Shown: one piece after another, positions 1 through 64,000 of the stretch
Layout: every line of letters starts with the position of its first letter
Position numbering within the stretch: the first letter of the stretch is position 1
Origin: Streptomyces sp. NL15-2K
GTDB lineage: Bacteria > Actinomycetota > Actinomycetes > Streptomycetales > Streptomycetaceae
DNA: 64,000 bases
Direction of reading: 5' to 3'
Assembly: GCF_030551255.1 (NCBI RefSeq)
Contig: NZ_CP130630.1
Coordinates: forward strand, 9,051,001-9,115,000
Position numbers and translations under genes: made by a program
The notes under the pieces: model-generated
Told to the model about the DNA's origin: nothing
What the model saw: the letters and a program-made list of their open reading frames with translations, nothing else
The model's database searches: none

Positions 1-1
1 T

Positions 2-967
2 CTCGCCGACCTGACCGACCTGCTGCCCGCCCGGCTCAAGGCGGACATCCCGCAGCGCAGTTGGGACACGGCGACCTTCGGCGACGGGATCCACGGCGTG
101 CCGTTCCTCCAGGAGCCGCGAGTGCTCATCGCCAACGCCACCTGGCTGAAGGAGTCCGGCGTACGGATCCCCACGCCTGAACAGCCGTGGAGCTGGCCGG
201 AGTTCCGGCGGATCACCGAGCGGCTCAGCGGCGACGGCAAGTACGGCGTGGCCTGGCCGCTCAAGGAACCCGTCTCCGCCACGCTCAACCTGTCGCTGTC
301 GGCGGGCGGCCGGCTCTTCCACCGGGGCGCGGACGGCAAGGTCACCGTCAGGTTCGGAAAAGCCGACGAGACAGTGCCCCGCACCATCCATGACCAGGCG
401 AACACCGACCGCAGCGCCTCACCCACCACCCTCGGCAGCGGCGGATCCGACACCCTGCCCGGCTTCTTCGGCGGCAAGTACGCGATGGTCCCGCTCGGGT
501 TCTCGTACCGCCAGCAGATCGCCCAGCAGGCACCGAAGGGCTTCGACTGGCAGGTGCTGCCCGCCCCGGCCGGCGCCGACGGGCTCACCCAGGGCGTCAG
601 CCCGCAGACCCTGTCCGTCGCCGAGGACAGCCCGCACAAGAAGGAGGCCGTGGAGTTCATCGACTTCCTGCTCCGGCCGCGGAACATGGTCCGGCTGGCC
701 CTGGGCGACTGGATGCTGCCCACCGGCACCCAGGCCCTCAAGGACCCCGCCCTGCACACCGCGAAGGACGGCTGGGCCACCGGCACCGCCCTCGCCGCGC
801 ATCTGCGACCGGCGCCCGCACAGTCGGTCCGGGGCTATCCGGAGTGGAAGGACAAGGTCGCCACACCCGCGTTCCAGGAGTACTACAGCGGGGCGATCGG
901 GCTGGAGGAGCTGCGCGAACGCCTTGAAGAGGACGGCAACCTGGTGCTCGCCCGGTACCAGCGCTGA
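2..967 (+). CDS. Extracellular sugar-binding protein of an ABC transporter (5' truncated by window)
   Basis: The reading frame is open from the first bases of the window, so the N-terminus with the lipoprotein signal lies outside. The visible 321 residues look like a family 1 extracellular solute-binding protein: a hinge-type segment (PFLQEPRVLIANATWLKESG), a PEQPWSWPEFRRI segment, then a central GKYAMVPLGFSYRQQ part and a C-terminal lobe with 'EAVEFIDFLL' followed by 'YPEWKD'. Such proteins capture oligosaccharides outside the membrane and deliver them to an MFS-independent ABC permease. The permease genes are not in view and must lie upstream or elsewhere. The gene converges on the DUF3152 gene with only 7 bp between the stops. 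Substrate cannot be told. Confidence 0.8.
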   Translation, partial: LADLTDLLPARLKADIPQRSWDTATFGDGIHGVPFLQEPRVLIANATWLKESGVRIPTPEQPWSWPEFRRITERLSGDGKYGVAWPLKEPVSATLNLSLSAGGRLFHRGADGKVTVRFGKADETVPRTIHDQANTDRSASPTTLGSGGSDTLPGFFGGKYAMVPLGFSYRQQIAQQAPKGFDWQVLPAPAGADGLTQGVSPQTLSVAEDSPHKKEAVEFIDFLLRPRNMVRLALGDWMLPTGTQALKDPALHTAKDGWATGTALAAHLRPAPAQSVRGYPEWKDKVATPAFQEYYSGAIGLEELRERLEEDGNLVLARYQR

Positions 968-974
968 GCCCGCT

Positions 975-1829
975 TCAGGGAATGGCAGGCCCGGTGATGT
1001 ACCGCCCCTCCTCGTCGTACGGCCAGACATTGGGCACGCAACCGTGCATCCCCTTGATCTGCTGCATCATCGCGGGGGCCGGTTTCCCCGGGCCGGGGCA
1101 GTCGACGTGGCCGTGGCCGAGGAAGTGGCCGACCTCGTGGTTGATGATCAGCGCTCGGTAGGCCGTCACGTCCTTGGCGTAGACGGGAGTCGCCAGCAGC
1201 CAGCGTTCGAGGTTGACCATCACGTTCTCGGACACGCTGCAGTTGAGCTCGCCGCCGGTGTCCAGCCCGTACTGCCCGCAGATCTTGTCCACGGTCCCGG
1301 GCGTCGCGACCCGTACGGCGAAGTCGGTGGCGCCGCCCGCGACCCGCTGGAACGCCGAGTCACCGTCCGCCGTCCAGCCGCGCCGGTCGGCCAGAACGCG
1401 CTCCACCTGCTCGGCGACGTCCGCGGCGGACAGATCGATGCCGTCCTCGACGTCGACCCGGTAACGCAGGGTCGTACCCGTCCCGGCCTTGGCGCTGGTG
1501 CCGGACGCGGTGGTGAAGGTGCCCGGGCCCGTGGCCGGGATGGTGGGTTTGACGGGCGTGGACGGACTGGGTGAGGGCTTGGGGCTGCGCGTCGGCCGTG
1601 CGGCGGGGGCCGTGCTGGATTCGACCGGCTTGGCCTGCTCGGTGGAGCGGGAGTCCTTCGGAGCGTCTTGCGGAGACGTCCATCCCACGGCCGCGAAACC
1701 GGCGGCACCCAGGACGGTCAGCGCGGCCAGACCGCCCCACACCTGCCCCTTCCGGCCGCGCGCCGACGCGTGCGCGGGGCCGTTCGTACGGCGGCGGCTG
1801 CGGGACGGGGTTGTTTTGTGCGCGGTCAT
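975..1829 (-). CDS. DUF3152 secreted/membrane-anchored metzincin-like protein
   Basis: 284 residues starting at ATG. An N-terminal basic stretch is followed by one hydrophobic segment (about residues 31-49, GGLAALTVLGAAGFAAVGW), then a Ser/Pro/Thr-rich linker (about 52-100) and a folded C-terminal domain. That domain matches the DUF3152 family and ends with HEVGHFLGHGH at about residues 231-241, an exact HExxHxxGxxH zinc-binding metzincin motif. Two Cys pairs suggest disulfides outside the cell. Inferred role: a surface zinc protease or a catalytically similar enzyme of unknown substrate. It is divergent from the response regulator gene and may share its control region. Confidence 0.8.
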   Translation of the reverse strand: MTAHKTTPSRSRRRTNGPAHASARGRKGQVWGGLAALTVLGAAGFAAVGWTSPQDAPKDSRSTEQAKPVESSTAPAARPTRSPKPSPSPSTPVKPTIPATGPGTFTTASGTSAKAGTGTTLRYRVDVEDGIDLSAADVAEQVERVLADRRGWTADGDSAFQRVAGGATDFAVRVATPGTVDKICGQYGLDTGGELNCSVSENVMVNLERWLLATPVYAKDVTAYRALIINHEVGHFLGHGHVDCPGPGKPAPAMMQQIKGMHGCVPNVWPYDEEGRYITGPAIP

Positions 1830-1874
1830 GGTCGTTCAGGTTGTGACGGGCATGTGATCGGACCTGGTTCGAAT

Positions 1875-1922
1875 GGCAACGAATTGGTAACGGAGGTTTG
1901 TTGAAGGATCGATACTGAGCAC
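1875..1922 (+). promoter_or_regulatory. Putative promoter with OmpR-type direct repeat before the two-component operon
   Basis: GGCAACG at 1875-1881 and GGTAACG at 1886-1892 form a direct repeat with an 11-bp period, the spacing usual for OmpR/PhoB-family regulators. GATACT at 1911-1916 is a good -10 whose start point would fall at the ATG at 1923, so the transcript is probably leaderless. No convincing -35 is visible. This would fit activation or autoregulation by the regulator encoded just downstream; that is inference. Confidence 0.4.
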
Positions 1923-2615
1923 ATGCCACGAGTTCTGCTGATCGAAGACGACCGCGCCGTCCGGGAGGGTGTCGGCCTCGCGCTGCGTCGTCAGGGCCAC
2001 GAGGTCGCCGCCGCCGAGACGGGGGAGGACGGGCTGGAGCGGCTGCGGTCGTTCCGGCCGGACGTCGTGGTGCTGGACCTGATGCTGCCCGGCATGCCGG
2101 GCCTGGACGTGTGCCGGGGGATGCGCGCCCTCGACCAGACACTGCCGATCATCATGGCGACCGCGCGGGGCGACGACGAGGACATCGTCGTAGGGCTGGA
2201 GGCCGGGGCCGACGACTACGTGGTCAAGCCCGTACAGGCCCGGGTGCTGGAGGCGCGCATCCGTGCCGTGCTGCGCCGGGCGGCCGGCGCGCCCGCCGAC
2301 GAAGGCATACCGAAGATCGACACACACGGGGACCTGGCCATCGACCGGGCCGGGCTCTCGGTCACCTGGCAGGGCGAGCCGGTCGCGCTCGCCCCCTCCG
2401 AACTGCGGCTGCTGCTGACCCTGTCCGCCTCGCCCGGCCAGGTGTTCAGCCGGCAGCAACTCCTGGAGGCGGTCTGGGAGCACAGCTTCCACGGCGACGC
2501 GCGCCTGGTGGACGCCTGCGTCAAACGGCTGCGCGCCAAAATGGGCGAACCCCCGCGCGAGCCGCGCTACATCCAGACCGTGCGCGGTTTCGGCTACCGG
2601 TTCGCCTCCCGGTGA
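1923..2615 (+). CDS. OmpR/PhoB-family response regulator
   Basis: 230 residues. The receiver domain (about 1-115) has the acidic pocket IEDDR, the phosphoacceptor Asp in VVVLDLMLPG and the conserved Lys in YVVKP. The C-terminal winged-helix domain (about 135-228) ends with the typical RYIQTVRGFGYRF. The receiver closely resembles Streptomyces AfsQ1/CseB-type regulators, but I cannot assign the orthologue. It heads a three-gene operon with a histidine kinase and a lipoprotein; the stop codon overlaps the kinase GTG (GTGA). The ATG at 1923 lies 6 nt after a -10-like hexamer, so translation is probably leaderless. Confidence 0.9.
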   Translation: MPRVLLIEDDRAVREGVGLALRRQGHEVAAAETGEDGLERLRSFRPDVVVLDLMLPGMPGLDVCRGMRALDQTLPIIMATARGDDEDIVVGLEAGADDYVVKPVQARVLEARIRAVLRRAAGAPADEGIPKIDTHGDLAIDRAGLSVTWQGEPVALAPSELRLLLTLSASPGQVFSRQQLLEAVWEHSFHGDARLVDACVKRLRAKMGEPPREPRYIQTVRGFGYRFASR

Positions 2616-4105
2616 GGCTCTCGGCGAGAACCCGGGTCAGAGCCCCGCAACTGCGGGGCTTGCGCATGCGGTTGGTGGTGGCGTTCGCCCTCGTCGCCGC
2701 GCTCACCGCCGCCACCACCGGCGCCCTGACCTTCCGGGAGGCACGCACCGGAGTCCTCCAGCAGAGCCAGGACACCGTGATCAAACTGCTGCGCACCCAC
2801 GTGGACCGGTTCGCCCCTGAGCTCGGCATTCCCCCGGGCGAGGCCGAACTGCGGCGGTTCGCGTCCGACGTGGCCGCCGCCGAACCGTCCGGGACCTGGC
2901 GGGTGCTGGTCGCCTACGACGGGCTGAGCGCCACCTCCGCCCCCGACGACCCGTTCGCGGAACTGACGTCCGACCTGCGCGAGGCCGTCGACTCCAGCAC
3001 GGCCACCGTCTTCCAGCGGGTGAACAGCGGCGACCACACCTCCCTCGTCGTCGGCATGTCGGTCATCTACGCCATGCCCGAAGAGGAAGGCCGGATCGCG
3101 TCCGGCGTGCAGGTCTTCCTGGCGGTGCCGCAGGCCACGGAACAGGCGTACGTCGACGCCCTGGTCAGCGCCGTCCAACGGGCCACCGTGCCCGCCCTGG
3201 GCCTCGCCGTGCTGCTCGCGCTGCTCGCCGCCCGCGGAGTGCTGCGGCCGGTGCGCGCACTGCGCCACGCCACCCGCAGCATCGCCGAGGGGCGGCTGGA
3301 CACCCGGCTCGCGGTCGAGGGCTCCGACGAACTCGCCGACCTGTCCCACACGTTCAACGAGACCGCCGCCGCCCTGGAGGAGTCGGTCGCCGAACTGCGC
3401 GGCATGGAGGCCAGGGCCCGCCGGTTCGCCGCGGACGTCTCGCACGAACTGCGCACCCCGCTCGCCGCCATGTCGGCGGTCACCGACGTCCTCGACGAGG
3501 ACGCCGCCGGCCTCGACCCCGACACCGCCACCGCGGTCCGGCTGATCAGCGAGGAGACCGTGAAACTGACCCGGCTGGTGGACGACCTGATGGAGATCTC
3601 CCGCTTCGACGCGGGCGCGGCCGTGCCGCACCTGGACGAGATCGACCTCGCCGAGTCGCTGCGGCGCACGCTCGCCTCCCGCGCCTGGACCGACCTGGTC
3701 GACACCCGGCTGCCGCCGCCCGACGCCCTGCGCGGACGGGTCGACCCGCGCCGCCTCGACGTGATCGTCGCGAACCTCGTCGGCAACGCCCTCCGGCACG
3801 GCGCCCGACCGGTCGAACTGCGCTTGTACGAGGGCGAAGACCCCGGGTCGGCCGTGATCGAAGTGCTGGACAGCGGACCCGGCATCCCGGGCGACGTGCT
3901 GCCCCACGTCTTCGAGCGCTTCTACAAGTCCGACACCGCCCGCACCCGGACCGAGGGCAGCGGCCTGGGCCTCGCCATCACCGCGGAGAACGTCCGGGTG
4001 CACGGCGGCACCGTCCGGGCGGCGAACCGTGCGGAGGGCGGCGCCGTCTTCAGCGTCGAACTCCCGCTGTGGCGGGACACGTTGCCGCAGGAGGACCGAT
4101 CTTGA
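2612..4105 (+). CDS. Sensor histidine kinase partner of the response regulator
   Basis: About 497 residues from the GTG at 2612, chosen because it overlaps the regulator stop by 4 bp. Two transmembrane segments (about residues 20-40 and near 190-210) flank an extracytoplasmic sensor loop. HAMP follows, then the HisKA H-box FAADVSHELRTPL, the N-box NLVGNALRHG, G1 DSGPGIPGD and G2 GSGLGLAI. All catalytic motifs are intact. The kinase should phosphorylate the regulator encoded upstream in response to an envelope signal. The stop overlaps the TTG start of the lipoprotein gene, suggesting that the lipoprotein takes part in sensing. Confidence 0.92.
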   Translation: MRLSARTRVRAPQLRGLRMRLVVAFALVAALTAATTGALTFREARTGVLQQSQDTVIKLLRTHVDRFAPELGIPPGEAELRRFASDVAAAEPSGTWRVLVAYDGLSATSAPDDPFAELTSDLREAVDSSTATVFQRVNSGDHTSLVVGMSVIYAMPEEEGRIASGVQVFLAVPQATEQAYVDALVSAVQRATVPALGLAVLLALLAARGVLRPVRALRHATRSIAEGRLDTRLAVEGSDELADLSHTFNETAAALEESVAELRGMEARARRFAADVSHELRTPLAAMSAVTDVLDEDAAGLDPDTATAVRLISEETVKLTRLVDDLMEISRFDAGAAVPHLDEIDLAESLRRTLASRAWTDLVDTRLPPPDALRGRVDPRRLDVIVANLVGNALRHGARPVELRLYEGEDPGSAVIEVLDSGPGIPGDVLPHVFERFYKSDTARTRTEGSGLGLAITAENVRVHGGTVRAANRAEGGAVFSVELPLWRDTLPQEDRS

Positions 4106-4662
4106 GAGCTGTATGCCGATTCGCGTCGCTGGTGCTGCCGGCGCTCTCCGCCCTCGTCTCCTGCGGCATCCCCGCGACCGGCGTGGTGGAGGTGGGCGGG
4201 CCCGCGAGCGGGATCGTGCCGACGGTACGGGTCTACTTCGTGGCGGACGGCACCCTGGTCGCAGTCCCCCGCAGAACCGTCGCCCCGGTCGACGTCGCGT
4301 CGGCCGTGGACGTGCTGCTCCAGGGCCCGACCGACGCGGAACGCGCCAAGCGCCTGACCACGCTGCTGCCGTCGCCCGGACCGCTGCCGACGGCCGTCCC
4401 GTCCCCGCTGCCGTCGGGCCTCGCCGCGCAGGTGCCGCAAGCGGCGGAGACGCCGGACCTCGTGAAGGTGTCCACGCGGGGCGACCGGGTTTCCCTCGAA
4501 CTGTCCGCCGAGGTGAACGACCTCGCGGCAGCCCAGCTGATCTGCACGGCCGTGGGGGCGCGAAACGTCGCCGACCCCGGGGGCGATCCCGTGCCGGTCA
4601 CCGTCACGGGCCCGGACGGCCGCCGCGTGGAGGAGGCTGCCGTGGACTGCCCCGGCGAGTGA
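4102..4662 (+). CDS. GerMN-like lipoprotein of the two-component operon
   Basis: 186 residues from the TTG at 4102, which overlaps the kinase stop (TTGA) and has a strong GCAGGAGGA ribosome site about 7 nt upstream. The N-terminus is a short lipoprotein signal with lipobox LVSC near residue 20. The mature part ([16 protein letters not shown], then [16 protein letters not shown]) resembles a GerMN-type domain, as found in LpqB. By position it is probably an accessory that modulates the adjacent sensor kinase, as lipoproteins do in CseABC- and MtrAB-LpqB-type systems. This role is inferred. Confidence 0.75.
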
Positions 4663-4683
4663 CCGGCAGTCCCGGATATTCAG

Positions 4684-4713
4684 TTGCACGAGACGTCTCG
4701 TCTCGTCTACTGT
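4684..4713 (+). promoter_or_regulatory. Operator-promoter of the macrolide glycosyltransferase gene
   Basis: TTGCAC (4684-4689) and TACTGT (4708-4713) are separated by 18 bp, a good -35/-10 pair. ACGAGACGTCTCGT at 4688-4701 is a perfect 14-bp palindrome lying in the spacer, where a bound TetR-like repressor would block polymerase. The predicted start point is at or next to the ATG at 4721, and no ribosome site precedes that ATG, so the message is probably leaderless. Confidence 0.55.
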
Positions 4714-4720
4714 CGACACC

Positions 4721-5917
4721 ATGACCACCCCCCGCGCCCACATCGCCATGTTCTCCATCGCCGCCCACGGCCACGTGAACCCGAGCCTCGAGGTGATCCG
4801 CGAGCTCGTCGCGCGCGGGCACCGGGTCACGTACGCCATTCCGCCCGTGTTCGCCGAGAAGGTCGCCGGGACCGGTGCCGAGGTGAAGCTCTGGACGTCG
4901 ACGCTGCCCTCGCCCGACGACGACCCGGCGGCCTGGGGCACCACCCTGCTGGACAACGTGGAGCCCTTCCTGGCCGACGCGATCCAGGCGCTCCCGCAGC
5001 TGATCGAGGCGTACGAGGGCGACGAACCCGACCTCGTGCTGCACGACATCACCTCCTACCCGGCCCGTGTCCTCGCCCACCGCTGGGGCGTGCCCGCGAT
5101 CTCCCTGTCACCGAACCTCGTCGCCTGGGACGGCTATGAGGAGGAGGTCGCCGAGCCGATGTGGGAGGAGCCGAAGAAGACCGAGCGCGGACAGGCCTAC
5201 TACGCCCGCTTCCATGCCTGGCTGGAGGAGAACGGGATCACCGAGCACCCGGACCCGTTCCTCGGCCGTCCCGCCCGCTCCCTCGTCCTGATCCCCAGGG
5301 CGTTGCAGCCGAACGCCGACCGGGTCGACGAGACCGTGCACACCTTCGTCGGCGCCTGCCAGGGCGACCGCGGCGCGGAGGGCGACTGGCAGCGGCCCGC
5401 CGGCGCCGAGAAGGTGGTCCTCGTCTCGCTCGGGTCCGCCTTCACCAAGCTGCCGGACTTCTACCGGGAGTGCGTCGAGGCCTTCGGCGATCTGCCGGGC
5501 TGGCACCTGGTGCTCCAGATCGGCAAGCACGTCGACCCCGCCGAGCTGGGCGACGTACCGGCGAACGTCGAAGTGCGGTCCTGGGTACCGCAGTTGACGA
5601 TCCTGAAGCAGGCCGACCTGTTCGTCACGCACGCCGGTGCGGGCGGCAGCCAGGAGGGCCTGGCCACGGCCACGCCGATGATCGCCGTACCGCAGGGCGT
5701 GGACCAGTTCGGCAACGCGGACATGCTCCAGGGCCTCGGCGTCGCCCGCCACCTTCCGACCGAGGAGGCGACCGCCGAGGCCCTGCGGGAGGCCGCCCTC
5801 GCGCTGGTCGACGACCCCGAGGTCGCCCGGCGGCTGCAGGAGATCCAGGCGGAGATGGCCCAGGAGGGCGGCACGAAGCGAGCGGCCGACCTCATCGAGG
5901 CCGAACTGCCCGCGTAA
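4721..5917 (+). CDS. mgt: Macrolide-inactivating glycosyltransferase (OleD/Mgt type)
   Basis: 398 residues, full length for GT1-family GT-B enzymes. The N-terminus ([20 protein letters not shown]) holds the conserved catalytic-base His near residue 20. Several long blocks appear nearly identical to Streptomyces OleD as I remember it, including [31 protein letters not shown] and the donor-binding TPMIAVPQ...DQFGNA. OleD and Mgt use UDP-glucose to glucosylate and inactivate macrolides in the cytoplasm, giving self- or cross-resistance. The gene stands alone between a palindromic operator-promoter and a strong terminator; an MMPL exporter lies downstream in the opposite direction. The symbol mgt is by similarity only. 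Confidence 0.88.
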
Positions 5918-5929
5918 CACGCGCGAGAA

Positions 5930-5966
5930 GAGGGCCCGTTGACTCCCCCGGAGTCAACGGGCCCTC
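5930..5966 (+). terminator. Strong hairpin terminator after the glycosyltransferase gene
   Basis: Arms 5930-5946 and 5950-5966 are perfectly complementary (17 bp) around a CCC loop. It sits 13 bp after the glycosyltransferase stop. No U-tract follows, as is usual in Streptomyces. A second, weaker hairpin (AAGGGT/ACCCTT, 5974-5989) follows and could end the oppositely oriented MMPL gene. Confidence 0.85.
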
Positions 5967-6020
5967 GGTCATGAAGGGTTCGCACCCTTATGTGACGGGT
6001 TCACACCCTCGCGGAGCCGT

Positions 6021-8273
6021 TCAGACCCCCAGTCGCTCACCCTCGTCGTCCCGGGCCACGGGCCGGGCCACGGCCTCGGGCGACTCGTCGTGGGTGAGGT
6101 CCGGCATCCGGTGCAGCCACTTCGGCAGGTACCAGTTGCGCTCGCCGAGCAGCGCCATCACCGCGGGGAGCAGCACACCCCGGATGATCGTCGCGTCGAT
6201 GAGCACCGCGGCCGCGAGGCCGACGCCCATCTGCTTCATGGACTGCATGGACAGCGTGCCGAAGATCGCGAAGACGGCGACCATGATCACCGCGGCGCTG
6301 GTCACGACACCGGCGGTGGTGACCACACCGTGCTTGATGGCCTCGTTCGTCGTACGGCCGCGCATCCGTGCCTCGCGGATCCGCGAGACCACGAACACGT
6401 GGTAGTCCATCGACAGGCCGAACAGGATCACGAAGAGGAACAGCGGCAGCCAGGTGATGATGGCGCCGACGCCCTCCGCACCCACCAGCGAGGCACCCCA
6501 GCCGTGCTGGAAGACCCCGACGAGGATGCCGTAGGCCGCGCCCACAGACAGCAGGTTGAGCACGATCGAGGTGATCGCGATCGTCAGCGAGCGGAACGAC
6601 AGCAGCATCAGCGCGAAGGCGAAGACCACGACGAACGCGAAGACCGGGACGACGGCTCCGGCCAGCTGGTCGTTGAAGTCCTTCGACCCGGCCACCTGTC
6701 CGGTGATCGGCGCCTCGACGCCGTCGACCTTGCCGAGCGTGGCGGGCCGCACCTCGTCGCGCAGCTTCTCCAGGTTCTCGCCGGCCTTGTCCAGGTCGGA
6801 GCCGCCGACCAGCGGGACGTAGACGAAGGCGAGGTTCTGGCTGTCGTGCAGCTTGATCTCGACCGGGCCGCGCGAGGCGCCGGAAGCGACCGCCCGCTCC
6901 TTGAACTCGGCCAGGGCGCCCCGTACCTCGGGCGCGTTGATGTCGTCCGCCTTGACGACGACCTCGGCCGGCTCGGAGCCGCCCGGGAAGGCGTCGTTGA
7001 CCCGGTTGTACGTCTGCACGATCGGCAGCGAGTCGCCGAACTCCTGGTCCAGGGTGAGGTTCTGCGTCTTCATGCCGACCGCCGGCGCGGCGATCGCGAG
7101 CAGTGCGCCGGCCGCCACGACGACCGAGATGACGGGCCGCGCGAGCACGCCCTTCAGTACGGCCGTCCAGAACCGGCTCTCGTCGTTGCCGCCGCCCCGG
7201 CGACGCCGCCGCAGGAACGGAATACGGCCCTTCTCGACCCGCCCGCCCAGCAGTGAGAGCAGCGCGGGCAGCACGGTCACCGATCCGACCATGGCGACCG
7301 CCACGACCATCAGCGACGCCAGGCCCATGGCCTCGAACTCGGCGAGCCCGGTGAACAGCATGCCCGCCATCGCCACGCACACCGTGACACCCGAGACGAT
7401 GATCGCGCGGCCACTGGTGGCGGCGGCCACCCGCAGCGCCGTCTGGGGGTCCCGTCCCGCCTCGCGTTCCTCGCGCTCGCGGCGCAGGTAGAACAGGCAG
7501 TAGTCGACGCCTACGGCCAGACCGACCAGGAGCATCACGGAATTGGCGGTCTCACTCATCGGCATCACATGACTGACCAGGCCCATCAGGCCCATCGTCG
7601 CCATGATCGCGGTGATCGCCAGCAGCACCGGCAGCAGGGCCGCCACCAGCGCGCCGAAGGCGATGAGCAGGATGCCGAGGGCCACGGGCACGGCGGAGTA
7701 CTCGGCCTTCTGGAAGTCGTCGCCGAACGCGTCGTCGAACGTCTTCATCATGCTGGCGCCGCCGATCTCCTCGATCCGCAGCGACTCGTGGTCCTTCTGG
7801 ACGTCCTCGACGGCGTTCAGCACCGGCTCGACCCGCTCGCCCGCGGTGTCGGAGTCGCCGCGCATGTCGAACTGCACCAGCGCGCTGCGGCCGTCCTTCG
7901 AGATCGTGTCCGTGTCGTACGGCGAAGTCACGTCCGTGACCTTGCCGGTCTTGTCCACGGCCTCCATGACCGCGGTGACCGCGGCACGGAACTCGGCGTC
8001 CGTGGCCTTGACGCCGCCGTCCTTCGCCTGGATCAGTACGGTCTCACTGGCCGGTTCGTCGATCCCGGCGTCCTTGATGATCCGGGCGGCCGTGTGCGTC
8101 TCGCCCGGCAGCCCGTCGCTCTGGTCGACATCGACCCGCCCCGCCGCCGACCCGAGCCCCATCGCCAGGACGACGAACAGCACCCAGATGCCGACGGCAG
8201 CCCATCGATGCTGGGCACTCCAACCGCCGGCCCGGGCGGCCAACCCCCGTACCCGTGTATCTCCGTTCCCCAT
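6021..8273 (-). CDS. MMPL (RND-like) family exporter
   Basis: 750 residues from the ATG at 8273, preceded by an AAGGGGG ribosome site; the frame stays open upstream but lacks support there. The architecture is duplicated: an N-terminal transmembrane helix, a soluble loop (about 50-195), a membrane block with GVDYCLFYLRREREE, then a second extracellular loop (about 390-520) and a second membrane block with SMDYHVFVVSRIREARMRG. Both D-Y motifs, thought to carry the proton relay, are present. Family members export lipids or secondary metabolites (ActII-3 type). The neighbouring glycosyltransferase hints at antibiotic resistance, but that link is inference. Confidence 0.88.
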   Translation of the reverse strand: MGNGDTRVRGLAARAGGWSAQHRWAAVGIWVLFVVLAMGLGSAAGRVDVDQSDGLPGETHTAARIIKDAGIDEPASETVLIQAKDGGVKATDAEFRAAVTAVMEAVDKTGKVTDVTSPYDTDTISKDGRSALVQFDMRGDSDTAGERVEPVLNAVEDVQKDHESLRIEEIGGASMMKTFDDAFGDDFQKAEYSAVPVALGILLIAFGALVAALLPVLLAITAIMATMGLMGLVSHVMPMSETANSVMLLVGLAVGVDYCLFYLRREREEREAGRDPQTALRVAAATSGRAIIVSGVTVCVAMAGMLFTGLAEFEAMGLASLMVVAVAMVGSVTVLPALLSLLGGRVEKGRIPFLRRRRRGGGNDESRFWTAVLKGVLARPVISVVVAAGALLAIAAPAVGMKTQNLTLDQEFGDSLPIVQTYNRVNDAFPGGSEPAEVVVKADDINAPEVRGALAEFKERAVASGASRGPVEIKLHDSQNLAFVYVPLVGGSDLDKAGENLEKLRDEVRPATLGKVDGVEAPITGQVAGSKDFNDQLAGAVVPVFAFVVVFAFALMLLSFRSLTIAITSIVLNLLSVGAAYGILVGVFQHGWGASLVGAEGVGAIITWLPLFLFVILFGLSMDYHVFVVSRIREARMRGRTTNEAIKHGVVTTAGVVTSAAVIMVAVFAIFGTLSMQSMKQMGVGLAAAVLIDATIIRGVLLPAVMALLGERNWYLPKWLHRMPDLTHDESPEAVARPVARDDEGERLGV

Positions 8274-8658
8274 GACGGGCTTGCCCCCTTGTGAGCGGTG
8301 GCAGCCCCCTGCCGCCACCTTTCGCTTCGAAGGTATGGGCCGGATAAAGCCATCTCGTCGTGCTGCCCGGTGAAGCATGACGGGCCCGAATCATCCCCTC
8401 GGCCCCCGGGCTCTCCCCACTGGGGAGGATGATGGTCCCTTACATCTACCTGGCCTTCTCGGGGACGACGAGCAGAGTGTCCGGTCCGCCGTCCGTGCCC
8501 CGCTTTGCCGTGACGAGAACCTGTTGAATGAGTCACAGGTGCGTGCTGCGGTTGAATCTCGCCCTCCGCATCGGCCAGAGTTCCGCACAGTCCGCCCGCG
8601 CGGACACGGCCGTCGTGCCCACCCCCACGGGGCACGACGGCCGCCTTATCGTGTGCGG
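8274..8658. other. 385-bp region between divergent genes, with hairpins and a possible 44-codon ORF
   Basis: No clear gene. A 13-bp perfect hairpin (8608-8620 / 8630-8642, 9-nt loop) looks like a terminator, and CTCCCC/GGGGAG (8413-8427) forms a second, smaller one. A 44-codon frame on the plus strand (8528-8662, starting MSHRCVLRLNLAL) ends in an ATGA overlap with the next gene, but it runs through the large hairpin and has no recognisable relative, so it is not called. The MMPL promoter must lie at the left end. Confidence 0.4.
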
Positions 8659-9204
8659 ATGACGACGAGGTATGCGGCGCTGCTGCGCGGAATCAACGTG
8701 GGCGGCAGCAAGAAGGTGCCGATGGCCGAACTGCGCGCGCTCTTGGCGGGCCTCGGCCACACGGGCGTCCGTACCTATCTGCAAAGCGGCCAGGCCGTGT
8801 TCACCGGCGACCACGGCGACGAGGAGTCCCTGGCCGCCGAGCTCACGCAGGCGATCGAGAAGCGTTTCGGCTTCACGGTCGACGTGATCGTCCGCGACCA
8901 CGCCTATCTGAAGGCGGTCGCCGAGGCCTGCCCCTTCCCGGCCGCCGAGCTGGAGGCCAAGCAGCTGCACGTCACGTACTTCTCCGCCCCGGTCGACGCC
9001 GAACGCTTCGCGGAGATCGACCGAGCCGCCTACCTCCCGGAGGAGTTCCGCCTCGGCGACCGCGCCCTCTACCTCTACGCCCCGAACGGTCTGGGCCGCT
9101 CCAAGCTCGCCGAGCACCTCTCCAAGCCCCGGCTGAACAAGGGCGTGATCGCCACCAGCCGCAACTGGAACACCGTGCTCAAGCTGGTGGAGCTGACCGA
9201 GTAG
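8659..9204 (+). CDS. DUF1697 family protein
   Basis: 181 residues matching DUF1697: N-terminal YAALLRGINVGGSKKVPM, then YLQSGQAVF and C-terminal TSRNWNTVLKLVEL. The family is widespread in bacteria and its biochemical role is unknown. The ATG at 8659 was chosen because TATCGT (8647-8652) lies 6 nt upstream, the pattern of a leaderless promoter, and homologues start with this block. Its last 26 bp overlap the 3' end of the oppositely oriented VOC gene. Confidence 0.88.
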   Translation: MTTRYAALLRGINVGGSKKVPMAELRALLAGLGHTGVRTYLQSGQAVFTGDHGDEESLAAELTQAIEKRFGFTVDVIVRDHAYLKAVAEACPFPAAELEAKQLHVTYFSAPVDAERFAEIDRAAYLPEEFRLGDRALYLYAPNGLGRSKLAEHLSKPRLNKGVIATSRNWNTVLKLVELTE

Positions 9205-9619
9205 CTGTCGGAAGCGCCGAATCGAGCATCTCCTGCGTGAGCTGGGTGGTCTCACGCGGTGCCAGGCAGAACAGATGACCGGCGGGGTCGACGAACACCC
9301 GGAACCGGTCGCCGCCGGGCTGCTGCTCGGGCACGAGCGCACCGAGCCGTTCGAGCCGCCGCTCCATCTCCTGAAGGCCCTCGTCCACGGCGAACTCCAG
9401 ATGCTGGCGGCGCGGGGCGGCCGGGTCCGGCCAGCGGAGCGGCCGCGGATTGCCCACCCGCTGGAAGTGCAGCCGTACGCTCCCGCCCTCCAGGACGAGT
9501 ACGGCGACGTCGCCCTCGTCGAAGACGATCCGTCGCCCGCCGAGAAAGCCCTGGTAGAAGCGGGCCAGCTGATCGGCGTCGGGGCAGTCGAGCGTCACGG
9601 CGTAGAAGGTCGCGGTCAT
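9179..9619 (-). CDS. VOC (glyoxalase/bleomycin-resistance fold) family protein
   Basis: 146 residues from the ATG at 9619. It has paired beta-alpha-beta-beta-beta halves: MTATFYAVTLDCPDADQLARFYQGFLG at the start (quoted in part) and FRVFVDPAGHLFCLAPRE at the end, where the metal ligand Glu/His usually sits. VOC proteins are metal-dependent enzymes or ligand-binding resistance proteins; the substrate cannot be read from sequence. The gene is alone and overlaps DUF1697 tail to tail. Confidence 0.82.
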   Translation of the reverse strand: MTATFYAVTLDCPDADQLARFYQGFLGGRRIVFDEGDVAVLVLEGGSVRLHFQRVGNPRPLRWPDPAAPRRQHLEFAVDEGLQEMERRLERLGALVPEQQPGGDRFRVFVDPAGHLFCLAPRETTQLTQEMLDSALPTATRSAPPA

Positions 9620-9685
9620 ACGAGGAGCGTAGGTGTGTCGCGTTTGTTCAAGCGGTCTCGGCACGCCCTCCTTAGCGTGACGTGC

Positions 9686-10288
9686 ATGAACAAGGACGAC
9701 CTCTACCCGTACATGACCGAATGCGCCGCCGAGGCGGCCCGCGTCGCGCGCGGTGTCACGGCCGCGCGGCTCGGCGATCCCACCCACTGCTCCGACTGGG
9801 ACGTCCGCGCCCTGGTCAACCACTGGGTCCTGTACACCTCGCACGGCCTGGAGCACCGCGCCCTGCGCAAGCAGCTCCCCGAGGAGCTGACCGCCCGCGA
9901 CTTCGCCGCCGAGAATGACTGGGCCGAGGCGTACGCCGCCCAGCTGGACCGCGCGGTCGCCGCCTGGGCCGATCCGGCGGTGTGGGAGGGCGAGGTGGAC
10001 CTGGGCATGGGGAGCCTGCCCGCCCCCGAGCTCGCCTCAATGATCATCAAGGAGACGGCCGTGCACGGCTGGGACGTCGCCACGGCCACCGGCCAGGAGT
10101 TCCGCGTCTCGGACGGCGCCGCCCGCCTGATCCTCGACGTGGTCGTCACCCACGGCGACCTCTACCGGCAGTACGACGGCTTCGCCGACCCTGTACCGCT
10201 GCCGGACGACGCACCCGTGTTCGACCGTGCCCTCGCCGCGAGCGGCCGGGACCCGCGCCGGCGTGCCCTGGGGACGCCGGGCCGCTGA
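9686..10288 (+). CDS. TIGR03086-like DinB/maleylpyruvate-isomerase-fold metal-binding protein
   Basis: 200 residues. The N-terminal four-helix part carries THCSDWDVRALVNHWVLYT and a later His in KETAVHGWDVA, the spacing of metal-binding His residues in the DinB_2/mycothiol-dependent maleylpyruvate isomerase fold. Relatives may use mycothiol as cofactor. TAGCGT (9673-9678) lies 7 nt before the ATG, so the message is probably leaderless. It is not linked functionally to its neighbours. Confidence 0.75.
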   Translation: MNKDDLYPYMTECAAEAARVARGVTAARLGDPTHCSDWDVRALVNHWVLYTSHGLEHRALRKQLPEELTARDFAAENDWAEAYAAQLDRAVAAWADPAVWEGEVDLGMGSLPAPELASMIIKETAVHGWDVATATGQEFRVSDGAARLILDVVVTHGDLYRQYDGFADPVPLPDDAPVFDRALAASGRDPRRRALGTPGR

Positions 10289-10330
10289 CCACGGCGTGCG
10301 ACTCCCTCGGGTCGACTCGCGTGAACTCCG

Positions 10331-10359
10331 GGACAAGCGGCGCCGGTTGTCCCTAGGGT
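10331..10359 (+). promoter_or_regulatory. Near-perfect 22-bp dyad abutting a -10 upstream of the YNINNVNGP gene pair
   Basis: GGACAA at 10331-10336 and TTGTCC at 10347-10352 flank a G-CGGCGCCG-G core, so 20 of 22 positions are symmetric. A TAGGGT -10 follows at 10354-10359, giving a start point near 10366. The dyad fills the -35 position, which suggests a repressor or dimeric activator controls the downstream pair. The regulator is unknown. Confidence 0.5.
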
Positions 10360-10395
10360 GAAGCGCGCGAGATCGTGGGGGAAGGGCAGGTCACC

Positions 10396-11886
10396 GTGGC
10401 GGGCAGAGCGTTGCCGTCGTTGCCGCAGTACCGCAAGGACGGAGTGACACGACGGCTGTGCGCGTCGGTCCATCTCGACGACGCGTTCGCCCACGAGGTC
10501 GACCGCGAACTCACCGGCGACCGGCTGACCGCGATCGGGCTGTCCCTCGGCATCAACTTCGTGGCCCTCGCCCGGCACGCGCGCGCGGCCGTACGCCGCC
10601 GCGCCGCGCTCGACCGCCAACTGGCCGGGCTGGGCGCCGCGTTGGTGACCGCCGTACTGGTCGCCCTCTGGGGACTCGTCAGCGGCCACGGATCGGTCGC
10701 CCAGGTCGGGATCTACGGCCCGCTGGGCGTCCTCGCGGCCGCGTGGTGGCTGGTCCACCGAGCGGAGTCCAGGGCCCGCGCGACGGCGCAGCACGTGTTC
10801 CGGGACCCGGACAAGGCGGAGACGCTCGCTCCGCCCGTGGAACCGCAGGCGGAGGCCTGGCTGCACGAGCTCAAGCGCGCCAACGTCCTGCCGTACGCCG
10901 ACAGGGCGGCCCTCGACAATCCGTTCGTCGGCAGCGGCGACGAACTCAGGGAAGTCGTCTGGCAGCCCATCGACGTCAGCAAGCCCGCCGAGGCGCCGGG
11001 CGGCGGCAAGCTCCCGATGCGCCCCTTCGACGCGATCGACCTCCACACGTACGTGGCCCGCCAGATGGAGTCCATCTCCGGCCTGGACGGTCTGCGCGCC
11101 AGGAACCGGCTCTACGTCCTCGGCAGCCACGCCTATCTGCTGCCCGAACTGCTGCCCGACCGCACCCGGCGGCCGCGCGCCCAGATCCCCAAGCAGTTCG
11201 TCCAGGCGGGCCTGCAGAACCCCGGCGCCGGCATGCGGACCCACCTGTGCCTGGAGCGGGTCGGCGAGGGCGGGCGGCTCATCGTCTCCATGTACCTGCG
11301 GGCGATCCTCAACCGGCCCAGCCTGACCTGGGAGGTCTCCGTCTACGCGATTCCTCCGCTCGGCGCCCGCTTCTACCGGCTGGACCGGCTGCCGGTGGCC
11401 CGCTTCGACCGCTGGTGGAGCCTCGTCAGGTACGCCACCTCGTCCACCTGGCCCGAACTGCGCGGCGCCCCGCGGCGCATCCGTGCGCGGGCCCGGCAGC
11501 GGCGCGGCTCCGCCAAGTACCTGAGGAGACTGCGCCGGGACATCACCGACCAGCATGTGATCCACGACTGCGGCGCTCCCGGCAGCCTGCGCGAGCGGAT
11601 CGGCGACTGGAGCCAGGCGGGCTACAACGAGCGCACCGACGCGGCGGACTTCCTGAACCGACTCCAGCAGGGCGTGCTCACAGCGACCGAGCGCTTCCTG
11701 AAGGACCACAACGTCGACACCAGCTCCTTCGACAAGGCGCAGCAGATCATCAACACCCAGACCTACAACATCAACAACGTCAACGGCCCGAGCAACATCG
11801 GCCCTCACGGCCAGATCAACAACCCGAACGGCCCACAGGGGAACGGGCCTTCGGGTCCGGGCGGCGGCACCCCGCCCAAGCCCTGA
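10396..11886 (+). CDS. Unknown membrane protein with C-terminal YNINNVNGP motif
   Basis: 496 residues from the GTG at 10396, chosen because GAAGGGCAGG lies 5 nt upstream; a GTG at 10375 would add 7 residues. Two adjacent hydrophobic helices (about residues 80-98 and 104-124) make a hairpin in the membrane. The rest is predicted soluble, with an Arg-rich stretch (about 360-378). Near residue 457 comes TYNINNVNGPSNIGPHGQI and then a Gly/Pro/Asn-rich tail. I do not recognise the family. The same motif opens the next gene's product, so the two probably work together. By position they may belong to the convergent kinase/GTPase block, but this is inference. Confidence 0.7.
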   Translation: MAGRALPSLPQYRKDGVTRRLCASVHLDDAFAHEVDRELTGDRLTAIGLSLGINFVALARHARAAVRRRAALDRQLAGLGAALVTAVLVALWGLVSGHGSVAQVGIYGPLGVLAAAWWLVHRAESRARATAQHVFRDPDKAETLAPPVEPQAEAWLHELKRANVLPYADRAALDNPFVGSGDELREVVWQPIDVSKPAEAPGGGKLPMRPFDAIDLHTYVARQMESISGLDGLRARNRLYVLGSHAYLLPELLPDRTRRPRAQIPKQFVQAGLQNPGAGMRTHLCLERVGEGGRLIVSMYLRAILNRPSLTWEVSVYAIPPLGARFYRLDRLPVARFDRWWSLVRYATSSTWPELRGAPRRIRARARQRRGSAKYLRRLRRDITDQHVIHDCGAPGSLRERIGDWSQAGYNERTDAADFLNRLQQGVLTATERFLKDHNVDTSSFDKAQQIINTQTYNINNVNGPSNIGPHGQINNPNGPQGNGPSGPGGGTPPKP

Positions 11887-11958
11887 CCCAAGCCCTGACC
11901 CGGGCCGGAACAGGAGTCGGCACATGAGCACGTACAACATCAACAACGTCAACGGCCC
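11764..11958 (+). repeat. 26-bp exact direct repeat encoding the YNINNVNGP motif in two adjacent genes
   Basis: Positions 11764-11789 and 11933-11958 are identical over 26 bp and remain similar for about 35 bp more. Each copy encodes YNINNVNGP followed by (S/A)N(I/L)G.HG.I: at the C-terminus of the first protein and the N-terminus of the second. Conservation at the DNA level suggests a recent duplication or gene conversion. Confidence 0.8.
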
Positions 11959-12244
11959 CGCCAACCTCGGCGACCACGGCCGTATCGAGGTCAACAACGG
12001 GATGGACGCGGCCGCCGTCCTGCGCGTGGCCGACCAGCTGGTGGAGCGGCTGCGCGGCGAGAACCCGGCGCTCGTCACTCAGGCGGAGGTCATCCAGGGC
12101 GAGCTGGTGCAGGCCGGGCAGGAGGGGCGGCCCGCCGACCGCGGCCGTATCCGCTCCGCCCTGGAGACCATCAGCATCGGCGTCGCGGCGGGCAGCGGCG
12201 GCCTCGCCCTCGCCCAGGAACTCGGCCGAATCCTCGGCCTGTGA
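11924..12244 (+). CDS. Small protein starting with the YNINNVNGP motif
   Basis: 106 residues; the ATG has an AGGAG site 7 nt upstream. Residues 3-20 (TYNINNVNGPANLGDHGRI) repeat the motif at the end of the preceding protein. An amphipathic helical region (about 28-80) follows, then a small-residue/hydrophobic C-terminal helix (ISIGVAAGSGGLALAQEL) that could insert in a membrane. No known family recognised. It lies 37 bp after the partner gene and ends at a bidirectional terminator shared with the kinase operon. A small effector or adaptor of the neighbouring system is possible but unproven. Confidence 0.7.
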   Translation: MSTYNINNVNGPANLGDHGRIEVNNGMDAAAVLRVADQLVERLRGENPALVTQAEVIQGELVQAGQEGRPADRGRIRSALETISIGVAAGSGGLALAQELGRILGL

Positions 12245-12273
12245 CGCCGGCCCCAGGTGTATTGATCACGAGC

Positions 12274-12305
12274 GCCTGTGACGCGGGGCGCCCCGCGTCA
12301 CAGGC
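12274..12305. terminator. Perfect 32-bp palindrome, bidirectional terminator
   Basis: Arms 12274-12289 and 12290-12305 are exact reverse complements (16 bp each). It lies between the convergent stops at 12244 (+) and 12315 (-) and can end both transcripts. Confidence 0.85.
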
Positions 12306-12314
12306 CGCCCGGGA

Positions 12315-13652
12315 TCACTTCGCCCGGACCACCGCCCGCACCCCGGCCCCCAGATCCAGCTCCAGGCCTGAGCGCAGCGGAACCGTCTGGCCGGGGTCGA
12401 TCTGCTGCGGGGTGCCGTCGGAGCGGGTGGCCGACCAGGGCTCCTTCGAGCGGTTGGTGATGCCGAAGCGGCCCGGCTTGGAGGGGTGTTCGACCAGCTC
12501 GGCGACCAGGGTCTCGTCGGAGCAGTCGTGCCGGGTCGGCTCCGGAAGGAGATGGTGGGCCTGCACCCGGGCCGCCCGCCGCAGCCGGATGTGGTGCTCC
12601 GCGCGCGGCGGCGGCGTGGTCACCGTCAGCCGCGGCGGCAGCACCAGCTGGGCGCCACAGCCCCAGCAGGCGCGCGCCGGCGGGTTCTCGCCCGGCTCCG
12701 TCATGTTCTGCCGCCCGCAGGAGGCGCACTCGACCACGGAGTCCAGCACCGCCCGCAGCGCGTCACGCCACTCCGACTCGCGCACCCGGGCCGCCGGGTC
12801 GCGCAGGCCGGTCGTGAAGCCGCGCCGGAACAGCTCCCGCAGCGTCCCGGCCGCCGCGTCCCAGGTGGCCAGCACGGTCGTGTGCTCCATCGGGTCGGGC
12901 GCGTTGGAGTCGTCGGCCGGGTCGAAGACGAACAGCGGGCTCTTGCCGTACAGCTTGCGCTCCGCCGCCTCGTCCAGGCAGTGGATGCCCAGCTCCCGCT
13001 TGCCCTTGAGCGGATGATGGTTCATCAGCAGCATGAACAGCAGCACGGCGAGCGAGTGCAGATCGGACTGGGTGCCCGGCCGCGCGCCCGGATCGCCGCG
13101 CACCAGCTCCGGCGCCATGAACTCCATCGTCCCCGAGATGCCGGTGGCGTCCCCCTCCACCACCGCGTTGTCGTTGTCGCACACCAGCACGTCACCGGTG
13201 TCCGGGTCGAAGAAGATGTTGCCCCAGGAGATGTCCCGGTAGGCGATCCCGCGCGAGTGCAGCGCCTGGTACGCCTCCACCGTGTACAGGCACGCCGTCA
13301 GCAACGCTCTCGTGCTGGTGCGCAGTTGGCGCCGGAACAGCGCGGGCAGTCCCTTGAAGCGCTGCGGACGCAGCCCCATCAGGTACCCGAACGAACCGCG
13401 GTACGCCGGCACGTACGCCTGTGGCCACAGGAACCGGTCGTCATCGAAGTCCCGGGACACCAGCTCCCGTACGATCGCCTCCTGGTCCGGCGTCGCGCAC
13501 GTCGGGTAGTACCACTTGAGGGCCTTCTCCCCGCTCGGTGTCCTGACCCGGTACACCTCGCCCTGGCCGCCCGCGCCCAGCATGTCGACGACCTCGACCT
13601 CGTCGCCGTTCTCCGCGGTCAGGCGCATACCGCTGTCGAGCATGCCGCTCAT
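12315..13652 (-). CDS. Ser/Thr protein kinase-like protein with zinc ribbon and C-terminal beta domain
   Basis: 445 residues. Kinase domain (about 18-300): glycine loop LGAGGQGEVY (25-34), Lys in ALKWY (46), catalytic loop YRDISWGN with D140, metal-binding D159 within DND rather than DFG, and APE at 180-182. The catalytic His of HRD is Tyr. A zinc ribbon follows (CASC near 310, CWGC near 331), then a beta-rich tail (about 390-445) resembling a small FHA-like sandwich. Last gene of the GTPase operon; its ATG directly abuts the PP2C stop. It probably phosphorylates other operon products, opposed by the PP2C phosphatase. Confidence 0.88.
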   Translation of the reverse strand: MSGMLDSGMRLTAENGDEVEVVDMLGAGGQGEVYRVRTPSGEKALKWYYPTCATPDQEAIVRELVSRDFDDDRFLWPQAYVPAYRGSFGYLMGLRPQRFKGLPALFRRQLRTSTRALLTACLYTVEAYQALHSRGIAYRDISWGNIFFDPDTGDVLVCDNDNAVVEGDATGISGTMEFMAPELVRGDPGARPGTQSDLHSLAVLLFMLLMNHHPLKGKRELGIHCLDEAAERKLYGKSPLFVFDPADDSNAPDPMEHTTVLATWDAAAGTLRELFRRGFTTGLRDPAARVRESEWRDALRAVLDSVVECASCGRQNMTEPGENPPARACWGCGAQLVLPPRLTVTTPPPRAEHHIRLRRAARVQAHHLLPEPTRHDCSDETLVAELVEHPSKPGRFGITNRSKEPWSATRSDGTPQQIDPGQTVPLRSGLELDLGAGVRAVVRAK

Positions 13653-14558
13653 CTACGTCTCCGTCTTCCGTTCCGTTTCCATGGGTTCCGTGGGGTCCAT
13701 GGGGAGGGTGTCCCGTACCGCGTGCGTGCGGCGCAGCGCGGCCGTCAGGGTCGTGTCGTCCCCGGAGTACCGCGAGGCCTGCCGCAGCCAGCCGGGCAGC
13801 GCGGCCCGTACCTCCGCACTGCCCTCCGCGGTCAGGCGGCCGTCGAGACCCGTCACGAACTCCCGGTAGCCGTCGGCCGACGCGAAGCTCTTCGACAGCC
13901 CGTCCGTCGACAGCACCACCAGCCGCGGCGTGCGTGCCTCGTCGAACACCGGCGCCCAGTGCATCCGCATCGCCCGCCAGGCCTCACGGCCGCACAGGGA
14001 CTCCGTCTCGTCGCCCAGGTCCTCCTGGGCGGGGGCCAGCGGCCGGCGCAGCGCGCCGTCGTGCTCGACCACCGCCAGGTCCCCGTCGCCGATCTGCCAG
14101 GCCACGAACAGCCACGGCGTGAGCACGGCACCGATCAGCGTCGTGCCGTACAGCACCAGCTTCTCGTCGCACGAAGGCTCCCGCGCCCCGTCGTCGGCCA
14201 CCGGGCGGTGCCGCGTCCAGTGACCCAGCGCCGCCTCCCGCCAGTCGTGCACCAGGGCGCGCGGGAAGCCGTCCCGGGCATACGCCATCAGCCGTGCCAG
14301 CCGCCCGGGTTCATGGCAGTCGCGGGCCGCCCGGCCGAAGGAGGCCGCGAGGTTCGTGAAGCGGTCCACGGCGAACCGGGCACCGAGCTCGCTGCGCGCG
14401 TGCGCGGCCGAGCCGTGCCCGTCGGCCACCGCCAGGACGAGCGGGTCGTCGCCGGAACCGGCGCCCTCGCAGGCGTACCAGTCCTGGTTGCACCGCTTGC
14501 CGACGCCCTGGACGCTGTCGCCCAGCGTCTCCCAACGTCGCACCCCGAGCGTCACCAC
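13653..14558 (-). CDS. PP2C-family protein phosphatase
   Basis: About 301 residues. PP2C metal-binding motifs are intact: RCNQDW near residue 22, ADGHGSA near 45, GTTLIGAV and GDGDLAVV in the middle, STDGLSKS near 218 and GDDTTL near 268. It is expected to be a Mn/Mg-dependent Ser/Thr phosphatase reversing the neighbouring kinase. The start is either the GTG at 14558 or the one at 14555, which overlaps the vWA stop as GTGA; coupling favours the latter. There is no gap to the kinase gene downstream. Confidence 0.88.
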   Translation of the reverse strand: MVTLGVRRWETLGDSVQGVGKRCNQDWYACEGAGSGDDPLVLAVADGHGSAAHARSELGARFAVDRFTNLAASFGRAARDCHEPGRLARLMAYARDGFPRALVHDWREAALGHWTRHRPVADDGAREPSCDEKLVLYGTTLIGAVLTPWLFVAWQIGDGDLAVVEHDGALRRPLAPAQEDLGDETESLCGREAWRAMRMHWAPVFDEARTPRLVVLSTDGLSKSFASADGYREFVTGLDGRLTAEGSAEVRAALPGWLRQASRYSGDDTTLTAALRRTHAVRDTLPMDPTEPMETERKTET

Positions 14559-15247
14559 ACGTCGTCGTCATCGTCGTCGTCCAGGACCGGCGGCGCGTAC
14601 GGCTGCTTCACCATCGTGACGGCCGGGTCCGCCGAGCCCGCCACCGGCTGCGAGGCCGCCTTCACCGCCGCCGTGGACGCCCACCGGATGGCCGCCGCCA
14701 GCTGTTTGGGGCTGTTGGCGTCCAGCGGCTGGAGCTCGGGGTTGCCGAGGAACTCCTGCAGCACGCCACGGTCCGCGTCCGCGCCGATCGCGATGGCGAC
14801 CCGCACCGCCTTGCGGCCCCACGGCGTCGCGTCGATCGCCTTCAGGCCCGCCTTCCAGTCGTCCGTGGGCACGCCGTCCGACACCAGCGCCAGCACCGGC
14901 TTCAGCGCCCGCTCCGGCATCGGCGGGCTCTGCAGCTCCCGCGAGACCAGGTTCAGCGCCTCGCCGAGGTTGGTCATACCGTCCACCTCGACGTCCTGCC
15001 AGGTGAAGTCGTCGACCGGGACCGGCGTCTGGTGGTGCCACCGGGCCGTGGTGGAGAAGGTGATGGTGCGCAGCAGCAGTTGCGCCGCGGGGTTGTCGTG
15101 CGCCACCGACCGCATCTCCGGAACGGCTTCCCGGATGGCGTAGTTGAGCCGGGCGATCTTCTCGCCCTGCATCGAGTACGAGCAGTCGAGGAGCCAGATG
15201 AAGTGAACCGGCCGGTTGGCCATGGGCCCGCCGGGAATGTCGCTCAC
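14552..15247 (-). CDS. vWA-domain protein with intact MIDAS (TerY-like)
   Basis: 231 residues from a GTG with a GAAAGGA site 7 nt upstream. The von Willebrand A domain carries a complete metal-ion site: DCSYSMQG (DxSxS) near residue 21, the Thr of DGMTNLGEAL and the Asp of SDGVPTDDW. It ends with an acidic tail of seven consecutive Asp. The protein resembles TerY-type cytoplasmic vWA proteins that act as protein-interaction hubs in tellurite-resistance-like and conflict systems. In the operon it lies between the tiny membrane protein and the phosphatase. Confidence 0.88.
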   Translation of the reverse strand: MSDIPGGPMANRPVHFIWLLDCSYSMQGEKIARLNYAIREAVPEMRSVAHDNPAAQLLLRTITFSTTARWHHQTPVPVDDFTWQDVEVDGMTNLGEALNLVSRELQSPPMPERALKPVLALVSDGVPTDDWKAGLKAIDATPWGRKAVRVAIAIGADADRGVLQEFLGNPELQPLDANSPKQLAAAIRWASTAAVKAASQPVAGSADPAVTMVKQPYAPPVLDDDDDDDVW

Positions 15248-15280
15248 TCGGTGTCCTTTCGTGGAGTGGTGAAGCGGTCT

Positions 15281-15400
15281 TTACGGCAGCAGCAGCCATA
15301 CGGCGTACGCCGCGGCGCCCGTCGTCAGGACGAGGGAGGCGACGAACAGGCCCGCCGCCATCCGCCGTCCGCGTCCGATGGCTGGTGTCACCTTGGTCAT
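15281..15400 (-). CDS. 39-residue single-helix membrane protein of the GTPase operon
   Basis: Short basic N-terminus (TKVTPAIGRGRR) followed by one transmembrane helix (MAAGLFVASLVLTTGAAAYA) and a hydrophobic end (VWLLLP). The ATG overlaps the stop of the membrane GTPase gene as ATGA, which is the main reason to believe the gene. Such small components are easily missed in annotation; it may anchor or gate the membrane GTPase. No family recognised. Confidence 0.65.
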   Translation of the reverse strand: MTKVTPAIGRGRRMAAGLFVASLVLTTGAAAYAVWLLLP

Positions 15401-17037
15401 GCCGGGCTCTTCTCCCGTTCGGTGTTCGCGCGCAGTCTGATCCTGCGCTCCTTGCCGCCGGCGCCGCCCGGCCCGAGCAGCGCACCGGTCCCGAGCCCCG
15501 AGGCCGCGAGCAGCCACAGCACCGGCTCGGCTGCCCGGCGCTGCTCGCTCTCCAGCGGGCCGGTCCCGGTGGCCGCACGGGCACTCACGGCCCAGTAACG
15601 CGCCGCACGGAAGTCGTGGCCGAGGGCCCGGACCAGCCCGCCGAGCCCGATCTCCGCCAGCCAGCCGTCGATCCGCGCACCGGGCACGGGCAGCGAGACC
15701 AACTGGTCGAGGACGTCCCGCTTGGTGACGACGGCGGCCACGGACAGCCGTCCGCGCCGGCCGGTCAGGGCCGCGAGCTCGCCCGTCAGGCGCTGGTACG
15801 TCTCCCACGGCCCCTGCGCCGAGGGGCGCGCCGCCCCGGCCCGCGCGGCGTCGTCGGCGCCGAGCCGGCCCCGCACCTTGGGATCGGCCAGCACGTCGGC
15901 GACGAGCACGACGCCGTCCGCGTGCGCGAGGTACTGCTGGGCCCGCACCCGCTCGGCGTCGCTCACCGACTCGCCCATCGGGTCGTACAGATACAGCAGC
16001 CTGCGCCGCCGCCCGCGGCTCACGGTCAGCATCAGGGCGCGCGGCTGCCCGCCGGTCGTCGCGTGCGCCCAACCGGTGCTGTTCAGCTCCTGGCTGAGGT
16101 CGACGTGCGCGCGGCGGTCGTCGGCGGAGGCGTACTCGACCGTGAGGTCGCCGCGCCGCGCCCAGGCGTGCAGCCCCTCCACCATGGCCGCCATCAGCAT
16201 CGTCTTGCCGGACGAGGTGCCGCCGACGAGCGGCGCGTGCACGACGCGCGTGGTGCCGACCGTCTCCGGCAGGTACCGGTCGCAGTGCGGGCACAGGGCC
16301 GTCAGCCGCTCCCGCCCCGCGAGCCGGGTCGCAGGCAGCCGGTGCCCACACGTGCAGACGTGCCACAGCACGCCGTACCGGCCGGGCCGCAACTCACCGT
16401 GCGGCGCCCGGCAGTTCGGGCAACGATGCACGGCCAGCGGGACGGGCCGGTAGCAGCCGGGGTAGGGGCACTTGACGCGGATGCCCCGGGCCAGCGCCCA
16501 GCCGCGCTCCACACCCCGCAACACCGGCACGGCCGCCGCGCAGCCCAGCCACACCAGGGCGAGCAGCAGCGCGAAGACGGCCAGTACGGCGCCGAGCAGG
16601 ACGGTGGCGACCACGGCGGCCACGAACGCGCCCACGACCGTGCCGGGCGCCACGAACACCATCATGAGCAAGCGGGTGGCCGGCATCTCGCCGGGCTTGC
16701 CGGAGGGGCGCCGGCCGCGGAACAGGTTCCGGGTGATCCGCTCCAGCCACGGGTCGGAGAACGCCGTCCAGATCACCCGCATCCCGTAGCCCGCGGCCGA
16801 CACCGCGTCCACGCGCAACTGCCGCCACCAGTACCCGAGATGAGCGGGCTCGCCCGGTCCGACGAGCGGTACGCGGTGGTCGGCGCGGCCGGTCTGCCAG
16901 GGCCCGAGCCCGCGCCAGACGGCGCTCCCACCGATCCACAGGAACTGCCACAGCGCGCTGCCCAGACACACCCCGGCGGCGACGAGCGCGGTCCAGCCGA
17001 ACACCGGGAACACCGCTGTCATGACGTTGACGCTCAT
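15397..17037 (-). CDS. Membrane-anchored GTPase (DO-GTPase2-like) with zinc-ribbon cluster
   Basis: 546 residues from the ATG at 17037, which overlaps the GAP1 stop (ATGA). An N-terminal hydrophobic segment (about 8-35) and a long hydrophobic double span (about 115-165) anchor it. A Cys-rich middle (KCPYPGC, HRCPNC, HVCTCG, ALCPHC) looks like two or three treble-clef or zinc-ribbon units. Then comes a GTPase domain: P-loop GGTSSGKT near 268-276, switch region LYDPMGES and base-recognition VVTKRD. The order suggests a double-GTPase-2 type NTPase at the membrane. GTP binding is inferred from motifs only. Confidence 0.8.
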   Translation of the reverse strand: MSVNVMTAVFPVFGWTALVAAGVCLGSALWQFLWIGGSAVWRGLGPWQTGRADHRVPLVGPGEPAHLGYWWRQLRVDAVSAAGYGMRVIWTAFSDPWLERITRNLFRGRRPSGKPGEMPATRLLMMVFVAPGTVVGAFVAAVVATVLLGAVLAVFALLLALVWLGCAAAVPVLRGVERGWALARGIRVKCPYPGCYRPVPLAVHRCPNCRAPHGELRPGRYGVLWHVCTCGHRLPATRLAGRERLTALCPHCDRYLPETVGTTRVVHAPLVGGTSSGKTMLMAAMVEGLHAWARRGDLTVEYASADDRRAHVDLSQELNSTGWAHATTGGQPRALMLTVSRGRRRRLLYLYDPMGESVSDAERVRAQQYLAHADGVVLVADVLADPKVRGRLGADDAARAGAARPSAQGPWETYQRLTGELAALTGRRGRLSVAAVVTKRDVLDQLVSLPVPGARIDGWLAEIGLGGLVRALGHDFRAARYWAVSARAATGTGPLESEQRRAAEPVLWLLAASGLGTGALLGPGGAGGKERRIRLRANTEREKSPA

Positions 17038-19667
17038 CTGTGGCCTCCCCCGGACGGCGGCTCGATGTCCCCGGGCCATCCGGCGGCCGGCTCGGCGCGC
17101 CGGCCGCGCCCGGACAGCCGTCCCGCGAGCCGCCCGAGCGCGCCGGGACGGTTCCAGGAACGCCACGCGTCGAGCTTGCCCCGCCCCGCGCGGCCCAGCG
17201 CCGCCTCGATCTCGGCGTGGTCCTCGGCGGGCAGTACCCGCACGACCGGCCGCAGCACCTTGGTCAGCAGGGTGGTGCGCGTGGCGTCCCAGTCGGGGTG
17301 GGTGCCGGGGTAGGCGCTCCAGTCGCAGAAGCGGGCGGCGACGTACGACGGCACGGTCCGCAGCCGGTCGCCCACGCGGTCCGAGCGCCCGACGCGCTCG
17401 TACGCCGCGAGCAGGCCGGGCTCGGCCGACCTGGCCAGGGAGTAGACCTCGTTCTCGGGAGCCGTCCCCTCCAACAGCCGCCGGGCGAGCGCGCCGTGGA
17501 CCCGCTCGGTCACCGTGTCCGGAACGGGTTCGGTCGCCGAGTCCCGCAGCGCCAGCACCCGGTCGACCCACTGCTCGCCCTCGCCCTCGGTGCCGAGCAG
17601 GCCCGCGAACTCCAGCAGGAGCAGGGCCGAACGCTGCCCGGGCCGCAGTTCCGTACTGAAGCAGCGCAGCAGGTCGGTGGCGAGGACCGGGACGCCGGGG
17701 TCGTCCGCGGGCGCGGCGAGGGCGGCCTCGATCAGCAGGTCCCGGGTGCCGGCCGCGCGGTGGGTGTCGGAACCCAGCTGGTTCAGCAGCAGGCTCGCCT
17801 CCTGCCCGGACGGCAGCGCGCCGGCCCACACCAGCCCGAGCGCGGTGCGCAACACGGCCGTGTCGGCGTGCGGGGAGACCCCCGCGGTCCGCAGGACGCC
17901 GTGGAAGCGCGCGAGCCGGTCGCCCGGGGCGTCGGAGGGCGTCGCCGTGACGCACATGCGCAGGTGCGGGAAGCCGGGCTGCAGTGTGACGGGCAGTTCC
18001 GACCCGGCCAGCTTCCGGGCGGCGACCACCGGATCGGCGGCGGCCAGCGCGTCCAGAGCACCGAAGAGCGCGATACGCAGGGCGGGGTGCCCGTGCACGG
18101 CGTCGAGGAGAGCGGGCGGGCAGGGGGCGGCGATGCCGTCTTCGCGGCCTGCCACGCCGGAGGCCCCGTCCGAGTCCTCGCCCACCAGCTCCCGCGCCAG
18201 CCGTCCGGCCAGGTCCGGGAGCAGGTCCTGGCAGTCGATGTCCAGCAGGTCGGCGACGTGCAGCAGGGCGAGCGGCCGTCCGGCGGCCGGTTCGTGCGGG
18301 TCCGCGAGGCCGGCGCGCAGCGCGGGTGCCAGCTCACGGGCGAGATCGGCGCGCGCCTGCGGGGTGAGCGACCCGGCGCCGAGCGTGGGCACGGGCCCGC
18401 GGCCGAGCACGGCCGAGGCCAGCACGCGGGCGGCGAGCGGAGCGGACACGGCCGTCGGCACCTGCCCCTCGAGTCGCGCCAACAGCGCGCCCAGAGCGGT
18501 CTGTTCGTCGTCCGGGGGAGGGGGCGCGGGAGTGTCGACGGCCGTGGCCGACGGGGCCCGTGCCACCGAGCCCGGGTGCGGGACGGCATGATGCGGTACG
18601 TCATCGTGCGCGGCCTCGGCACCAGGACGCCGTACGTCAGCACGCTCGAGCCCGGCACCGAGCCGCCGTACGCTCCCGACACCCCCCGCACAGAGCCCCT
18701 CCACCAGCGCGCCCAGCGTCGCGTCGGGCAGTGTGTCCGCGTGGTCGGCCGCCCAGCGTGCGGCGACCGCGCGGGCGTCGGTGCGCAGGGCGATGCCCGA
18801 GGTGAGCGCGGCCACGGCGAGGGGGCCGAGGTCCTCGGCGTCGCGGAACAGCTCGGGCCGCCCGGCACACCAGATCCGGGCGCACACGTCCGCCCAGACG
18901 TCCGTGACCGGCTCGGACGGCGCATGCCCGGTGCAGTCGTGCACCCGGTAGCGGTGGTCGTGGGCGACCGACTCCGACGACGGCAGCGCGCCGATGATCT
19001 GCTGGCGGGCCTGCTGCGGGCGGCGCGTGTACGTGGTGAAGGTCAGCCGGTGCGCCTGTTCGCGCGGCAGCACCGTACAGGCGAGCGCGATCCACTGGGC
19101 CACGTCGGCGCTGTCGTGCTCCACGATCACGAGCTGTCCGGTGTCCGGGTCCGCCGCGAGAGCCCGCAGATCGGCGAAGAAGGCCGCGAGCCGATCCGCC
19201 CGGGACACCGCGAACGCGACCAGCCCCTCCTTGCGGAGCAGGCCGGACGGCTCGAAGCGGTCGACCGGCTCGGGCCGGCCGCCCGGGGGAGTGGCGTCGG
19301 CCCAGCGTGGTGACTCCCACGCGGTGATGGGCAGGGCACCGTCCGGCAGCCGCGTCCCGGCGGGCAGATGGACGGCGTGCGCGTGGAAGTTGCCCCAACG
19401 CCCGCTGTAGTCGGCCCCGGTGTACACGCTGCGGCTCAGCAGCCGCCCTCCGTCGGCGAGTTCGCTGAAGCTGAAGGCCTTGGGGAAGTTCTTGAGCTGT
19501 TCGGCGTCGGGCCGGGCCGGGAAGTCACGCGGTGGCTCGTACCCGATCACCTGTTCCGCCTCCCGCAGCAGCCCCTGCGGGACGCCCGCGCTGACCGCGG
19601 TGAACCGGAAGCCCGACCCGTCGGGTCCGGGCGGAGCCGAGGTGTAGTGCAGCTGGGCGAGGGTCAC
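17034..19667 (-). CDS. GTPase-associated protein 1 (GAP1) homologue
   Basis: 877 residues from the GTG at 19667, which overlaps the upstream GTPase stop as GTGA. The N-terminal part (about 1-140: QLHYTSAPPGPDGSGFRF, then GYEPPRDFP and YTGADYSGRWGNFHAHAVHL) matches the GAP1-N2 type domain named in computational studies of NTP-dependent conflict systems. The remainder is long and alpha-helical, with a Pro/Ala-rich linker near 375-400. GAP1 proteins are always found beside TRAFAC-type GTPases and are presumed partners; activity is not known. The very long frame upstream of the chosen start is a shadow of the next gene. Confidence 0.78.
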   Translation of the reverse strand: MTLAQLHYTSAPPGPDGSGFRFTAVSAGVPQGLLREAEQVIGYEPPRDFPARPDAEQLKNFPKAFSFSELADGGRLLSRSVYTGADYSGRWGNFHAHAVHLPAGTRLPDGALPITAWESPRWADATPPGGRPEPVDRFEPSGLLRKEGLVAFAVSRADRLAAFFADLRALAADPDTGQLVIVEHDSADVAQWIALACTVLPREQAHRLTFTTYTRRPQQARQQIIGALPSSESVAHDHRYRVHDCTGHAPSEPVTDVWADVCARIWCAGRPELFRDAEDLGPLAVAALTSGIALRTDARAVAARWAADHADTLPDATLGALVEGLCAGGVGSVRRLGAGLERADVRRPGAEAAHDDVPHHAVPHPGSVARAPSATAVDTPAPPPPDDEQTALGALLARLEGQVPTAVSAPLAARVLASAVLGRGPVPTLGAGSLTPQARADLARELAPALRAGLADPHEPAAGRPLALLHVADLLDIDCQDLLPDLAGRLARELVGEDSDGASGVAGREDGIAAPCPPALLDAVHGHPALRIALFGALDALAAADPVVAARKLAGSELPVTLQPGFPHLRMCVTATPSDAPGDRLARFHGVLRTAGVSPHADTAVLRTALGLVWAGALPSGQEASLLLNQLGSDTHRAAGTRDLLIEAALAAPADDPGVPVLATDLLRCFSTELRPGQRSALLLLEFAGLLGTEGEGEQWVDRVLALRDSATEPVPDTVTERVHGALARRLLEGTAPENEVYSLARSAEPGLLAAYERVGRSDRVGDRLRTVPSYVAARFCDWSAYPGTHPDWDATRTTLLTKVLRPVVRVLPAEDHAEIEAALGRAGRGKLDAWRSWNRPGALGRLAGRLSGRGRRAEPAAGWPGDIEPPSGGGHR

Positions 19668-20920
19668 TTGACTCGTCCCTTCCCCGTGGCGCGGACCGGC
19701 AGCAGCCCGCGCTGGGCGAGCAGCCACAGCAGCGGATCCTCCACCCGCACCGGCTGCGGCCCCGACTTGGGTACGTCCGCGGGGGCGTCCGCGGGCGGTG
19801 GCGCCCCGAGCGCCGAGAGGCCGAACAGCGACAACCGGGCGAAGTCCAGCTCGAGTTGGCGCAGCAGCGCGCCCGAGTCCCAGTCCGTCATCAGGGAGCG
19901 GATCTCCTCGTGCACGGCGAGCCGGTCGTCCTCGTCGAAGGCGCCGTCCGTGTGCGGGGCGTTGTGCAGCAGCGGCGAGTGCGGGTCGAGCAGGGACCCC
20001 AGCATGTCCGTCTTGGTGATGGCCACCGCGATCGGCGTGGCGACCCGGCCCCGCGAACCGCCCTTGCCGTGGGCGCGCAGCTGTACGGCCAGGTCGGCGG
20101 CGATCTGCTGCGGAGGCGTCTCCACCACGGGCAGCTCGGGCCCGTCGGTGACGGGCAACCGGTCGCGCACGGAGCCGAGTTGCAGCGGATCGACCAGCAG
20201 GACGATGCCGTCGGCGGCGCTGAGATAACGGGTGTAGCGGTCCATGGCCTCGGCGCCGGCGAGATCCTCGCCGGCCGCGTCGAAGAACACCAGCGTGGTG
20301 TGCCGGGTGCCGCTGCCCAGTCTGCCGCGGCGGGGCACGCTGAGCCGGTACAGGAGCGGGTCGTTGAAGCCGAGGGCGGCCGGCCGGGTGGCGTCCGGCA
20401 GTCGCAGCCGCTCGTACAGGTCCTCGGCCATCTCCTTGTCCCGCTGCTGCGTGCTCTGTCCCATCGCCGCCAGGGAGGCTCCGTAGGCCTGACCGACGCG
20501 CTGGTTCAACTCGTTGACCAGGACGGAGACATAGGTGCTCTTGCCCGAGGCCTTCGGCCCGACCAGGGCGATGATGCGGCTGTCCTGGTCGCAGTAGTCG
20601 CTCGGCAGGTCGTTGTGGCAGGACCCGCACACCCGGACGGTCGTGCCCACCCCGCACCCGGGGCACGGCACGCTGCTGCCGGCCGAGCCGCCGCGCAGCC
20701 CGGACGCGAGCGCGCCCACGCCCCGCGCCGGGGTGAAGACGGGCCCGCGCATCCGCATCGCGGGCGGCACGCTCGGCCCCATGAACCCCGCCCAGACGTC
20801 GTCGCGTTCGGGGCCGCAGGGCGAGCCGCCGCGGACGCCGTTCGGGCTCATCAGACAGCGGTAGGGCAGCTTGGCCGCCGACGCGCGGGCGAAGCAGTAG
20901 GGACAGATGACGGTCGTCAT
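19664..20920 (-). CDS. TRAFAC-clade GTPase with N-terminal zinc ribbon
   Basis: 418 residues from the ATG at 20920. The N-terminus has Cys pairs (CPYCFARA at 6-9; CPGCG then CGSCH near 88-103) that form a split zinc ribbon. The GTPase core follows: P-loop GPKASGKST near 119-127, a switch-II-like FFDAAGEDL, a LLVDPLQL strand and an ITKTDML base-specificity motif. A Pro-rich segment lies before the C-terminal end. It lies 2 bp after the beta-sandwich gene and overlaps GAP1 by 4 bp, so the GTPase and GAP1 are probably made in step and form a complex. Confidence 0.85.
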   Translation of the reverse strand: MTTVICPYCFARASAAKLPYRCLMSPNGVRGGSPCGPERDDVWAGFMGPSVPPAMRMRGPVFTPARGVGALASGLRGGSAGSSVPCPGCGVGTTVRVCGSCHNDLPSDYCDQDSRIIALVGPKASGKSTYVSVLVNELNQRVGQAYGASLAAMGQSTQQRDKEMAEDLYERLRLPDATRPAALGFNDPLLYRLSVPRRGRLGSGTRHTTLVFFDAAGEDLAGAEAMDRYTRYLSAADGIVLLVDPLQLGSVRDRLPVTDGPELPVVETPPQQIAADLAVQLRAHGKGGSRGRVATPIAVAITKTDMLGSLLDPHSPLLHNAPHTDGAFDEDDRLAVHEEIRSLMTDWDSGALLRQLELDFARLSLFGLSALGAPPPADAPADVPKSGPQPVRVEDPLLWLLAQRGLLPVRATGKGRVK

Positions 20921-20922
20921 GC

Positions 20923-23187
20923 TCAGCGCACCACCAGGGTCGCGGGGGAGGGTTCTTCGAGTCGCACCGAGGCCGCCCGCTCGCCCAGCAGGAAGCCGCG
21001 CAGCGTGTACGGCGCCGGGCAGGGCGCGGGCGGCAGCTCCAGCTCGACCGTGCCGTGGCGGGTGAGATCGGTACCGGGGACGCGCAGCACGGTAGTGCCA
21101 TCGGCCGCGTTCCGGGGCCGCAGGGTGCCGCTCCGGGCGACGCACACGAACTCGGGCGCGTCCGGCGGGGCGCCGCCCGGCGCGGAGAGCGTGACCCGCA
21201 GCCGGGCGGCCCGGCCCCGACCGAGCAACCGGCGTGGCGCGCGGACCAGTTGATAGCCGATGGCCGCATCGGGCGGCAGCACCACCTCGGCGACGGGAGC
21301 CGGTACGACGACGGCCCCGGGGTCCCGGGGCGCGGCCACGACGCGGACACGGACGCCCCCGGGGCCGACCGGCAACCGCAGTCCGCCTCGGCGGTAGGCG
21401 TGGGCGGTCACGGTTCGGGTGCGGCCGGCGGGCTCGGTGACCCTCTGGGTGCCGGCCCGCGTAGCCCCGCCCGGCTCCGCCGGCTCCTCCGTCAGGTCTG
21501 CCCAGCTGACGGTGAGATGACCGGCCCCGTCCGGCCAGTCGAGGCTGACCCGGGCCTGTCCGTCCGGCAGCCGTCGGGCGGCCAGGCCCCTCACGTGCGC
21601 GAGCGCCTCGACGTCGACGACGGGTCCGGCCAGCGCGCGCTCGCCGAGCACGGCGACGGCGGCGACCCGGGCGTACGCGCCGGGCGGCGGGCACAATGCC
21701 CGGACGTTGTCAGGCTTGTCCGGCCAGGGCAGCCGCGGCGGCAGGTCCGACGTGCGCAGCTCGGTGCCGGGCCGAGGAGCCTCGCCGGGCCATTCCACCA
21801 GGCGGACCTCCGCATCCCGGCCACCGGTCCAGTCGAAGCACACGCCCGTATCCTCGGGGCGTGCGGTGAGCGTACGGACCGGATCGGGCCAGGGGTGCAC
21901 CGTACGGGTGACGCGGATGCCCGGCGAGTAGACCAGGTCTCCGCCAGGAACCCGGTATCCGCACGCGATCCGGAACGCGTGGACGCCGGTCGGCAAGCCG
22001 GTCGCGGTGAACCCCTCGGGACGGGAGCCCAGCGGCTCGGCCGCACCGGAGGACGGCCCCGTGTGCTCGACCGCCACCTCGACGGCACCCGGCGGCCGCC
22101 GCCACGAGCAGTCGACGCGCTCCGGCCCGTCCGTCAGGCTCACCTCGGTCACCTCCGGGGCGACCAGCACCCGGTGCGACACGAGCGGCGGCCCGTCCAC
22201 GCGTCCGTCCCGCAAGGGCAGGGCGGCATAGCGGACCGTCGTGCCGAGGGCGGCCTCCTCGTCCCGGGCCGTGCCGCCCCGCGCGGAGACCTCGCGCACC
22301 CGGTGCGCACCCTGTTCGGTGCGGTACAGGCACAACAGCCGCCAGTCGCGGTCCGCGACCCCCTGTGGGTCCCAGGCCAACTCGACGCGATCGGCGGCGA
22401 GTTCGGCGTGCAGAGGAGCCCGTCGGCCACCGCGCGGCCGGTGCAGGCGGACCAGTCCGCCCAGCGCCCGCCGGTCGTCCGCGGCCTCCCGCAGCGCACG
22501 CAGGAACTGAGCACTCGCCGCCTCCGTGTCCCCGCGTTCCTCGGCGCCGCGGGCCGCGAGCAGGGCCGCGTCCACCGCGGCCAACCGAGCGGTCAGCGCC
22601 GTACGCACCGCCTCCAGGCCCGCGTCACCGCCGCCCGTCGGCAGTCGCTCCAGCAGGCCGCGCACCCGGTGCAGCCGATCACGCTCCCAGGCGTCGGCGA
22701 CGGATTCCGCGGCACCGCGCTGCCGCGGGGTGAGGACGGGCCGCAGTCGAGCCGCCGCCACCATCCCGGCCACCTCATCGGCGTGAATCCCCAACTCGGC
22801 GGCAACCCGGGGCCGTTCCGCCTCCGGACGGTCCTGCAACAGGCCGATCAGCTGATACAGCACCACCCGGCGCAGCGCCGACGGATCGCGCCGGTGCAGC
22901 CCGGCCAGCAACCCCGCGAGCCCGGCCGTCGCAGTAGCCGCACGAGCGAGGTCGTCCAGCAAAGGGCCGTCCACCCGCCGCGCACCGCGCGGCCCGGACG
23001 GCACGTACAGCCCGTCGAGAACCCGCAGCCCGCCACCCGAACCGGTCAGCGCCTCACCGAGGTGCCGTAATCCGGCCGCCTGCTGGGCGGCGGTGAGCTC
23101 GGCGTACGCGGGGACGAGGGGGCTCAGCGGCAGCCCGGTGAGCGCCTGCGGCAGCCCCAGGTGATGCCCGAACTCCCGACCCGCCAC
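20923..23187 (-). CDS. Large protein with helical N-terminus and several FN3-like beta-sandwich repeats
   Basis: About 754 residues from the GTG at 23187, which has a GGGGGAGAG site 8 nt upstream; an ATG at 23226 would add an Arg-rich 13-residue extension with weaker support. Residues 1-260 are Leu/Ala/Arg-rich and helical. From about 270 there are repeated strand-rich units (for example ADRVELAWDPQGV, PERVDCSWRRPPGAVEV, DTGVCFDWTGGRDAEVRL, GQARVSLDWPDGAGHLTVSW) spaced about 85-95 residues apart, like fibronectin type III domains. It is the first gene of the GTPase operon. It could be a scaffold or ligand sensor; no function is claimed. Confidence 0.7.
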   Translation of the reverse strand: MAGREFGHHLGLPQALTGLPLSPLVPAYAELTAAQQAAGLRHLGEALTGSGGGLRVLDGLYVPSGPRGARRVDGPLLDDLARAATATAGLAGLLAGLHRRDPSALRRVVLYQLIGLLQDRPEAERPRVAAELGIHADEVAGMVAAARLRPVLTPRQRGAAESVADAWERDRLHRVRGLLERLPTGGGDAGLEAVRTALTARLAAVDAALLAARGAEERGDTEAASAQFLRALREAADDRRALGGLVRLHRPRGGRRAPLHAELAADRVELAWDPQGVADRDWRLLCLYRTEQGAHRVREVSARGGTARDEEAALGTTVRYAALPLRDGRVDGPPLVSHRVLVAPEVTEVSLTDGPERVDCSWRRPPGAVEVAVEHTGPSSGAAEPLGSRPEGFTATGLPTGVHAFRIACGYRVPGGDLVYSPGIRVTRTVHPWPDPVRTLTARPEDTGVCFDWTGGRDAEVRLVEWPGEAPRPGTELRTSDLPPRLPWPDKPDNVRALCPPPGAYARVAAVAVLGERALAGPVVDVEALAHVRGLAARRLPDGQARVSLDWPDGAGHLTVSWADLTEEPAEPGGATRAGTQRVTEPAGRTRTVTAHAYRRGGLRLPVGPGGVRVRVVAAPRDPGAVVVPAPVAEVVLPPDAAIGYQLVRAPRRLLGRGRAARLRVTLSAPGGAPPDAPEFVCVARSGTLRPRNAADGTTVLRVPGTDLTRHGTVELELPPAPCPAPYTLRGFLLGERAASVRLEEPSPATLVVR

Positions 23188-23301
23188 GTGCGCCGCTCTC
23201 CCCCGACCGATTCTTCGAGGGACCATCCCAGCAGATCTCCGGCCGGGACGAGGCGACTTTTCCGGAATCCGAGCAGGTCGGAAAGTCAGGAAGACCGCAC
23301 G

Positions 23302-24051
23302 TCAGGCACTGACCGCGGCCGCCATCGGCATCCGCGCCGCGTCGTACCGCTCCAGCAGCACCCGCGCCACCTCCGGCGCCGGCCCGAGCACCGCGGCCAG
23401 TACGTCCGCCTCGGCGGCGCCCCGCGCGATGCGGTCGGGAAGAAACCCCGGGGCGAGGACGTACGGCGCGACCGCGACCTTCGAGCAGCCCAGCGCCCGA
23501 AGCGACCGCACCGCGTCCTCGGTGCGGGGAAGGGATGCGGAGGCGAACGCAGGCCGCACGGCGCACCAACCGGTGTGCCGCCACTCCCGCGCGATTTCAG
23601 CGATCACTGCGATCGCCTCCGGGTCGGTGGACCCCGCCGAGGCCAGCACGACCCCGGTCGAGGACTTGTCGGCGGGCGTCAACCCCGCCTCGTACAGACG
23701 CCGCTCCAGAGCGGTCAGCAGCAGCGGCGACGGGCCGAGCACCTCCGCCTGCCGGATCCGCAGCCGCGACGGCGCGTCCCGCAGTACGGCGGGGATGTCC
23801 GCCTTCGCGTGGAAGGCGCGCGTCAGCAACAGCGGCAGGGCTACGACGTCCCGCACACCCTCCGCCGCCAGGGCCTCCAGCACGCCCCGCACGGAAGGGA
23901 CGTTGAAGTCCAGGAAGCCGGTCTCCACCCGCAGGCCGGGCCGCAGCCGCCGTACGCGACGCACCAGGGCGTGCACGGTAGCGGCATGCCGCGGATCACG
24001 GCTGCCGTGGGCGACCACCACGAGGACGGGTTGAACCGGCTTCCGATACAT
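23302..24051 (-). CDS. Sirohydrochlorin chelatase (CbiX/SirB family)
   Basis: 249 residues with two tandem CbiX-like halves. VLVVVAHGSRDPRHAATV near the N-terminus contains the catalytic His, and PLLLTRAFHAKADIP contains the second; the C-terminal half repeats the fold (VAPYVLAPGFLPDRI). It inserts Fe2+ into sirohydrochlorin to give siroheme, the cofactor of the sulfite reductase encoded at the other end of this locus. It lies 6 bp after ssuC and is the last gene of the sulfur operon. Confidence 0.87.
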   Translation of the reverse strand: MYRKPVQPVLVVVAHGSRDPRHAATVHALVRRVRRLRPGLRVETGFLDFNVPSVRGVLEALAAEGVRDVVALPLLLTRAFHAKADIPAVLRDAPSRLRIRQAEVLGPSPLLLTALERRLYEAGLTPADKSSTGVVLASAGSTDPEAIAVIAEIAREWRHTGWCAVRPAFASASLPRTEDAVRSLRALGCSKVAVAPYVLAPGFLPDRIARGAAEADVLAAVLGPAPEVARVLLERYDAARMPMAAAVSA

Positions 24052-24057
24052 GGGACT

Positions 24058-24966
24058 TCAGCTCTTCACCAGCAGACCGCGGCTGCGCAGCACCCACCGC
24101 TCCAGCGGGCTGAAGATCAGCAGGTCGATGGCGATGCCGACGAACAGGATGAGCAGGATGGCCTCGAACACCATGGCCATGTCGCTGGCGTTGCGGCCGT
24201 TCTCCAGCAGCTGGCCGAGGCCGACGCCGAGGTCGGGGAAGGACGCGATGATCTCGGCCGCCATCAGCGACCGCCAGGAGAACGCCCAGCCCTGCTTCAG
24301 ACCGGCCACATAGCCGGGCAGCGCGGCCGGCAGCGTGATGAACCAGGTGCCCTTCAGTCCCGTCGCCCCCATCGTGCGGCCCGCGCGCAGGAACAGCGGC
24401 GACACCTGGTCGACGCCGGACACCAGGCCGTTGGCGATGGAGGGCACGGCGCCGAGCAGGATCACCGCGTACATCATCGAGTTGTTCAGGCCCAGCCAGA
24501 GCACGGCCGGCGGCACCCAGGCCACCGACGGCAGCGACTGCAGGCCGGACAGGATCGGGCCGATGGCCGCACGCACGAACTTCACCCGGGCCACCAGCAG
24601 ACCCAGCGGGGTGCCGATGACCAGCGCGAACAGGAAGCCCAGCAGACCGCGCGAGACGCTGGTCCAGATGTAGCCGAGCAGCTCGCCCTGCAGCCACGCC
24701 TGGTGCACGACGTTCCACACGTCGCCCGGTGAGGCCATCTTCGTCGGGTCGTCGACGACGTGGTAGGTGATCTGCCAGCCCACCAGGACCACCGCGATCG
24801 CGATGATCGGCGGCATGATCTTGTTGACGAAGGTCTGCCGGAAGGGCGTACGGCCGGTGACCGAGACCTCCAGGGCGTCCAGACCCGCCTCCAGGCCGTC
24901 CAGCCCGTACCCCTGGGCGTTGCCCCGGGGCTTTCCCTCGGTGCTCTTGGTCTCAGTGCTGGCCAT
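24058..24966 (-). CDS. ssuC: Sulfonate/alkanesulfonate ABC transporter permease
   Basis: 302 residues with about six membrane helices. The binding-protein-dependent transport signature is visible (the EAA-like loop GATGLKGTWFITLPAALPGYVAGLK, quoted in part, near 200-220). The start at 24966 lies 14 bp inside ssuB, pointing to coupled translation. With SsuB and SsuA it forms a typical importer of aliphatic sulfonates or taurine. No desulfonating monooxygenase (SsuD) is in the window, so the transported compound could equally be inorganic sulfate or another sulfur source. Confidence 0.85.
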   Translation of the reverse strand: MASTETKSTEGKPRGNAQGYGLDGLEAGLDALEVSVTGRTPFRQTFVNKIMPPIIAIAVVLVGWQITYHVVDDPTKMASPGDVWNVVHQAWLQGELLGYIWTSVSRGLLGFLFALVIGTPLGLLVARVKFVRAAIGPILSGLQSLPSVAWVPPAVLWLGLNNSMMYAVILLGAVPSIANGLVSGVDQVSPLFLRAGRTMGATGLKGTWFITLPAALPGYVAGLKQGWAFSWRSLMAAEIIASFPDLGVGLGQLLENGRNASDMAMVFEAILLILFVGIAIDLLIFSPLERWVLRSRGLLVKS

Positions 24967-25741
24967 GGCGGCGGATCTCCCCACGCAGTACTTCGGTGAT
25001 CTCGACGGACAGCTCCGCGACGGGGGCGTCCTCGATGCGGCGCGGCTGCGCAATGTCCACGGTCCACTCGCGCGCGATCCGGCCCGGCCGGGAGGACAGC
25101 AGGACGACCCGCTGGGCGAGCCGTACCGCCTCGCGCACGTTGTGCGTGACGAAGAGGACGGAGACCCCGGTCTCCGCCCAGATCCGGGTGATCTCGTCGT
25201 GCAGCACGTCCCGCGTGATGGCGTCCAGCGCGGCGAACGGCTCGTCCATCAGCAGCAGCTTGCTCTCCTGCGCGAGCGCGCGGGCCAGTGCGACGCGCTG
25301 GCGCATACCGCCCGACAGCTCGTGCACCCGCTTGCCGTACGCGCCCTTCAGCCGGACGAGTTCGAGCAGCTCCTCCGCCTTCTCGCGCCGCTCGTTCTTC
25401 GGAACTCCCCGGAGCCTGAGGGCGAGTTCGATGTTCTTGCCCGCGGTCAGCCACGGGAAGAGGGCGTGCTCCTGGAACATCAGCGCCGGGCGGCCGTCCG
25501 TCGTGATGCCGCCCGCGCTGGGCTCGTCGAGCCCCGCCACCAGGTTCAGCAGCGTGGACTTGCCGCAGCCCGAGGCACCCAAGAGGGTGACGAACTCGCC
25601 CGGAGTGACATCGAGGTTGATGTCGTCCAGCACGAGCTGCTGCCCGGCGGGGCCCGCGAACGACTTCGAGACGTGCTCGATGCGGGCGGCGTACTCGGCG
25701 GTCTCGGTACCGTCGGCGGCCTTGGCGAGGGTCGTGGCCAT
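24953..25741 (-). CDS. ssuB: Sulfonate ABC transporter ATP-binding protein
   Basis: 262 residues. Walker A GASGCGKST, Q-loop MFQEHALFPWL, signature LSGGMRQR, Walker B LLLMDEPFAALD and H-loop VTHNVREAV are all intact. The ATG at 25741 was chosen over an upstream one because AGGAGGTGA lies 5-6 nt before it, an excellent ribosome site. It energises the SsuC permease. Confidence 0.9.
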   Translation of the reverse strand: MATTLAKAADGTETAEYAARIEHVSKSFAGPAGQQLVLDDINLDVTPGEFVTLLGASGCGKSTLLNLVAGLDEPSAGGITTDGRPALMFQEHALFPWLTAGKNIELALRLRGVPKNERREKAEELLELVRLKGAYGKRVHELSGGMRQRVALARALAQESKLLLMDEPFAALDAITRDVLHDEITRIWAETGVSVLFVTHNVREAVRLAQRVVLLSSRPGRIAREWTVDIAQPRRIEDAPVAELSVEITEVLRGEIRRHGQH

Positions 25742-25778
25742 GGTCGTCACCTCCTGGGAACTCATCGGGGTCGTTCGA

Positions 25779-26888
25779 TCAGCCGACGCCGAGACCGGCG
25801 TCGTCGACCGGGCTTGCGCCCTCGGCCTTGAGGACCTTGTTGAGCAGCGTGAGGTCGTAGATGCCCTTCAGGTCGGGCTTCTGAAGCAGGCCGGCCTTGA
25901 CCGCGTGCTCCGCCTCGGTGTTGAGGGTGGAGGCCAGCGGGTCGTCGGTGAACTGGATCGACTTCCAGGCCGGGTCCAGGACGTCCGCCGGGAGGGCCTT
26001 GCCGGAGTCGGTCTCCAGCTGCTTGTTCGCCGAGGCCTTCGCCTCGTCCGGGTGCGCGTTGATCCACTTGTTGGTCTCGACCGAGGCCTTCAGCACCGCC
26101 TCGACGGCCTTCGGGTGCTGCTTGAGGAATTCCTGCCGCACGATGATGTTCGTGATCACGAACTTCTTGTCCGGCCACAGCGTCGCCTCGTCCAGCAGCA
26201 CCTTGCCGCCCTCGGCGACCAGCTTCGACGCGGTCGGCTCCGGCACCCAGGCACCATCGACGGAACCGGCCTTGAAGGCGTCCGGGGTGACCTTGTTGTC
26301 ACTGCGTACGACCGTGACGTCGCCCTCGCCGCTCTGCGGGTCGACCTTCCATCCTTGGTCCGCGATCCAGTTGAGGAAGGCCACGTCCTGCGTGTTGCCC
26401 AGCTGGGGAGTGGCGATCTTCTTGCCCTTGATGTCCTTCAGGGACTTGATCTTGTCCGGATTGACCACGAGCTTCACACCGCCGGACGCCGAACCGCCGA
26501 TGATGCGCAGGTTCTTGCCCTGGGACTTGACGTAACCGTTGATCGCCGGGGAGGGGCCGATCCAGCCGATGTCGAGGGAACCCGAGTTGAGCGCCTCGAT
26601 CTCGGAGGGGCCGGCGTTGAAGATCGCGGGGTCGACCTTGGTGGCCCCCAGCTCCTTCTGGAAGAAGCCCTTCTGCATTCCGACCAGCGCGGTCGCGTGG
26701 GTCAGGTTGCCGAAGTAGCCGATCTTGACGGAGTCGAGACCGTCGATCTTCTTCGCCCCGGCGGCGACCTTGGCGGTGCCGTCGTCCTTGGCCTGGGAGC
26801 CGTAGCCGCAGGCGGCGAGGGCGAGCAGGGGGAGCGTGGCGATCGCGATCATCCCGCGGCGCAGGAAGGCGGATCGGTTGGCAGGCAC
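25779..26888 (-). CDS. ssuA: Sulfonate-binding lipoprotein of the ABC transporter
   Basis: 369 residues from the GTG at 26888 (AGAGGAA about 8 nt upstream). The N-terminus RSAFLRRGMIAIATLPLLALAAC is a lipoprotein signal with lipobox LAAC. The mature part is a type II periplasmic-binding fold: KIGYFGNLTHATALVG at the start, FNAGPSEIEALNSGSLDIGW in the first lobe and WVPEPTASKLV in the second. It belongs to the aliphatic sulfonate/nitrate/taurine binding family. First gene of the ssuABC-cbiX unit; 220 bp separate it from cysN. Confidence 0.86.
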   Translation of the reverse strand: MPANRSAFLRRGMIAIATLPLLALAACGYGSQAKDDGTAKVAAGAKKIDGLDSVKIGYFGNLTHATALVGMQKGFFQKELGATKVDPAIFNAGPSEIEALNSGSLDIGWIGPSPAINGYVKSQGKNLRIIGGSASGGVKLVVNPDKIKSLKDIKGKKIATPQLGNTQDVAFLNWIADQGWKVDPQSGEGDVTVVRSDNKVTPDAFKAGSVDGAWVPEPTASKLVAEGGKVLLDEATLWPDKKFVITNIIVRQEFLKQHPKAVEAVLKASVETNKWINAHPDEAKASANKQLETDSGKALPADVLDPAWKSIQFTDDPLASTLNTEAEHAVKAGLLQKPDLKGIYDLTLLNKVLKAEGASPVDDAGLGVG

Positions 26889-27002
26889 GGGAGGTGTTCC
26901 TCTCGTTGGCCCGGCGGTCACGGTCTCAGGTCGTGGCCGGGAGCTCGGCAGGTTTTCGTCTACGGCGGTGGGGGGTGCGGGCGCGCGAGCGGTGCGCGTA
27001 CG

Positions 27003-27107
27003 TCAGCGCACACATCGCGCCACTCCGCCCTGCCCGCTGCCGAGAGCACCGCTGCCGACGCGGCCGCCCTCCTTCGCGAACGTGGAGTAGTAGTCGGTGG
27101 AGTTCAT
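27003..27107 (-). CDS. Possible 34-residue peptide between cysN and ssuA
   Basis: An ATG at 27107 lies only 2 nt after the cysN stop (TGAGCATG), a spacing typical of coupled translation. The first 18 codons (MNSTDYYSTFAKEGGRVG) all end in G or C as in real Streptomyces genes; the rest (GSGALGSGQGG..CVR) does not. It may be a small regulatory peptide of the sulfur operon or the remnant of a deleted gene. No relative recognised. Confidence 0.3.
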   Translation of the reverse strand: MNSTDYYSTFAKEGGRVGSGALGSGQGGVARCVR

Positions 27108-27109
27108 GC

Positions 27110-28444
27110 TCAGAAGTCCCACCCGTCGTCCTCGGCCGCGTCCTTGACGGGCTCCGGGGAGGCGAACGACTCGCCGACCATGCCGGCGGTGAGCGTGGTG
27201 CCGTCGTTCGGGTCGATGAGGATGAACGAACCGGTGCGCCGCGAGTCGGCGTAGGAGTCGACCGGCAGCGGCTCGGCGGTACGGATCTTCACCCGGCCGA
27301 TGTCGTTGGCGACGAGCTGCCCCGGGTGCGGGTGCAAGGACAGGTCGGCGAGCGTGAGCCGGGACGGGATGTCCTTCACGATCGCCTTGACCGTGCGGGT
27401 GCCGTGCTTGAGCAGCACGCGGTGGCCGACGGTGAGCGGCGCGTCGGCCACGTGGCAGACGGTGGCCTCGATGTCCTGGGTGGTCGGCGGCGCGTCCTTG
27501 CTGGGCACGATCAGGTCGCCGCGCGAGATGTCGATGTCGTCCTGAAGCAGGAGAGTGACCGACTGCGTGGTCCAGGCGACGTCGACCGGCTCGCCCAGGA
27601 GGTCGATGCCGGAGATCTTCGTCGAACGGCCGGACGGCAGGACCGTGATCTGCTCGCCGACGTGGAAGGAACCCGCCGCGATCTGGCCCGCGTAGCCCCG
27701 GTAGTCCGGGTTCTCGGCGGTCTGCGGCCGGATCACGTACTGCACGGGAAGGCGGGCGTGGCAGTGGCTCAGGTCGTGGGCGACCGGGACCGTCTCCAGG
27801 TGCTCCAGGACGGTCGGGCCGCCGTACCAGTCCATGTTCGCGGACGGTTCCACGACGTTGTCGCCGGCCAGCGCCGAGATCGGGATCGCGGTGACCTCCG
27901 GGACGCCCAGTTCGAGCGCGTACGCCGTGAACTCCTCGGCGATCGCGGCGAACACGGACTCCTGGTAGTCGACCAGGTCCATCTTGTTCACGGCGAGGAC
28001 CACGTGCGGCACCCGCAGCAGCGCGGCGAGCGCGGCGTGCCGGCGGGTCTGCTCGACGACGCCGTTGCGGGCGTCGATCAGGATCACCGTCAGCTCGGCG
28101 GTGGAGGCGCCGGTGACCATGTTGCGGGTGTACTGCACATGGCCGGGGGTGTCGGCGAGGATGAACCGCCTGCGCGGGGTGGCGAAGTAGCGGTAGGCCA
28201 CGTCGATCGTGATGCCCTGCTCGCGCTCGGCCCGCAGCCCGTCAGTAAGCAGCGCCAGGTCGGGACCTTCCTGACCGCGGTCCGCGGAGGCGCGCTCCAC
28301 CGCCTCCAACTGGTCGGTGAGGATCGACTTGGAGTCGTGCAGCAGGCGTCCGACGAGCGTGGACTTGCCGTCGTCGACGGAGCCCGCGGTGGCGAACCGC
28401 AGCAGGGTGGTGGCCGAGAGTTCCTCGGTCGTGAGCGTGCTCAT
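27110..28444 (-). CDS. cysN: Sulfate adenylyltransferase GTPase subunit
   Basis: 444 residues. Elongation-factor-like GTPase with G1 GSVDDGKST near residue 21, GITIDVAYRYF (switch I), DTPGHVQYTRNM (G3) and NKMDLVD (G4), followed by two beta-barrel domains. It couples GTP hydrolysis to formation of adenosine 5'-phosphosulfate (APS) by CysD. It follows cysD with a 2-bp gap, as in other actinobacterial cysDN pairs. It is not fused to a CysC kinase domain; a separate cysC is present. Confidence 0.95.
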   Translation of the reverse strand: MSTLTTEELSATTLLRFATAGSVDDGKSTLVGRLLHDSKSILTDQLEAVERASADRGQEGPDLALLTDGLRAEREQGITIDVAYRYFATPRRRFILADTPGHVQYTRNMVTGASTAELTVILIDARNGVVEQTRRHAALAALLRVPHVVLAVNKMDLVDYQESVFAAIAEEFTAYALELGVPEVTAIPISALAGDNVVEPSANMDWYGGPTVLEHLETVPVAHDLSHCHARLPVQYVIRPQTAENPDYRGYAGQIAAGSFHVGEQITVLPSGRSTKISGIDLLGEPVDVAWTTQSVTLLLQDDIDISRGDLIVPSKDAPPTTQDIEATVCHVADAPLTVGHRVLLKHGTRTVKAIVKDIPSRLTLADLSLHPHPGQLVANDIGRVKIRTAEPLPVDSYADSRRTGSFILIDPNDGTTLTAGMVGESFASPEPVKDAAEDDGWDF

Positions 28445-28446
28445 GT

Positions 28447-29394
28447 TTAGAAGTACCCCTCGCGCTTGCGGTCTTCCATCGCGGCCTCGGAGAGCTTGTC
28501 GTCGGCGCGCGTCGCGCCCCGCTCGGTCAGCCGGGAGGCGGCGATCTCCGTGATCACGGCGTCCAGCGTGGTGGCGTCCGAGTCGACGGCACCCGTGCAG
28601 GACATGTCACCCACGGTGCGGTAGCGGACGAGGCGCTTCTCGACACTCTCGCCGTCCTTCGGCCCGCCCCACTCACCGGCGGTCAGCCACATGCCGGCCC
28701 GCTGGAACACCTCGCGCTCATGGGCGAAGTAGATCTCCGGCAGCTCGATGCCCTCGCGGGCGATGTACTGCCAGACGTCCAGTTCGGTCCAGTTGGACAG
28801 CGGGAAGACGCGGACGTGCTCGCCGGGGGCGTGCCGGCCGTTGTACAGGTTCCACAGCTCGGGCCGCTGCCGGCGCGGGTCCCACTGCGAGAACTCGTCC
28901 CGGAGGCTGAACACCCGCTCCTTGGCGCGGGCCTTCTCCTCGTCGCGACGGCCACCGCCGAACACCGCGTCGAACTTCTCGCTCTGGATCTTCTCGGTCA
29001 GCGGAAGGGTCTGCAGCGGGTTGCGGGTCCCGTCGGGGCGTTCGCGCAGCACACCGCGGTCGATGTAGTCCTGTACGGAGGCCACATGGAGGCGCAGCCC
29101 GTGCTTCTCGACCGTGCGGTCTCGGTAGTCGAGGACCTCGGGGAAGTTGTGCCCGGTGTCCACGTGCAGCAGGGAGAAGGGGATCGGGGCGGGGGTGAAC
29201 GCCTTCAGCGCCAGATGCAGCATGACGATGGAGTCCTTGCCGCCGGAGAAGAGAATCACCGGCCGCTCGAACTCGCCCGCCACCTCGCGGAAGATGTGCA
29301 CCGCCTCGGACTCCAGCGCGTCCAGGTGCGAGAGGGCGTACGAGGAATCCGTACCTTCATCGCCCCCCGCCACCGTGGCTACGGTCGTCGTCAT
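28447..29394 (-). CDS. cysD: Sulfate adenylyltransferase small subunit
   Basis: 315 residues from the ATG at 29394, which overlaps the cysC stop (ATGA). The PP-loop ILFSGGKDSIVMLHLA, LHVDTGHNFPEV and the C-terminal SCTGAVDSDATTLD are diagnostic. It transfers the adenylyl group of ATP to sulfate, driven by CysN. The N-terminal 20 residues (TTTVATVAGGDEGTDSS) are a variable extension. Confidence 0.95.
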   Translation of the reverse strand: MTTTVATVAGGDEGTDSSYALSHLDALESEAVHIFREVAGEFERPVILFSGGKDSIVMLHLALKAFTPAPIPFSLLHVDTGHNFPEVLDYRDRTVEKHGLRLHVASVQDYIDRGVLRERPDGTRNPLQTLPLTEKIQSEKFDAVFGGGRRDEEKARAKERVFSLRDEFSQWDPRRQRPELWNLYNGRHAPGEHVRVFPLSNWTELDVWQYIAREGIELPEIYFAHEREVFQRAGMWLTAGEWGGPKDGESVEKRLVRYRTVGDMSCTGAVDSDATTLDAVITEIAASRLTERGATRADDKLSEAAMEDRKREGYF

Positions 29395-29927
29395 GCCAGT
29401 CCCCTTTCGGTGAGCAGCGAGTGGACCGCCGCGGCGGACTCCTGCACGGTCTGGTGCTGCGACTCGATCCGCAGGTCGGGCGACTCGGGCTCCTCGTACG
29501 GGTCGTCGACGCCGGTCAGCCCGGACAGTTCGCCCGCGGCCTGCTTGGCGTACAGACCCTTCACGTCCCGTACGGAGCACACCTCGACCGGAGTCGCCAC
29601 GTGCACCTCCACGTACGCCGACCCGCTCTCCTGGTGGCGCTTGCGCACGGCTTCGCGGCTGTCCGCGTAGGGCGCGATGACCGGGACGAGCGCCTTGACG
29701 CCGTTGCGGGCGAGCAGTTCGGCGACGAAGCCGATGCGCTGCACGTTGGTGTGCCGGTCCTCGCGGCTGAAGCCGAGGCCCGCCGAGATGAACTCGCGGA
29801 TCTCGTCGCCGTCGAGCACCTCGACGAGGTGGCCCTCCGCACGGAGCCGGCCGGCCAGCTCGTGCGCGATGGTGGTCTTGCCGGCACTCGGCAGACCCGT
29901 GAGCCAGATGGTGGCTCCGGTCGTCAC
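29391..29927 (-). CDS. cysC: Adenylylsulfate (APS) kinase
   Basis: 178 residues from the GTG at 29927 with an AGGAG site 6-7 nt upstream. An ATG at 29960, overlapping the cysH stop, would add 11 residues and is also possible. Walker A GLPSAGKTT near residue 9-17, DGDEIREF, GFSREDRHTNVQRIGFVA and KGLYAKQAAGE are all conserved. It phosphorylates APS to PAPS. It lies between cysH and cysD in the same operon. Confidence 0.94.
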   Translation of the reverse strand: MTTGATIWLTGLPSAGKTTIAHELAGRLRAEGHLVEVLDGDEIREFISAGLGFSREDRHTNVQRIGFVAELLARNGVKALVPVIAPYADSREAVRKRHQESGSAYVEVHVATPVEVCSVRDVKGLYAKQAAGELSGLTGVDDPYEEPESPDLRIESQHQTVQESAAAVHSLLTERGLA

Positions 29928-29956
29928 GTGTGTCTCCTGACGTGTCTCGGTGATCG

Positions 29957-30667
29957 TCATCCGTGCAGCCCGCACTCGGTCTTGGACCGGCCCGCCCAGC
30001 GGCCGGCGCGCGCGTCCTCGCCCTCCAGGACGCGGCGGGTGCAGGGAGCGCAGCCGACGGAGGCGTAACCGTCCATCAGCAGCGGGTTGGTCAGGACGCC
30101 GTGTTCGGCGACGTACGCGTCCACGTCGTCCTGGGTCCAGCGGGCGATCGGGGAGATCTTGACCTTCTGCCGCTTGTCGTCCCAGCCGACGACCGGGGTG
30201 TCGGCCCGGGTCGGGGACTCGTCGCGGCGCAGACCGGTCGCCCAGGCCAGGTAGTTCTTCAGCCCCCGCTCCAGAGGCTCCACCTTGCGCATGGCGCAGC
30301 ACAGGTCGGGGTCGCGGTCGTGCAGCTTGGGGCCGTACTCCGCGTCCTGCTCGGCGACCGTCCGGCGCGGGGTGAGCGTGATGACGTTGACGTCCATCAC
30401 GGCCTCGACCGCGTCCCGGGTGCCGATGGTTTCCGGGAAGTGGTAGCCGGTGTCGAGGAAGACGACGTCGACGCCCTTCAGCACGCGGGACGCCAGGTGG
30501 GCGACGACCGCGTCCTCCATCGAGGAGGTCACGCAGAACTGCTTGCCGAAGGTGTCGACCGCCCACTGGAGGATCTCCAGCGCGGTGGCGTTCTCCAGGT
30601 CGCGGCCCGCCTGTTCGGCGAGCGCCTTGAGATCCGCTGTCGTGCGCTCTTCCTGAGTCGTGGTCAT
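29957..30667 (-). CDS. cysH: Phosphoadenylyl/adenylyl-sulfate reductase
   Basis: 236 residues from the ATG at 30667 (ATGA overlap with the small zinc-ribbon gene). PP-loop-related core VTSSMEDAVVAHLA and DTGYHFPET, then the Fe-S cysteines CCAMRK and GCAPC, and the catalytic ECGLHG at the end. The two Cys pairs indicate a [4Fe-4S] cluster, usual for enzymes that reduce APS. The presence of cysC leaves open whether PAPS is also used. The product is sulfite for the adjacent reductase. Confidence 0.94.
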   Translation of the reverse strand: MTTTQEERTTADLKALAEQAGRDLENATALEILQWAVDTFGKQFCVTSSMEDAVVAHLASRVLKGVDVVFLDTGYHFPETIGTRDAVEAVMDVNVITLTPRRTVAEQDAEYGPKLHDRDPDLCCAMRKVEPLERGLKNYLAWATGLRRDESPTRADTPVVGWDDKRQKVKISPIARWTQDDVDAYVAEHGVLTNPLLMDGYASVGCAPCTRRVLEGEDARAGRWAGRSKTECGLHG

Positions 30668-30852
30668 ATCTGATCTCCCCCTGCCTCGGTGGGTCGAAGT
30701 CCGCGGGCGAGCAGCCCGAGGAACTTCAACTGGAATGCGCGGTTGCACGCCGCGCATTCCCACGCGCCGTGGCTGCCTTCCAGGGCTTCGCTCGGACGAA
30801 GGTCCTCGTCACCGCAGTAGGGGCAGTAGAAGGGGGCGGCCCGCTCACTCAT
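30664..30852 (-). CDS. 62-residue zinc-ribbon protein of the sulfur operon
   Basis: CPYCGDED at residues 10-13 and CAACNRAF near 34-37 form a compact zinc ribbon; the end (FQLKFLGLLARGL) is amphipathic. Both ends overlap neighbours by 4 bp (sulfite reductase and cysH), so its synthesis is tied to the pathway. Small proteins of this type sit in this position in other Streptomyces sulfur operons as far as I recall, but the role is unknown; metal delivery or electron transfer is speculation. Confidence 0.75.
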   Translation of the reverse strand: MSERAAPFYCPYCGDEDLRPSEALEGSHGAWECAACNRAFQLKFLGLLARGLRPTEAGGDQI

Positions 30853-32546
30853 GACAACGCCTCCTCGGAAGCCCGCGCGGCCCACGTCGCGAACCGCTCG
30901 CCGTCCTCGCGCTCGGCCTGGAACCGCTTCAGGACGCGCTCCACGTAGTCGGGCAGTTCCTCCGCCGTGACCTTCAGGCCGCGCACCTTGCGGCCGAAGC
31001 CGGCCTCCAGACCGAGCGCGCCGCCCAGGTGCACCTGGTAGCCCTCGACCTGCTCGCCCTGATCGTTGAGGACGAGCTGGCCCTTGAGACCGATGTCCGC
31101 CACCTGGATACGCGCGCAGGCGTTCGGGCAGCCGTTGAGGTTGATGGTGATCGGCTCGTCGAAGTCCGGGATACGGCGCTCCAGCTCGTCGATCAGCGAG
31201 GCGCCGCGCGCCTTGGTCTCGACGATGGCGAGCTTGCAGTACTCGATGCCGGTGCAGGCCATCGTGCCGCGCCGGAAGGGGGAGGGCTTGGCCGTCAGGT
31301 CGAGCGCCTCCAGGGCCTCGACCAGCGACTGGACCTGCGCCTCCTCGACGTCGAGCACGATCATCTTCTGCTCGACGGTGGTGCGGACCCGGCCCGAGCC
31401 GTGCGCCTCGGCGAGCTCGGCGATCTTCGTGAGCGTGGCGCCGTCGACGCGGCCGACGCGCGGGGCGAAACCGACGTAGAAGCGGCCGTCGTTCTGCCGG
31501 TGCACGCCGACGTGGTCGCGCCAGCGCTCCACGGGCTGGGCGGGGGCGGGGCCGTCGACCAGCTCGCGCTTGAGGTACTCGTCCTGAAGGACCTGGCGGA
31601 ACTTCTCCGGCCCCCAGTCGGCGACCAGGAACTTCAGGCGGGCGCGGGTGCGCAGCCGCCGGTAGCCGTGGTCGCGGAAGATCGAGATGACGCCCTCGTA
31701 GACGTCCGGGACCTCGTCCAGCGGCACCCAGGCGCCGAGCCGGACGCCGATCTTCGGGTTGGTGGACAGGCCGCCGCCGACCCACAGGTCGAAGCCGGGG
31801 CCGTGCTCGGGGTGGTTCACGCCGACGAAGGCGACGTCGTTGATCTCGTGCGCCACGTCGAGCAGCGGCGAGCCGGAGATCGCGGACTTGAACTTGCGGG
31901 GCAGGTTCGAGAAGTCCTTGTTGCCGATGATGCGGCGCTGGATCTCCTCGATCGCCGGGGTGCCGTCGATGATCTCGTCCGCGGCGATCCCGGCGACGGG
32001 CGAGCCGAGGACGACGCGGGGCGTGTCACCGCAGGCCTCGGTGGTGGACAGGCCGACCGCCTCGAGCCGGTTCCAGATCTCGGGCACGTCCTCGATCCGG
32101 ATCCAGTGGTACTGCACGTTCTGCCGGTCCGTGATGTCGGCGGTCCCGCGCGCGAACTCCTGCGAGATCTCCCCGATCACGCGCAGCTGCCGCGTGGTCA
32201 GCCGGCCGCCGTCGATGCGGACCCGCAGCATGAAGTACTCGTCGTCCAGCTCCTCCGGCTCCAGGATCGCGGTCTTGCCGCCGTCGATCCCGGGCTTGCG
32301 CTGGGTGTACAGGCCCCACCAGCGCATCCGGCCGCGCAGGTCGTTCGGGTCGATGGAGTCGAAGCCGCGCTTGGAGTAGATCGTCTCAATGCGTGTCCGC
32401 ACATTGAGACCGTCGTCGTCCTTCTTGAACTGCTCGTTGCCGTTCAGCGGGGTGAAGTGCCCCGCGGCCCACTGGCCTTCACCGCGGTGACGGCTCACCT
32501 TGCGGCGGGGAGTCGCGGCGGCAGGCTTCTGCGGGTTGGCGGCCAT
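30849..32546 (-). CDS. Ferredoxin-dependent sulfite (or nitrite) reductase
   Basis: 565 residues from the ATG at 32546. Two ferredoxin-like/siroheme repeats: TRQLRVIGEISQEFARG and DRQNVQYHWIRIED in the first half, RTTVEQKMIVLDV in the second. Siroheme/4Fe-4S ligands are CTGIEYC (C-x5-C) and NGCPNAC (C-x3-C) near residues 432-480. The family includes sulfite and nitrite reductases; the operon context (cysH, cysC, cysDN, chelatase) makes sulfite the likely substrate. A leader peptide gene lies 130 bp upstream. Confidence 0.9.
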   Translation of the reverse strand: MAANPQKPAAATPRRKVSRHRGEGQWAAGHFTPLNGNEQFKKDDDGLNVRTRIETIYSKRGFDSIDPNDLRGRMRWWGLYTQRKPGIDGGKTAILEPEELDDEYFMLRVRIDGGRLTTRQLRVIGEISQEFARGTADITDRQNVQYHWIRIEDVPEIWNRLEAVGLSTTEACGDTPRVVLGSPVAGIAADEIIDGTPAIEEIQRRIIGNKDFSNLPRKFKSAISGSPLLDVAHEINDVAFVGVNHPEHGPGFDLWVGGGLSTNPKIGVRLGAWVPLDEVPDVYEGVISIFRDHGYRRLRTRARLKFLVADWGPEKFRQVLQDEYLKRELVDGPAPAQPVERWRDHVGVHRQNDGRFYVGFAPRVGRVDGATLTKIAELAEAHGSGRVRTTVEQKMIVLDVEEAQVQSLVEALEALDLTAKPSPFRRGTMACTGIEYCKLAIVETKARGASLIDELERRIPDFDEPITINLNGCPNACARIQVADIGLKGQLVLNDQGEQVEGYQVHLGGALGLEAGFGRKVRGLKVTAEELPDYVERVLKRFQAEREDGERFATWAARASEEALS

Positions 32547-32675
32547 GGTTGATACGTCCTTCGGGACAGGCGGGAAAGCGGCTCTGACCTGCGCATACGG
32601 GCGCATGGGCATAAGGGCGCGTCTTTGCGCGGAATGAGAGGGGAAGTCAGGAATTGTCGGGCGGGGCTGGGGCTG

Positions 32676-32759
32676 TCAGCTTGCCGGACAGATGGCGCTG
32701 GACATGCGGCCGAGGTCGACGTGCCGCCGACTCACCAAGGCAATCCCAGTTCCAGACAT
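32676..32759 (-). CDS. 27-residue Cys-containing leader peptide upstream of the sulfur operon
   Basis: ATG at 32759, stop at 32676. The peptide MSGTGIALVSRRHVDLGRMS ends SAICPAS. The pattern RRHVDLGRM-SSAIC matches short actinobacterial leader peptides found ahead of sulfur genes, where a conserved Cys near the end is thought to sense cysteinyl-tRNA supply. Cys-rich leader ORFs in mycobacteria act as cysteine-responsive attenuators. Here it would let ribosome stalling control the sulfite reductase-cysHCDN operon. No clear attenuator hairpin was identified in the 130 bp between leader and operon. Confidence 0.75.
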   Translation of the reverse strand: MSGTGIALVSRRHVDLGRMSSAICPAS

Positions 32760-32818
32760 GACGGAAGCGTGTCATGGCGATCTGGACACAGTCCAGCTTT
32801 GTCCGCGATGCGGACATC

Positions 32819-32841
32819 CTTGTCCCAAAAAGTGAGACAAG
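32819..32841. promoter_or_regulatory. Interrupted dyad upstream of the sulfur leader peptide
   Basis: CTTGTC at 32819-32824 and GACAAG at 32836-32841 are inverted around an A-rich centre (CCAAAAAGTGA). It lies about 60-80 bp upstream of the leader ATG, a normal operator position. A sulfur-responsive repressor or activator could bind; none is known from this sequence. Confidence 0.3.
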
Positions 32842-32886
32842 CGTGGTGTCGGTCACACCCGGCGGACCGCACGGTGTCCGCGCAGG

Positions 32887-33459
32887 TCAGACGGGGTACG
32901 CCCCAGGCCAGGGTCCCGGCGCGGTGACCTGCGGTTCCTCCTCGACCTCGGTGTCGAAGAGCTTGAAGCCACGGCGCAGATAGTTGTCCAACGCGTGCTC
33001 GCTGTCCAGGCTGCATGTATGCAGCCACACCCGCTTGGTCGGCGTCCGTCCGGGCCAGCGGTCCGCGAGGTCCCAGGCGCGCGCGGCGCCGTACGACAGC
33101 AGGTGCCCGCCGATCCGCCGCCCGCGGAAGGCCGGGATCAGCCCGAAGTAGACGATCTCCACGACCCCGTCGTCCTGCGGCTCCAGCTCCGCGTACCCCG
33201 CGGGCGTCCCCCGGTCGTGGGCCACCCACGTCTCCACGCCCGGCCGGTCCAGATGCTCCTGCCACCGCGCGTACGTCCAGCCCAGCCGGTCGATCCAGTT
33301 GATGTCCCCGCCCACGGACGCGTACAGGAAACGGCTGAACTCGGGCGAGGGCACCTCGGAGCGGACGATCCGCACGTCCCCCTGCGGCACGGCGGCCGGG
33401 AGGAGGTCGGTGGGGGCGGTCTGCTCCAGGGACCAGGTGGTCACGGGGATGTTGGCCAT
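32887..33459 (-). CDS. GNAT-family N-acetyltransferase
   Basis: 190 residues. The acetyl-CoA-binding loop is visible as VEIVYFGLIPAFRGRRIGGHLL near 98-120 (quoted in part, with the R-G-R-R-I-G pattern), followed by the C-terminal HTCSLDSEHALDNYLRRGFK typical of GNAT motif B. The substrate is unknown. It lies 18 bp before the secreted-protein gene in transcription order reversed (that gene is upstream), so the two may be co-transcribed. Confidence 0.85.
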   Translation of the reverse strand: MANIPVTTWSLEQTAPTDLLPAAVPQGDVRIVRSEVPSPEFSRFLYASVGGDINWIDRLGWTYARWQEHLDRPGVETWVAHDRGTPAGYAELEPQDDGVVEIVYFGLIPAFRGRRIGGHLLSYGAARAWDLADRWPGRTPTKRVWLHTCSLDSEHALDNYLRRGFKLFDTEVEEEPQVTAPGPWPGAYPV

Positions 33460-33476
33460 GATGGTCAGGGAATCAT

Positions 33477-34766
33477 CTATCCCAGTGATCTGTCGATCGA
33501 GCCCAGCGGCAGCGCGAACAGCGTCTGCCCCGACTGGGACCAGACCTCGCCGGTCGCCTCCCAGTAGGACAGGGACTCCGTCCGCGCGCTCCAGCAGCGG
33601 TTGGTCTCATCGGTACCGCACTCGGTGGCCCGCCCGCCGTCCCCGTCCGGGCGCCACAGCGTGCCCCGCCCGTCCGGTTCGGCCGCGGCCCGGCTCACGT
33701 ACCACCGGGAGTCGTACGACAGCACGCCCCCGCTGCCGGCCGCCTTCGTCTCGTACGCCTCCACGGCCTTCGCCTGCCCGGCCGCGTCCGTGGCCAGCAG
33801 CCCGCCGCGGTCCGGCTCCGAGCTGAAGGAGTAACGCCACAGGCGGGCGGCCCGGTCGCCGCCCTCGGGCGTCCGCTCGCTCGCGACCAGGCTGTCCGGC
33901 GCCGTGCTGCGGTCGAGGGCGATGCTCGCGGGGCGTACGGCGGCACCACCGCCGGTCAGCCGGTACGAGCCGACGGCGGGCAGCACGTACCGGGAGCCGT
34001 GCGCCGACCAGCCGCCGCGCACCCGGCCGACGGCGTCGCCGACGACGGTGGCGCGCTGGACGCGGTTCATGTCGTACACGTACAGCGCGTCCCCGTCGCC
34101 GTCGTCGGTGGTGACCAGCAGCTTGTCCTGGTACCAGACCATGCCGGTCAGCCGGGAGGCGAGCCCCCGGTAGTCGCGGCCGCCGTCCACCGGCACGACG
34201 AGGAGCACCCAGCTGTAGCCGAGGCGGTCCGGGTCGTTAGCGTCGACGAAGGCGACGCGGGCCAGGCCGCGGCCGGTCGTGTCCGTGTCCTGGGTCCAGC
34301 CGGAGAGGATCACGCGGTTGGCGCCCCAGACGCCGTCGTCGTCGGCGTCCCCGGAGGTGGTGACCGCGCCGGGCCGCCAGGACCGGGTGTCGGCCGTGTC
34401 CCAGCAGTAGGCGCGGGTGGCGGCGGGCTCGACGGGCAGCGCCTCCCGCTCGGCGGTCGTGCAGCCGGACGCGTCGCGCAGGGTGTGGTCGGCGCCGGCG
34501 AGGACCGCGCCGACCCCGACGGGTCGGCCCATCGAGGAGGCGAGCCGGTCCAGCGTGCGCCGCGGCACCTGGTGCTCCGTCAGCCGCAGCGCGTCGGTCC
34601 CGGCGGACGCGGCGAGGGGCTTGAGTTTCCCGGGGGCGTCCCCGTCCGTGGCCTGGGAGGCGCTGATCATGGTGGCGGCGGCGGTCAGCGCGAGGGCGGT
34701 CCCGGCCAGGAACGCGCGCAGCGCTTGGCCCCGCTTGCGCCGACGGTGTCTGCCACGATGTTTCAT
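33477..34766 (-). CDS. Secreted protein of unknown function, probable beta-propeller
   Basis: 429 residues. A very basic start (KHRGRHRRRKRG) precedes a hydrophobic signal segment (about 16-38) that should be cleaved or anchor it. The mature part has repeated strand motifs (TGMVWYQDKLLVTTDDGDGDALYVYD; YVLPAVGSYRL; LSYDSRWYVSRA, quoted in part) that look like propeller blades, and six Cys residues outside the signal. A good GGGAGG site precedes the ATG. Conserved in Streptomyces as far as I can tell, with no known role. Confidence 0.65.
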   Translation of the reverse strand: MKHRGRHRRRKRGQALRAFLAGTALALTAAATMISASQATDGDAPGKLKPLAASAGTDALRLTEHQVPRRTLDRLASSMGRPVGVGAVLAGADHTLRDASGCTTAEREALPVEPAATRAYCWDTADTRSWRPGAVTTSGDADDDGVWGANRVILSGWTQDTDTTGRGLARVAFVDANDPDRLGYSWVLLVVPVDGGRDYRGLASRLTGMVWYQDKLLVTTDDGDGDALYVYDMNRVQRATVVGDAVGRVRGGWSAHGSRYVLPAVGSYRLTGGGAAVRPASIALDRSTAPDSLVASERTPEGGDRAARLWRYSFSSEPDRGGLLATDAAGQAKAVEAYETKAAGSGGVLSYDSRWYVSRAAAEPDGRGTLWRPDGDGGRATECGTDETNRCWSARTESLSYWEATGEVWSQSGQTLFALPLGSIDRSLG

Positions 34767-35150
34767 TGCATCCTCCCGAGGCGGGCCAACTGCGCCTGAT
34801 GATCCGTACGTTGACCGAGGAGCAGATGGGGTGGCCCGTACAGGGATGCTACGGCAGTCGGGCGCCGTCGGGGACGAAGACCTTGCAATTATGCGGAAGA
34901 TGCACCCTGAGATCGTTCAAATCGCCTCAACCCACCACGCCACGCCCCGGACGGAGGCATACAGCCGGAGGGACGCAATCCGCCCACAGACCCCGCCAAG
35001 TTGCAACCCCCTGCGACCCTGGTGGACCGCCCGGCCGTGTTTGAAACTTGAGCGACGCCGCCGCGCGCGGCGTCCGCGGCTCGAAGGGGCCCAAGGGCGG
35101 GGGTGGTGCCGTGTCGGCGCAGCACCACCTCCGCCGCGCGCGTGCGCGGG
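34767..35150. other. 384-bp gene-free region with two terminator-like hairpins
   Basis: No coding potential of Streptomyces type. It holds GACGCCGC/GCGGCGTC (35055-35075, 5-nt loop) and GGTGGTGC/GCACCACC (35102-35129, 12-nt loop), both placed to terminate the acyl-CoA dehydrogenase transcript. The left end contains the ribosome site and presumably the promoter of the secreted-protein gene. A lower-GC patch occurs near 34880-34925. Confidence 0.5.
35102..35129 (-). terminator. Hairpin downstream of the acyl-CoA dehydrogenase gene
   Basis: GGTGGTGC (35102-35109) pairs with GCACCACC (35122-35129) about 20 bp beyond the stop at 35151. A second hairpin at 35055-35075 follows. Together they probably end the minus-strand transcript. 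Confidence 0.5.
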
Positions 35151-36785
35151 TCAGGCCACCGGCCGGGCCCGCTCCACCACCGACGCCAGGTCCAGGCTGT
35201 GCGGCAGCGTCCCGAAGGCCGCGCCCCCGTCGCCGCCCAGGCGCGCGGCGCAGAACGCGTCGGCGACCTCCGGCGGGGCGTACCGCACGAGCAGCGACCC
35301 CTGGAGCACCAGCGCCAGCCGCTCGGCCAGTCGCCGCGCCCGGCCCTCGATGCCCTCCAGGTCGGCGAGTTCGGTCAGCAGGTCCTTGATCGCCCCGTCC
35401 AGACGGTGGTCGGCACCGCGGGCCTTTCCGACCTCCTGCAGATAGGCGTTCAAAGCCTGCGGTTCGCGCTGCAACGCGCGCAGCACGTCGAGGGCCTGGA
35501 CGTTGCCGGCGCCCTCCCAGATCGAGTTCAGCGGCGACTCGCGCACCAGCCGGGGCAGCCCGGACTCCTCGACGTACCCGTTGCCGCCCAGGCACTCCGC
35601 GGCCTCGACCGCCACCGGCGCACACCGCTTGGTCACCCAGTACTTCGCGGCCGGTACGGCGATCCGCAGCAGCGCCCGCTCCTGCTCGCCGCCGTCGTCG
35701 TAGGCCGCGGCGAGCCGGAGCGCGAGCGTGGTCGCCGCCTCCGACTCCAGGGCCAGATCGGCCAGGACGTTGCGCATCAGCGGCTTGTCGACCAGCTTGC
35801 CGCCGAACACCTCGCGGTAGGAGCAGTGGTGGATCGCCTGCGCGACGGCCTGCCGCATCAGCCCGGCCGAACCGAGCACGCAGTCGAGCCGGGTCGCCGC
35901 CACCATCTCGATGATGGTGCGCACCCCACGCCCCTCCTCGCCGACCCGGCGGGCCCAGGTCCCGTCGAACTCGACCTCGCTGGAGGCGTTGGACCGGTTG
36001 CCCAGCTTGTCCTTCAGCCGCTGGATCATGAAGACGTTGCGGGTGCCGTCCTCCAGCACGCGCGGCACCAGGAAGCAGGTCAGCCCTTCCGGAGCCTGGG
36101 CGAGGACCAGGAACCCGTCCGACATGGGTGCCGAGCAGAACCACTTGTGCCCGGTCAGCGCGTACGTCCCGTCCTCGGCGAGCGGCGTGGCGGCCGTCGT
36201 GTTGGCGCGTACGTCGCTGCCGCCCTGCTTCTCCGTCATGCCCATCCCGAACAGCGCCCCGGCCTTGAGGCGCGCGGGCCGCAGCTCACGGTCGTAGACC
36301 GTGGACGTCAGCCGGGGCTCCCACTCGGCGGCGAGCCCGGGGTCGGCCCGCAGGGCGGGTACCGCCGCGTGGGTCATCGACAGGGGACAGCAGTTGCCCG
36401 CGTCGACCTGCGTCCACACCAGGAACCCGGCCGCCCGCCGCACATGCCCGCCGGGCCGCACCCAGGCCGCGGTCAGCCCCGCCGAGACGCCCTTGCCGAG
36501 CAGCCGGTGCCAGGAGGGATGGAAGTCGACCTCGTCGATCCGGTGGCCGTACCGGTCGTGCGTGCGCGGTTCCGGCGGATGCTCGTTCGCCTGCGCCCCC
36601 CACTCCTGGACCTGCGCGGAGCCCGAGGCCCGGCCGAGCGCCGCGAGCTCGTCGCGCGCCTCGTCGAGCAGCTCCGGATCGAGGTGCCGCTCCACCGCCG
36701 CGGTCAGGGCATGGTCGGCGGTGAAGACGTCGTACCCGACCAGCGGCGGAGGCTGATTGGTCACGCTGTGGGTGCTGCCTGCCAT
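35151..36785 (-). CDS. AidB-like acyl-CoA dehydrogenase
   Basis: 544 residues, the length of the AidB branch. FAD/substrate motifs: FGMGMTEKQGGSDVRANTT near 180-198, HKWFCSAPMSDGFLVLAQ near 215, and C-terminal ECLGGNGYVEESGLPRLVRESPLNSIWEGAGN containing the catalytic-region Glu (quoted in part). AidB relatives protect DNA from alkylation or oxidise isovaleryl-type CoA esters. The ATG at 36785 lies 7 nt after TAGGTT on the coding strand, so it may be leaderless with its own promoter. It follows the diaminopropionate operon in the same direction by 62 bp, but a shared function is not obvious. Confidence 0.88.
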   Translation of the reverse strand: MAGSTHSVTNQPPPLVGYDVFTADHALTAAVERHLDPELLDEARDELAALGRASGSAQVQEWGAQANEHPPEPRTHDRYGHRIDEVDFHPSWHRLLGKGVSAGLTAAWVRPGGHVRRAAGFLVWTQVDAGNCCPLSMTHAAVPALRADPGLAAEWEPRLTSTVYDRELRPARLKAGALFGMGMTEKQGGSDVRANTTAATPLAEDGTYALTGHKWFCSAPMSDGFLVLAQAPEGLTCFLVPRVLEDGTRNVFMIQRLKDKLGNRSNASSEVEFDGTWARRVGEEGRGVRTIIEMVAATRLDCVLGSAGLMRQAVAQAIHHCSYREVFGGKLVDKPLMRNVLADLALESEAATTLALRLAAAYDDGGEQERALLRIAVPAAKYWVTKRCAPVAVEAAECLGGNGYVEESGLPRLVRESPLNSIWEGAGNVQALDVLRALQREPQALNAYLQEVGKARGADHRLDGAIKDLLTELADLEGIEGRARRLAERLALVLQGSLLVRYAPPEVADAFCAARLGGDGGAAFGTLPHSLDLASVVERARPVA

Positions 36786-36847
36786 GTCTGCGAACCTACC
36801 CAACGCGGCGGAGGTCACCACCATGACACGTAAGCCACCCCTGCCGC

Positions 36848-37822
36848 TCAGGCCAGGCCCGCCAGGGCCGCCGGCGCCTCCGGCTCGGTGAGGTCGGCCG
36901 GCCAGCCCTCCCGGTACACCGTGTCGAGGTAGCGATCGCCCAGGTCCGGGGCGATCGCCACCGCCGTGAGGTGCCGTCGGCCGGAGTGCCGGGCCAGCCA
37001 CTGATCCGCCCCGCTGACCACCGTTCCGGTGGAGCCGCCGAACAGGAAGCCCCGCCCCGCCAGCCGGCGGCACACGCGGAGGGCGTCCGGCTCCTCGACG
37101 CGGACCACGTCGTCCACGTACGACTCGTCCAGCAGCGGCGGCGGCACGCTCGTGCCCAGGCCGGGGATCATCCGGCGGCCCGGGGCCCCGCCGAAGCTCA
37201 CCGAGCCGACGCTGTCGACGGCGACCACCCGCACCCGGCGCCGCCACTGCCAGAACCAGCGGGCGCAGCCCATCAGGGTCCCGGTCGTGCCCGCCCCGAC
37301 GAACAGGACGTCCAGGTCCGGGAAGCGGCGGGCGATGGCGGGCGCGGTCGTGCGGTAGTGCGCCCGCCAGTTCCCGGCGTTCGTGTACTGGTTGAGCCAC
37401 ACGTACCGCTCGTCGGCGGCGCACAGCGCGCTCACGTAGGCCAGCCGGGCGCCCAGGAACCCCCCGTGCGCGTCCGGCTCGTCGATGACGTGGACGTGGC
37501 TGCCGAGCGCCTCCATCAGCCGGATCGTCGGCAGATTGCAGCGCGCGTCGGTCACGCACAGGAACCGGTGCCCCCGGCTCGCCGCGATCACGCTCAGTGC
37601 CACGCCCAGATTCCCGGACGAGGACTCGATCAGCACCGAGCCCGGCCGCAGCAGGCCGTCGCGTTCGGCGGCCGCCACCATCTCGGCGGCGGCCTTCAGC
37701 TTGACCGACCCGGCGAAGTTGAACCCCTCGCACTTCAGGTACAGCGGCAGCCCCAGCGCGGCCCGCAGGTCGACGTAGAGCTCCTCCTCGTTGAACTGCG
37801 CGGGATCGGATATCACGGGCAT
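36848..37822 (-). CDS. PLP-dependent SbnA-like N-(2-amino-2-carboxyethyl)-L-glutamate synthase
   Basis: 324 residues from the ATG at 37822, chosen for its GAGGGGGAG ribosome site; a GTG at 37846 is possible but weaker. Cysteine-synthase fold: KCEGFNFAGSVKLKAA with the PLP Lys, ESSSGNLGVALSVIA and the phosphate loop GAGTTGTLMG; C-terminal FGGSTGTVVSGA. SbnA condenses O-phospho-L-serine and L-glutamate, giving ACEGA, which SbnB oxidises to L-2,3-diaminopropionate (Dap). The adjacent sbnB homologue strongly supports this assignment. Similar pairs occur in staphyloferrin B, zwittermicin and viomycin pathways. Confidence 0.88.
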   Translation of the reverse strand: MPVISDPAQFNEEELYVDLRAALGLPLYLKCEGFNFAGSVKLKAAAEMVAAAERDGLLRPGSVLIESSSGNLGVALSVIAASRGHRFLCVTDARCNLPTIRLMEALGSHVHVIDEPDAHGGFLGARLAYVSALCAADERYVWLNQYTNAGNWRAHYRTTAPAIARRFPDLDVLFVGAGTTGTLMGCARWFWQWRRRVRVVAVDSVGSVSFGGAPGRRMIPGLGTSVPPPLLDESYVDDVVRVEEPDALRVCRRLAGRGFLFGGSTGTVVSGADQWLARHSGRRHLTAVAIAPDLGDRYLDTVYREGWPADLTEPEAPAALAGLA

Positions 37823-37858
37823 GGTCTCCCCCTCTTCGTGCGCCACCGTGCTCGCCGG

Positions 37859-38890
37859 TCAGCCGTACCGGCGCAGCTCGTGGAAGAACCCGTCGACGAC
37901 GTTCAGCCCGCCCCGCCGGGCCACCTTGTCGTGGACGAACCTGCCGACCGCGAGGTCGAGCACCCCCAGCCCGAAGGGCGAGAACACCACCGTGCGGTCC
38001 GCCGGGACGCTCACCCGCCCGGTCAGTACGTCGTTCAGCGTGCCGTCGATGAACGCCCGGCTCCCGGTGAGCCGTTCGACCAGATGCGGCGAGGTCTCGG
38101 CCTTCAGACAGTGCTCGACGTCGTCGACGAAGTTGGCGGACGCGAGCAGGATCCTCGGATCGAGGTCGCGCAGCGACACGTGCAGCACCAGCGGGTGGTG
38201 CGCGAACCACGACAGTTCGCGGACGTGGGGTGCGGCGGCGATCGTCGCGAAGACCAGCAGGTCGCAGGAGCGGATGAGGGATTCGGCCGTGGAGTGCACG
38301 GTGATACGGCCCTTGGCGCCCGACCGTTCCAGATAGCCCCGGAACCCCGCCGCGCTGTCGGCGGCCAGGTCGTACACCCCCGTCTCCTCGAACTCCCAGC
38401 CGGTGGCGGTGAGATGGGTGTGGATGTAGCGGGCGATCAGACCGGTTCCGATGAAACCGACCCGCCGCGGCCGGATGCGCCCCGCGCTGAGCCGGTCGGC
38501 CGCCAGCGCCGCCGAGGACGCCGTACGGGTGGCGCTGATGACCGAACTCTCCAGACAGGCGTACGGATAGCCGGTGTCGGGGTCGTTGAGGATCAGCACG
38601 GCCGACGCCCGCGGCAGCCCCGACCGCGTGTTCTCCGGAAAGCTGGAGATCCACTTCAGGCCGTCCACCCGCAGCGGTCCGCCGAGCGACGCGGGCAGCG
38701 CGATGATCCGGGAGGACGGGCGGTCCGGGAAGCGCAGGAAGTACGACGGCGGGTTCACCGAGTCGCCGGCGCCGTGCAGCCGGTACACGGTCTCGACGAG
38801 CTCGGCGATCTCTGACTCCCGCCCCTGAAGGGCCTGTTGCACCTGTTCGCCGGAGATCACGGCGAACGGCGGGGCCCCGACGGCGCTCAT
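37859..38890 (-). CDS. SbnB-like 2,3-diaminopropionate biosynthesis dehydrogenase
   Basis: 343 residues from the ATG at 38890, which overlaps the oxygenase stop (ATGA). Ornithine-cyclodeaminase/mu-crystallin fold: SYFLRFPDRPSSRIIALPA, GLKWISSFPENTRSGLPRASAV (quoted in part) and the NAD-binding GFIGTGLIARYIHTHL near 155-170. SbnB oxidatively hydrolyses ACEGA to L-Dap and 2-oxoglutarate. The 2-oxoglutarate could feed the neighbouring TauD-like oxygenase. Confidence 0.9.
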   Translation of the reverse strand: MSAVGAPPFAVISGEQVQQALQGRESEIAELVETVYRLHGAGDSVNPPSYFLRFPDRPSSRIIALPASLGGPLRVDGLKWISSFPENTRSGLPRASAVLILNDPDTGYPYACLESSVISATRTASSAALAADRLSAGRIRPRRVGFIGTGLIARYIHTHLTATGWEFEETGVYDLAADSAAGFRGYLERSGAKGRITVHSTAESLIRSCDLLVFATIAAAPHVRELSWFAHHPLVLHVSLRDLDPRILLASANFVDDVEHCLKAETSPHLVERLTGSRAFIDGTLNDVLTGRVSVPADRTVVFSPFGLGVLDLAVGRFVHDKVARRGGLNVVDGFFHELRRYG

Positions 38891-39882
38891 GCGGCCCTCA
38901 CCCAGCACTCGGACAGCCGCACCGGGTCGCCCAGCGCCGCCAGCACCTCGCGCGGGCCGTCGAAGGGCTCCCTGCCGTGCGCGGTACGGACGTTGTCGAC
39001 GAGCAGCAGATCGCCGGAGCGCCACGGTTCGCGCACGGTGTGGGCCTCGTAGACCTCGTTGATCGCGCGGACGACGTCCTCGCCGATCGGATCGCCGTTC
39101 CCGAACCGGGTGTTGAAGGGCAGCCCGTCGGGCCCGAACACGTCCAGCAGGTACTCGCGGACCTCGGGTTCCATCGTCCACTCGTTGAGGAAGGCGATCT
39201 GGTTGAACCAGCAGCGGCGGCCGCTCGCCGGATGGCGGACCACGGCACCGCGGTGCTGCCGGGTGCGCAGCGAGCCGTCGGGCTGCCAGGCGCAGTCGAT
39301 GGCATGCGTACGGCAGTACCGTTCGACGGCGTCGCGGTCGTCGGTGCCGAACGCCTCGGCGACCGAGGCCCCGATCTCGTCGTTGTACGTCCGCGTCAGC
39401 AGCCAGCCCTCCCGCTCGAACCGCGCGGCCAGTGCGGCCGGCAGCGCGTCGAGCACGGCCGCCGCGTCGGCCAGTCCGGTCGCGCCGCCCGAGGCGGGCG
39501 CCTCCAGGCAGGCGAACAGCAGCAGGCCGGGGAACTCCAGCGCGTAACTCAGCTCGTGGTGCTGGCACATCTGCTGGTTCGCCGGCCACTTGGTGGAGGA
39601 GTACACGCCGTCCGCGTAACGGCGCCGGGGCGCGAACGGCTCCCGGTCGGGCATCAGGCGGTCGGCCAGCCGCCGGAAGACGGCCCCCGCCGAGGCGGGG
39701 TCACTCAGGCCGAGCCCGCGGACCAGGACCGCGCCGTGCCCGGCGACGACGGCCCGCAGCGCGGCACGGTGTCCGGCCACCCAGCCCGCGGGGTCGCCAC
39801 CGGCATCGGCATGCAGAAGGGGAGGACGGCCCGGGGCCGGATCGAGATCCGGGAGCAGGGTCGGAGACGAGGACGACGACAT
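38887..39882 (-). CDS. TauD/TfdA-family (SyrP-like) Fe(II)/2-oxoglutarate oxygenase
   Basis: 331 residues. The facial triad is visible: HHELSYAL (HxE variant of HxD) near residue 108 and the distal His in VDNVRTAHGREPF near 303, followed by the 2-oxoglutarate-binding Arg region. Proteins of this group hydroxylate amino acids, often while bound to a carrier protein (SyrP acts on aspartyl-carrier). In this operon it probably beta-hydroxylates the amino acid loaded by the adenylation protein; inference from context. The ATG has an AAAGGA site. Confidence 0.85.
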   Translation of the reverse strand: MSSSSSPTLLPDLDPAPGRPPLLHADAGGDPAGWVAGHRAALRAVVAGHGAVLVRGLGLSDPASAGAVFRRLADRLMPDREPFAPRRRYADGVYSSTKWPANQQMCQHHELSYALEFPGLLLFACLEAPASGGATGLADAAAVLDALPAALAARFEREGWLLTRTYNDEIGASVAEAFGTDDRDAVERYCRTHAIDCAWQPDGSLRTRQHRGAVVRHPASGRRCWFNQIAFLNEWTMEPEVREYLLDVFGPDGLPFNTRFGNGDPIGEDVVRAINEVYEAHTVREPWRSGDLLLVDNVRTAHGREPFDGPREVLAALGDPVRLSECWVRAA

Positions 39883-39898
39883 CTCGGTGTTCCTTTCA

Positions 39899-39982
39899 GC
39901 GGTGCACTCGGCGGTGCGGTCGGCGGTGCACTCGGCGGTGCGGTCGGACTCAGCGGTGCGGTCGGACTCAGCGGTGCGGTCG
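39899..39982 (-). repeat. Tandem repeat spanning the 3' end of the adenylation gene
   Basis: Two exact 24-bp units (39899-39922, 39923-39946) are followed by two exact 18-bp units (39947-39964, 39965-39982); all share the core GCGGTGCGGTCG. The adenylation gene stop (39968-39970) lies inside the last unit, so unit number may alter the end of that protein or the spacing to the oxygenase gene. Confidence 0.85.
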
Positions 39983-42343
39983 AGCCGTGTCGAGCAGCCC
40001 CGCCAGGTCCGCGAGGACCGGACGGCGGGTGACGTCCTGGAGGGTGATCGCCCGGTCCAGGGCGATCACCAGCTTCACGGCGGCCAGCGAGGTGCCGCCG
40101 CGGTCGAAGAAGTGGTCGAGGCGGCCGATCCGGTCCGCGGGGATGCCGAGCACCTCGGCCCAGGCGGCCGCCATCCGCCGCTCGCCCGGCGTGGCGGGCA
40201 CGTCCTTGCCCGCGTCCAGGGCCTGTGCCGAAAGTGGCGTCGTCCGCCCGAAGGGCGGGCCGGGCGCCCCGCCGCGATGGGGGTCCCCCCGCTCGAGCGA
40301 AGCCGAGAGTGGGGGAGGCTGATGACTGCGTTGGTGCGTGCTCTCGGCGTGCCGGGCGGAAGGCCCCGTCGATGGACCGGATGTACTTGGGCTTTCGCCC
40401 GGTGCGGCGAGTGGGGGCACCTCCCACGCCCTTAAGGCAGTGGGGGAGCGTGCCGGGCGTCGCTCGGCAGGCGCCACTTTCGGCACAGGCCCTGGCTCCT
40501 CGGCGAGCGATGTGAGCGTCCTGCGGTCGGTCTTGCCGTTGGCGGTCAGTGGCAGGGCCTGACGCCAGTGGACGACCGAGGGCACCATGTACGCGGGCAG
40601 CGACGCGGCCAGCCGCTCCCGCACCACGTCCGCGCCGACCGGTTCCGGGCCGGCGCAGAACGCCACCAGCTGTGCGCCCCGGACGACGACCACCGCGCCG
40701 TCCCGGACGCCGGGGACCCGCAGCAGCGCGTTCTCGATCTCGCCGATCTCGATCCGGAAGCCCCGGATCTTCACCTGGCTGTCCCGCCGCCCGAGGAACT
40801 CCAGCTTCCCGTCGGGCAGCCAGCGCCCGTGGTCCCCGCTGCGGTACAGCCGCTCCCCGGGCCGGTACGGGTCCTCGGTGAAGGCCGCCGCGGTCCGCTC
40901 GGGATCGTTGACGTACCCACGCCCGACACAGACCCCGGAGAACACGATCTCGCCGGGCGCCCCCAGCGGTACGGGCACCAGTCGCTCGTCGACGACGTAC
41001 ACCCGCACGTTGGCGATCGGCCGCCCGAGCGGCACCCGTTCCCCGTCCGGCACCCGGTGCATCACCTCGTGGTTGGTGTCGTCGCAGGTCTCCGTCAGCC
41101 CGTACGCGTTGACGAGTGGGATCGCGGGCCGAGCGGTGAACCAGCGCTGCACCAGCTCCTTCTTCACCGCCTCCCCGGTCACGGACACACAGCGCAGGTC
41201 GGGCAGCTCGCGCGGCCGCTGGGCCAACTCGGCCATTACGGCGTCGAGATACGACGGCACGACCTGAAGCACGTTGACCCGGCCCCGCTCCACCGTGTCC
41301 ACGAACCGGGCCACGTCCAGGACCGTCTCCTGTTCCACCAGCAGGGTCCGCCCGCCGGCCAGCGGCGCCGCCAGCAGCTGCCACAGCGAGATGTCGAAGC
41401 ACTGCGGCGCGGTCTGCGCGACCACGTCCCCGGCGCCGATCCCGAGGTCGTCGAGCTTGGCGAGCACGTGGTTGAGGAAACCGGCGTGCTCGCACATGGC
41501 GCCCTTGGGCTCGCCGGTGGAGCCGGAGGTGAAGTAGATGTAGGCGAGTCGGTCCGCCGGGACGGGGACGCCGAGATTGGTGTCCGGGTGTCCCTCGGCG
41601 TAGGCCGCGTCCACGAACAGGGCCGTCCGGTTCGGTGCCGGCGACCGCAGCGCGGCGGCACTGCCGCGCTCGGTCAGGACCAGCTCGCAGCCCGCCCGGT
41701 CCAGCGTCGCCGCGATGCGCCCGGCCGGGAAGTGCGGCTCGACCGGCAGATACACGCCGCCCGCCTTGAGCACGGCCAGCACGGCCGCCATCCAGTCCAG
41801 GTTCCGTTCCATCACCACGGCGACGACACCCTCGCGACGCAGCCCGCGGGCCAGCAGGGCCCGCCCCAACTGGTTGGCCCGGGCATTGAGTTCGCCGTAC
41901 GTCCACTGCCGCTCACCCTGTACGGCGGCCACGGCATCCGGATCGGCCGCCGCCCGCCCCTCGAACAACTCATGGACCCGGCGGTCGGGCAGTTCGCGGC
42001 GCGGTCCGGCCAACTCGTCGACCTGGAACCGCAGTTCAGCCTCGGACAGCAGACTCCGCCGCTCCGGGTCGGCGAGGGCGGTCAGGTGGTACCCCGCGAT
42101 GCGGGCGGCGGCCTCGGCGTCCAGGACGTCGGTGCGGTACCGCAGACGCAGGGTGCCGTCCGTGACGTACGCGTCCAGCCCGGTGTCCTCGGCCGGTACG
42201 TCCTCGCCGGACAGCGCGGCGAGGACCTTGGTGTGAGCGGCCGCCAGGGCGGCGGGCCCCGCCTCCACACCCTCCGGCAGCGGCACCTTGTACTCCGCCG
42301 CACCCGGCACCGGATCAAGCGTCCAGCGCGGAATCGTCTCCAT
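39968..42343 (-). CDS. Stand-alone NRPS adenylation-carrier (A-T) protein
   Basis: 791 residues. After an N-terminal 100-residue region comes an adenylation domain with all core motifs: A3 YFTSGSTGEPKG, A5 NAYGLTE, A7 YRSGDHGRW, A8 VKIRGFRIEIGEIE and A10 Lys in PLTANGKTDRRTL. A carrier domain at the C-terminus has the phosphopantetheine Ser in DHFFDRGGTSLAAVKL. Between them lies an abnormal 90-residue Pro/Ser/Arg-rich stretch encoded by a MITE-like insertion (40216-40495) that keeps the frame open. The likely substrate is Dap made by the operon; specificity residues were not decoded. Confidence 0.88.
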   Translation of the reverse strand: METIPRWTLDPVPGAAEYKVPLPEGVEAGPAALAAAHTKVLAALSGEDVPAEDTGLDAYVTDGTLRLRYRTDVLDAEAAARIAGYHLTALADPERRSLLSEAELRFQVDELAGPRRELPDRRVHELFEGRAAADPDAVAAVQGERQWTYGELNARANQLGRALLARGLRREGVVAVVMERNLDWMAAVLAVLKAGGVYLPVEPHFPAGRIAATLDRAGCELVLTERGSAAALRSPAPNRTALFVDAAYAEGHPDTNLGVPVPADRLAYIYFTSGSTGEPKGAMCEHAGFLNHVLAKLDDLGIGAGDVVAQTAPQCFDISLWQLLAAPLAGGRTLLVEQETVLDVARFVDTVERGRVNVLQVVPSYLDAVMAELAQRPRELPDLRCVSVTGEAVKKELVQRWFTARPAIPLVNAYGLTETCDDTNHEVMHRVPDGERVPLGRPIANVRVYVVDERLVPVPLGAPGEIVFSGVCVGRGYVNDPERTAAAFTEDPYRPGERLYRSGDHGRWLPDGKLEFLGRRDSQVKIRGFRIEIGEIENALLRVPGVRDGAVVVVRGAQLVAFCAGPEPVGADVVRERLAASLPAYMVPSVVHWRQALPLTANGKTDRRTLTSLAEEPGPVPKVAPAERRPARSPTALRAWEVPPLAAPGESPSTSGPSTGPSARHAESTHQRSHQPPPLSASLERGDPHRGGAPGPPFGRTTPLSAQALDAGKDVPATPGERRMAAAWAEVLGIPADRIGRLDHFFDRGGTSLAAVKLVIALDRAITLQDVTRRPVLADLAGLLDTARPHR
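40216..40495. mobile_element. 280-bp MITE-like element with perfect 24-bp inverted ends, inside the A-T gene
   Basis: Positions 40216-40239 and 40472-40495 are exact 24-bp inverted repeats (core GTGCCGAAAGTGGCG). The interior holds no transposase and contains GC-rich palindromic blocks (GGGGGTCCCCCC..., GTGGGAGG..., CTTAAG) that are common as dispersed repeats in Streptomyces. It falls exactly in the A-to-T linker of the NRPS protein and is read through in frame. No clear target-site duplication is visible. Its class is inferred from structure alone. Confidence 0.75.
40279..40317 (-). repeat. 39-bp dispersed palindromic repeat, copy 1 (within the MITE)
   Basis: Read on the minus strand it runs CTCCCCCACTCTCGGC through to GGGGGGACCCCC. 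A same-length, similar copy lies at 47330-47368. Both are 39 bp, so insertion in coding sequence preserves the frame. Confidence 0.65.
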
Positions 42344-42373
42344 GACTGTGTTCCCCCTTCATGGTTTCCCCCT

Positions 42374-44803
42374 TCACGCGTGCCGTGGCGCGACCGCCGG
42401 ATTCCCGCCCCAGTGCGCCCCCGGCGGCATCTCCTCGCCCTTCATCAGGAAGGAGTCGGGGGCGAGGACGGCGCCGTCCCCCATCACGACGCCGTAGTGC
42501 ACCAGCGCGCCGACCTGGAGCGTGCAGCCGGCGCCGATCGTGATGTGCTCGGACTTGAAGGTGCCGTCCTCCTGGGAGTGGGCCTGCACCTTGGTGTGGG
42601 CGGCCAGCGTGCAGTCGTCGCCGATCGCGGTGAGCGTGCGCTCGGTGATGACGCAGCCGTCGTCGAAGACCCGGTGGCCCAGCCGGACGCCCAGCAGCCG
42701 CCAGACCACGTTCTTGAACGGCGTCCCGTTGAGCAGGACGAGGTGCCGGTCGGGCACCTTCCACAGCCGCTCGTGCCACCAGAAGGACGGCTCGTAGATC
42801 GAGCACAGCTGCGGCCGCAGCGGACGGAAACGGCCGATCAGCCGCTCCACCAGGACGTAGTAGCCGACGGTGAACAGCTGGCCCACGATCAGGGTGGCGC
42901 CGATCAGCAGGCCGCCGCCGAGGGTGCCTTCACCGCCGTGGAGATCGACGGCGGCGAAGCCGAGCACGGTGAGCGCGAACCAGTGCAGCCACCGGACGAA
43001 CAGGAACAGCCCCATCGAGCGCAGGTTGGAGCGGTTCTTCGCGGCCAGGCGGCGGCGCAGCTCGTCGCCCTCGCGGAGGTGGTCGAAGCGGCTGTCGCGC
43101 TCCACCGAGCGTGGGATCTCGAAGCAGGGCGAGCCGAGCAGGCCCACGTTCTCGCGGACCTCGCCGTCGAGCGGGACCATCACCTTGGTCGCCAGCAGAC
43201 AGTTGTCGCCGGTGCGGCCGCCCGCGGGGTAGACGATGTGGTTGCCGAGGAAGTTGCGCGGCCCGATCGTGGCGCGCGAGACGCGGAAGGACGTACCGGA
43301 GAAGTCGGCGTTGACGATCGACAGCCCGTCGGCGACCATCGTGCCGCTTCCCACGGTGGCCAGGTACGGCGTCTCGTGCCGCACCTCCGTGCCGAAGTTG
43401 GAGCCGGTCTGCTCGACGTGCGAGAGGTCGTAGCCGAGGGCCCGCAGGTAGGGGACGATGTACGAGCTGTCGCCGCACAGCCACTTGAAGAAGCGGATGT
43501 TGGTCAGGCGGGCGACGGCGCGCTGCACCGAGTAGTGGAAGCCGTAGAGCGGGTAGACCCGGTCGGGGCGCAGGAACGGTTTCAGCAGGCGCGGGAGCAG
43601 GGTCACCGCGGCGAGGCCGAGGACCACGTAGGCCGCGAACACGGCGAGGGACAGAGCGAGAGCCTCGGCGAGGAAGCGGGCCGTGGACATGTCCCGGGAG
43701 GCCGTGTCGAGCGCGGGCACGAGCGTGAGCAGCAGGTGGGCGCCCCCGACGGCGAGCGGGACGTACAGCAGGAGCGTCTGGAGCAGGGCGGCCAGGGCGT
43801 AGGCGGCCCTGCGGGCGGTCGAGCAGGGCGCCGGAGGGACCCGGACGTAGTCGACGTGGGTGGGCTGGGCGGGGGAGCCGTGCCATCGCTGCCCGGCCGG
43901 GACCGCGCGGCCGCCGTACAGGGCGGAGGAGTGGCCGAGCTGGGCGCCGTCGCCCATCGAGGTGCCGATGTCGAGGACGGTCTGCTCGCCGACGTGGACC
44001 CCGCTGCCGAGGGTGACGGGGCCGGTGCGGATCCGGCCGGCCAGCGCCTGGTAGCAGAGGAAGTGGCAGTCCTTGCGGATCAACGTGCCGGCGCCGACGG
44101 TCAGCAGGTCGGTGCAGACCGGCACCGAGCGGGAGAGGATCGTGACGCCCGCGCCGATCCGCGCGCCGAGCGCCCGCAGGTACAGCACGTACAGCGGGTT
44201 GCCGACGAACAGGATCATCGGGCTGGCGTGCAGCAGCGCCTTGACGGTCCAGAAACGGACGTAGGCCAGGCTCCAGACCGGGAATTCCGTCCGCCTCCAG
44301 CGGCCGACGAGCACCCATTTCGCCACCACCGGCAGCATGCAGGCGCCGACGAACAACGCGCCGCCGAAGACCACGGAGCGCGAGTAGACCCCGGCCGCAC
44401 CGTCGCCGCCGGACACCCATGCGTACCCCCGGGCAATGGCCGTCCCGGCGAGGAGGCAGTAGGCCGCGAAGACGGCGAACTGCAGGGTCCCGCACAGGAC
44501 ATGACGTGCCGTGCTGCCCGGCTCGGGGCGCTGTGCCGTGACCGCCGGCGTGGCACCGGCCGGCGTCTCGGCGAGCGCCGCCGCCAGCAGGCGGATCGTC
44601 GGATGGCCGTAGACGTCCTTCATGGACACCGACGGCAGATCGGGGCGTTTTCTGACCCGGGCGCAGAAATGGGCCATGACGAGCGAGTTGGCGCCGAGGT
44701 CGTCGAAGAAGTGGCTGTCGACCGGTATGTGTTCCCGGCGTACGACACCGGCCAGCACCTCGGCGAGAACGCTTTCGGTGCCGGCGCCGTGTTGTCCCCC
44801 CAC
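42374..44803 (-). CDS. Pls/PosA-type membrane NRPS half: carrier domain, transmembrane helices and tandem beta-helix domains
   Basis: 809 residues from a GTG with AAGGAG 6 nt upstream. A carrier domain comes first (about 10-80, FFDDLGANSLVMAHF with the Ser). Paired membrane helices follow (about 105-125 and 145-165), then hexapeptide-repeat left-handed beta-helix blocks (IGAGVTILSRSVPVCTDLLTVG...; later VGSGTMVADGLSIVNADFSG; last GDDCTLAAHTKVQAHSQEDG, quoted in part) separated by more helices. This is the layout of the C-terminal part of epsilon-poly-L-lysine synthetase, which joins amino acids without release. Here no adenylation domain is attached; it is encoded by the next gene, 30 bp downstream. 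Confidence 0.82.
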   Translation of the reverse strand: MGGQHGAGTESVLAEVLAGVVRREHIPVDSHFFDDLGANSLVMAHFCARVRKRPDLPSVSMKDVYGHPTIRLLAAALAETPAGATPAVTAQRPEPGSTARHVLCGTLQFAVFAAYCLLAGTAIARGYAWVSGGDGAAGVYSRSVVFGGALFVGACMLPVVAKWVLVGRWRRTEFPVWSLAYVRFWTVKALLHASPMILFVGNPLYVLYLRALGARIGAGVTILSRSVPVCTDLLTVGAGTLIRKDCHFLCYQALAGRIRTGPVTLGSGVHVGEQTVLDIGTSMGDGAQLGHSSALYGGRAVPAGQRWHGSPAQPTHVDYVRVPPAPCSTARRAAYALAALLQTLLLYVPLAVGGAHLLLTLVPALDTASRDMSTARFLAEALALSLAVFAAYVVLGLAAVTLLPRLLKPFLRPDRVYPLYGFHYSVQRAVARLTNIRFFKWLCGDSSYIVPYLRALGYDLSHVEQTGSNFGTEVRHETPYLATVGSGTMVADGLSIVNADFSGTSFRVSRATIGPRNFLGNHIVYPAGGRTGDNCLLATKVMVPLDGEVRENVGLLGSPCFEIPRSVERDSRFDHLREGDELRRRLAAKNRSNLRSMGLFLFVRWLHWFALTVLGFAAVDLHGGEGTLGGGLLIGATLIVGQLFTVGYYVLVERLIGRFRPLRPQLCSIYEPSFWWHERLWKVPDRHLVLLNGTPFKNVVWRLLGVRLGHRVFDDGCVITERTLTAIGDDCTLAAHTKVQAHSQEDGTFKSEHITIGAGCTLQVGALVHYGVVMGDGAVLAPDSFLMKGEEMPPGAHWGGNPAVAPRHA

Positions 44804-45212
44804 GGGCGCTCCTTGATGGTGTTCCTGATGCGTCGAACATGAAATGAGAGAAAAGAAACAAGAGGAGAATGTGATGCCCGCGAGAAAGGAGTGGAGGTGC
44901 TATGTATACGGCTCAAATTCTTTCGGCACGTTCATGAACGGTTCAAGGGTGTTTCGGTCATTGACGCTTTTACGACGGCGCACGCCGAACCGATCATCTC
45001 GACGCATGGTTCCGCTTTCCGTGCGACCGGGGAGCTCACCGAAATACCGGTGTAATGCGCTGGCGCCGGTTCCGTTTTCCGCTGCCGAACATTTCGGCCA
45101 ACGCGGACATGACAGAAAAATGGTTCGATTTACACTCGAGCGAGTGGACGCATTCACGAGGAACGGGCACCGGGAGATGAGCGCGGCCAGGCACGACGGC
45201 TACCGTTGGGTC
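44804..45212. other. 409-bp divergent control region with a lower-GC patch and palindrome
   Basis: Between the Pls-like operon and the YihY gene. GC drops sharply at 44835-44945. A perfect 12-bp palindrome CGTTCATGAACG lies at 44929-44940, with nearby inverted GGTTCAAGG. TATACAT-like hexamers on the minus strand near 44905 could be the operon's -10. A plus-strand frame is open across much of it, but codon use is not Streptomyces-like before 45177. Confidence 0.45.
44929..44940. promoter_or_regulatory. 12-bp perfect palindrome, candidate operator of the diaminopropionate operon
   Basis: CGTTCATGAACG, fully symmetric, in the low-GC patch about 126 bp upstream of the GTG of the Pls-like gene and about 270 bp upstream of YihY. 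Position and symmetry suggest a regulator site; nothing else supports it. Confidence 0.3.
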
Positions 45213-46355
45213 GTGCAGCCAGCAAGTGAATCCCCTCAGCCGTCCGTCGGCCGCCTCCATCGGGCGCGTGCCCTCTACCGGAACGTCTCGAAGCGCAGGA
45301 CCGCCTGGCTGCTGCTCAAGGACACCGTCAACTCGTGCATCGAGTACCGCATTCTGGGCCTCGCGGCCGAGGCCGCGTTCTTCACCCTGCTGTCCGTGCC
45401 GCCGCTGCTGCTCAGCATGATCGGGCTGCTCGGCTACGTCGACGACTGGACCGGCGCCGACACCATCGCGAGCCTGGAGACCAACATCCTGGAGGCCTCG
45501 CGCACGGTCCTGTCCGACAAGGGCGTGACGCAGATCGCCGAGCCGATCCTGCACGACGCCATGAAGGGCGGCCGGCCCGACGTCATCTCCATCGGCTTCC
45601 TGTTCGCCCTGTGGTCCGGCTCCCGCGCGGTGAACGTCTTCATAGACACCATCACCGTGATGTACGGCCTCGACGGCGTCCGGGGCATCGTGAAGACCCG
45701 CCTGATGGCCTTCCTGCTCTTCATCGTGGCGCTGCTGATCGGCTCGATCGTGCTGCCGCTGATGGTGGCGGGGCCGGACGCGGTCGTGGACATCGTGCCG
45801 TGGTCGACGACCGTCGTACAGGTGCTCTACTGGCCCGTCGTCATCGTGCTGTCCATCGTCTTCCTGACGACGCTGTACCACGTGTCCGTGCCTGTGCGCT
45901 CCCCGTGGATCGAGGACGTGCCCGGCGCGCTGGTCGCCCTCGGCATGTGGGTGCTCGGCAGCTTCCTGCTGCGCATCTACCTCACCAGCACCGTCGAGGG
46001 CCCCACCATCTACGGCTCCCTCGCCGCCCCCGTCGCCGTACTGCTGTGGATCGGCGTGTCCGCCTTCGCCGTCCTCGTCGGGGCCGCCGTCAACGCCGCC
46101 ATCGACCGGGTCTGGCCGGCCGCCGCCACGGCCGCGGCCCGCGACGCCAACGAACGCCTGCGCGAGGCACAGGTCGCCGAGTACGTCGCCCGAGCGGCCG
46201 CGGCACGGGAGGCCGACCCCGACGACCCGGACATGCCGTCGGAGTTCCCGGAGCGGTGGTCGCGGTTTTTGCCGCCGGAGGATGTGACGTCGCGACTACG
46301 CCCTCCGGCGAAGAACGGAACCAAGCAAGGGGACAATTCAGCGCCGGGTGAGTAA
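45213..46355 (+). CDS. YihY/BrkB-family inner membrane protein
   Basis: 380 residues from the GTG at 45213, chosen because TACCGT (45201-45206) lies 6 nt upstream in leaderless fashion; an ATG at 45177 is an alternative. Six or more membrane helices with the family signatures LLKDTVNSCIEYRILGLAAEAAFFTLLSVPPLLLSMIGLLGY (quoted in part) and FLFALWSGSRAVNVFIDTITVMYGL. The C-terminal 60 residues are charged and cytoplasmic. Family members were once called ribonuclease BN; the true role is unknown, perhaps envelope transport. Confidence 0.88.
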   Translation: MQPASESPQPSVGRLHRARALYRNVSKRRTAWLLLKDTVNSCIEYRILGLAAEAAFFTLLSVPPLLLSMIGLLGYVDDWTGADTIASLETNILEASRTVLSDKGVTQIAEPILHDAMKGGRPDVISIGFLFALWSGSRAVNVFIDTITVMYGLDGVRGIVKTRLMAFLLFIVALLIGSIVLPLMVAGPDAVVDIVPWSTTVVQVLYWPVVIVLSIVFLTTLYHVSVPVRSPWIEDVPGALVALGMWVLGSFLLRIYLTSTVEGPTIYGSLAAPVAVLLWIGVSAFAVLVGAAVNAAIDRVWPAAATAAARDANERLREAQVAEYVARAAAAREADPDDPDMPSEFPERWSRFLPPEDVTSRLRPPAKNGTKQGDNSAPGE

Positions 46356-46382
46356 ATGTCCCTCAGGGGCGAGCGCTTCCCG

Positions 46383-47243
46383 CTACCCCTCCCACGTCCC
46401 CTCCGCCGCGGCCTCCCGCGCGAAGTCGGTGAAGTCCCGTGCCTCACGCCCAAGCACCTGACGCACAGCGTCGGTGACATGCGCGTTACGCCCATCCAGC
46501 GTGCTCTCGAACACCTCCACCAACGCCTCCACCTCCTCCGCCGGCACCCCGAACTCGGCCAGCGTCTCCCCATACGCCCGCACCGGAACCGGCGTATAGA
46601 CAAACTTCCTGCCGACCGCCTCCGAGATCTCCCCGACCGCCTCCCGCCAGGTCAGCGACCGCGCCCCCGTGACCTCCAGCGTCCGCCCCACATACCGGTC
46701 CCCGGACCTCAGCACCGCCACCACGACATCCGCGATGTCCCGCACATCGACGAACGGCTCCCGCACCTCACCGCCCGGGAACACCAGCTCCCCCTGCCGC
46801 AGCCCCTCCACCAGCGGACCCTCGCTGAAGTTCTGCATGAACCACGAGGCCCGTACGACCGTCCAGTCCGCGCCCGACGACTTCAGCGCCTCCTCGGCCG
46901 GCACCGCGAGCTCCGCGCCGCGCGCCGACAGCAGCACCAGCCGTCGTACCCCGAGCCCGACCGCCTCCCGGGCGAGGGCCCCGACCGCCTCGGCGGCCGC
47001 GGGGGCGCCGACGTCGGACGGGTACACGAGGTACGCCGCGTCGGCGCCCCGCAGGGTCTGCGCCCACGTCGTCGGGTCCTGCCAGTCGAAGCCCCGGGCG
47101 CGGGACGCGGGCCGCACCGTGAGTCCCGCCGCCGCGGCGGCCCGGGCCACGCGACCGCCCGTACGCCCCGAGGCGCCGGTCACCACCACCGTCATGTCCT
47201 GAGTGTTCGCCGTGTCCACCGTGATCTGCGTGTTTTCCGTCAT
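46383..47243 (-). CDS. NmrA-like/NAD(P)-binding short-chain oxidoreductase
   Basis: 286 residues from the ATG at 47243; the ribosome site is too close, so the next ATG (before TVVVTGASGRTGG) is also possible. The Rossmann dinucleotide motif VVVTGASGRTGGRVA is near residue 18. DAAYLVYPSDVG, LLSARGAELA and RASWFMQNFSEG are as in NmrA/QOR2-like quinone oxidoreductases that bind NAD(P)H. It is divergent from an AraC regulator that probably controls it. Confidence 0.85.
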   Translation of the reverse strand: MTENTQITVDTANTQDMTVVVTGASGRTGGRVARAAAAAGLTVRPASRARGFDWQDPTTWAQTLRGADAAYLVYPSDVGAPAAAEAVGALAREAVGLGVRRLVLLSARGAELAVPAEEALKSSGADWTVVRASWFMQNFSEGPLVEGLRQGELVFPGGEVREPFVDVRDIADVVVAVLRSGDRYVGRTLEVTGARSLTWREAVGEISEAVGRKFVYTPVPVRAYGETLAEFGVPAEEVEALVEVFESTLDGRNAHVTDAVRQVLGREARDFTDFAREAAAEGTWEG

Positions 47244-47323
47244 GCCTCCAGTCAACGGCGGCCCGCCCCAACAGCCCATCGCTGAACGGCTCATTCCCAT
47301 ACGCGCGCGTCTACGCTGGCATC

Positions 47324-48295
47324 ATGGACGCTCCCCCACGCTCGAATGCGCTCACGCGGGGGGACCCCCTTGCAGGCCTCCTGGAGGGCCCTCGCGCACG
47401 AGGCGCCTTCATGATCCGCGCGTGTTTCGAGCCGCCGTGGGCCGTGCGCGTGGAGGACCGGGCTCCGCTGACGGTCATGCTCCTGGTCCGCGGCGACGCC
47501 TGGATCGTCCCGGACACGGGGGAGCGGGTCCGGCTGCGGGCCGGCGACCTCGCCATCGCGCGCGGCCCGGCCCCGTACACCTGCGCCGACGACCCGGACA
47601 CGGCCCCGCAGGCGCTGATCCTGCCGGGCGGCGTCTGCAGCTACCCCGACGGCCGGGACCTGAACGGCTCCATGGACCTCGGTGTCCGCACCTGGGGCGA
47701 CCGGCTGGACGGCTCCACGGTGGTGCTGATCGGTACGTACCAGATGGAGGGCGAGATCAACGGCCGGCTGCTGGACGCGCTGCCGCCGCTGCTCACCCTC
47801 ACCAGCGACGTGTGGCAGTGCCCGCTCACCCCGCTCCTGACGGAGGAGATCGTGCGGGACGAGCCGGGCCAGGAGGTCGTCCTGGACCGGCTGCTCGACC
47901 TGCTGGTCATCGCCGCGCTCAGGGCCTGGTTCTCCCGCCCCGAGGCGGAACCGCCCGCCTGGTACGCGGCGCTCGCGGACCCGGTGGTCGGCCGCGTGCT
48001 GCGCCTGGTGCAGGACGATCCCGCCCACCCCTGGACGGTGGCCTCGCTCGCCACCAAGGCCGGGGTGTCCCGGGCCGCGCTGGCCCGCCGCTTCACGGAC
48101 CTCGTGGGCGAGCCCCCGATGACGTACCTCACCGGCTGGCGCCTCGCCCTCGCCGCGGACCGGCTGCGCGACACGGACGACACCCTGGACGCGATCGCCC
48201 GCCAGGTGGGGTACGGCAGTGCGTTCGCCCTGTCCAGCGCGTTCAAGCGGGTGTACGGGGTGAGCCCGCAGGAGCATCGGACGCGGGCGGCGTAG
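47324..48295 (+). CDS. AraC-family regulator with cupin sensor domain
   Basis: 323 residues. An N-terminal cupin_6-type domain (about 15-185; [18 protein letters not shown] and [16 protein letters not shown]) is followed by two AraC helix-turn-helix motifs ([40 protein letters not shown]). TACGCT at 47312-47317 is 6 nt before the ATG, so it is probably leaderless. Residues 3-15 ([13 protein letters not shown]) are encoded by a 39-bp dispersed repeat and look like an insertion after Met-Asp. Likely controls the divergent NmrA-like gene. Confidence 0.9.
47330..47368 (+). repeat. 39-bp dispersed palindromic repeat, copy 2 (inside the AraC regulator gene)
   Basis: GCTCCCCCACGCTCGAATGC continues to GCGGGGGGACCCC. 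It is similar in length and sequence to the repeat at 40279-40317 read on the other strand. It adds 13 codons right after the second codon of the regulator gene. Confidence 0.6.
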
Positions 48296-48305
48296 CCTGG
48301 CGTAC

Positions 48306-48995
48306 GTGTACGCGGAGAGGCCTTCCCGACTGGCGGGCGCGGTCGTGTGGACGAACACCCCGTCCGGTGCCGGCCCGGGACGCGTCCTGCCCGACGGCTG
48401 CATGGACCTGCTGTGGAATGAGGGACGGCTGCTCGTCGCCGGGCCCGACACGCGCGCGTACGTCACCCAGGGCGACCCGAGCAGCTGGGCGGGCGTCCGT
48501 TTCCACCCGGGCACCGCACCCGCGCTGCTGGGCGTGCCCGCGCACGAACTGCGCGACCGGCGGGTGGACTTGGCCGACCTGCGCCCGGCCCCGGAGGTGC
48601 GGCGCCTCACCGCGCGGGTGAACGCGGCCGCCGACCCGGCGGGCGGGCTCGAAGAGGTGGCGCTGCGGTGGGTCTCCGGCGCCGAACCCCTCGACCCGCT
48701 GCTGCGGCACCTCGTGGCCGCCCTCGACGCGGGCCGTCCCGTCGCCGCGACCGCCGACGAACTCGGCCTGGGTGCCCGTCAGTTGCACCGCCGCTCACTG
48801 GCCGCCTTCGGCTACGGCCCCAAGACGCTGGCCCGGGTCCTGCGACTGCAGCGCGCCCTCGCCCTGGCCCGCGCCGGGGTGCCCTTCGCGGACACGGCGG
48901 CGCGGACCGGGTTCGCCGACCAGGCCCATCTGGCCCGGGACGTACGGGAGTTGGCGGGCCTGCCGTTGCGCGAGCTACTGGCCCGCACCGGGTAG
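48306..48995 (+). CDS. AraC-family regulator with DUF6597-like N-terminus
   Basis: 229 residues from the GTG at 48306; TAGCCT (48293-48298), which includes the stop of the preceding gene, is 7 nt upstream and suggests leaderless start. The N-terminal half ([44 protein letters not shown], quoted in part) is the sensor type found in this AraC subgroup. The C-terminus has an AraC DNA-binding domain ([35 protein letters not shown], quoted in part). Target unknown; the convergent VOC gene is a candidate. Confidence 0.87.
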
Positions 48996-49379
48996 CGGCG
49001 CGAACAGGTCGACGCCGTTGCCGTCCGGGTCGAGCAGGCTCGCGTACCGCTGTCCCCAGTCGGCGTCCCACGGCTTGAGCTCGCCGTGGTACCCGGCGCC
49101 CACCATCTCCTCGTACACGGAGTCGACCTCGGACGGGCTCTCGCACAGCAGAGCCAGCGCGGTGCGCCCGCCCCCGGTCGGCGGCTGCCACTGAGGCATG
49201 AACGAGCGGACGATCTCCTCGCTGTCGAGCATCAGCCGCAGCCCGCCCGGCAGTTCGGCCTCGGCGTGCGGCTGCTCCTCGGCGCCCTCGGGGAAGGCGA
49301 ATCCGAGGCGGCGGTAGAAGGTGACGGAGGCGGCCATGTCGGAGGCCACCATGCCGATCGCATCGAATCGTGGAGTCAT
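48975..49379 (-). CDS. VOC-family protein
   Basis: 134 residues from the ATG at 49379, 6 nt after TACGGT on the coding strand (leaderless pattern). The VOC fold is clear: [24 protein letters not shown] near the start and [18 protein letters not shown] at the end with the conserved metal-ligand position Asp-x-Phe. The 3' end overlaps the AraC gene by 21 bp. Genes of this kind often sit beside AraC regulators of this type; substrate unknown. Confidence 0.85.
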
Positions 49380-49472
49380 GCGGCCACCGTAGGCAGGGGC
49401 GCGCGGACCCGTCTTGAAGAAAACGGACGTCTCCCGCCGCTCACCCGAACGTCCGCTCATCCGAACGTCCGC

Positions 49473-50105
49473 TCACCCGAACTTCACGGGCCCGTTCGGT
49501 GAGTCCACCGTGAAGGAGATCCCGACCGGCCCGGTGGTGAGGGTGAGCGAGGTGCCGACGGCGGACAGCAGGGGACGGATCTCGTCCGGGTCGGGGGCGC
49601 TCGCGGACACCGCCAGCAGGGGAGTGGCCGGCAAGCCCGACGCGGTCGGATGGGCTGAGGCACTCCAGTCGATGAGGAACGGCACCAGGCCCGAGGGATG
49701 CGCCATGTCCCCGTCGGTCAGGCGCCACCGCAGGAGGGTGCCGTCCGGTCTGCGGCGGCTCATCGGGTGCACGTGGCCGGGGTCGTAGCCCTGCGCCCGG
49801 GCCGCTGCGACCGCCGCGTCCAGATCGGGCGGACTGATCGCCCACGTCACCGTCCGGGGCCCGGAGAGAGCGTCGACGTCGAAGGGACGCGGCTGCCCGG
49901 GCGCGGTCTGCTCCGGATCGGGCCCGATGATCTCCAGGTAACTGCTGCCCCCCAGGGACACCAGATGATTCCGGGTGCCCAGACCGACGTGCACACCGCC
50001 GGGAGCGGGCGTCACACCGGTGCGCCGGGCGAAGTCGGCGACCGTCGCCGCCAGATCGGGGGTCGCGAGGACGAGGTGGTCCAGCAGCGCGGGGATGGCA
50101 TTCAT
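49473..50105 (-). CDS. VOC-family protein (glyoxalase-like domain 3)
   Basis: 210 residues. LLDHLVLATPDLAATVADFA at the start and LGTRNHLVSLGGSSYLEIIGPD near 43-64 (quoted in part) are typical of the PF13468 glyoxalase-like family. A Pro-rich middle and the SVTLxTGPVGISFTVDSPNGPV-like C-terminus complete it. Unknown substrate. No operon partner: neighbours are separated by terminators or gaps. Confidence 0.82.
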   Translation of the reverse strand: MNAIPALLDHLVLATPDLAATVADFARRTGVTPAPGGVHVGLGTRNHLVSLGGSSYLEIIGPDPEQTAPGQPRPFDVDALSGPRTVTWAISPPDLDAAVAAARAQGYDPGHVHPMSRRRPDGTLLRWRLTDGDMAHPSGLVPFLIDWSASAHPTASGLPATPLLAVSASAPDPDEIRPLLSAVGTSLTLTTGPVGISFTVDSPNGPVKFG

Positions 50106-50155
50106 GGCGGCCGAGGCTACGCGCTACGCGCTGAGGGTGTACACGCACCGGTATG

Positions 50156-50201
50156 GATCGGGGTCGCGGGGGACCTGCAGCACATCCCCGCGACCTCGAT
50201 C
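50156..50201 (-). terminator. 16-bp hairpin terminator after the Zn-ribbon protein gene
   Basis: Arms 50156-50171 and 50186-50201 pair with a single G-T type mismatch around a 14-nt loop. It lies 13 bp beyond the stop of the minus-strand gene ending at 50214. Confidence 0.75.
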
Positions 50202-50213
50202 TGTTGCGATGTT

Positions 50214-50759
50214 TCAGTGAACGACGACGCCGCTGCTGTCCACCCTGTTGACCGCCGCGCACGACGGACAGCGCACCGCCGTGACGTTCTGGTAGCGCAC
50301 GCCGTCGTACCACTCGTGGGAACACTTCCCGCACTGGACCGTGACGACGAAGTTGTCGCCCCGCCCTCGGGCGGCCCCGATGACCCCGGTCGTGTTCGCG
50401 ACGGAGACGAGCCGGCCTGGACATTCCGCGCGCGTGATGTCCAGTTGCCACGGCAACAGCTGTTCCAGGTACAGGCCGTCGATGTCCTTGCCCCAGTTGC
50501 CCTGGGGCGTCTCGACGACGTAGTAGAAGAGCTCCTGCGTGACCTCGTGTTCCTCCAGCAGGTACCGCTTGGCCTTCTCGGTGTCGTTGCCTCGGAAGAC
50601 GATGTACTGCGCGTTCCCCTTTCTGAGGCTGCTGTAGCCGGGTTCCAGACCCGCCGCCGCGGCCCTCTCCTGGGCCGCGTCGGCCTCTTCCCTGTTCGCG
50701 TAGACCAGCATCGGTCCCGTTGTGTCGTCGCTGGTCCGACGCCGCTTGAACCAACCCAT
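50214..50759 (-). CDS. Unknown protein with C-terminal zinc ribbon
   Basis: 181 residues from the ATG at 50759 (GAAGGTGG upstream). Residues 15-70 look like a small alpha/beta domain (PMLVYANREEADAAQERAAAAG, QYIVFRGNDTEKAKRYL). The C-terminal part has CGKCSHEWYDGVRYQNVTAVRCPSCAAV (quoted in part), a classic two-pair zinc ribbon near 142-172. No known family recognised; a nucleic-acid or protein-binding role is plausible but unproven. Confidence 0.65.
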   Translation of the reverse strand: MGWFKRRRTSDDTTGPMLVYANREEADAAQERAAAAGLEPGYSSLRKGNAQYIVFRGNDTEKAKRYLLEEHEVTQELFYYVVETPQGNWGKDIDGLYLEQLLPWQLDITRAECPGRLVSVANTTGVIGAARGRGDNFVVTVQCGKCSHEWYDGVRYQNVTAVRCPSCAAVNRVDSSGVVVH

Positions 50760-50829
50760 CCGTCCACCTTCGAGCGTGCCCGACAAGGCCGTGATCGTAC
50801 GGCCGTGCCCGTGGGAGGGGTCCCGACCT

Positions 50830-51846
50830 TCACTCGTAGGTGATGGTGCCGTCCTCGTCCATCGACGGATGGATCTTCATGGGCCCGTACTCGTCCCCGT
50901 CCGAGGGACGCGGCGTCTCCGGTCCGTCCGGTCCCGTACGCAGCAGGCGGCCGACGCGGCAGATCCGGAAGGCGCGTCCCTCGAAGCGGAAGTCGTCGGC
51001 GCGTTCGAGCGCCCGGTACTCCTCGGCCGCCTTCGCGTACCGGGCCTTCTTCTCGTCGTCGAACTGGTACAGCAGGGCCCACACCTCGGACAGGCCGCTG
51101 TAGAGCAGGCGCCGGGCGTCGTGCGGGGTGGACATGAGGACGCCGCGTGGCTGCCAGCCGTGTCCGTCGCGCTCGCCCACGCCGAATCCGGTGGGCAGCA
51201 GGACGATGTCGGGATGGGTCGCGACCGCCCGCTTGGAGTCCGCGCGGACGTCGGAGGGGAAGCGGAAGCCCGTGTACGCGAAGTCCCGCAGCCCCAGTTT
51301 CAGCGCGCCCGCCGCCGGGCCGTCCACGCGGTCCGGGTCGAGCACGAAATCGACGTCGGGCGACGGAGTGTCACGCGCCTGCCGGTCCCACGATCGCTCC
51401 ACCGGCTCCGCATCGGTGGGCCGGGGCGGCTCCAGCCCGTCGTCCCCGACCCGGGCGAACTCGTCCCCGCGCACGATCCGGTAGCGCACCCCGCACGCCT
51501 CGACCTCGTTCACCGGCTCCCGCTCCAGCACCGCCACGGCCGCCAGCAGTTCCCGCCGTACGGCCGGGTCGTCGGTGTCGTCCTTCGCGGTGAACCACAG
51601 ATACGAGTTCAGCCCGTCCCGGGCCATCTGCGGCATCCCGTCCACCACGGGCTTCACCAGCCGCCACTGCGGCCCGACCGCCGGATCCTGCCGGGCGACC
51701 CCGAACACCGGCCCGCGCAGAGCGAGGTGGGGGTAACGCCGGGTGGCCTCCAACGCGTCGGCCTCCCGCACCCACGCGGCGGGGTCGTCGCGCTGGATCA
51801 ACTCCTCGTGCAGCGCCTGGATCTGTTGCTGCCAGTCATCACTCAT
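50830..51846 (-). CDS. DUF5954-like protein
   Basis: 338 residues. The pattern RRYPHLALRGPVFGVARQD, YRIVRGDEFARVGDDGLEPPRPTD and at the end RALERADDFRFEGRAFRICRVGRLLRTGPDGPETPRPSD (quoted in part) matches the DUF5954 family, common in Streptomyces and of unknown function. The sequence is internally repetitive: the 'GPDG.E.PRPSD' phrase occurs twice, suggesting two homologous halves. No membrane segment. Confidence 0.75.
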   Translation of the reverse strand: MSDDWQQQIQALHEELIQRDDPAAWVREADALEATRRYPHLALRGPVFGVARQDPAVGPQWRLVKPVVDGMPQMARDGLNSYLWFTAKDDTDDPAVRRELLAAVAVLEREPVNEVEACGVRYRIVRGDEFARVGDDGLEPPRPTDAEPVERSWDRQARDTPSPDVDFVLDPDRVDGPAAGALKLGLRDFAYTGFRFPSDVRADSKRAVATHPDIVLLPTGFGVGERDGHGWQPRGVLMSTPHDARRLLYSGLSEVWALLYQFDDEKKARYAKAAEEYRALERADDFRFEGRAFRICRVGRLLRTGPDGPETPRPSDGDEYGPMKIHPSMDEDGTITYE

Positions 51847-51892
51847 GCACGCATTGTTGCGGGGTGCGTGCGCCGACGAGGGCCGAACCGAC

Positions 51893-52084
51893 TCAACAAC
51901 CGGGGTTGTTGGGTAGCTTCAGGAAGGCGGTCCAGGTGGCCGGGGTGACGGTGAGGTGCGGTGCGGTGGGGGTTTTGGAGTCGCGGATGTGGATGGTGGT
52001 GGGCTGGAGGGCGACCTCGACGCAGGCGCCGCCCTCGCCGCTGCTGTAGCTGGACTTGAACCATTCAAGTGCGGTGCCGCTCAT
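51893..52084 (-). CDS. DUF397 small protein
   Basis: 63 residues beginning SGTALEWFKSSYSSGEGGACVEV, the diagnostic DUF397 block, and ending with TPATWTAFL. DUF397 proteins pair with XRE/DUF5753 regulators and an anti-sigma-like ATPase in Streptomyces (whiJ/abaA-type triads), where the small protein is thought to release or modulate the regulator. The ATG overlaps the regulator's stop (ATGA). Confidence 0.93.
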   Translation of the reverse strand: MSGTALEWFKSSYSSGEGGACVEVALQPTTIHIRDSKTPTAPHLTVTPATWTAFLKLPNNPGC

Positions 52085-52906
52085 TGCTCTCCCAGAAGAC
52101 GGTCCAACAAGTCCCTCGTGTCCTCGGTGTTGAGGGCCTGCGTCCGCAGCATCGCATATTTCTGGGTCAGGATCCCCACCTCGTCAGGATCGGCGATCAA
52201 GGTGCTGCCGCGCTGGGTCTCGCTGTACGCCAGCCGCTGGTGTTCCGGGGTTTCCAGCAGGATGAACGGCCCTTCGAGCCCAGCGTGAGAGGTGCGGCCC
52301 AGTGGCAGGATCTGAAGCGCGAGACCGGGCAGTTCGGTGTACTCCCGAAGGTGCCGCAGCTGCTCGACGTACACGTCCTTCCCGCCCAGGTGGTCTCGCA
52401 GAGCTGCCTCCCAGACCACGAAGCTCATCATCGGGGGCACCTTGCGGTGCAGGATCTCCCGGCGCTCGACACGTGCCGCCACGAACTGCTCGATCTCGTC
52501 CTCGTCGAAGACCGGCACACGATTACGGAAGACCGCCCGTGCGTACCTCTCCGTCTGGAGCAGACCGGGGACCAGCAGGCTCTCGTACCACGAGATCGCG
52601 ATCGCTTCCCGTTCCCGATCCAGGTACTCCTCCGCCCACAGCGGAATGAGATCCACCTCCGGCATCCTGCTCAACGCGGTCGCCAACGCCCCCTTCGTCC
52701 CGAGGAGTTCGTCCAGCTGCTCCGACGAGATCCAACTTGAGCGGCCGTCTGCCCTGCTCGATGGAGGCGATCTGCTGCTCGCCCACCACGAACTGCTCAC
52801 CCAGTGACTTCTGTGTATATCCGGCGGCCTCCCGGAAGAGGGCGAGCAGTGCGCCCACCATCTTCATCGCCGAGGCGTTCCTCCGTGATCGTCGAGTCGT
52901 GCTCAT
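52081..52906 (-). pseudogene. XRE/DUF5753 (WhiJ-like, Scr1-type) regulator, interrupted by a +1 frameshift
   Basis: The N-terminal helix-turn-helix (AGYTQKSLGEQFVVGEQQIASIEQGRRPLKLDLV) and the C-terminal DUF5753 domain (EQLDELLGTKGALATALSRM to LDRLLGEQ), both quoted in part, lie in different frames. They join perfectly if one G of the GG at 52722-52723 (coding strand GTCGGAGCAG) is removed, restoring ...KLDLVEQLDELLG... Either a real mutation or a sequencing error. Such regulators bind a DUF397 partner, encoded directly downstream. If the mutation is real, the triad is broken. Confidence 0.8.
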
Positions 52907-52991
52907 GCGGTCCAACTCCCCACCCGCGCGCGTACGTTCACCGTCGCGCACCCGTACAGACCAGCTGTACGGGTGCGCACACTGTCACATC

Positions 52992-53441
52992 ATGGCCACG
53001 GAGTGTGACTCTCGCCACGTGAACATCGAAACTCAACCCCCGTCCCCACGCGAGCGCTTCTACCGTCGCGAGCGTCAGTCCGTCCCGGCCGCCCGCGCGT
53101 TCACGCGCGACGCCCTCGCCGACTGGGGCGCGTGGGAACGGGCGTACGACATCGTGCTGTGCGTCAGTGAACTCGCGACCAACGCCCTCGTGCACGGCGT
53201 TCCGCCGGGCCGCGGCTTCCTGCTGCGGCTGCTGCCGATGCCGTACGACGCCGGGGTCCGCGTCGAGGTGCACGACAGTGGCGGTGGCGTACCGGCCGTA
53301 CCGCTGTCGCAGCAGGTGCGGGAACCGGACGAGGGTGGACGCGGGCTCTTGTTGGTGTCGGAGCTGGCGGACAAGTGGGGGGTGGGGGAGCGGGCCCCGG
53401 GGAAGATCGTGTGGTGCGAGTTCAGCGCCGGTTGCCGGTGA
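52992..53441 (+). CDS. ATP-binding anti-sigma-regulatory-like protein (HATPase_c_2)
   Basis: 149 residues from the ATG at 52992; a GTG at 53019 (NIETQPPSPRERFYRRER) is an equally good start. GHKL ATPase motifs: N-box VLCVSELATNALVHGV, G1 EVHDSGGGVPAVP and G2 DEGGRGLLLVSELADKWGV. These stand-alone proteins accompany XRE/DUF397 pairs in Streptomyces and may act as serine kinases or anti-sigma factors. It is divergent from the frameshifted regulator gene. Confidence 0.87.
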   Translation: MATECDSRHVNIETQPPSPRERFYRRERQSVPAARAFTRDALADWGAWERAYDIVLCVSELATNALVHGVPPGRGFLLRLLPMPYDAGVRVEVHDSGGGVPAVPLSQQVREPDEGGRGLLLVSELADKWGVGERAPGKIVWCEFSAGCR

Positions 53442-53471
53442 AGGGCGCCGGACGTGCCCCTGCACGTGACT

Positions 53472-53969
53472 CTACGTGGCGGAGCCCGCCGCGGCCCCCG
53501 TCCTGAGGTCGGCGCCCCAGCGCTCGACCTCGGCGGCGAGGTCGAGCGGTCGGGGCGCCATGTCCTCGGTGGTCGGCCATCCCTCGCGCGGCACCCGCCA
53601 CAAAACCTCGAACTCGTTGCCGTCGGGGTCCTTGGCGTAGAGGGACTTCGACATCCGGTGGTCGGACGCGCCGACCAGCGCCCCGTGCTCGGTGAGCCGT
53701 CGCGCCGTCTCGGCGAGCTCGCCGAGCGTGCCGACCTCCCAGGCGAGGTGGTAGAGCCCCACCCCGCCCCGCTGCGGTCCCGGCGCCTGCGCGCCGAGCG
53801 CGAAGAGTCCCAGATCGTGGTCGTTGTCGCTGTCCGGGGCCCGCAGGAAGGCGGCCCGGCCGGGCATCAGGTGGGCTGTTTCAAAACCGAGTACGTCGGT
53901 GTAGAAGCCGACGGCACGGTCGACGTCCCGGATGTAGAGAACCGCGTGGTTGAGTCGACGTACGGACAT
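53472..53969 (-). CDS. VOC-family (extradiol dioxygenase-like) protein
   Basis: 165 residues from the ATG at 53969 (GGGAAG upstream). LNHAVLYIRDVDRAVGFYTDVLGF at the N-terminus with its metal His, VGLYHLAWEV with the second His and KDPDGNEFEVLW with the Glu give a complete 2-His-1-Glu set as in extradiol-type VOC enzymes. It lies 25 bp downstream of the DoxX gene in the same direction and may form an operon with it. Substrate unknown. Confidence 0.85.
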   Translation of the reverse strand: MSVRRLNHAVLYIRDVDRAVGFYTDVLGFETAHLMPGRAAFLRAPDSDNDHDLGLFALGAQAPGPQRGGVGLYHLAWEVGTLGELAETARRLTEHGALVGASDHRMSKSLYAKDPDGNEFEVLWRVPREGWPTTEDMAPRPLDLAAEVERWGADLRTGAAAGSAT

Positions 53970-53994
53970 GATGGGCTTCCCGTCACCTGTTGTG

Positions 53995-54558
53995 CTAGTT
54001 GCGGACGAGCAGGACGACACTGGCCGTCAGGCCACCGAGTACCACCGCGGCGACTCCGTACGCGAGCCGGTGGGCGCGCAGGACGGGCAGGAAGCGGTCG
54101 GCGGCGATGCGGCCGGGCCCGGTCAGCGCCAGCCCGGCGGCGGCGGCCGCCACGAGGACGTCGAGCTCCACGCCTCCGTCCTGGTCCATCATGAAGAAGC
54201 CGCCGCCCCAGTTCACGGCCATCGCGTTGAGCATCGTGCCGAAAACGGCGGCGCCGGCCAGCGGGGTGAGCAGGCCGAGGGCGAGGCCCAGCCCGCCCAG
54301 GGTCTCGGAGAGCCCGGCGACGAGCGCCATGGTCTTGCCGGACGGGTAGCCGCTCAGCTCGAAGAACTGGCCCGTGCCTTCGAGGCCGCCGCCCCCGAAC
54401 CAGCCGAACAGCTTCTGCGTGCCGTGTCCGACCAGGAGGAAGCCCAGCGCGAGGCGCAGGATCAGCAGTCCCGCGTCGTAGGCGTGCAGGGGGGCGTGCT
54501 TCGCGGCGGTGGGGGAGAGGCCGGCGGTGGATGGGCGGGTGTCGAGTGTGGGGGTCAC
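53995..54558 (-). CDS. DoxX-family membrane protein
   Basis: 187 residues from the GTG at 54558 (AAAGG about 11 nt upstream; start not certain). Four membrane helices: GLLILRLALGFLLVGHGTQKLFGWFGGGG is the DoxX signature (quoted in part), then ETLGGLGLALGLLTPLAG, a loop with NWGGGFFMMDQDGGVEL and a final helix. DoxX proteins are linked to thiol/redox balance and to small-molecule oxidation. A VOC oxygenase-like gene follows, a frequent pairing. Confidence 0.87.
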   Translation of the reverse strand: MTPTLDTRPSTAGLSPTAAKHAPLHAYDAGLLILRLALGFLLVGHGTQKLFGWFGGGGLEGTGQFFELSGYPSGKTMALVAGLSETLGGLGLALGLLTPLAGAAVFGTMLNAMAVNWGGGFFMMDQDGGVELDVLVAAAAAGLALTGPGRIAADRFLPVLRAHRLAYGVAAVVLGGLTASVVLLVRN

Positions 54559-54699
54559 CGGGGCGGAACCTTTCTGAGGGGTCTTCCGAAGCTCTGGTTG
54601 AAACTTCAAGCGTTACCTCATGACTGTAGCTGATGCTTAAAACTTAAAGCAACAGGACTGGCCGACGCCGGCTCCGTCCCACCCCGTCCCACCACCGAC

Positions 54700-55578
54700 A
54701 TGCACGCCCGCCGGCCACTGCCGCAGGACAGCGACCTCGGCCGGGCGATCGCCGTCCTCGCCCGCGCCCAGCAGGACACTCTGTGGAACCGGCAGCAGAT
54801 CGCCAATCAACTCCGCGCCCTTCTGCGCGAGTACTACCCCGTTGCCTTGGAAGCCTTCGCCACCTGGACCAACGGCCTGTGCCGCCCCGAAGCCCGCGAA
54901 CTGCTCAGGGCCGTACCGACTCCCTCTCGGTCGCGCGGCTGACGCGCACCCAGCTCAAGGCCGCTTGCAAACGTGCCGGCCGCAAGCGGGGCATCCGAGG
55001 CCGACCGCGTCCGCGACGTCTTCCGCGCCGAGTGGGCCCACCAGCCGCCGTTGGTCGAAGAGGCGCTCGGCAAGCAGATGCTCGCCCTTCTCATCCAGTT
55101 GGAAACCGCCTGCACCGCAGCCGACGACCTCGCCGGGGCGGTGGAAGAGGCGTTCCCTCAGCACCCGGACGCCGAGATCCTGCTGAGCTTCCCCGGACTC
55201 GGCATCCAGCTCGCCGCCCGGATCCTGGCTGAGATCGGGGACGACCGCACCCGCTTCGCCGACGCCCGCGGCCTGAAGGCATACGCAGGCTCCTCGCCCA
55301 TCACCAGGGCTTCCGGCAAGAAGTCGGCCATCACACGGCGGTGGGTGAAGAACGACCGGCTCAACCACGCTGGCTACATCTGGGCCTTCGCCTCACTCCG
55401 AGCATCCGCCGGAGCCAACGCCCACTACCGGCGACGACGCCAGCGCGGCGACTGGCACGCCGCAGCCCAGCGCAACCTCTTCAACCGCATGATTGGCCAG
55501 CTCTACCATTGCCTAGAGCACCGCAAGCTGTTCGAGGAACAGACCGCGTTCCCCACCGAACTCGCCGCCGGGGCTTGA
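54700..55578 (+). pseudogene. IS110-family transposase remnant, 5'-truncated with two frameshifts
   Basis: Only the C-terminal two-thirds is present. LGRAIAVLARAQQDTLWNRQQIANQLRALLREYYP (from 54724, quoted in part) is followed in another frame by RLTRTQLKAACKRAGRKRGI (about 54930-54990), then back in the first frame by EADRVRDVFRAEW and the transposase_20 domain FPGLGIQLAARILAEIGDD, AYAGSSPITRASGKK. The catalytic DEDD domain is missing, so it is inactive. It marks the left edge of the mosaic region. Confidence 0.85.
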
Positions 55579-55665
55579 CGCGTTGACATCGTGAGGTGTC
55601 TGCCTTCATGCCAGCCAGCGCCGATCACTCGATCGAGACTCCCGTTCGACGCACAGCCCTCAAGA

Positions 55666-55752
55666 TCGGAACGACAACAGCCACTCACCCAGCCGCAGCT
55701 CACCCAGGTCTGGGCCGACCGCGGCTACGCCGGCGAACTCGGGCCGACTATC
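55666..55752 (+). pseudogene. Short IS5-type (DDE) transposase remnant
   Basis: In one frame LTQPQLTQVWADRGYAGEL resembles the DGGY-type DDE block of IS5-family transposases of Streptomyces. Flanking sequence is degraded and no complete domain or terminal repeat is seen. It sits between the IS110 remnant and the ligase gene. Confidence 0.5.
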
Positions 55753-55834
55753 GGTCCATCGCCAAGCCACGTGTGGAGCCCGTATCGCTGGTTTGAGATG
55801 CGTAGTGCCTGCCCCTTTTGGAAGAACCAGGTCT

Positions 55835-56929
55835 TCACCCGGCAGGCACCGTATCTTTGATGAGTCGGTCCACAACGCATTCCAAGCGACCCGCAGAGGC
55901 GAATGCTCTACATTGTCGTTGTGCCGACGTCCCTTGACGTCTGATCTTCTCGGTAAGCTGCCGAACAGTATCCCAATCGCCGAGGTCACGCAAAGCGATC
56001 TCCAGGTATTCCAGAAGCCTGCGCAGGAGTACATCGGCCGGCATGAGTTCACCTGTTCTAACATCAATGAGAGCATCGTTCAATCCGCTGCGTGCAGACT
56101 TCCAGGTTGCGGCGCGAAGCAATTCAGGTCGGGCTGGCATGTGCGGCAAACCATTTTCAATTTCACGCATGCACGTGAGGACGAGGGCTCTGCACAAGCC
56201 GGCCTGCAGCACGGTGTCACCCGGATCTGTGCAGGCGTCGGCAATACGAAATTCCAGGGTGTTGAACTTAATTCCGAGTCGGACATCCCAATACACGTGT
56301 CCCTCATCGAGAATTGCGCCTGATTTGATCAGTGTTTGGATGGTATCGACATATTGCGTATGCGAGTTGTGAACCGGAGGGGGGCCTGCTACAGGGAATC
56401 CTCCCCACAGGAGACTCCGATAACTTTGATATCCCGTACTGAAGCCTTCATAAAATGGAGAGCTGGCCGAAATGGCGAGGAGGGAGGGGAGCCAGTCGAG
56501 CACCCGATTGAGTACTTGGACTGCTAGATCTCGATCCTTGATACCGATATGAACATGACAGCCGCAGGTGAGTCGCCGGTGGACGACGTCATGATAGTGC
56601 TGGGAGATTTCCTCGTACCTGACCTTTTTAGTCGTCCTGGCGATCCGCCAGTCAGCTGTGGGCAGGGTTCCAGCTGAAACTACGGACAAGCCACCTTCGG
56701 AAGCAGCACGTGCGAGGGTCTTCCGGAGATCCTGCACTTCTGTACGCACCTGGCTCAGATCTTCACACACGCCAGTTCGCGATTCGACCACGGCTTCTTG
56801 AAATTCGCGATCAAATCCCCGAATATCCCCACCTTCGAGCTCCTCGAAATTGGGAATCCCCTGTAGTGCTAGATCTCGAGTTCTTGGATCTACAACGAAA
56901 AACTCTTCTTCAACCCCAATTGTCAGCAT
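55835..56929 (-). CDS. YbdK-type carboxylate-amine (glutamate-cysteine ligase-like) ligase
   Basis: 364 residues. The family signature LTIGVEEEFFVVDPRTRDLA opens the protein, then VVESRTGVCEDLSQVRTE, the catalytic loop RLTCGCHVHIGIKDRDLAV (near 119-137) and KFNTLEFRIADACTDPGDTVLQAGLCRALVL (quoted in part). YbdK enzymes use ATP to join a carboxylate (often glutamate) to an amine. The gene has markedly lower GC (about half) and more A/T-ending codons than its surroundings, so it was probably acquired. It is divergent from a 2-oxoglutarate-dependent hydroxylase of the same composition; the two probably form one small pathway. Confidence 0.88.
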   Translation of the reverse strand: MLTIGVEEEFFVVDPRTRDLALQGIPNFEELEGGDIRGFDREFQEAVVESRTGVCEDLSQVRTEVQDLRKTLARAASEGGLSVVSAGTLPTADWRIARTTKKVRYEEISQHYHDVVHRRLTCGCHVHIGIKDRDLAVQVLNRVLDWLPSLLAISASSPFYEGFSTGYQSYRSLLWGGFPVAGPPPVHNSHTQYVDTIQTLIKSGAILDEGHVYWDVRLGIKFNTLEFRIADACTDPGDTVLQAGLCRALVLTCMREIENGLPHMPARPELLRAATWKSARSGLNDALIDVRTGELMPADVLLRRLLEYLEIALRDLGDWDTVRQLTEKIRRQGTSAQRQCRAFASAGRLECVVDRLIKDTVPAG

Positions 56930-57270
56930 GGTTCCTACTCTACACCGCGGCCACCTGCAGCCACACCGGTGTGTCTAGTTTCATTTAGTGATCAGACGTC
57001 TTGGTGAAACACTTGGGGATGGGTGAGCGTCCTATGGTTTCCGGGTTTGTCTTAATGATATTAAGTTCCCATTGTGGCGGCTGAGGTGGCAAGCAGCAAG
57101 TGCCGCACAATCGGTGCAAGTTCTCTTTTCGTGTGGTAGTCTCCGCACCTACCTCTATTGCGGAATTTAGTCCACCGAAAGGGTTAATTCTCCGTCGGTC
57201 GAGATTGCCTGGCACCGAGGGGTGGAATGGTCCGCTTGCAGGAAAAGTCGACAGGCAACGGAGGGCTGGC
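56930..57270. other. 341-bp low-GC divergent promoter region
   Basis: Separates the ligase and hydroxylase genes. It has the lowest GC seen in the window, with runs such as TTAATGATATTAAG (57053-57066, imperfect palindrome) and no Streptomyces-like coding frame. It probably holds both promoters; I cannot place them with confidence. Confidence 0.4.
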
Positions 57271-58029
57271 GTGAGCGTGTATCCATTCGAAGATTGCCGG
57301 ATCGACGAGTTGTGCTACTTGATGGCACAGCAAAACTTCGCCCACCTGCCGTCCGTCAAAGTGCGTGAGTTGTTGCTGCAACGAAACCCCCAAGCTCTAA
57401 GTGATTTTTCTGATTTCCAAGACAGCTGGTCCCGCCTCACCCATGACGGATATATGGCGGACGGAGGCACCTACCGTAAGCGGCGATACGCCACACTCAG
57501 TGTGGCGCCATCAGAGCTAAATCTCAAGATGGAACCACACCAGCCGCACTACCAAAGCACTTCATACAATCACCTAAATGGGGGAATTGAGCGATGGTTT
57601 GATCCAGCAGAAGAGTCTGTCATGCAGGGCCAAACCATGTCGTCTCTTCTGAAGTTCGGATGCGAGATTTTCAGTCGACTTTCACCCTATTCTGCCTGGC
57701 ACGTGGAAGTGCACCAGTTTCGCATCGAAGCAGGAAGTGACACGAAGGGACTCCCCACGCCCGAGGGTACGCATCGCGATGGCGTTAGTTTCGTGATGAT
57801 GATGCTGGTACACCGTGAGAACGCGCAGGGGGGACAGACCATCATCTCGGATCCGGAAGGAAACTCCATCCGCGAGTCCACGCTTGAAGAACCCCTGGAG
57901 ATGTTGCTCGTCAATGACGAGCGTGTCCGCCATGCCGTCACACCAGTCGGGCCATTGGACAAGACCAGGCCCGCCACACGCGACGTGCTCGTAGCCACGT
58001 ACCGCTACAAGCTCGCCGCGGAAATGTGA
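57271..58029 (+). CDS. 2-oxoglutarate/Fe(II)-dependent amino-acid hydroxylase (2OG-Fe dioxygenase family)
   Basis: 252 residues from the GTG at 57271 with GGAGGG 6 nt upstream. The iron site is visible as THRDGVSFVMM (HxD near 170) and DERVRHAVTPV (distal His near 226), with the 2-oxoglutarate Arg in TYRYKL. It matches the PF10014 group that includes isoleucine 4-hydroxylase and BsmA, which hydroxylate free L-amino acids. Codon use is low-GC like the divergent ligase. Together they suggest production of a hydroxylated amino acid joined to another molecule; inference. Confidence 0.85.
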   Translation: MSVYPFEDCRIDELCYLMAQQNFAHLPSVKVRELLLQRNPQALSDFSDFQDSWSRLTHDGYMADGGTYRKRRYATLSVAPSELNLKMEPHQPHYQSTSYNHLNGGIERWFDPAEESVMQGQTMSSLLKFGCEIFSRLSPYSAWHVEVHQFRIEAGSDTKGLPTPEGTHRDGVSFVMMMLVHRENAQGGQTIISDPEGNSIRESTLEEPLEMLLVNDERVRHAVTPVGPLDKTRPATRDVLVATYRYKLAAEM

Positions 58030-58116
58030 GGGAAAGCAGAGCTCTTCGTCCGTGACGATGGGCCATGCATAAACAGCGCCTCGACATCAAGTGCATGATT
58101 ACCGGCGGCCACGCCC

Positions 58117-58395
58117 GTGCGGGCCAGCGCGCTCGAGTCATGCCACCGCGTACAACAAGAGACGGACGAGGCGTTCTCCACCTTCTACCGCGAAACCATC
58201 CGGCCTCTGGTGGGGTTCTTGGTAAATCAGGGCACCACCGTGCACCTCGCCGCGGATATTGCCCAAGACACCATGGCCGCCGCTTGTCTTGGCCTGGACG
58301 CTGGCCGGCTTCACTCCCACCGACATCGCCGACCACCTCGGCCTCACGGCCGAAGCGATACGCGCCAGTCTGAAAAACAGCCCGCCGCGCTACAG
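58117..58395 (+). pseudogene. RNA polymerase sigma factor remnant (regions 2 and 4 fused by deletion and frameshift)
   Basis: One frame has DEAFSTFYRETIRPLVGFLVNQG and AADIAQDTMAAA, a sigma-70 region 2 start (from about 58159). In another frame immediately after comes LVLAWTLAGFTPTDIADHLGLTAEAIRASLK (to about 58375), a region 4 helix-turn-helix, quoted in part. The intervening region 2-4 linker is missing. It is non-functional. Confidence 0.6.
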
Positions 58396-58399
58396 CCGC

Positions 58400-58780
58400 C
58401 CGAATCAAAGGACCTGTCGCTGTCTTGGTGGCAGGCCTCCCAGCAGGGGCAGCGTCGTGCTGGGCTTCCCATTCCGCGATGGCGTCCGGGCGGGATAGCA
58501 GGGACGTCGGCTCGGGTACTTCTTCGACGGACTCCTCCTCGGCGGAGGCGATCTTGCGACACTGGAGCGACCTGCGCGCACCCAAAGCATGGGCATACAC
58601 AGTGGCCTCCCGCGCTCTGGTCCTGTTCTCGGCTGTGCTTAGCTGACTAGGCGTCATTCCCCGGGCCAGGTCGGCCTGGCGGACCTTGCCGAACAGCTCG
58701 GCGCCGAACTCCTGCTTGGCGTGGCGATAGAGCCCCGAGGTCCGGTAACCCTGCAGGAATTCGTAGCTCGGCCGCACCAC
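58400..58780 (-). pseudogene. Possible remnant of an unknown gene
   Basis: A minus-strand frame from the ATG at 58780 begins VRPSYEFLQGYRTSGLYRHA and continues with Streptomyces-like codon use for about 120 residues before degenerating into Arg/Pro-rich shadow sequence opposite the sigma-factor remnant. Helical and charged; I do not recognise it. It could be an intact N-terminus of a truncated gene. Confidence 0.3.
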
Positions 58781-58976
58781 TCTGGCAAGGAGCAGGCAGC
58801 CTAGCCTCGATCGTTCATGAGTCCTCGTCGGTGTGCTGACGGGGACTCGGCGTTTGTGTGGTGCGGTCTTTTTGGGGCTGGGGCAGGGTGAGGGTCCGGC
58901 TCTCGCGTCGGATGGGCGCCGGGTTCCACTTCACCGGTGTCGTGGTGCGGGTCGTCGGGACGGTCGATGTGGCTGG

Positions 58977-60246
58977 TCAACCGGGGTTCGGCAGGGCGTG
59001 GAGCCTGAGGATCGCATGGCTGATGACGGCGGTCCAGGGCCATCGGGCGGGCAGGCGGAGCCAGCGGCGACGGCCGGTGTTCACGAGCTGCGCGGCAGCG
59101 GAGAACAGCCGCAGCCGGAGCTTCTTGGGTTCCCAGCGGCGGGCATCGCCGGTCAGCGCGAGCATCGGCATCCAGGCGAGGAGGTCAAGTGCCAGGGACA
59201 CGATCTCCAGCCAGATCCGGTTCTGTGCCGTGTCGTGCAGGGGCAGGTTGCGCAGGCCGGTTTCGCGGGCGTTTCGGATGCGGTCCTCGCAGCGGGCCCG
59301 CCTGCGGTGACGCAGTTCGAGGTCGGCGAGCTGGCCGCCTTTGGTGTTGGTGGCGAAGCAGGTCAGCCGCAGTCCGTCGAGGTCGGTGAAGCGCAACTGG
59401 GCGCCGGGGTGCGGGCGTTCCTTGCGGACGATCAGCCGCAGGCCCGTGGGCCAGGTGCTCAGGTCGGGCATGTCGGTGATCTCTGCGACCCAGGCTCCGG
59501 GCCGTTCGGTGCTGCCCGCGTCGTAGGCCGGCGTCCACGCCTTCTTCGGGATCTTCAGCACGGCCTGATGGATGGCGTCGGTGATGGCCATTCCAACGGA
59601 ATACGACAGCCATCGCCTGCGCCGGGAGAGCCAGTCGAGGAAGGCATGGGTGCCGTCGCCGGAGTCGGTACGGATCAGCGTCTGCCGTCCCCGCCGCAGA
59701 CGTTGGGGCAGCTGAGCCAGGGCGAGTTGGGCGGTTGCGATGTGGTCGGCGGCGGTGTTGGAGCCCGCGTTGCCGGGCCGCAGCAGAGCCGCCACCGGCT
59801 CCCCGGACCCGGCTGGGCCGTGATCGACGAACGCGACGAGCGGATGATGACCGAAGGTCTAGTTCCAGGTCGCGGTGGCGTCCTGCTTCTCGGAGTACGC
59901 GAGGACCAGCACCCCGTCGATGTCCACGATCACCTGGCCGGCGGCGGCTGGACTGCTTGCCCCGGCCAACTCCCAGACCTGCTGACGCACTTCGGAACGT
60001 GCGCCCCGGATCGCCGCAAGAGCTCTCGATCCGGACGCGGCGAGCGCGTCGACGAGGCGGGAGACGGCGTGGAGCAGGTGGTGCTCCATCGTGGTGACCG
60101 CGCCCGCGGACGGGTCGACCGAGTGCACCACGGGGTCGTGTCGGATCGGTGGCCACCGATCCGAACACCGCCGGCTCGGCCCGCAGCATGCCGACGTCGG
60201 CCAGGCAGTCGCCGCCGAGTGCGACGGCCAGCGCCACATCTCGCAT
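58977..60246 (-). pseudogene. IS1380-family transposase, degenerate (frameshift, insertion and in-frame stop)
   Basis: The N-terminal part RDVALAVALGGDCLADVGML (from 60243) is in one frame; SRLVDALAASGSRALAAIR to VIVDIDGVLVLAYSEKQDATATWN is in another and ends in a TAG at 59859-59861. The remaining part (from FGHHPLVAFVDHGPAGSGEP through AALLRPGNAGSNTAADHI to LPNPG) follows in the same frame as the second. Conserved IS1380 core motifs such as RTDSGDGTHAFLDWL are recognisable. A short extra stretch after 'VATDP' is absent from relatives. Not functional. Confidence 0.85.
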
Positions 60247-60578
60247 GTCTCATGGGGATGTCGAGCCCCCGGGGCGCTGGCAGCGGGTGATCAAGTGGCG
60301 GCGCCGCCAGATCAAGGTCGTGAGCAGGCGATTCTTGCTCGGAGTTGCCTATGGCGCCGGGTCGGGATGCGTAAGTCTGATCATCTTGGGGGCTCAGCGC
60401 CGCCTTTGAACGGCGTCTTGGCGGGGGCCCGTACAGGCCTTCGCCGGTCTCTGTCACCCTCATTCGATGACCGCCCAAGGTATGGGCACGTGGTGTGCGC
60501 CTCTGTGCCGCTGGCACGCAACACTGCGTTGACAGCGTGGCGTTGTCAGCACGGCATTGTGCCGGGAGGGTGAGGGGC
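60247..60578. other. 332-bp gene-free region between IS1380 remnant and a small gene
   Basis: Left part may be lost N-terminal IS1380 sequence. It contains a perfect 14-bp palindrome TGGCGGCGCCGCCA (60296-60309) and, near the right end, TTGACA (60529-60534) that is part of an inverted TGACA/TGTCA pair and could be the -35 for the next gene; the -10 is weak. Confidence 0.4.
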
Positions 60579-61140
60579 ATGACCAACACCGACAAGCCGA
60601 CTTGTCCGCCCCGGCCGGTCCCATACGTAATGGAGGAGGAACAGGCCGAACTGCTCGCCCGGCTCTCCGGTCGCTACGCCGACGCCCTTGCCCGAGGTCC
60701 GGGACCGCGCTCCGGAGGCTTCAGTGCCCGCGCTGCTGCACGCGGTCCAGGCCCACCGAACCCGTCGGCTGATCGAAGCCGATCCGCGCTGGCAGAAGAC
60801 CACGGGGCGCATCGTGGATCTCGAAGACCGCGCCGATGACGTCGCCGCCGCTCTGGCGCTGCTGCGGGTAGCCCGCGCTGACCTGGAGGGCGCTCTGCTG
60901 CTGGCCGCCCGCTTCGCCAGCACGAGCACCGGCAGGCCCCTGCTGACGTTCAAGAAGATCGCCGCCGCCAAGGCGTCCTGGACGGACAAGGGTGTGCGCG
61001 ACAAGGTCGGCGCCACCAATCACCCATTGCCTGAACTGCTGCACGCTTCACTCGACGCGGGCCTGACGCTCGTTCGGTTCGCCGAGGGCCGGGTCCCCAC
61101 GCCAACTGTGTTGGAGATCAAGGGCACCAAGTCCCGGTGA
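60579..61140 (+). pseudogene. Unknown coiled-coil-like protein gene split by a frameshift
   Basis: An ATG at 60579 after a GGGAGGGTGAGGGG site starts TNTDKPTCPPRPVPYVMEEE and runs to about 60690, where the frame must shift by one to continue as LPEVRDRAPEASVPALLHAV and on to the stop at 61140. The combined product (about 186 residues) is helical, with a long Ala/Leu/Arg-rich stretch (DLEDRADDVAAALALLRVARADLEGALLL, quoted in part). Family not recognised. Could be a sequencing error, or the downstream part may start on its own. Confidence 0.5.
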
Positions 61141-61157
61141 TCCAGTTGAATACCAAG

Positions 61158-62216
61158 CTAAGCGCGCGGGCCCGGGCCGCCCGGCCCCGCCGTGCTCGCC
61201 CGCTCCACCAGCCGCGTCGACAACTCCGTCCGCGTGCTCTCCGGGCGGTCGCCCTGCATCATGCGGACCAGTAGGTGCAGGGCCGTGGCCGCCATTTCCG
61301 ACAGGGGCTGGCGGACCGTCGTGAGGGACGGAGTGAGCCAGCGGGCCTCGGGAAGGTCGTCGAAGCCGACCACGCTCATGTCGTCGGGCACCCTCAACCC
61401 CCGCTCGGACAGGGCCTCGTAGACACCCAGCGCCATCCGGTCCGAGCAGACGAAGACGGCCGTGGGCGGTTCGGGGAGGTCGAGGAGTTCCAGCATGCGG
61501 CGGCGGGCGATCGTTTCGTCGAAGCCCGCGTGGCGGATGTACTCCGGGTGGTGACGGGCCCCCGCCGACGCGAGTGCCGAGCGGTAGCCGGCGACCCGCG
61601 CGCTGCTGCACATCTTGCGCTGGTGACCGGCGATCACGGCGATGCGCTCGTGGCCCAGCGAGAGCAGGTGCTCGGTCGCGGTCACCCCGCCGTGCCAGTT
61701 CGCCGCGCCCACCGACACCACGCCGGCCGGCGGTTCGAGCACCGGGTCGATCATCACGTACGGGATGCGGTGCTGGTCCAGCCAGGCGTACTGCGACTCC
61801 GTCAGCTCGGCCAGGTTGAACAGCACTCCGGACGAGCCGCGGGCGATGAGCTTGTCGAGCCAGCCGCGTTCCGGGCGGCTGCTGCGGGTCCTGGTCAGGC
61901 CGGCCGACACCACCACCTCCAGGCCCGCGTCGTGCGCCGCGGCCTCCACCCCGTGCAGCACCGCCCCCGACCAGGAACTGTCCAACGAGTGGACGACGAG
62001 GTCGACCAGGCCCGACGACTTCGCCGCGTCGAAGCGGGGTCTGCGGACATAGCCGAGCCGGTCCAGTGCCTCCGTCACCCGGCGGCGGGTCTCGGGAGCG
62101 ACGTCCTCCCGGCCGTTGACGACCTTGGAGGCGGTGGGCACGGAGACCCCCGCCTCCCGGGCCACGACCGCAAGGGTCGGCCCGGCCGTCACGCTCGCGC
62201 TCCCCGTACGGACCAT
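61158..62216 (-). CDS. LacI-family transcriptional repressor
   Basis: 352 residues with GGAGAGGTGG ahead of the ATG. The LacI DNA-binding domain TLAVVAREAGVSVPTASKVVNGREDVAPETR (near 14-44, quoted in part) and the hinge RRVTEALDRLGYV are intact; the sugar-binding core follows (VDLVVHSLDSSWSGAVLHGVE; VFVCSDRMALGVYEALSERG; MSVVGFDDLPEARWLTPSLTTV, quoted in part). It probably represses the adjacent glycosidase gene and releases DNA on binding a plant-derived sugar. A matching palindrome lies in the 187-bp gap. Confidence 0.93.
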   Translation of the reverse strand: MVRTGSASVTAGPTLAVVAREAGVSVPTASKVVNGREDVAPETRRRVTEALDRLGYVRRPRFDAAKSSGLVDLVVHSLDSSWSGAVLHGVEAAAHDAGLEVVVSAGLTRTRSSRPERGWLDKLIARGSSGVLFNLAELTESQYAWLDQHRIPYVMIDPVLEPPAGVVSVGAANWHGGVTATEHLLSLGHERIAVIAGHQRKMCSSARVAGYRSALASAGARHHPEYIRHAGFDETIARRRMLELLDLPEPPTAVFVCSDRMALGVYEALSERGLRVPDDMSVVGFDDLPEARWLTPSLTTVRQPLSEMAATALHLLVRMMQGDRPESTRTELSTRLVERASTAGPGGPGPRA

Positions 62217-62298
62217 CGGGAACCACCTCTCCGGCCCGCCCGAGGGCCATGAAAGTTTCGACCAGCGCTGCTTCCGCGGGTCGGGAGACCGAACGGAT

Positions 62299-62312
62299 AG
62301 TAAGCGCTTCCT
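62299..62312. promoter_or_regulatory. Candidate LacI-type operator
   Basis: AGTAAGCGCTTCCT with a perfect AAGCGCTT core at 62302-62309, the central CG-type palindrome expected for LacI/CebR regulators. It lies 83-96 bp upstream of the lacI-type ATG, and beyond the glycosidase stop, so it fits autoregulation best. Confidence 0.5.
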
Positions 62313-62403
62313 ACCCTAGGTTCGCCAGCAATACCTCGGGAAGAGGCAGGACTCCGCAGGACTGCGCGGGCCCGCACTTTCGAAACTCCGAACAGTGGTT
62401 GCG

Positions 62404-64000
62404 TCAGTCGGGCAAGCACTCCAGCCGGAAGCCCGTGAAGTCGGCCGTGAAGGCCGCGTCGACCAGGTCCACGGCATGGATACCGGCCATCGACCCGGTG
62501 AAACGCAGTTTGGACCCGTAGTCGTCGGAGAGCTTGCTGAAGTCCAGCGCAGGTCCGACCGGCGTACGCACCCCGTCCCGGACGTACCAGAACCGCGCCT
62601 GGGCGCCCTCGACCGTCACGCCGAGCGTCAGCGGTCCTTCCGCGTCGACGTCGACGACGGCCGCCTGCCGCGTGCCGAACTCCTCGCGTTCCACCAGACT
62701 GAGCACCGTACGGCCGCCGCCGTCCCGCCACTGCTGCCCGCGCTGTTCCTCGCCCTCGGGCTCGGCCCAGGTCAGGTCGAGGGAGAGATAGGCCTCCGTG
62801 TTGTACCAGAGCACCAGCCCGGCGGCCTGTGTGAACGTCCGCGGCCGCGCCTCGACGGTGACCTCGGCCTCCGTACGGTGCTCGGTGATCGGCTGGGCGA
62901 GCAGACTGTGCGCCCAGCGCGACTCGGGTCCGTGCCGGCCGCGCAGCCGGATCCAGCCGGGGCGGGTGATGGCGTCCGCCCAGGACGGGTCGGGAGCGGC
63001 GCGCAGGGTGCGCCATGGCCAGCCCAACGGGTCGGCGGGGTCGGTGAGGTGGGACGCGGAAGGCTCTGGATCCGCAGATACGTCGGCCTCCGGATCCGTC
63101 GGTACGTCGACCTCGACCACAGGATGCACACCCCCGTGGCGCATCCTCGGCCGGCCCGCCGCGTCCCATGTCACCGCCTGGACCGCCGTCTCCCGGCCCA
63201 GCGTGCAGCGTGGCCCGTCGGGTGTGTGCACCGGACGGGCCGTCAGATGGCTCAGCACCCAGTCGCCGCCCGGCGTCTGCACCAGCTCCGCGTGCCCCGC
63301 CTTCTGCAACGGCAGCGACGGATCGTCCCGGGACGTCAGCAGCGGACGGTCGTCGAGTTCGAACGGGCCGGTGAGCCTGCGACTGCGGGCCATCAGCACG
63401 CCGTGCTCGAAACCTGTGCCTCCTTCCGCCAGTACGAGGTGGTACCAGCCGTCACGCTTCAGCAACTTCGGCCCTTCGATGAGCCGTTCGTGCTGGAGCA
63501 GCAGGTGCGTGTCACCGGCGGGAGCGAGCGTCTCCCGGTCCAGCTCCGTGACGACGATCCCGGCGAAGCGGCGGCCGCCCGGGCGGTGGTCGTTCTGAAG
63601 GTTGAGCAGCCACAGCCTGCCCTCCTCGTGGAAGAGCGCCGGGTCGAAGCCGTGGCTCGCGATGCGACGCGGCGGCGTCCACTTGCCGCCCACCTCCGTC
63701 GCCGTACTGACGTACGTGTCCGTGTCGAAGTAGGGCCTGCCCACGGAGTGCACGATCGAGTAGACCACCCAGAACCGTTCGCCGTCCCAGCTCAGCGACG
63801 GCGCCCAGATGCCGCCCGAGTCGGGGACGCCGGACAGCGAGTCGTCCGGGACCGCGCCCCGGACGTGACCGGCGTACTCCCAGTGCGCCAGGTCCCGGGA
63901 GCGGTGGATCGGGATGGTCGGGAACCACTCGAAGGAGCTCGTGGCCACGTAGTACCAGTCGCCGACGCGGACGAGCGAGGGGTCCGGGGCGAAGCCGCGG
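62404..64000 (-). CDS. Family 43 glycoside hydrolase (beta-xylosidase/arabinofuranosidase type; 5' end outside window)
   Basis: At least 531 residues; the frame is still open at the right edge (GFAPDPSLVRVGDWYYVATS). Five-bladed propeller features: the D of APDPSLV is the usual catalytic base, GGIWAPSLSWDGERFWVVYS follows, and HERLIEGPKLLKRDGWYHLVLAEGG carries the catalytic acid Glu (both quoted in part). The C-terminal 180 residues (RARPRTFTQAAGLVLWYNTE...) form the beta-sandwich common in GH43 xylosidases. It breaks down xylan- or arabinan-derived oligosaccharides, probably in the cytoplasm since no signal is in view. Controlled by the downstream LacI protein by inference. Confidence 0.9.
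   Translation of the reverse strand, partial: RGFAPDPSLVRVGDWYYVATSSFEWFPTIPIHRSRDLAHWEYAGHVRGAVPDDSLSGVPDSGGIWAPSLSWDGERFWVVYSIVHSVGRPYFDTDTYVSTATEVGGKWTPPRRIASHGFDPALFHEEGRLWLLNLQNDHRPGGRRFAGIVVTELDRETLAPAGDTHLLLQHERLIEGPKLLKRDGWYHLVLAEGGTGFEHGVLMARSRRLTGPFELDDRPLLTSRDDPSLPLQKAGHAELVQTPGGDWVLSHLTARPVHTPDGPRCTLGRETAVQAVTWDAAGRPRMRHGGVHPVVEVDVPTDPEADVSADPEPSASHLTDPADPLGWPWRTLRAAPDPSWADAITRPGWIRLRGRHGPESRWAHSLLAQPITEHRTEAEVTVEARPRTFTQAAGLVLWYNTEAYLSLDLTWAEPEGEEQRGQQWRDGGGRTVLSLVEREEFGTRQAAVVDVDAEGPLTLGVTVEGAQARFWYVRDGVRTPVGPALDFSKLSDDYGSKLRFTGSMAGIHAVDLVDAAFTADFTGFRLECLPD

Follow-up and report, generated by a model that had tools for sequence, protein, structure and literature searches.

A third-theme GAP1-N2/DO-GTPase operon with a TerY-P-like triad and a co-occurring convergent gene pair in Streptomyces

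Organisation of the locus

The window analysed here, a stretch of 64,000 nt from Streptomyces sp. NL15-2K, carries at positions 12315-23187 eight minus-strand open frames without internal stops, all intact and tightly packed (Table 1), which bears out the eight-gene operon proposed in the first-pass annotation. According to the frame coordinates, 2 nt separate the FN3-like and GTPase 1 genes, 4-bp overlaps are found at the GTPase 1/GAP1, GAP1/GTPase 2 and GTPase 2/39-aa gene junctions, a gap of 33 nt lies between the 39-aa and vWA genes, the latter overlaps the PP2C gene by 7 bp, and the PP2C and kinase genes abut. The fixed product ratio that had been read from these junctions is not implied by such a layout. 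The limits of 12315-23187 proved too narrow, because two plus-strand genes, d2 and d1, recur with the operon. The 3' ends of d1 and the kinase gene converge on a perfect palindrome that is possibly their shared terminator; a consensus scan detected no T-run terminator at this site.

Table 1. Features of the locus, with positions in the window
Feature	Coordinates	Strand	Basis
d2, 503 aa, predicted membrane protein with C-terminal motif TYNINNVNGPSNIGPHGQINN	10375..11886	+	Conserved frame, hydropathy
d1, 106-aa protein, N-terminal motif TYNINNVNGPANLGDHGRIEVNN	11924..12244	+	Motif co-varies with d2 motif
Perfect 32-nt palindrome	12274..12305		Sequence
Ser/Thr kinase, zinc ribbon and beta-rich tail, 445 aa	12315..13652	-	Pfam 58.1 bits, alignment, model pLDDT 91
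PP2C phosphatase, 301 aa	13653..14558	-	Pfam PP2C_2 110.6 bits
TerY-like vWA protein, 231 aa, intact MIDAS	14552..15247	-	Frame, alignment, ter-operon vWA matches
39-aa protein, one hydrophobic segment (14-32)	15281..15400	-	Open frame, hydropathy
GTPase 2 (DO-GTPase2), 546 aa	15397..17037	-	Pfam 52.1 bits
GAP1, 877 aa (GAP1-N2, GAP1-M, GAP1-C)	17034..19667	-	Pfam
GTPase 1 (DO-GTPase2), 418 aa	19664..20920	-	Pfam DO-GTPase2 39.5 bits
FN3-like protein, 754 aa, putative sensor/scaffold	20923..23187	-	Open frame, GTG start

Domain composition

The family calls GAP1-N2, DO-GTPase2, vWA, PP2C and kinase were sustained. In Pfam, DO-GTPase2 has two matches above its cut-off of 27 bits (39.5 for GTPase 1, 52.1 for GTPase 2), GAP1-N2, GAP1-M and GAP1-C scored 153.9, 85.4 and 399, and VWA, with 21.8, fell slightly below its cut-off of 23.8 bits, the MIDAS being intact, with D21, S23, S25, T92 and D124 showing no variation across 11 aligned sequences. 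Across 39 aligned sequences of the kinase, K46, D140, N145 and D159 do not vary; in its zinc ribbon C309, C312 and C329 are invariant and C332 is present in at least 90% of them. Judging from conserved residues, the kinase and the PP2C protein are probably both catalytically active. Motifs read by eye include two CxxC clusters preceding the P-loop of GTPase 1 and Cys clusters in GTPase 2, which also has three N-terminal hydrophobic segments. The possibility that the 39-aa protein is a detached C-terminal transmembrane helix of GTPase 2 was rejected, as hydropathy revealed such a helix in no GTPase 2 examined. The description of the kinase tail as FHA-like remains a guess, the Foldseek matches listed being kinases.

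The label FN3-like finds indirect support. The protein itself has no Pfam match, while PF25833, named "SaeA second Fn3-like domain" by one source, appears in the precomputed annotation of 4 of 120 homologues among the matches listed, and an fn3 match at E 0.17 was obtained for the relative at locus L042. Among the papers listed by a literature search, none was relevant to the meaning of "SaeA". The FN3-like protein is the fastest-evolving and most divergent of seven components, with the lowest mean identity to the window (56%, 12 loci), and the vWA protein is the least divergent.

Relation to the third theme and distribution

In silico, this layout forms the kinase "third theme" that Kaur and others (2020; PMC7159879) distinguished among GAP1-N2/DO-GTPase systems. 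By its domains, the locus belongs to that theme, whose conflict systems are known so far only computationally, and the link drawn earlier to predicted NTPase conflict systems stands (Pfam; PMC7159879). The accompanying statement that the exact layout is uncharacterised must be divided: it had already been described in silico, although a literature search found no experimental work on it. Shared with the published description are paired zinc-ribbon DO-GTPases of which one has transmembrane segments, GAP1-N2/M/C in a single protein, and a kinase bearing both a zinc ribbon and a beta-rich tail, accompanied by PP2C and a standalone vWA protein. The FNIII-type component of that description may correspond to the FN3-like protein, given the Fn3-like model on the few homologues mentioned above. 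Unlike the present locus, the third-theme description in the available passages of PMC7159879 makes no mention of a d2-d1 pair, and the available text of that paper contains zero occurrences of TerY, so that the triad is not tied to TerY there.

A survey of 150 sampled Streptomyces genomes found the same gene set in the same order at 13 further loci, and since the order recurs, the arrangement is not due to chance. The operon is present in 14 of the 150 genomes and absent from 136, and a frame similar to the 39-aa gene was detected by phmmer at 11 of the 13 other full loci. The culturable S. davaonensis JCM 4913 also appears to have the operon, with BN159_2235 as GAP1 and BN159_2240 as kinase. 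Because the family calls hold and the neighbourhood survey found the operon genes co-conserved, neither an assignment to unrelated families nor a lack of co-conservation, the two outcomes named earlier as fatal to the proposal, was observed. Distances track those of rpoB (r 0.62-0.73), which points to inheritance that is mostly vertical and so differs from that of typical mobile defence systems. At one reduced locus (L034) the FN3-like, GAP1, vWA and kinase genes are kept, and the GTPases, PP2C, d1 and d2 are gone. GAP1-N2 systems are reported to be enriched among multicellular organisms (PMC7159879), which could suggest developmental signalling, with kinase, phosphatase and GTPases timing sporulation or hyphal events during multicellular growth; this is very improbable, as the 136 genomes without the operon belong to organisms that nevertheless develop, and as the locus is eroded at L034.

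Comparison with the TerY-P triad

The vWA, PP2C and kinase genes resemble TerY-P, a module reported to be antiphage (PMC11090510; PMC7699616), a likeness that had gone unrecognised in the first-pass annotation. Common to both are a TerY-like vWA protein, a PP2C phosphatase and a kinase with a C-terminal zinc ribbon. Examples of ter-operon vWA proteins are 31.9-34.9% identical to that of the operon (E 5e-18 to 1e-13), and the ter-operon kinase aligns at E 3e-30 with an alignment that continues through the zinc ribbon, whereas direct similarity between the PP2C proteins is weak (E 2e-4). On these alignments homology with the triad of ter operons appears firm for vWA and kinase and weak for PP2C. 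The order vWA-PP2C-kinase is the same in both. In ter operons the matched vWA gene is separated from the PP2C gene by TerD and additional vWA genes; the triad here sits inside a GAP1/DO-GTPase operon. Matches to the vWA protein at E <= 1e-3 occurred in 2279 of 72,556 plasmid records.

These resemblances also lend some weight to a Ter-type function in envelope or metal stress and not against viruses, in which metal or damage would be sensed by the triad at its vWA site and zinc ribbon, with the GTPases acting at the membrane. The nearest annotated triads are located in tellurite operons, a PSP survey, in its available part, tied DO-GTPases to membrane stress, and inheritance is mostly vertical. 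However, none of the scanned proteins of the operon and its flanks was TerD-like, the candidate sensor evolves fast, and presence in so few of the sampled genomes would be odd for a general stress system, so that we consider this reading possible but rather unlikely.

The convergent d2-d1 pair

The d2-d1 pair had been overlooked in the first-pass annotation. A strong d2 homologue is found in 14 of 14 third-theme genomes against 2 of the 136 others, and d2 persists while the other operon flanks differ between loci. Within loci the d1 and d2 motifs match beyond chance, also relative to their nearest relatives (tests run without L065, where d2 is truncated, and L078, where no d1 was found), and the same matching is found in 11 paralogous pairs. 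No Pfam family over cut-off was detected in either protein. The frame 10458-11927, a candidate for the gene preceding d1, was discarded as an out-of-frame reading with an R/P-rich translation, the conserved frame being that of d2. An identification with "System 4" of Kaur and others (EACC1 plus caspase) was likewise rejected, given that System 4 is described with one transmembrane helix and a caspase partner.

It might be argued that d2 and d1 form a two-gene system of their own that happens to adjoin the operon, the motif match stemming from an old duplication or gene conversion and not from signalling. Related pairs do occur elsewhere without the operon, the pair lies on the opposite strand, and d1 distances correlate least with those of the operon (r 0.51-0.71). 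Nevertheless, we regard this as unlikely, considering the strong d2 homologues in every third-theme genome of the sample despite differing flanks and its distance correlation with the operon of 0.82-0.93; the DNA copies of the motif are 68-84% identical, which speaks against recent conversion, an older conversion being possible.

The arrangement recalls BASS amyloid pairs (PMC8086366; PMC12261475), in which a short motif is likewise matched between the C-terminus of one protein and its neighbour's N-terminus. In the published pairs the partner is an NLR, unlike d1 and d2, in which no NLR domain over the Pfam cut-off was detected. No similarity of the d1/d2 motif to published amyloid motifs rose above chance level: for the published BASS3 peptide 102 of 1000 shuffles were as good and for an archaeal BASS3-like peptide 29 of 1000, with profile scores that were not significant. 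Homology with BASS3/RHIM motifs, suggested by a likeness to the eye, is accordingly not claimed.

Predicted structure of GAP1

GAP1 denotes GTPase-associated protein 1 (Pfam; PMC7159879) and should not be read as GTPase-activating protein. In its predicted structure (pLDDT 83.8), residues 1-280 appear DENN/TagF-like and the remainder ARM/HEAT-like, with moderate fold scores; the VIA-align rows ranked under DENN and TagF were mostly helical solenoids. Foldseek gave no match to the model at E 0.001, and a PDB sequence search retrieved a single chance match (E 6.4), with no sequence similarity to DENN-type Rab exchange factors or to TagF of the T6SS. GAP1 also differs from the former in that its partner GTPases are DO-GTPases. 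The DENN-like fold, if true, would place an exchange-factor fold of eukaryotic membrane traffic next to paired bacterial GTPases.

Proposed function

We tentatively favour a membrane-associated, phospho-regulated conflict system, directed against invaders or responding to damage, with several checks and a d1-to-d2 output. The fast-evolving FN3-like protein would bind a trigger, which GAP1, an extended solenoid whose front part is DENN/TagF-like, would relay to one soluble and one membrane DO-GTPase, perhaps by acting as their exchange factor; a reversible phosphorylation threshold would be set by the TerY-P-like triad, with the vWA protein as adaptor alongside PP2C and the zinc-ribbon kinase; and in the convergent pair d1 would join the membrane protein d2 through the matched terminal motifs. 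We infer this order of action from anatomy, and likewise defence, the exchange-factor role and templated assembly. The proposal draws on a domain content equal to that of the published third theme, on the homology of vWA and kinase to those of the ter operon together with the reported antiphage activity of TerY-P, and on the divergence pattern, with FN3-like highest and vWA lowest. The output step is suggested by the strict co-occurrence of d2 and the motif matching, and the exchange-factor role by residues 1-280 of GAP1. Mostly vertical inheritance, L034, the missing similarity to amyloid motifs and the moderate GAP1 fold scores were counted against the conflict-system proposal.

PADLOC offers no model of the core, its output there being a weak match to a P-loop and a generic kinase hit, and no other defence genes were found among the near neighbours scanned. 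The silence of PADLOC says little, because it was equally silent on the ter-operon vWA and PP2C proteins.

A more elaborate form of the conflict-system proposal seems improbable. It would be a ten-gene assembly where GAP1 serves the paired GTPases as a bacterial exchange factor of the DENN type, TerY-P sets the threshold, a prion-like homotypic signal passes from d1 to the membrane protein d2, and the matched-motif pair works without an NLR as one of a wider Streptomyces d2/d1 family, each member with its own motif. A predicted conflict family of multicellular bacteria is herewith tied to TerY-P, a module with reported antiphage activity, and d2-d1 adds a candidate output arm that hints at the passage of a signal to the membrane. 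GAP1 is frequently present without the GTPases, and such natural variants can serve to work out how the parts depend on one another.

Operon anatomy and published layout

All eight frames of the minus-strand operon are open, and its junctions comprise three 4-bp overlaps, one 7-bp overlap, one abutment, one 2-nt gap and one 33-nt gap, the last between the 39-aa gene and the vWA gene. The families named in the first-pass annotation were confirmed by Pfam matches above cut-off for DO-GTPase2 (two proteins), GAP1-N2/M/C, PP2C_2 and Pkinase, with VWA slightly below its cut-off. The metal residues of the vWA protein and the catalytic residues of the kinase are invariant in alignments with relatives, and GTPase and PP2C motifs are present by eye. 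The first, FN3-like protein has no Pfam match of its own; the Fn3-like model PF25833, whose name refers to 'SaeA', was found in 4 of its 120 listed homologues. For GAP1, a possible structural lead comes from modelling.

Kaur and others described GAP1-N2 systems that contain an FNIII protein together with DO-GTPases, and their third theme, as set out in the available portion of that paper, includes a kinase (with zinc ribbon and beta-rich domain), a PP2C and a standalone vWA protein, accounts for 10% of GAP1-N2 neighbourhoods and is confined to actinobacteria (Kaur et al., 2020; PMC7159879). The window operon has this layout. Its suspected kinship with computationally predicted systems therefore stands, while the layout, initially taken as uncharacterised, had already been described in silico. 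Judged from its sequence, the operon is a well-formed member of this predicted kind. The accessible part of a PSP survey makes one passing mention of DO-GTPase, and no experiment on a GAP1-N2/DO-GTPase-type system was found in the literature searched, which mostly excluded subscription journals.

Coordinates and content of the features discussed (L, G and P numbers denote compared loci, genomes and proteins; triad, vWA plus PP2C plus kinase)
Feature	Position	Strand	Content
Window operon	12315-23187	-	eight genes, FN3-like to kinase
d2, window	10375-11886	+	503 aa, partner of d1
Palindrome, window	12274-12305		32-nt, perfect; lies between the kinase and d1 genes, whose 3' ends converge
Upstream flank, window	23302-26921		CbiX, ABC ATPase, NMT1-like genes
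L034 (G133)	5483-12514		natural reduced operon; FN3, GAP1, vWA, kinase open
L042	7118-16974		GAP1, triad, opposite-strand FN3 relative; no GTPases
L064	7285-17007		as L042
L056 (G051)	6678-12715		relatives of FN3, GTPase 1 and GTPase 2 adjoining, no intervening GAP1
L045	9325-18646		vWA-kinase pair, then AAA_11/AAA_12 helicase, 496-aa protein, AAA_5-like protein
L062	589-14901		TerY-P-like triad adjoining FtsK/SpoIIIE-type ATPase (1444 aa) and FHA-trypsin protein; two small genes (~90-100 aa)
L058, Methylomonas plasmid CP157007.1	8581-11484		unannotated kinase-vWA-PP2C triad

A matched-motif gene pair beside the operon

Beyond the kinase lies d1, a small plus-strand gene that recurs while other flanks vary between full loci: tblastn detected it at 15 of the 16 remaining full loci, and phmmer (40 bits) at L010, the one left over. 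Strong homologues of its neighbour d2 (>=417 bits) occur in 16 of 150 genomes, namely all 14 full-operon genomes plus G001, where a 5-kb contig carries the triad (L051), and G038, with a GAP1 lacking GTPases (L033). Weaker relatives (<=121 bits) in 23 further genomes bring those with any match to 39. At L078, another GTPase-less GAP1 locus, d2 lies alongside and d1 was not found. Of 20 versions of d2, 13 have two hydrophobic segments, 6 (the window's among them) have one and the truncated L065 has none. The CbiX/ABC ATPase/NMT1-like flank is common to the window, L002, L005, L008, L034 and L065, with CbiX only at L006; it was not found at the remaining full loci, where some stretches end early.

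The C-terminal end of d2 and the N-terminal start of d1 have a motif in common, and odd versions of it appear in both members: GGQNQFG (L013), GNAFG (L010) and AG-IGDNGT (L014). Across 18 pairs, the mean motif score was 73.7 within loci versus 52.1 across loci, and 62.1 when partners came only from the same locus and the four most closely related ones (permutation p 2e-5 in both tests, the lowest value that 50,000 draws can give). The own d1 ranked first for only 10 of the 18 d2 motifs, because near relatives have near-identical motifs. Gene conversion could produce such a match; the same codon is used at 176 of 230 identical residues and DNA identity is 68-84%, which makes a recent event unlikely, while an older one may be the source. 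The d2-d1 genes are a strictly co-occurring matched-motif pair, one absent from the third-theme description in the available text of Kaur et al. (PMC7159879).

Loci with a weaker d2 relative were retrieved for 14 of the places matched in the 150-genome search, and a downstream small gene was called at 11 (L082-L084, L086-L091, L093, L094), with none at L085, L092 and L095. In each of the 11 pairs a d2-like protein is accompanied by a partner of 123-144 aa, and the terminal motifs vary between units and match inside each (e.g. GNQAIG/GNQAIG, SSVASG/SAVASG, AGRNISI/AGRDVRI, TGDNARA/TGDNSTA). Their scores were 68.4 within and 40.1 across (p 2e-5), the own partner ranking first in only 4 of 11 because several pairs are near-identical. 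For the five dissimilar pairs the values were 66.4 versus 33.5 (p 0.0085; first rank 4/5), and together with five theme-3 pairs 74.0 versus 31.4 (p 2e-5; first rank 9/10).

The bacterial amyloid-signalling motifs (BASS) were, according to the portion of the literature available, found in neighbouring C- and N-termini adjoining NLR genes. The d2-d1 motifs are placed likewise, but neither protein has an NLR domain by Pfam, and their resemblance to the published BASS3 peptide was not significant. The pair is BASS-like in organisation only.

Co-conservation and GTPase-less variants

GAP1-N2 was found in 44 of 150 Streptomyces genomes, and all 46 places, the window included, were inspected. The expected co-conservation of the operon genes was upheld: the same set occurs at 14 places, and the distances of seven components correlate pairwise (r 0.76-0.96; 12 loci, omitting L009, where the GAP1 search hit a second copy, and the later-fetched L065-L067). 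A GTPase 1 search (>600 bits) returned the same 14 genomes. Distances of five components correlate with those of rpoB (r 0.62-0.73), which argues for mostly vertical inheritance with patchy retention. Mean identity to the window is lowest for FN3 (56%) and highest for vWA (90%). GTPase-GAP1-GTPase stands in other settings at five places (L017, L019, L021, L022, L023), of which only L022 and L023 showed an FN3 relative, and one place (L034) has a reduced operon. Beyond Streptomyces, FN3, GTPase, GAP1 and GTPase lie together at nine of ten fetched GAP1 loci (L069, L070, L072-L075, L079-L081; exception L071). Class-wide, 28 of 394 genomes have GAP1-C and 10 a window-type vWA (E <= 1e-10). The GAP1-N2 of G051 lies elsewhere on the contig of L056, and the unicellular control Corynebacterium glutamicum matches both GAP1-N2 and DO-GTPase2.

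At L034 both GTPases, the 39-aa gene, PP2C and d1/d2 are missing, with apparent starts of GTPase 1 and PP2C left as remnants. An assembly slip is disfavoured, since kinase P0160, listed under S. daghestanicus, has the same remnant-derived start. Against the window, dN/dS is 0.42 for vWA and 0.39 for the kinase, raised over the window-L006 values (0.13 and 0.21); selection on both is thus relaxed, not neutral.

No DO-GTPase was in view at 26 of the 46 places (at least L016, L020, L052 and L053 are on short or cut contigs, where neighbours may be missed); examples of GAP1-N2 in this state are L015, L016, L018, L024-L033 and L035-L041. A DO-GTPase2 search across whole genomes covered 24 of this type, 20 having GAP1-N2 loci devoid of GTPases and the others being G133, G093, G081 and G366; it gave none above cut-off and one sub-threshold match, in G127, with two or more matches in all six controls. 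GAP1 thus does not everywhere depend on these DO-GTPases, though one that has diverged beyond the reach of the model may be present. The GAP1 of L042 matched the M and C models and not N2. L042, L064 and L043, a 4.9-kb contig with the triad, carry two further genes of long helical or membrane-like sequence.

Relation to TerY-P and triads elsewhere

Of 72,556 plasmid records, 2279 match the window vWA, none of them at 60% identity or more. Three enterobacterial matches with annotation are tellurite-type operons in the order vWA, TerD, vWA, TerY-C protein, PP2C, kinase. Between the window kinase and the ter kinase the alignment spans 379 columns, zinc ribbon included (E 3e-30), and both operon types have vWA, PP2C and kinase, although the PP2C likeness is weak (E 2e-4 only). 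Sequence comparison points firmly to homology of vWA and kinase with their TerY-P counterparts. TerY-P, composed of vWA, PP2C and kinase-zinc ribbon (PMC11090510, in part), is an antiphage system in the published accounts available; the main text of Kaur et al. (PMC7159879), in its available portion, does not mention TerY.

The L045 arrangement (assigned from Pfam), with similar ones at L044 and L046-L048 (assigned from gene sizes), is reminiscent of CoCoNuT operons. P0229 and P0231, one listed under S. cacaoi, are single-protein PP2C-kinase fusions. In the gammaproteobacterium Methylomonas, the L058 vWA is 55% identical to that of the window, and the kinase match takes in the tail.
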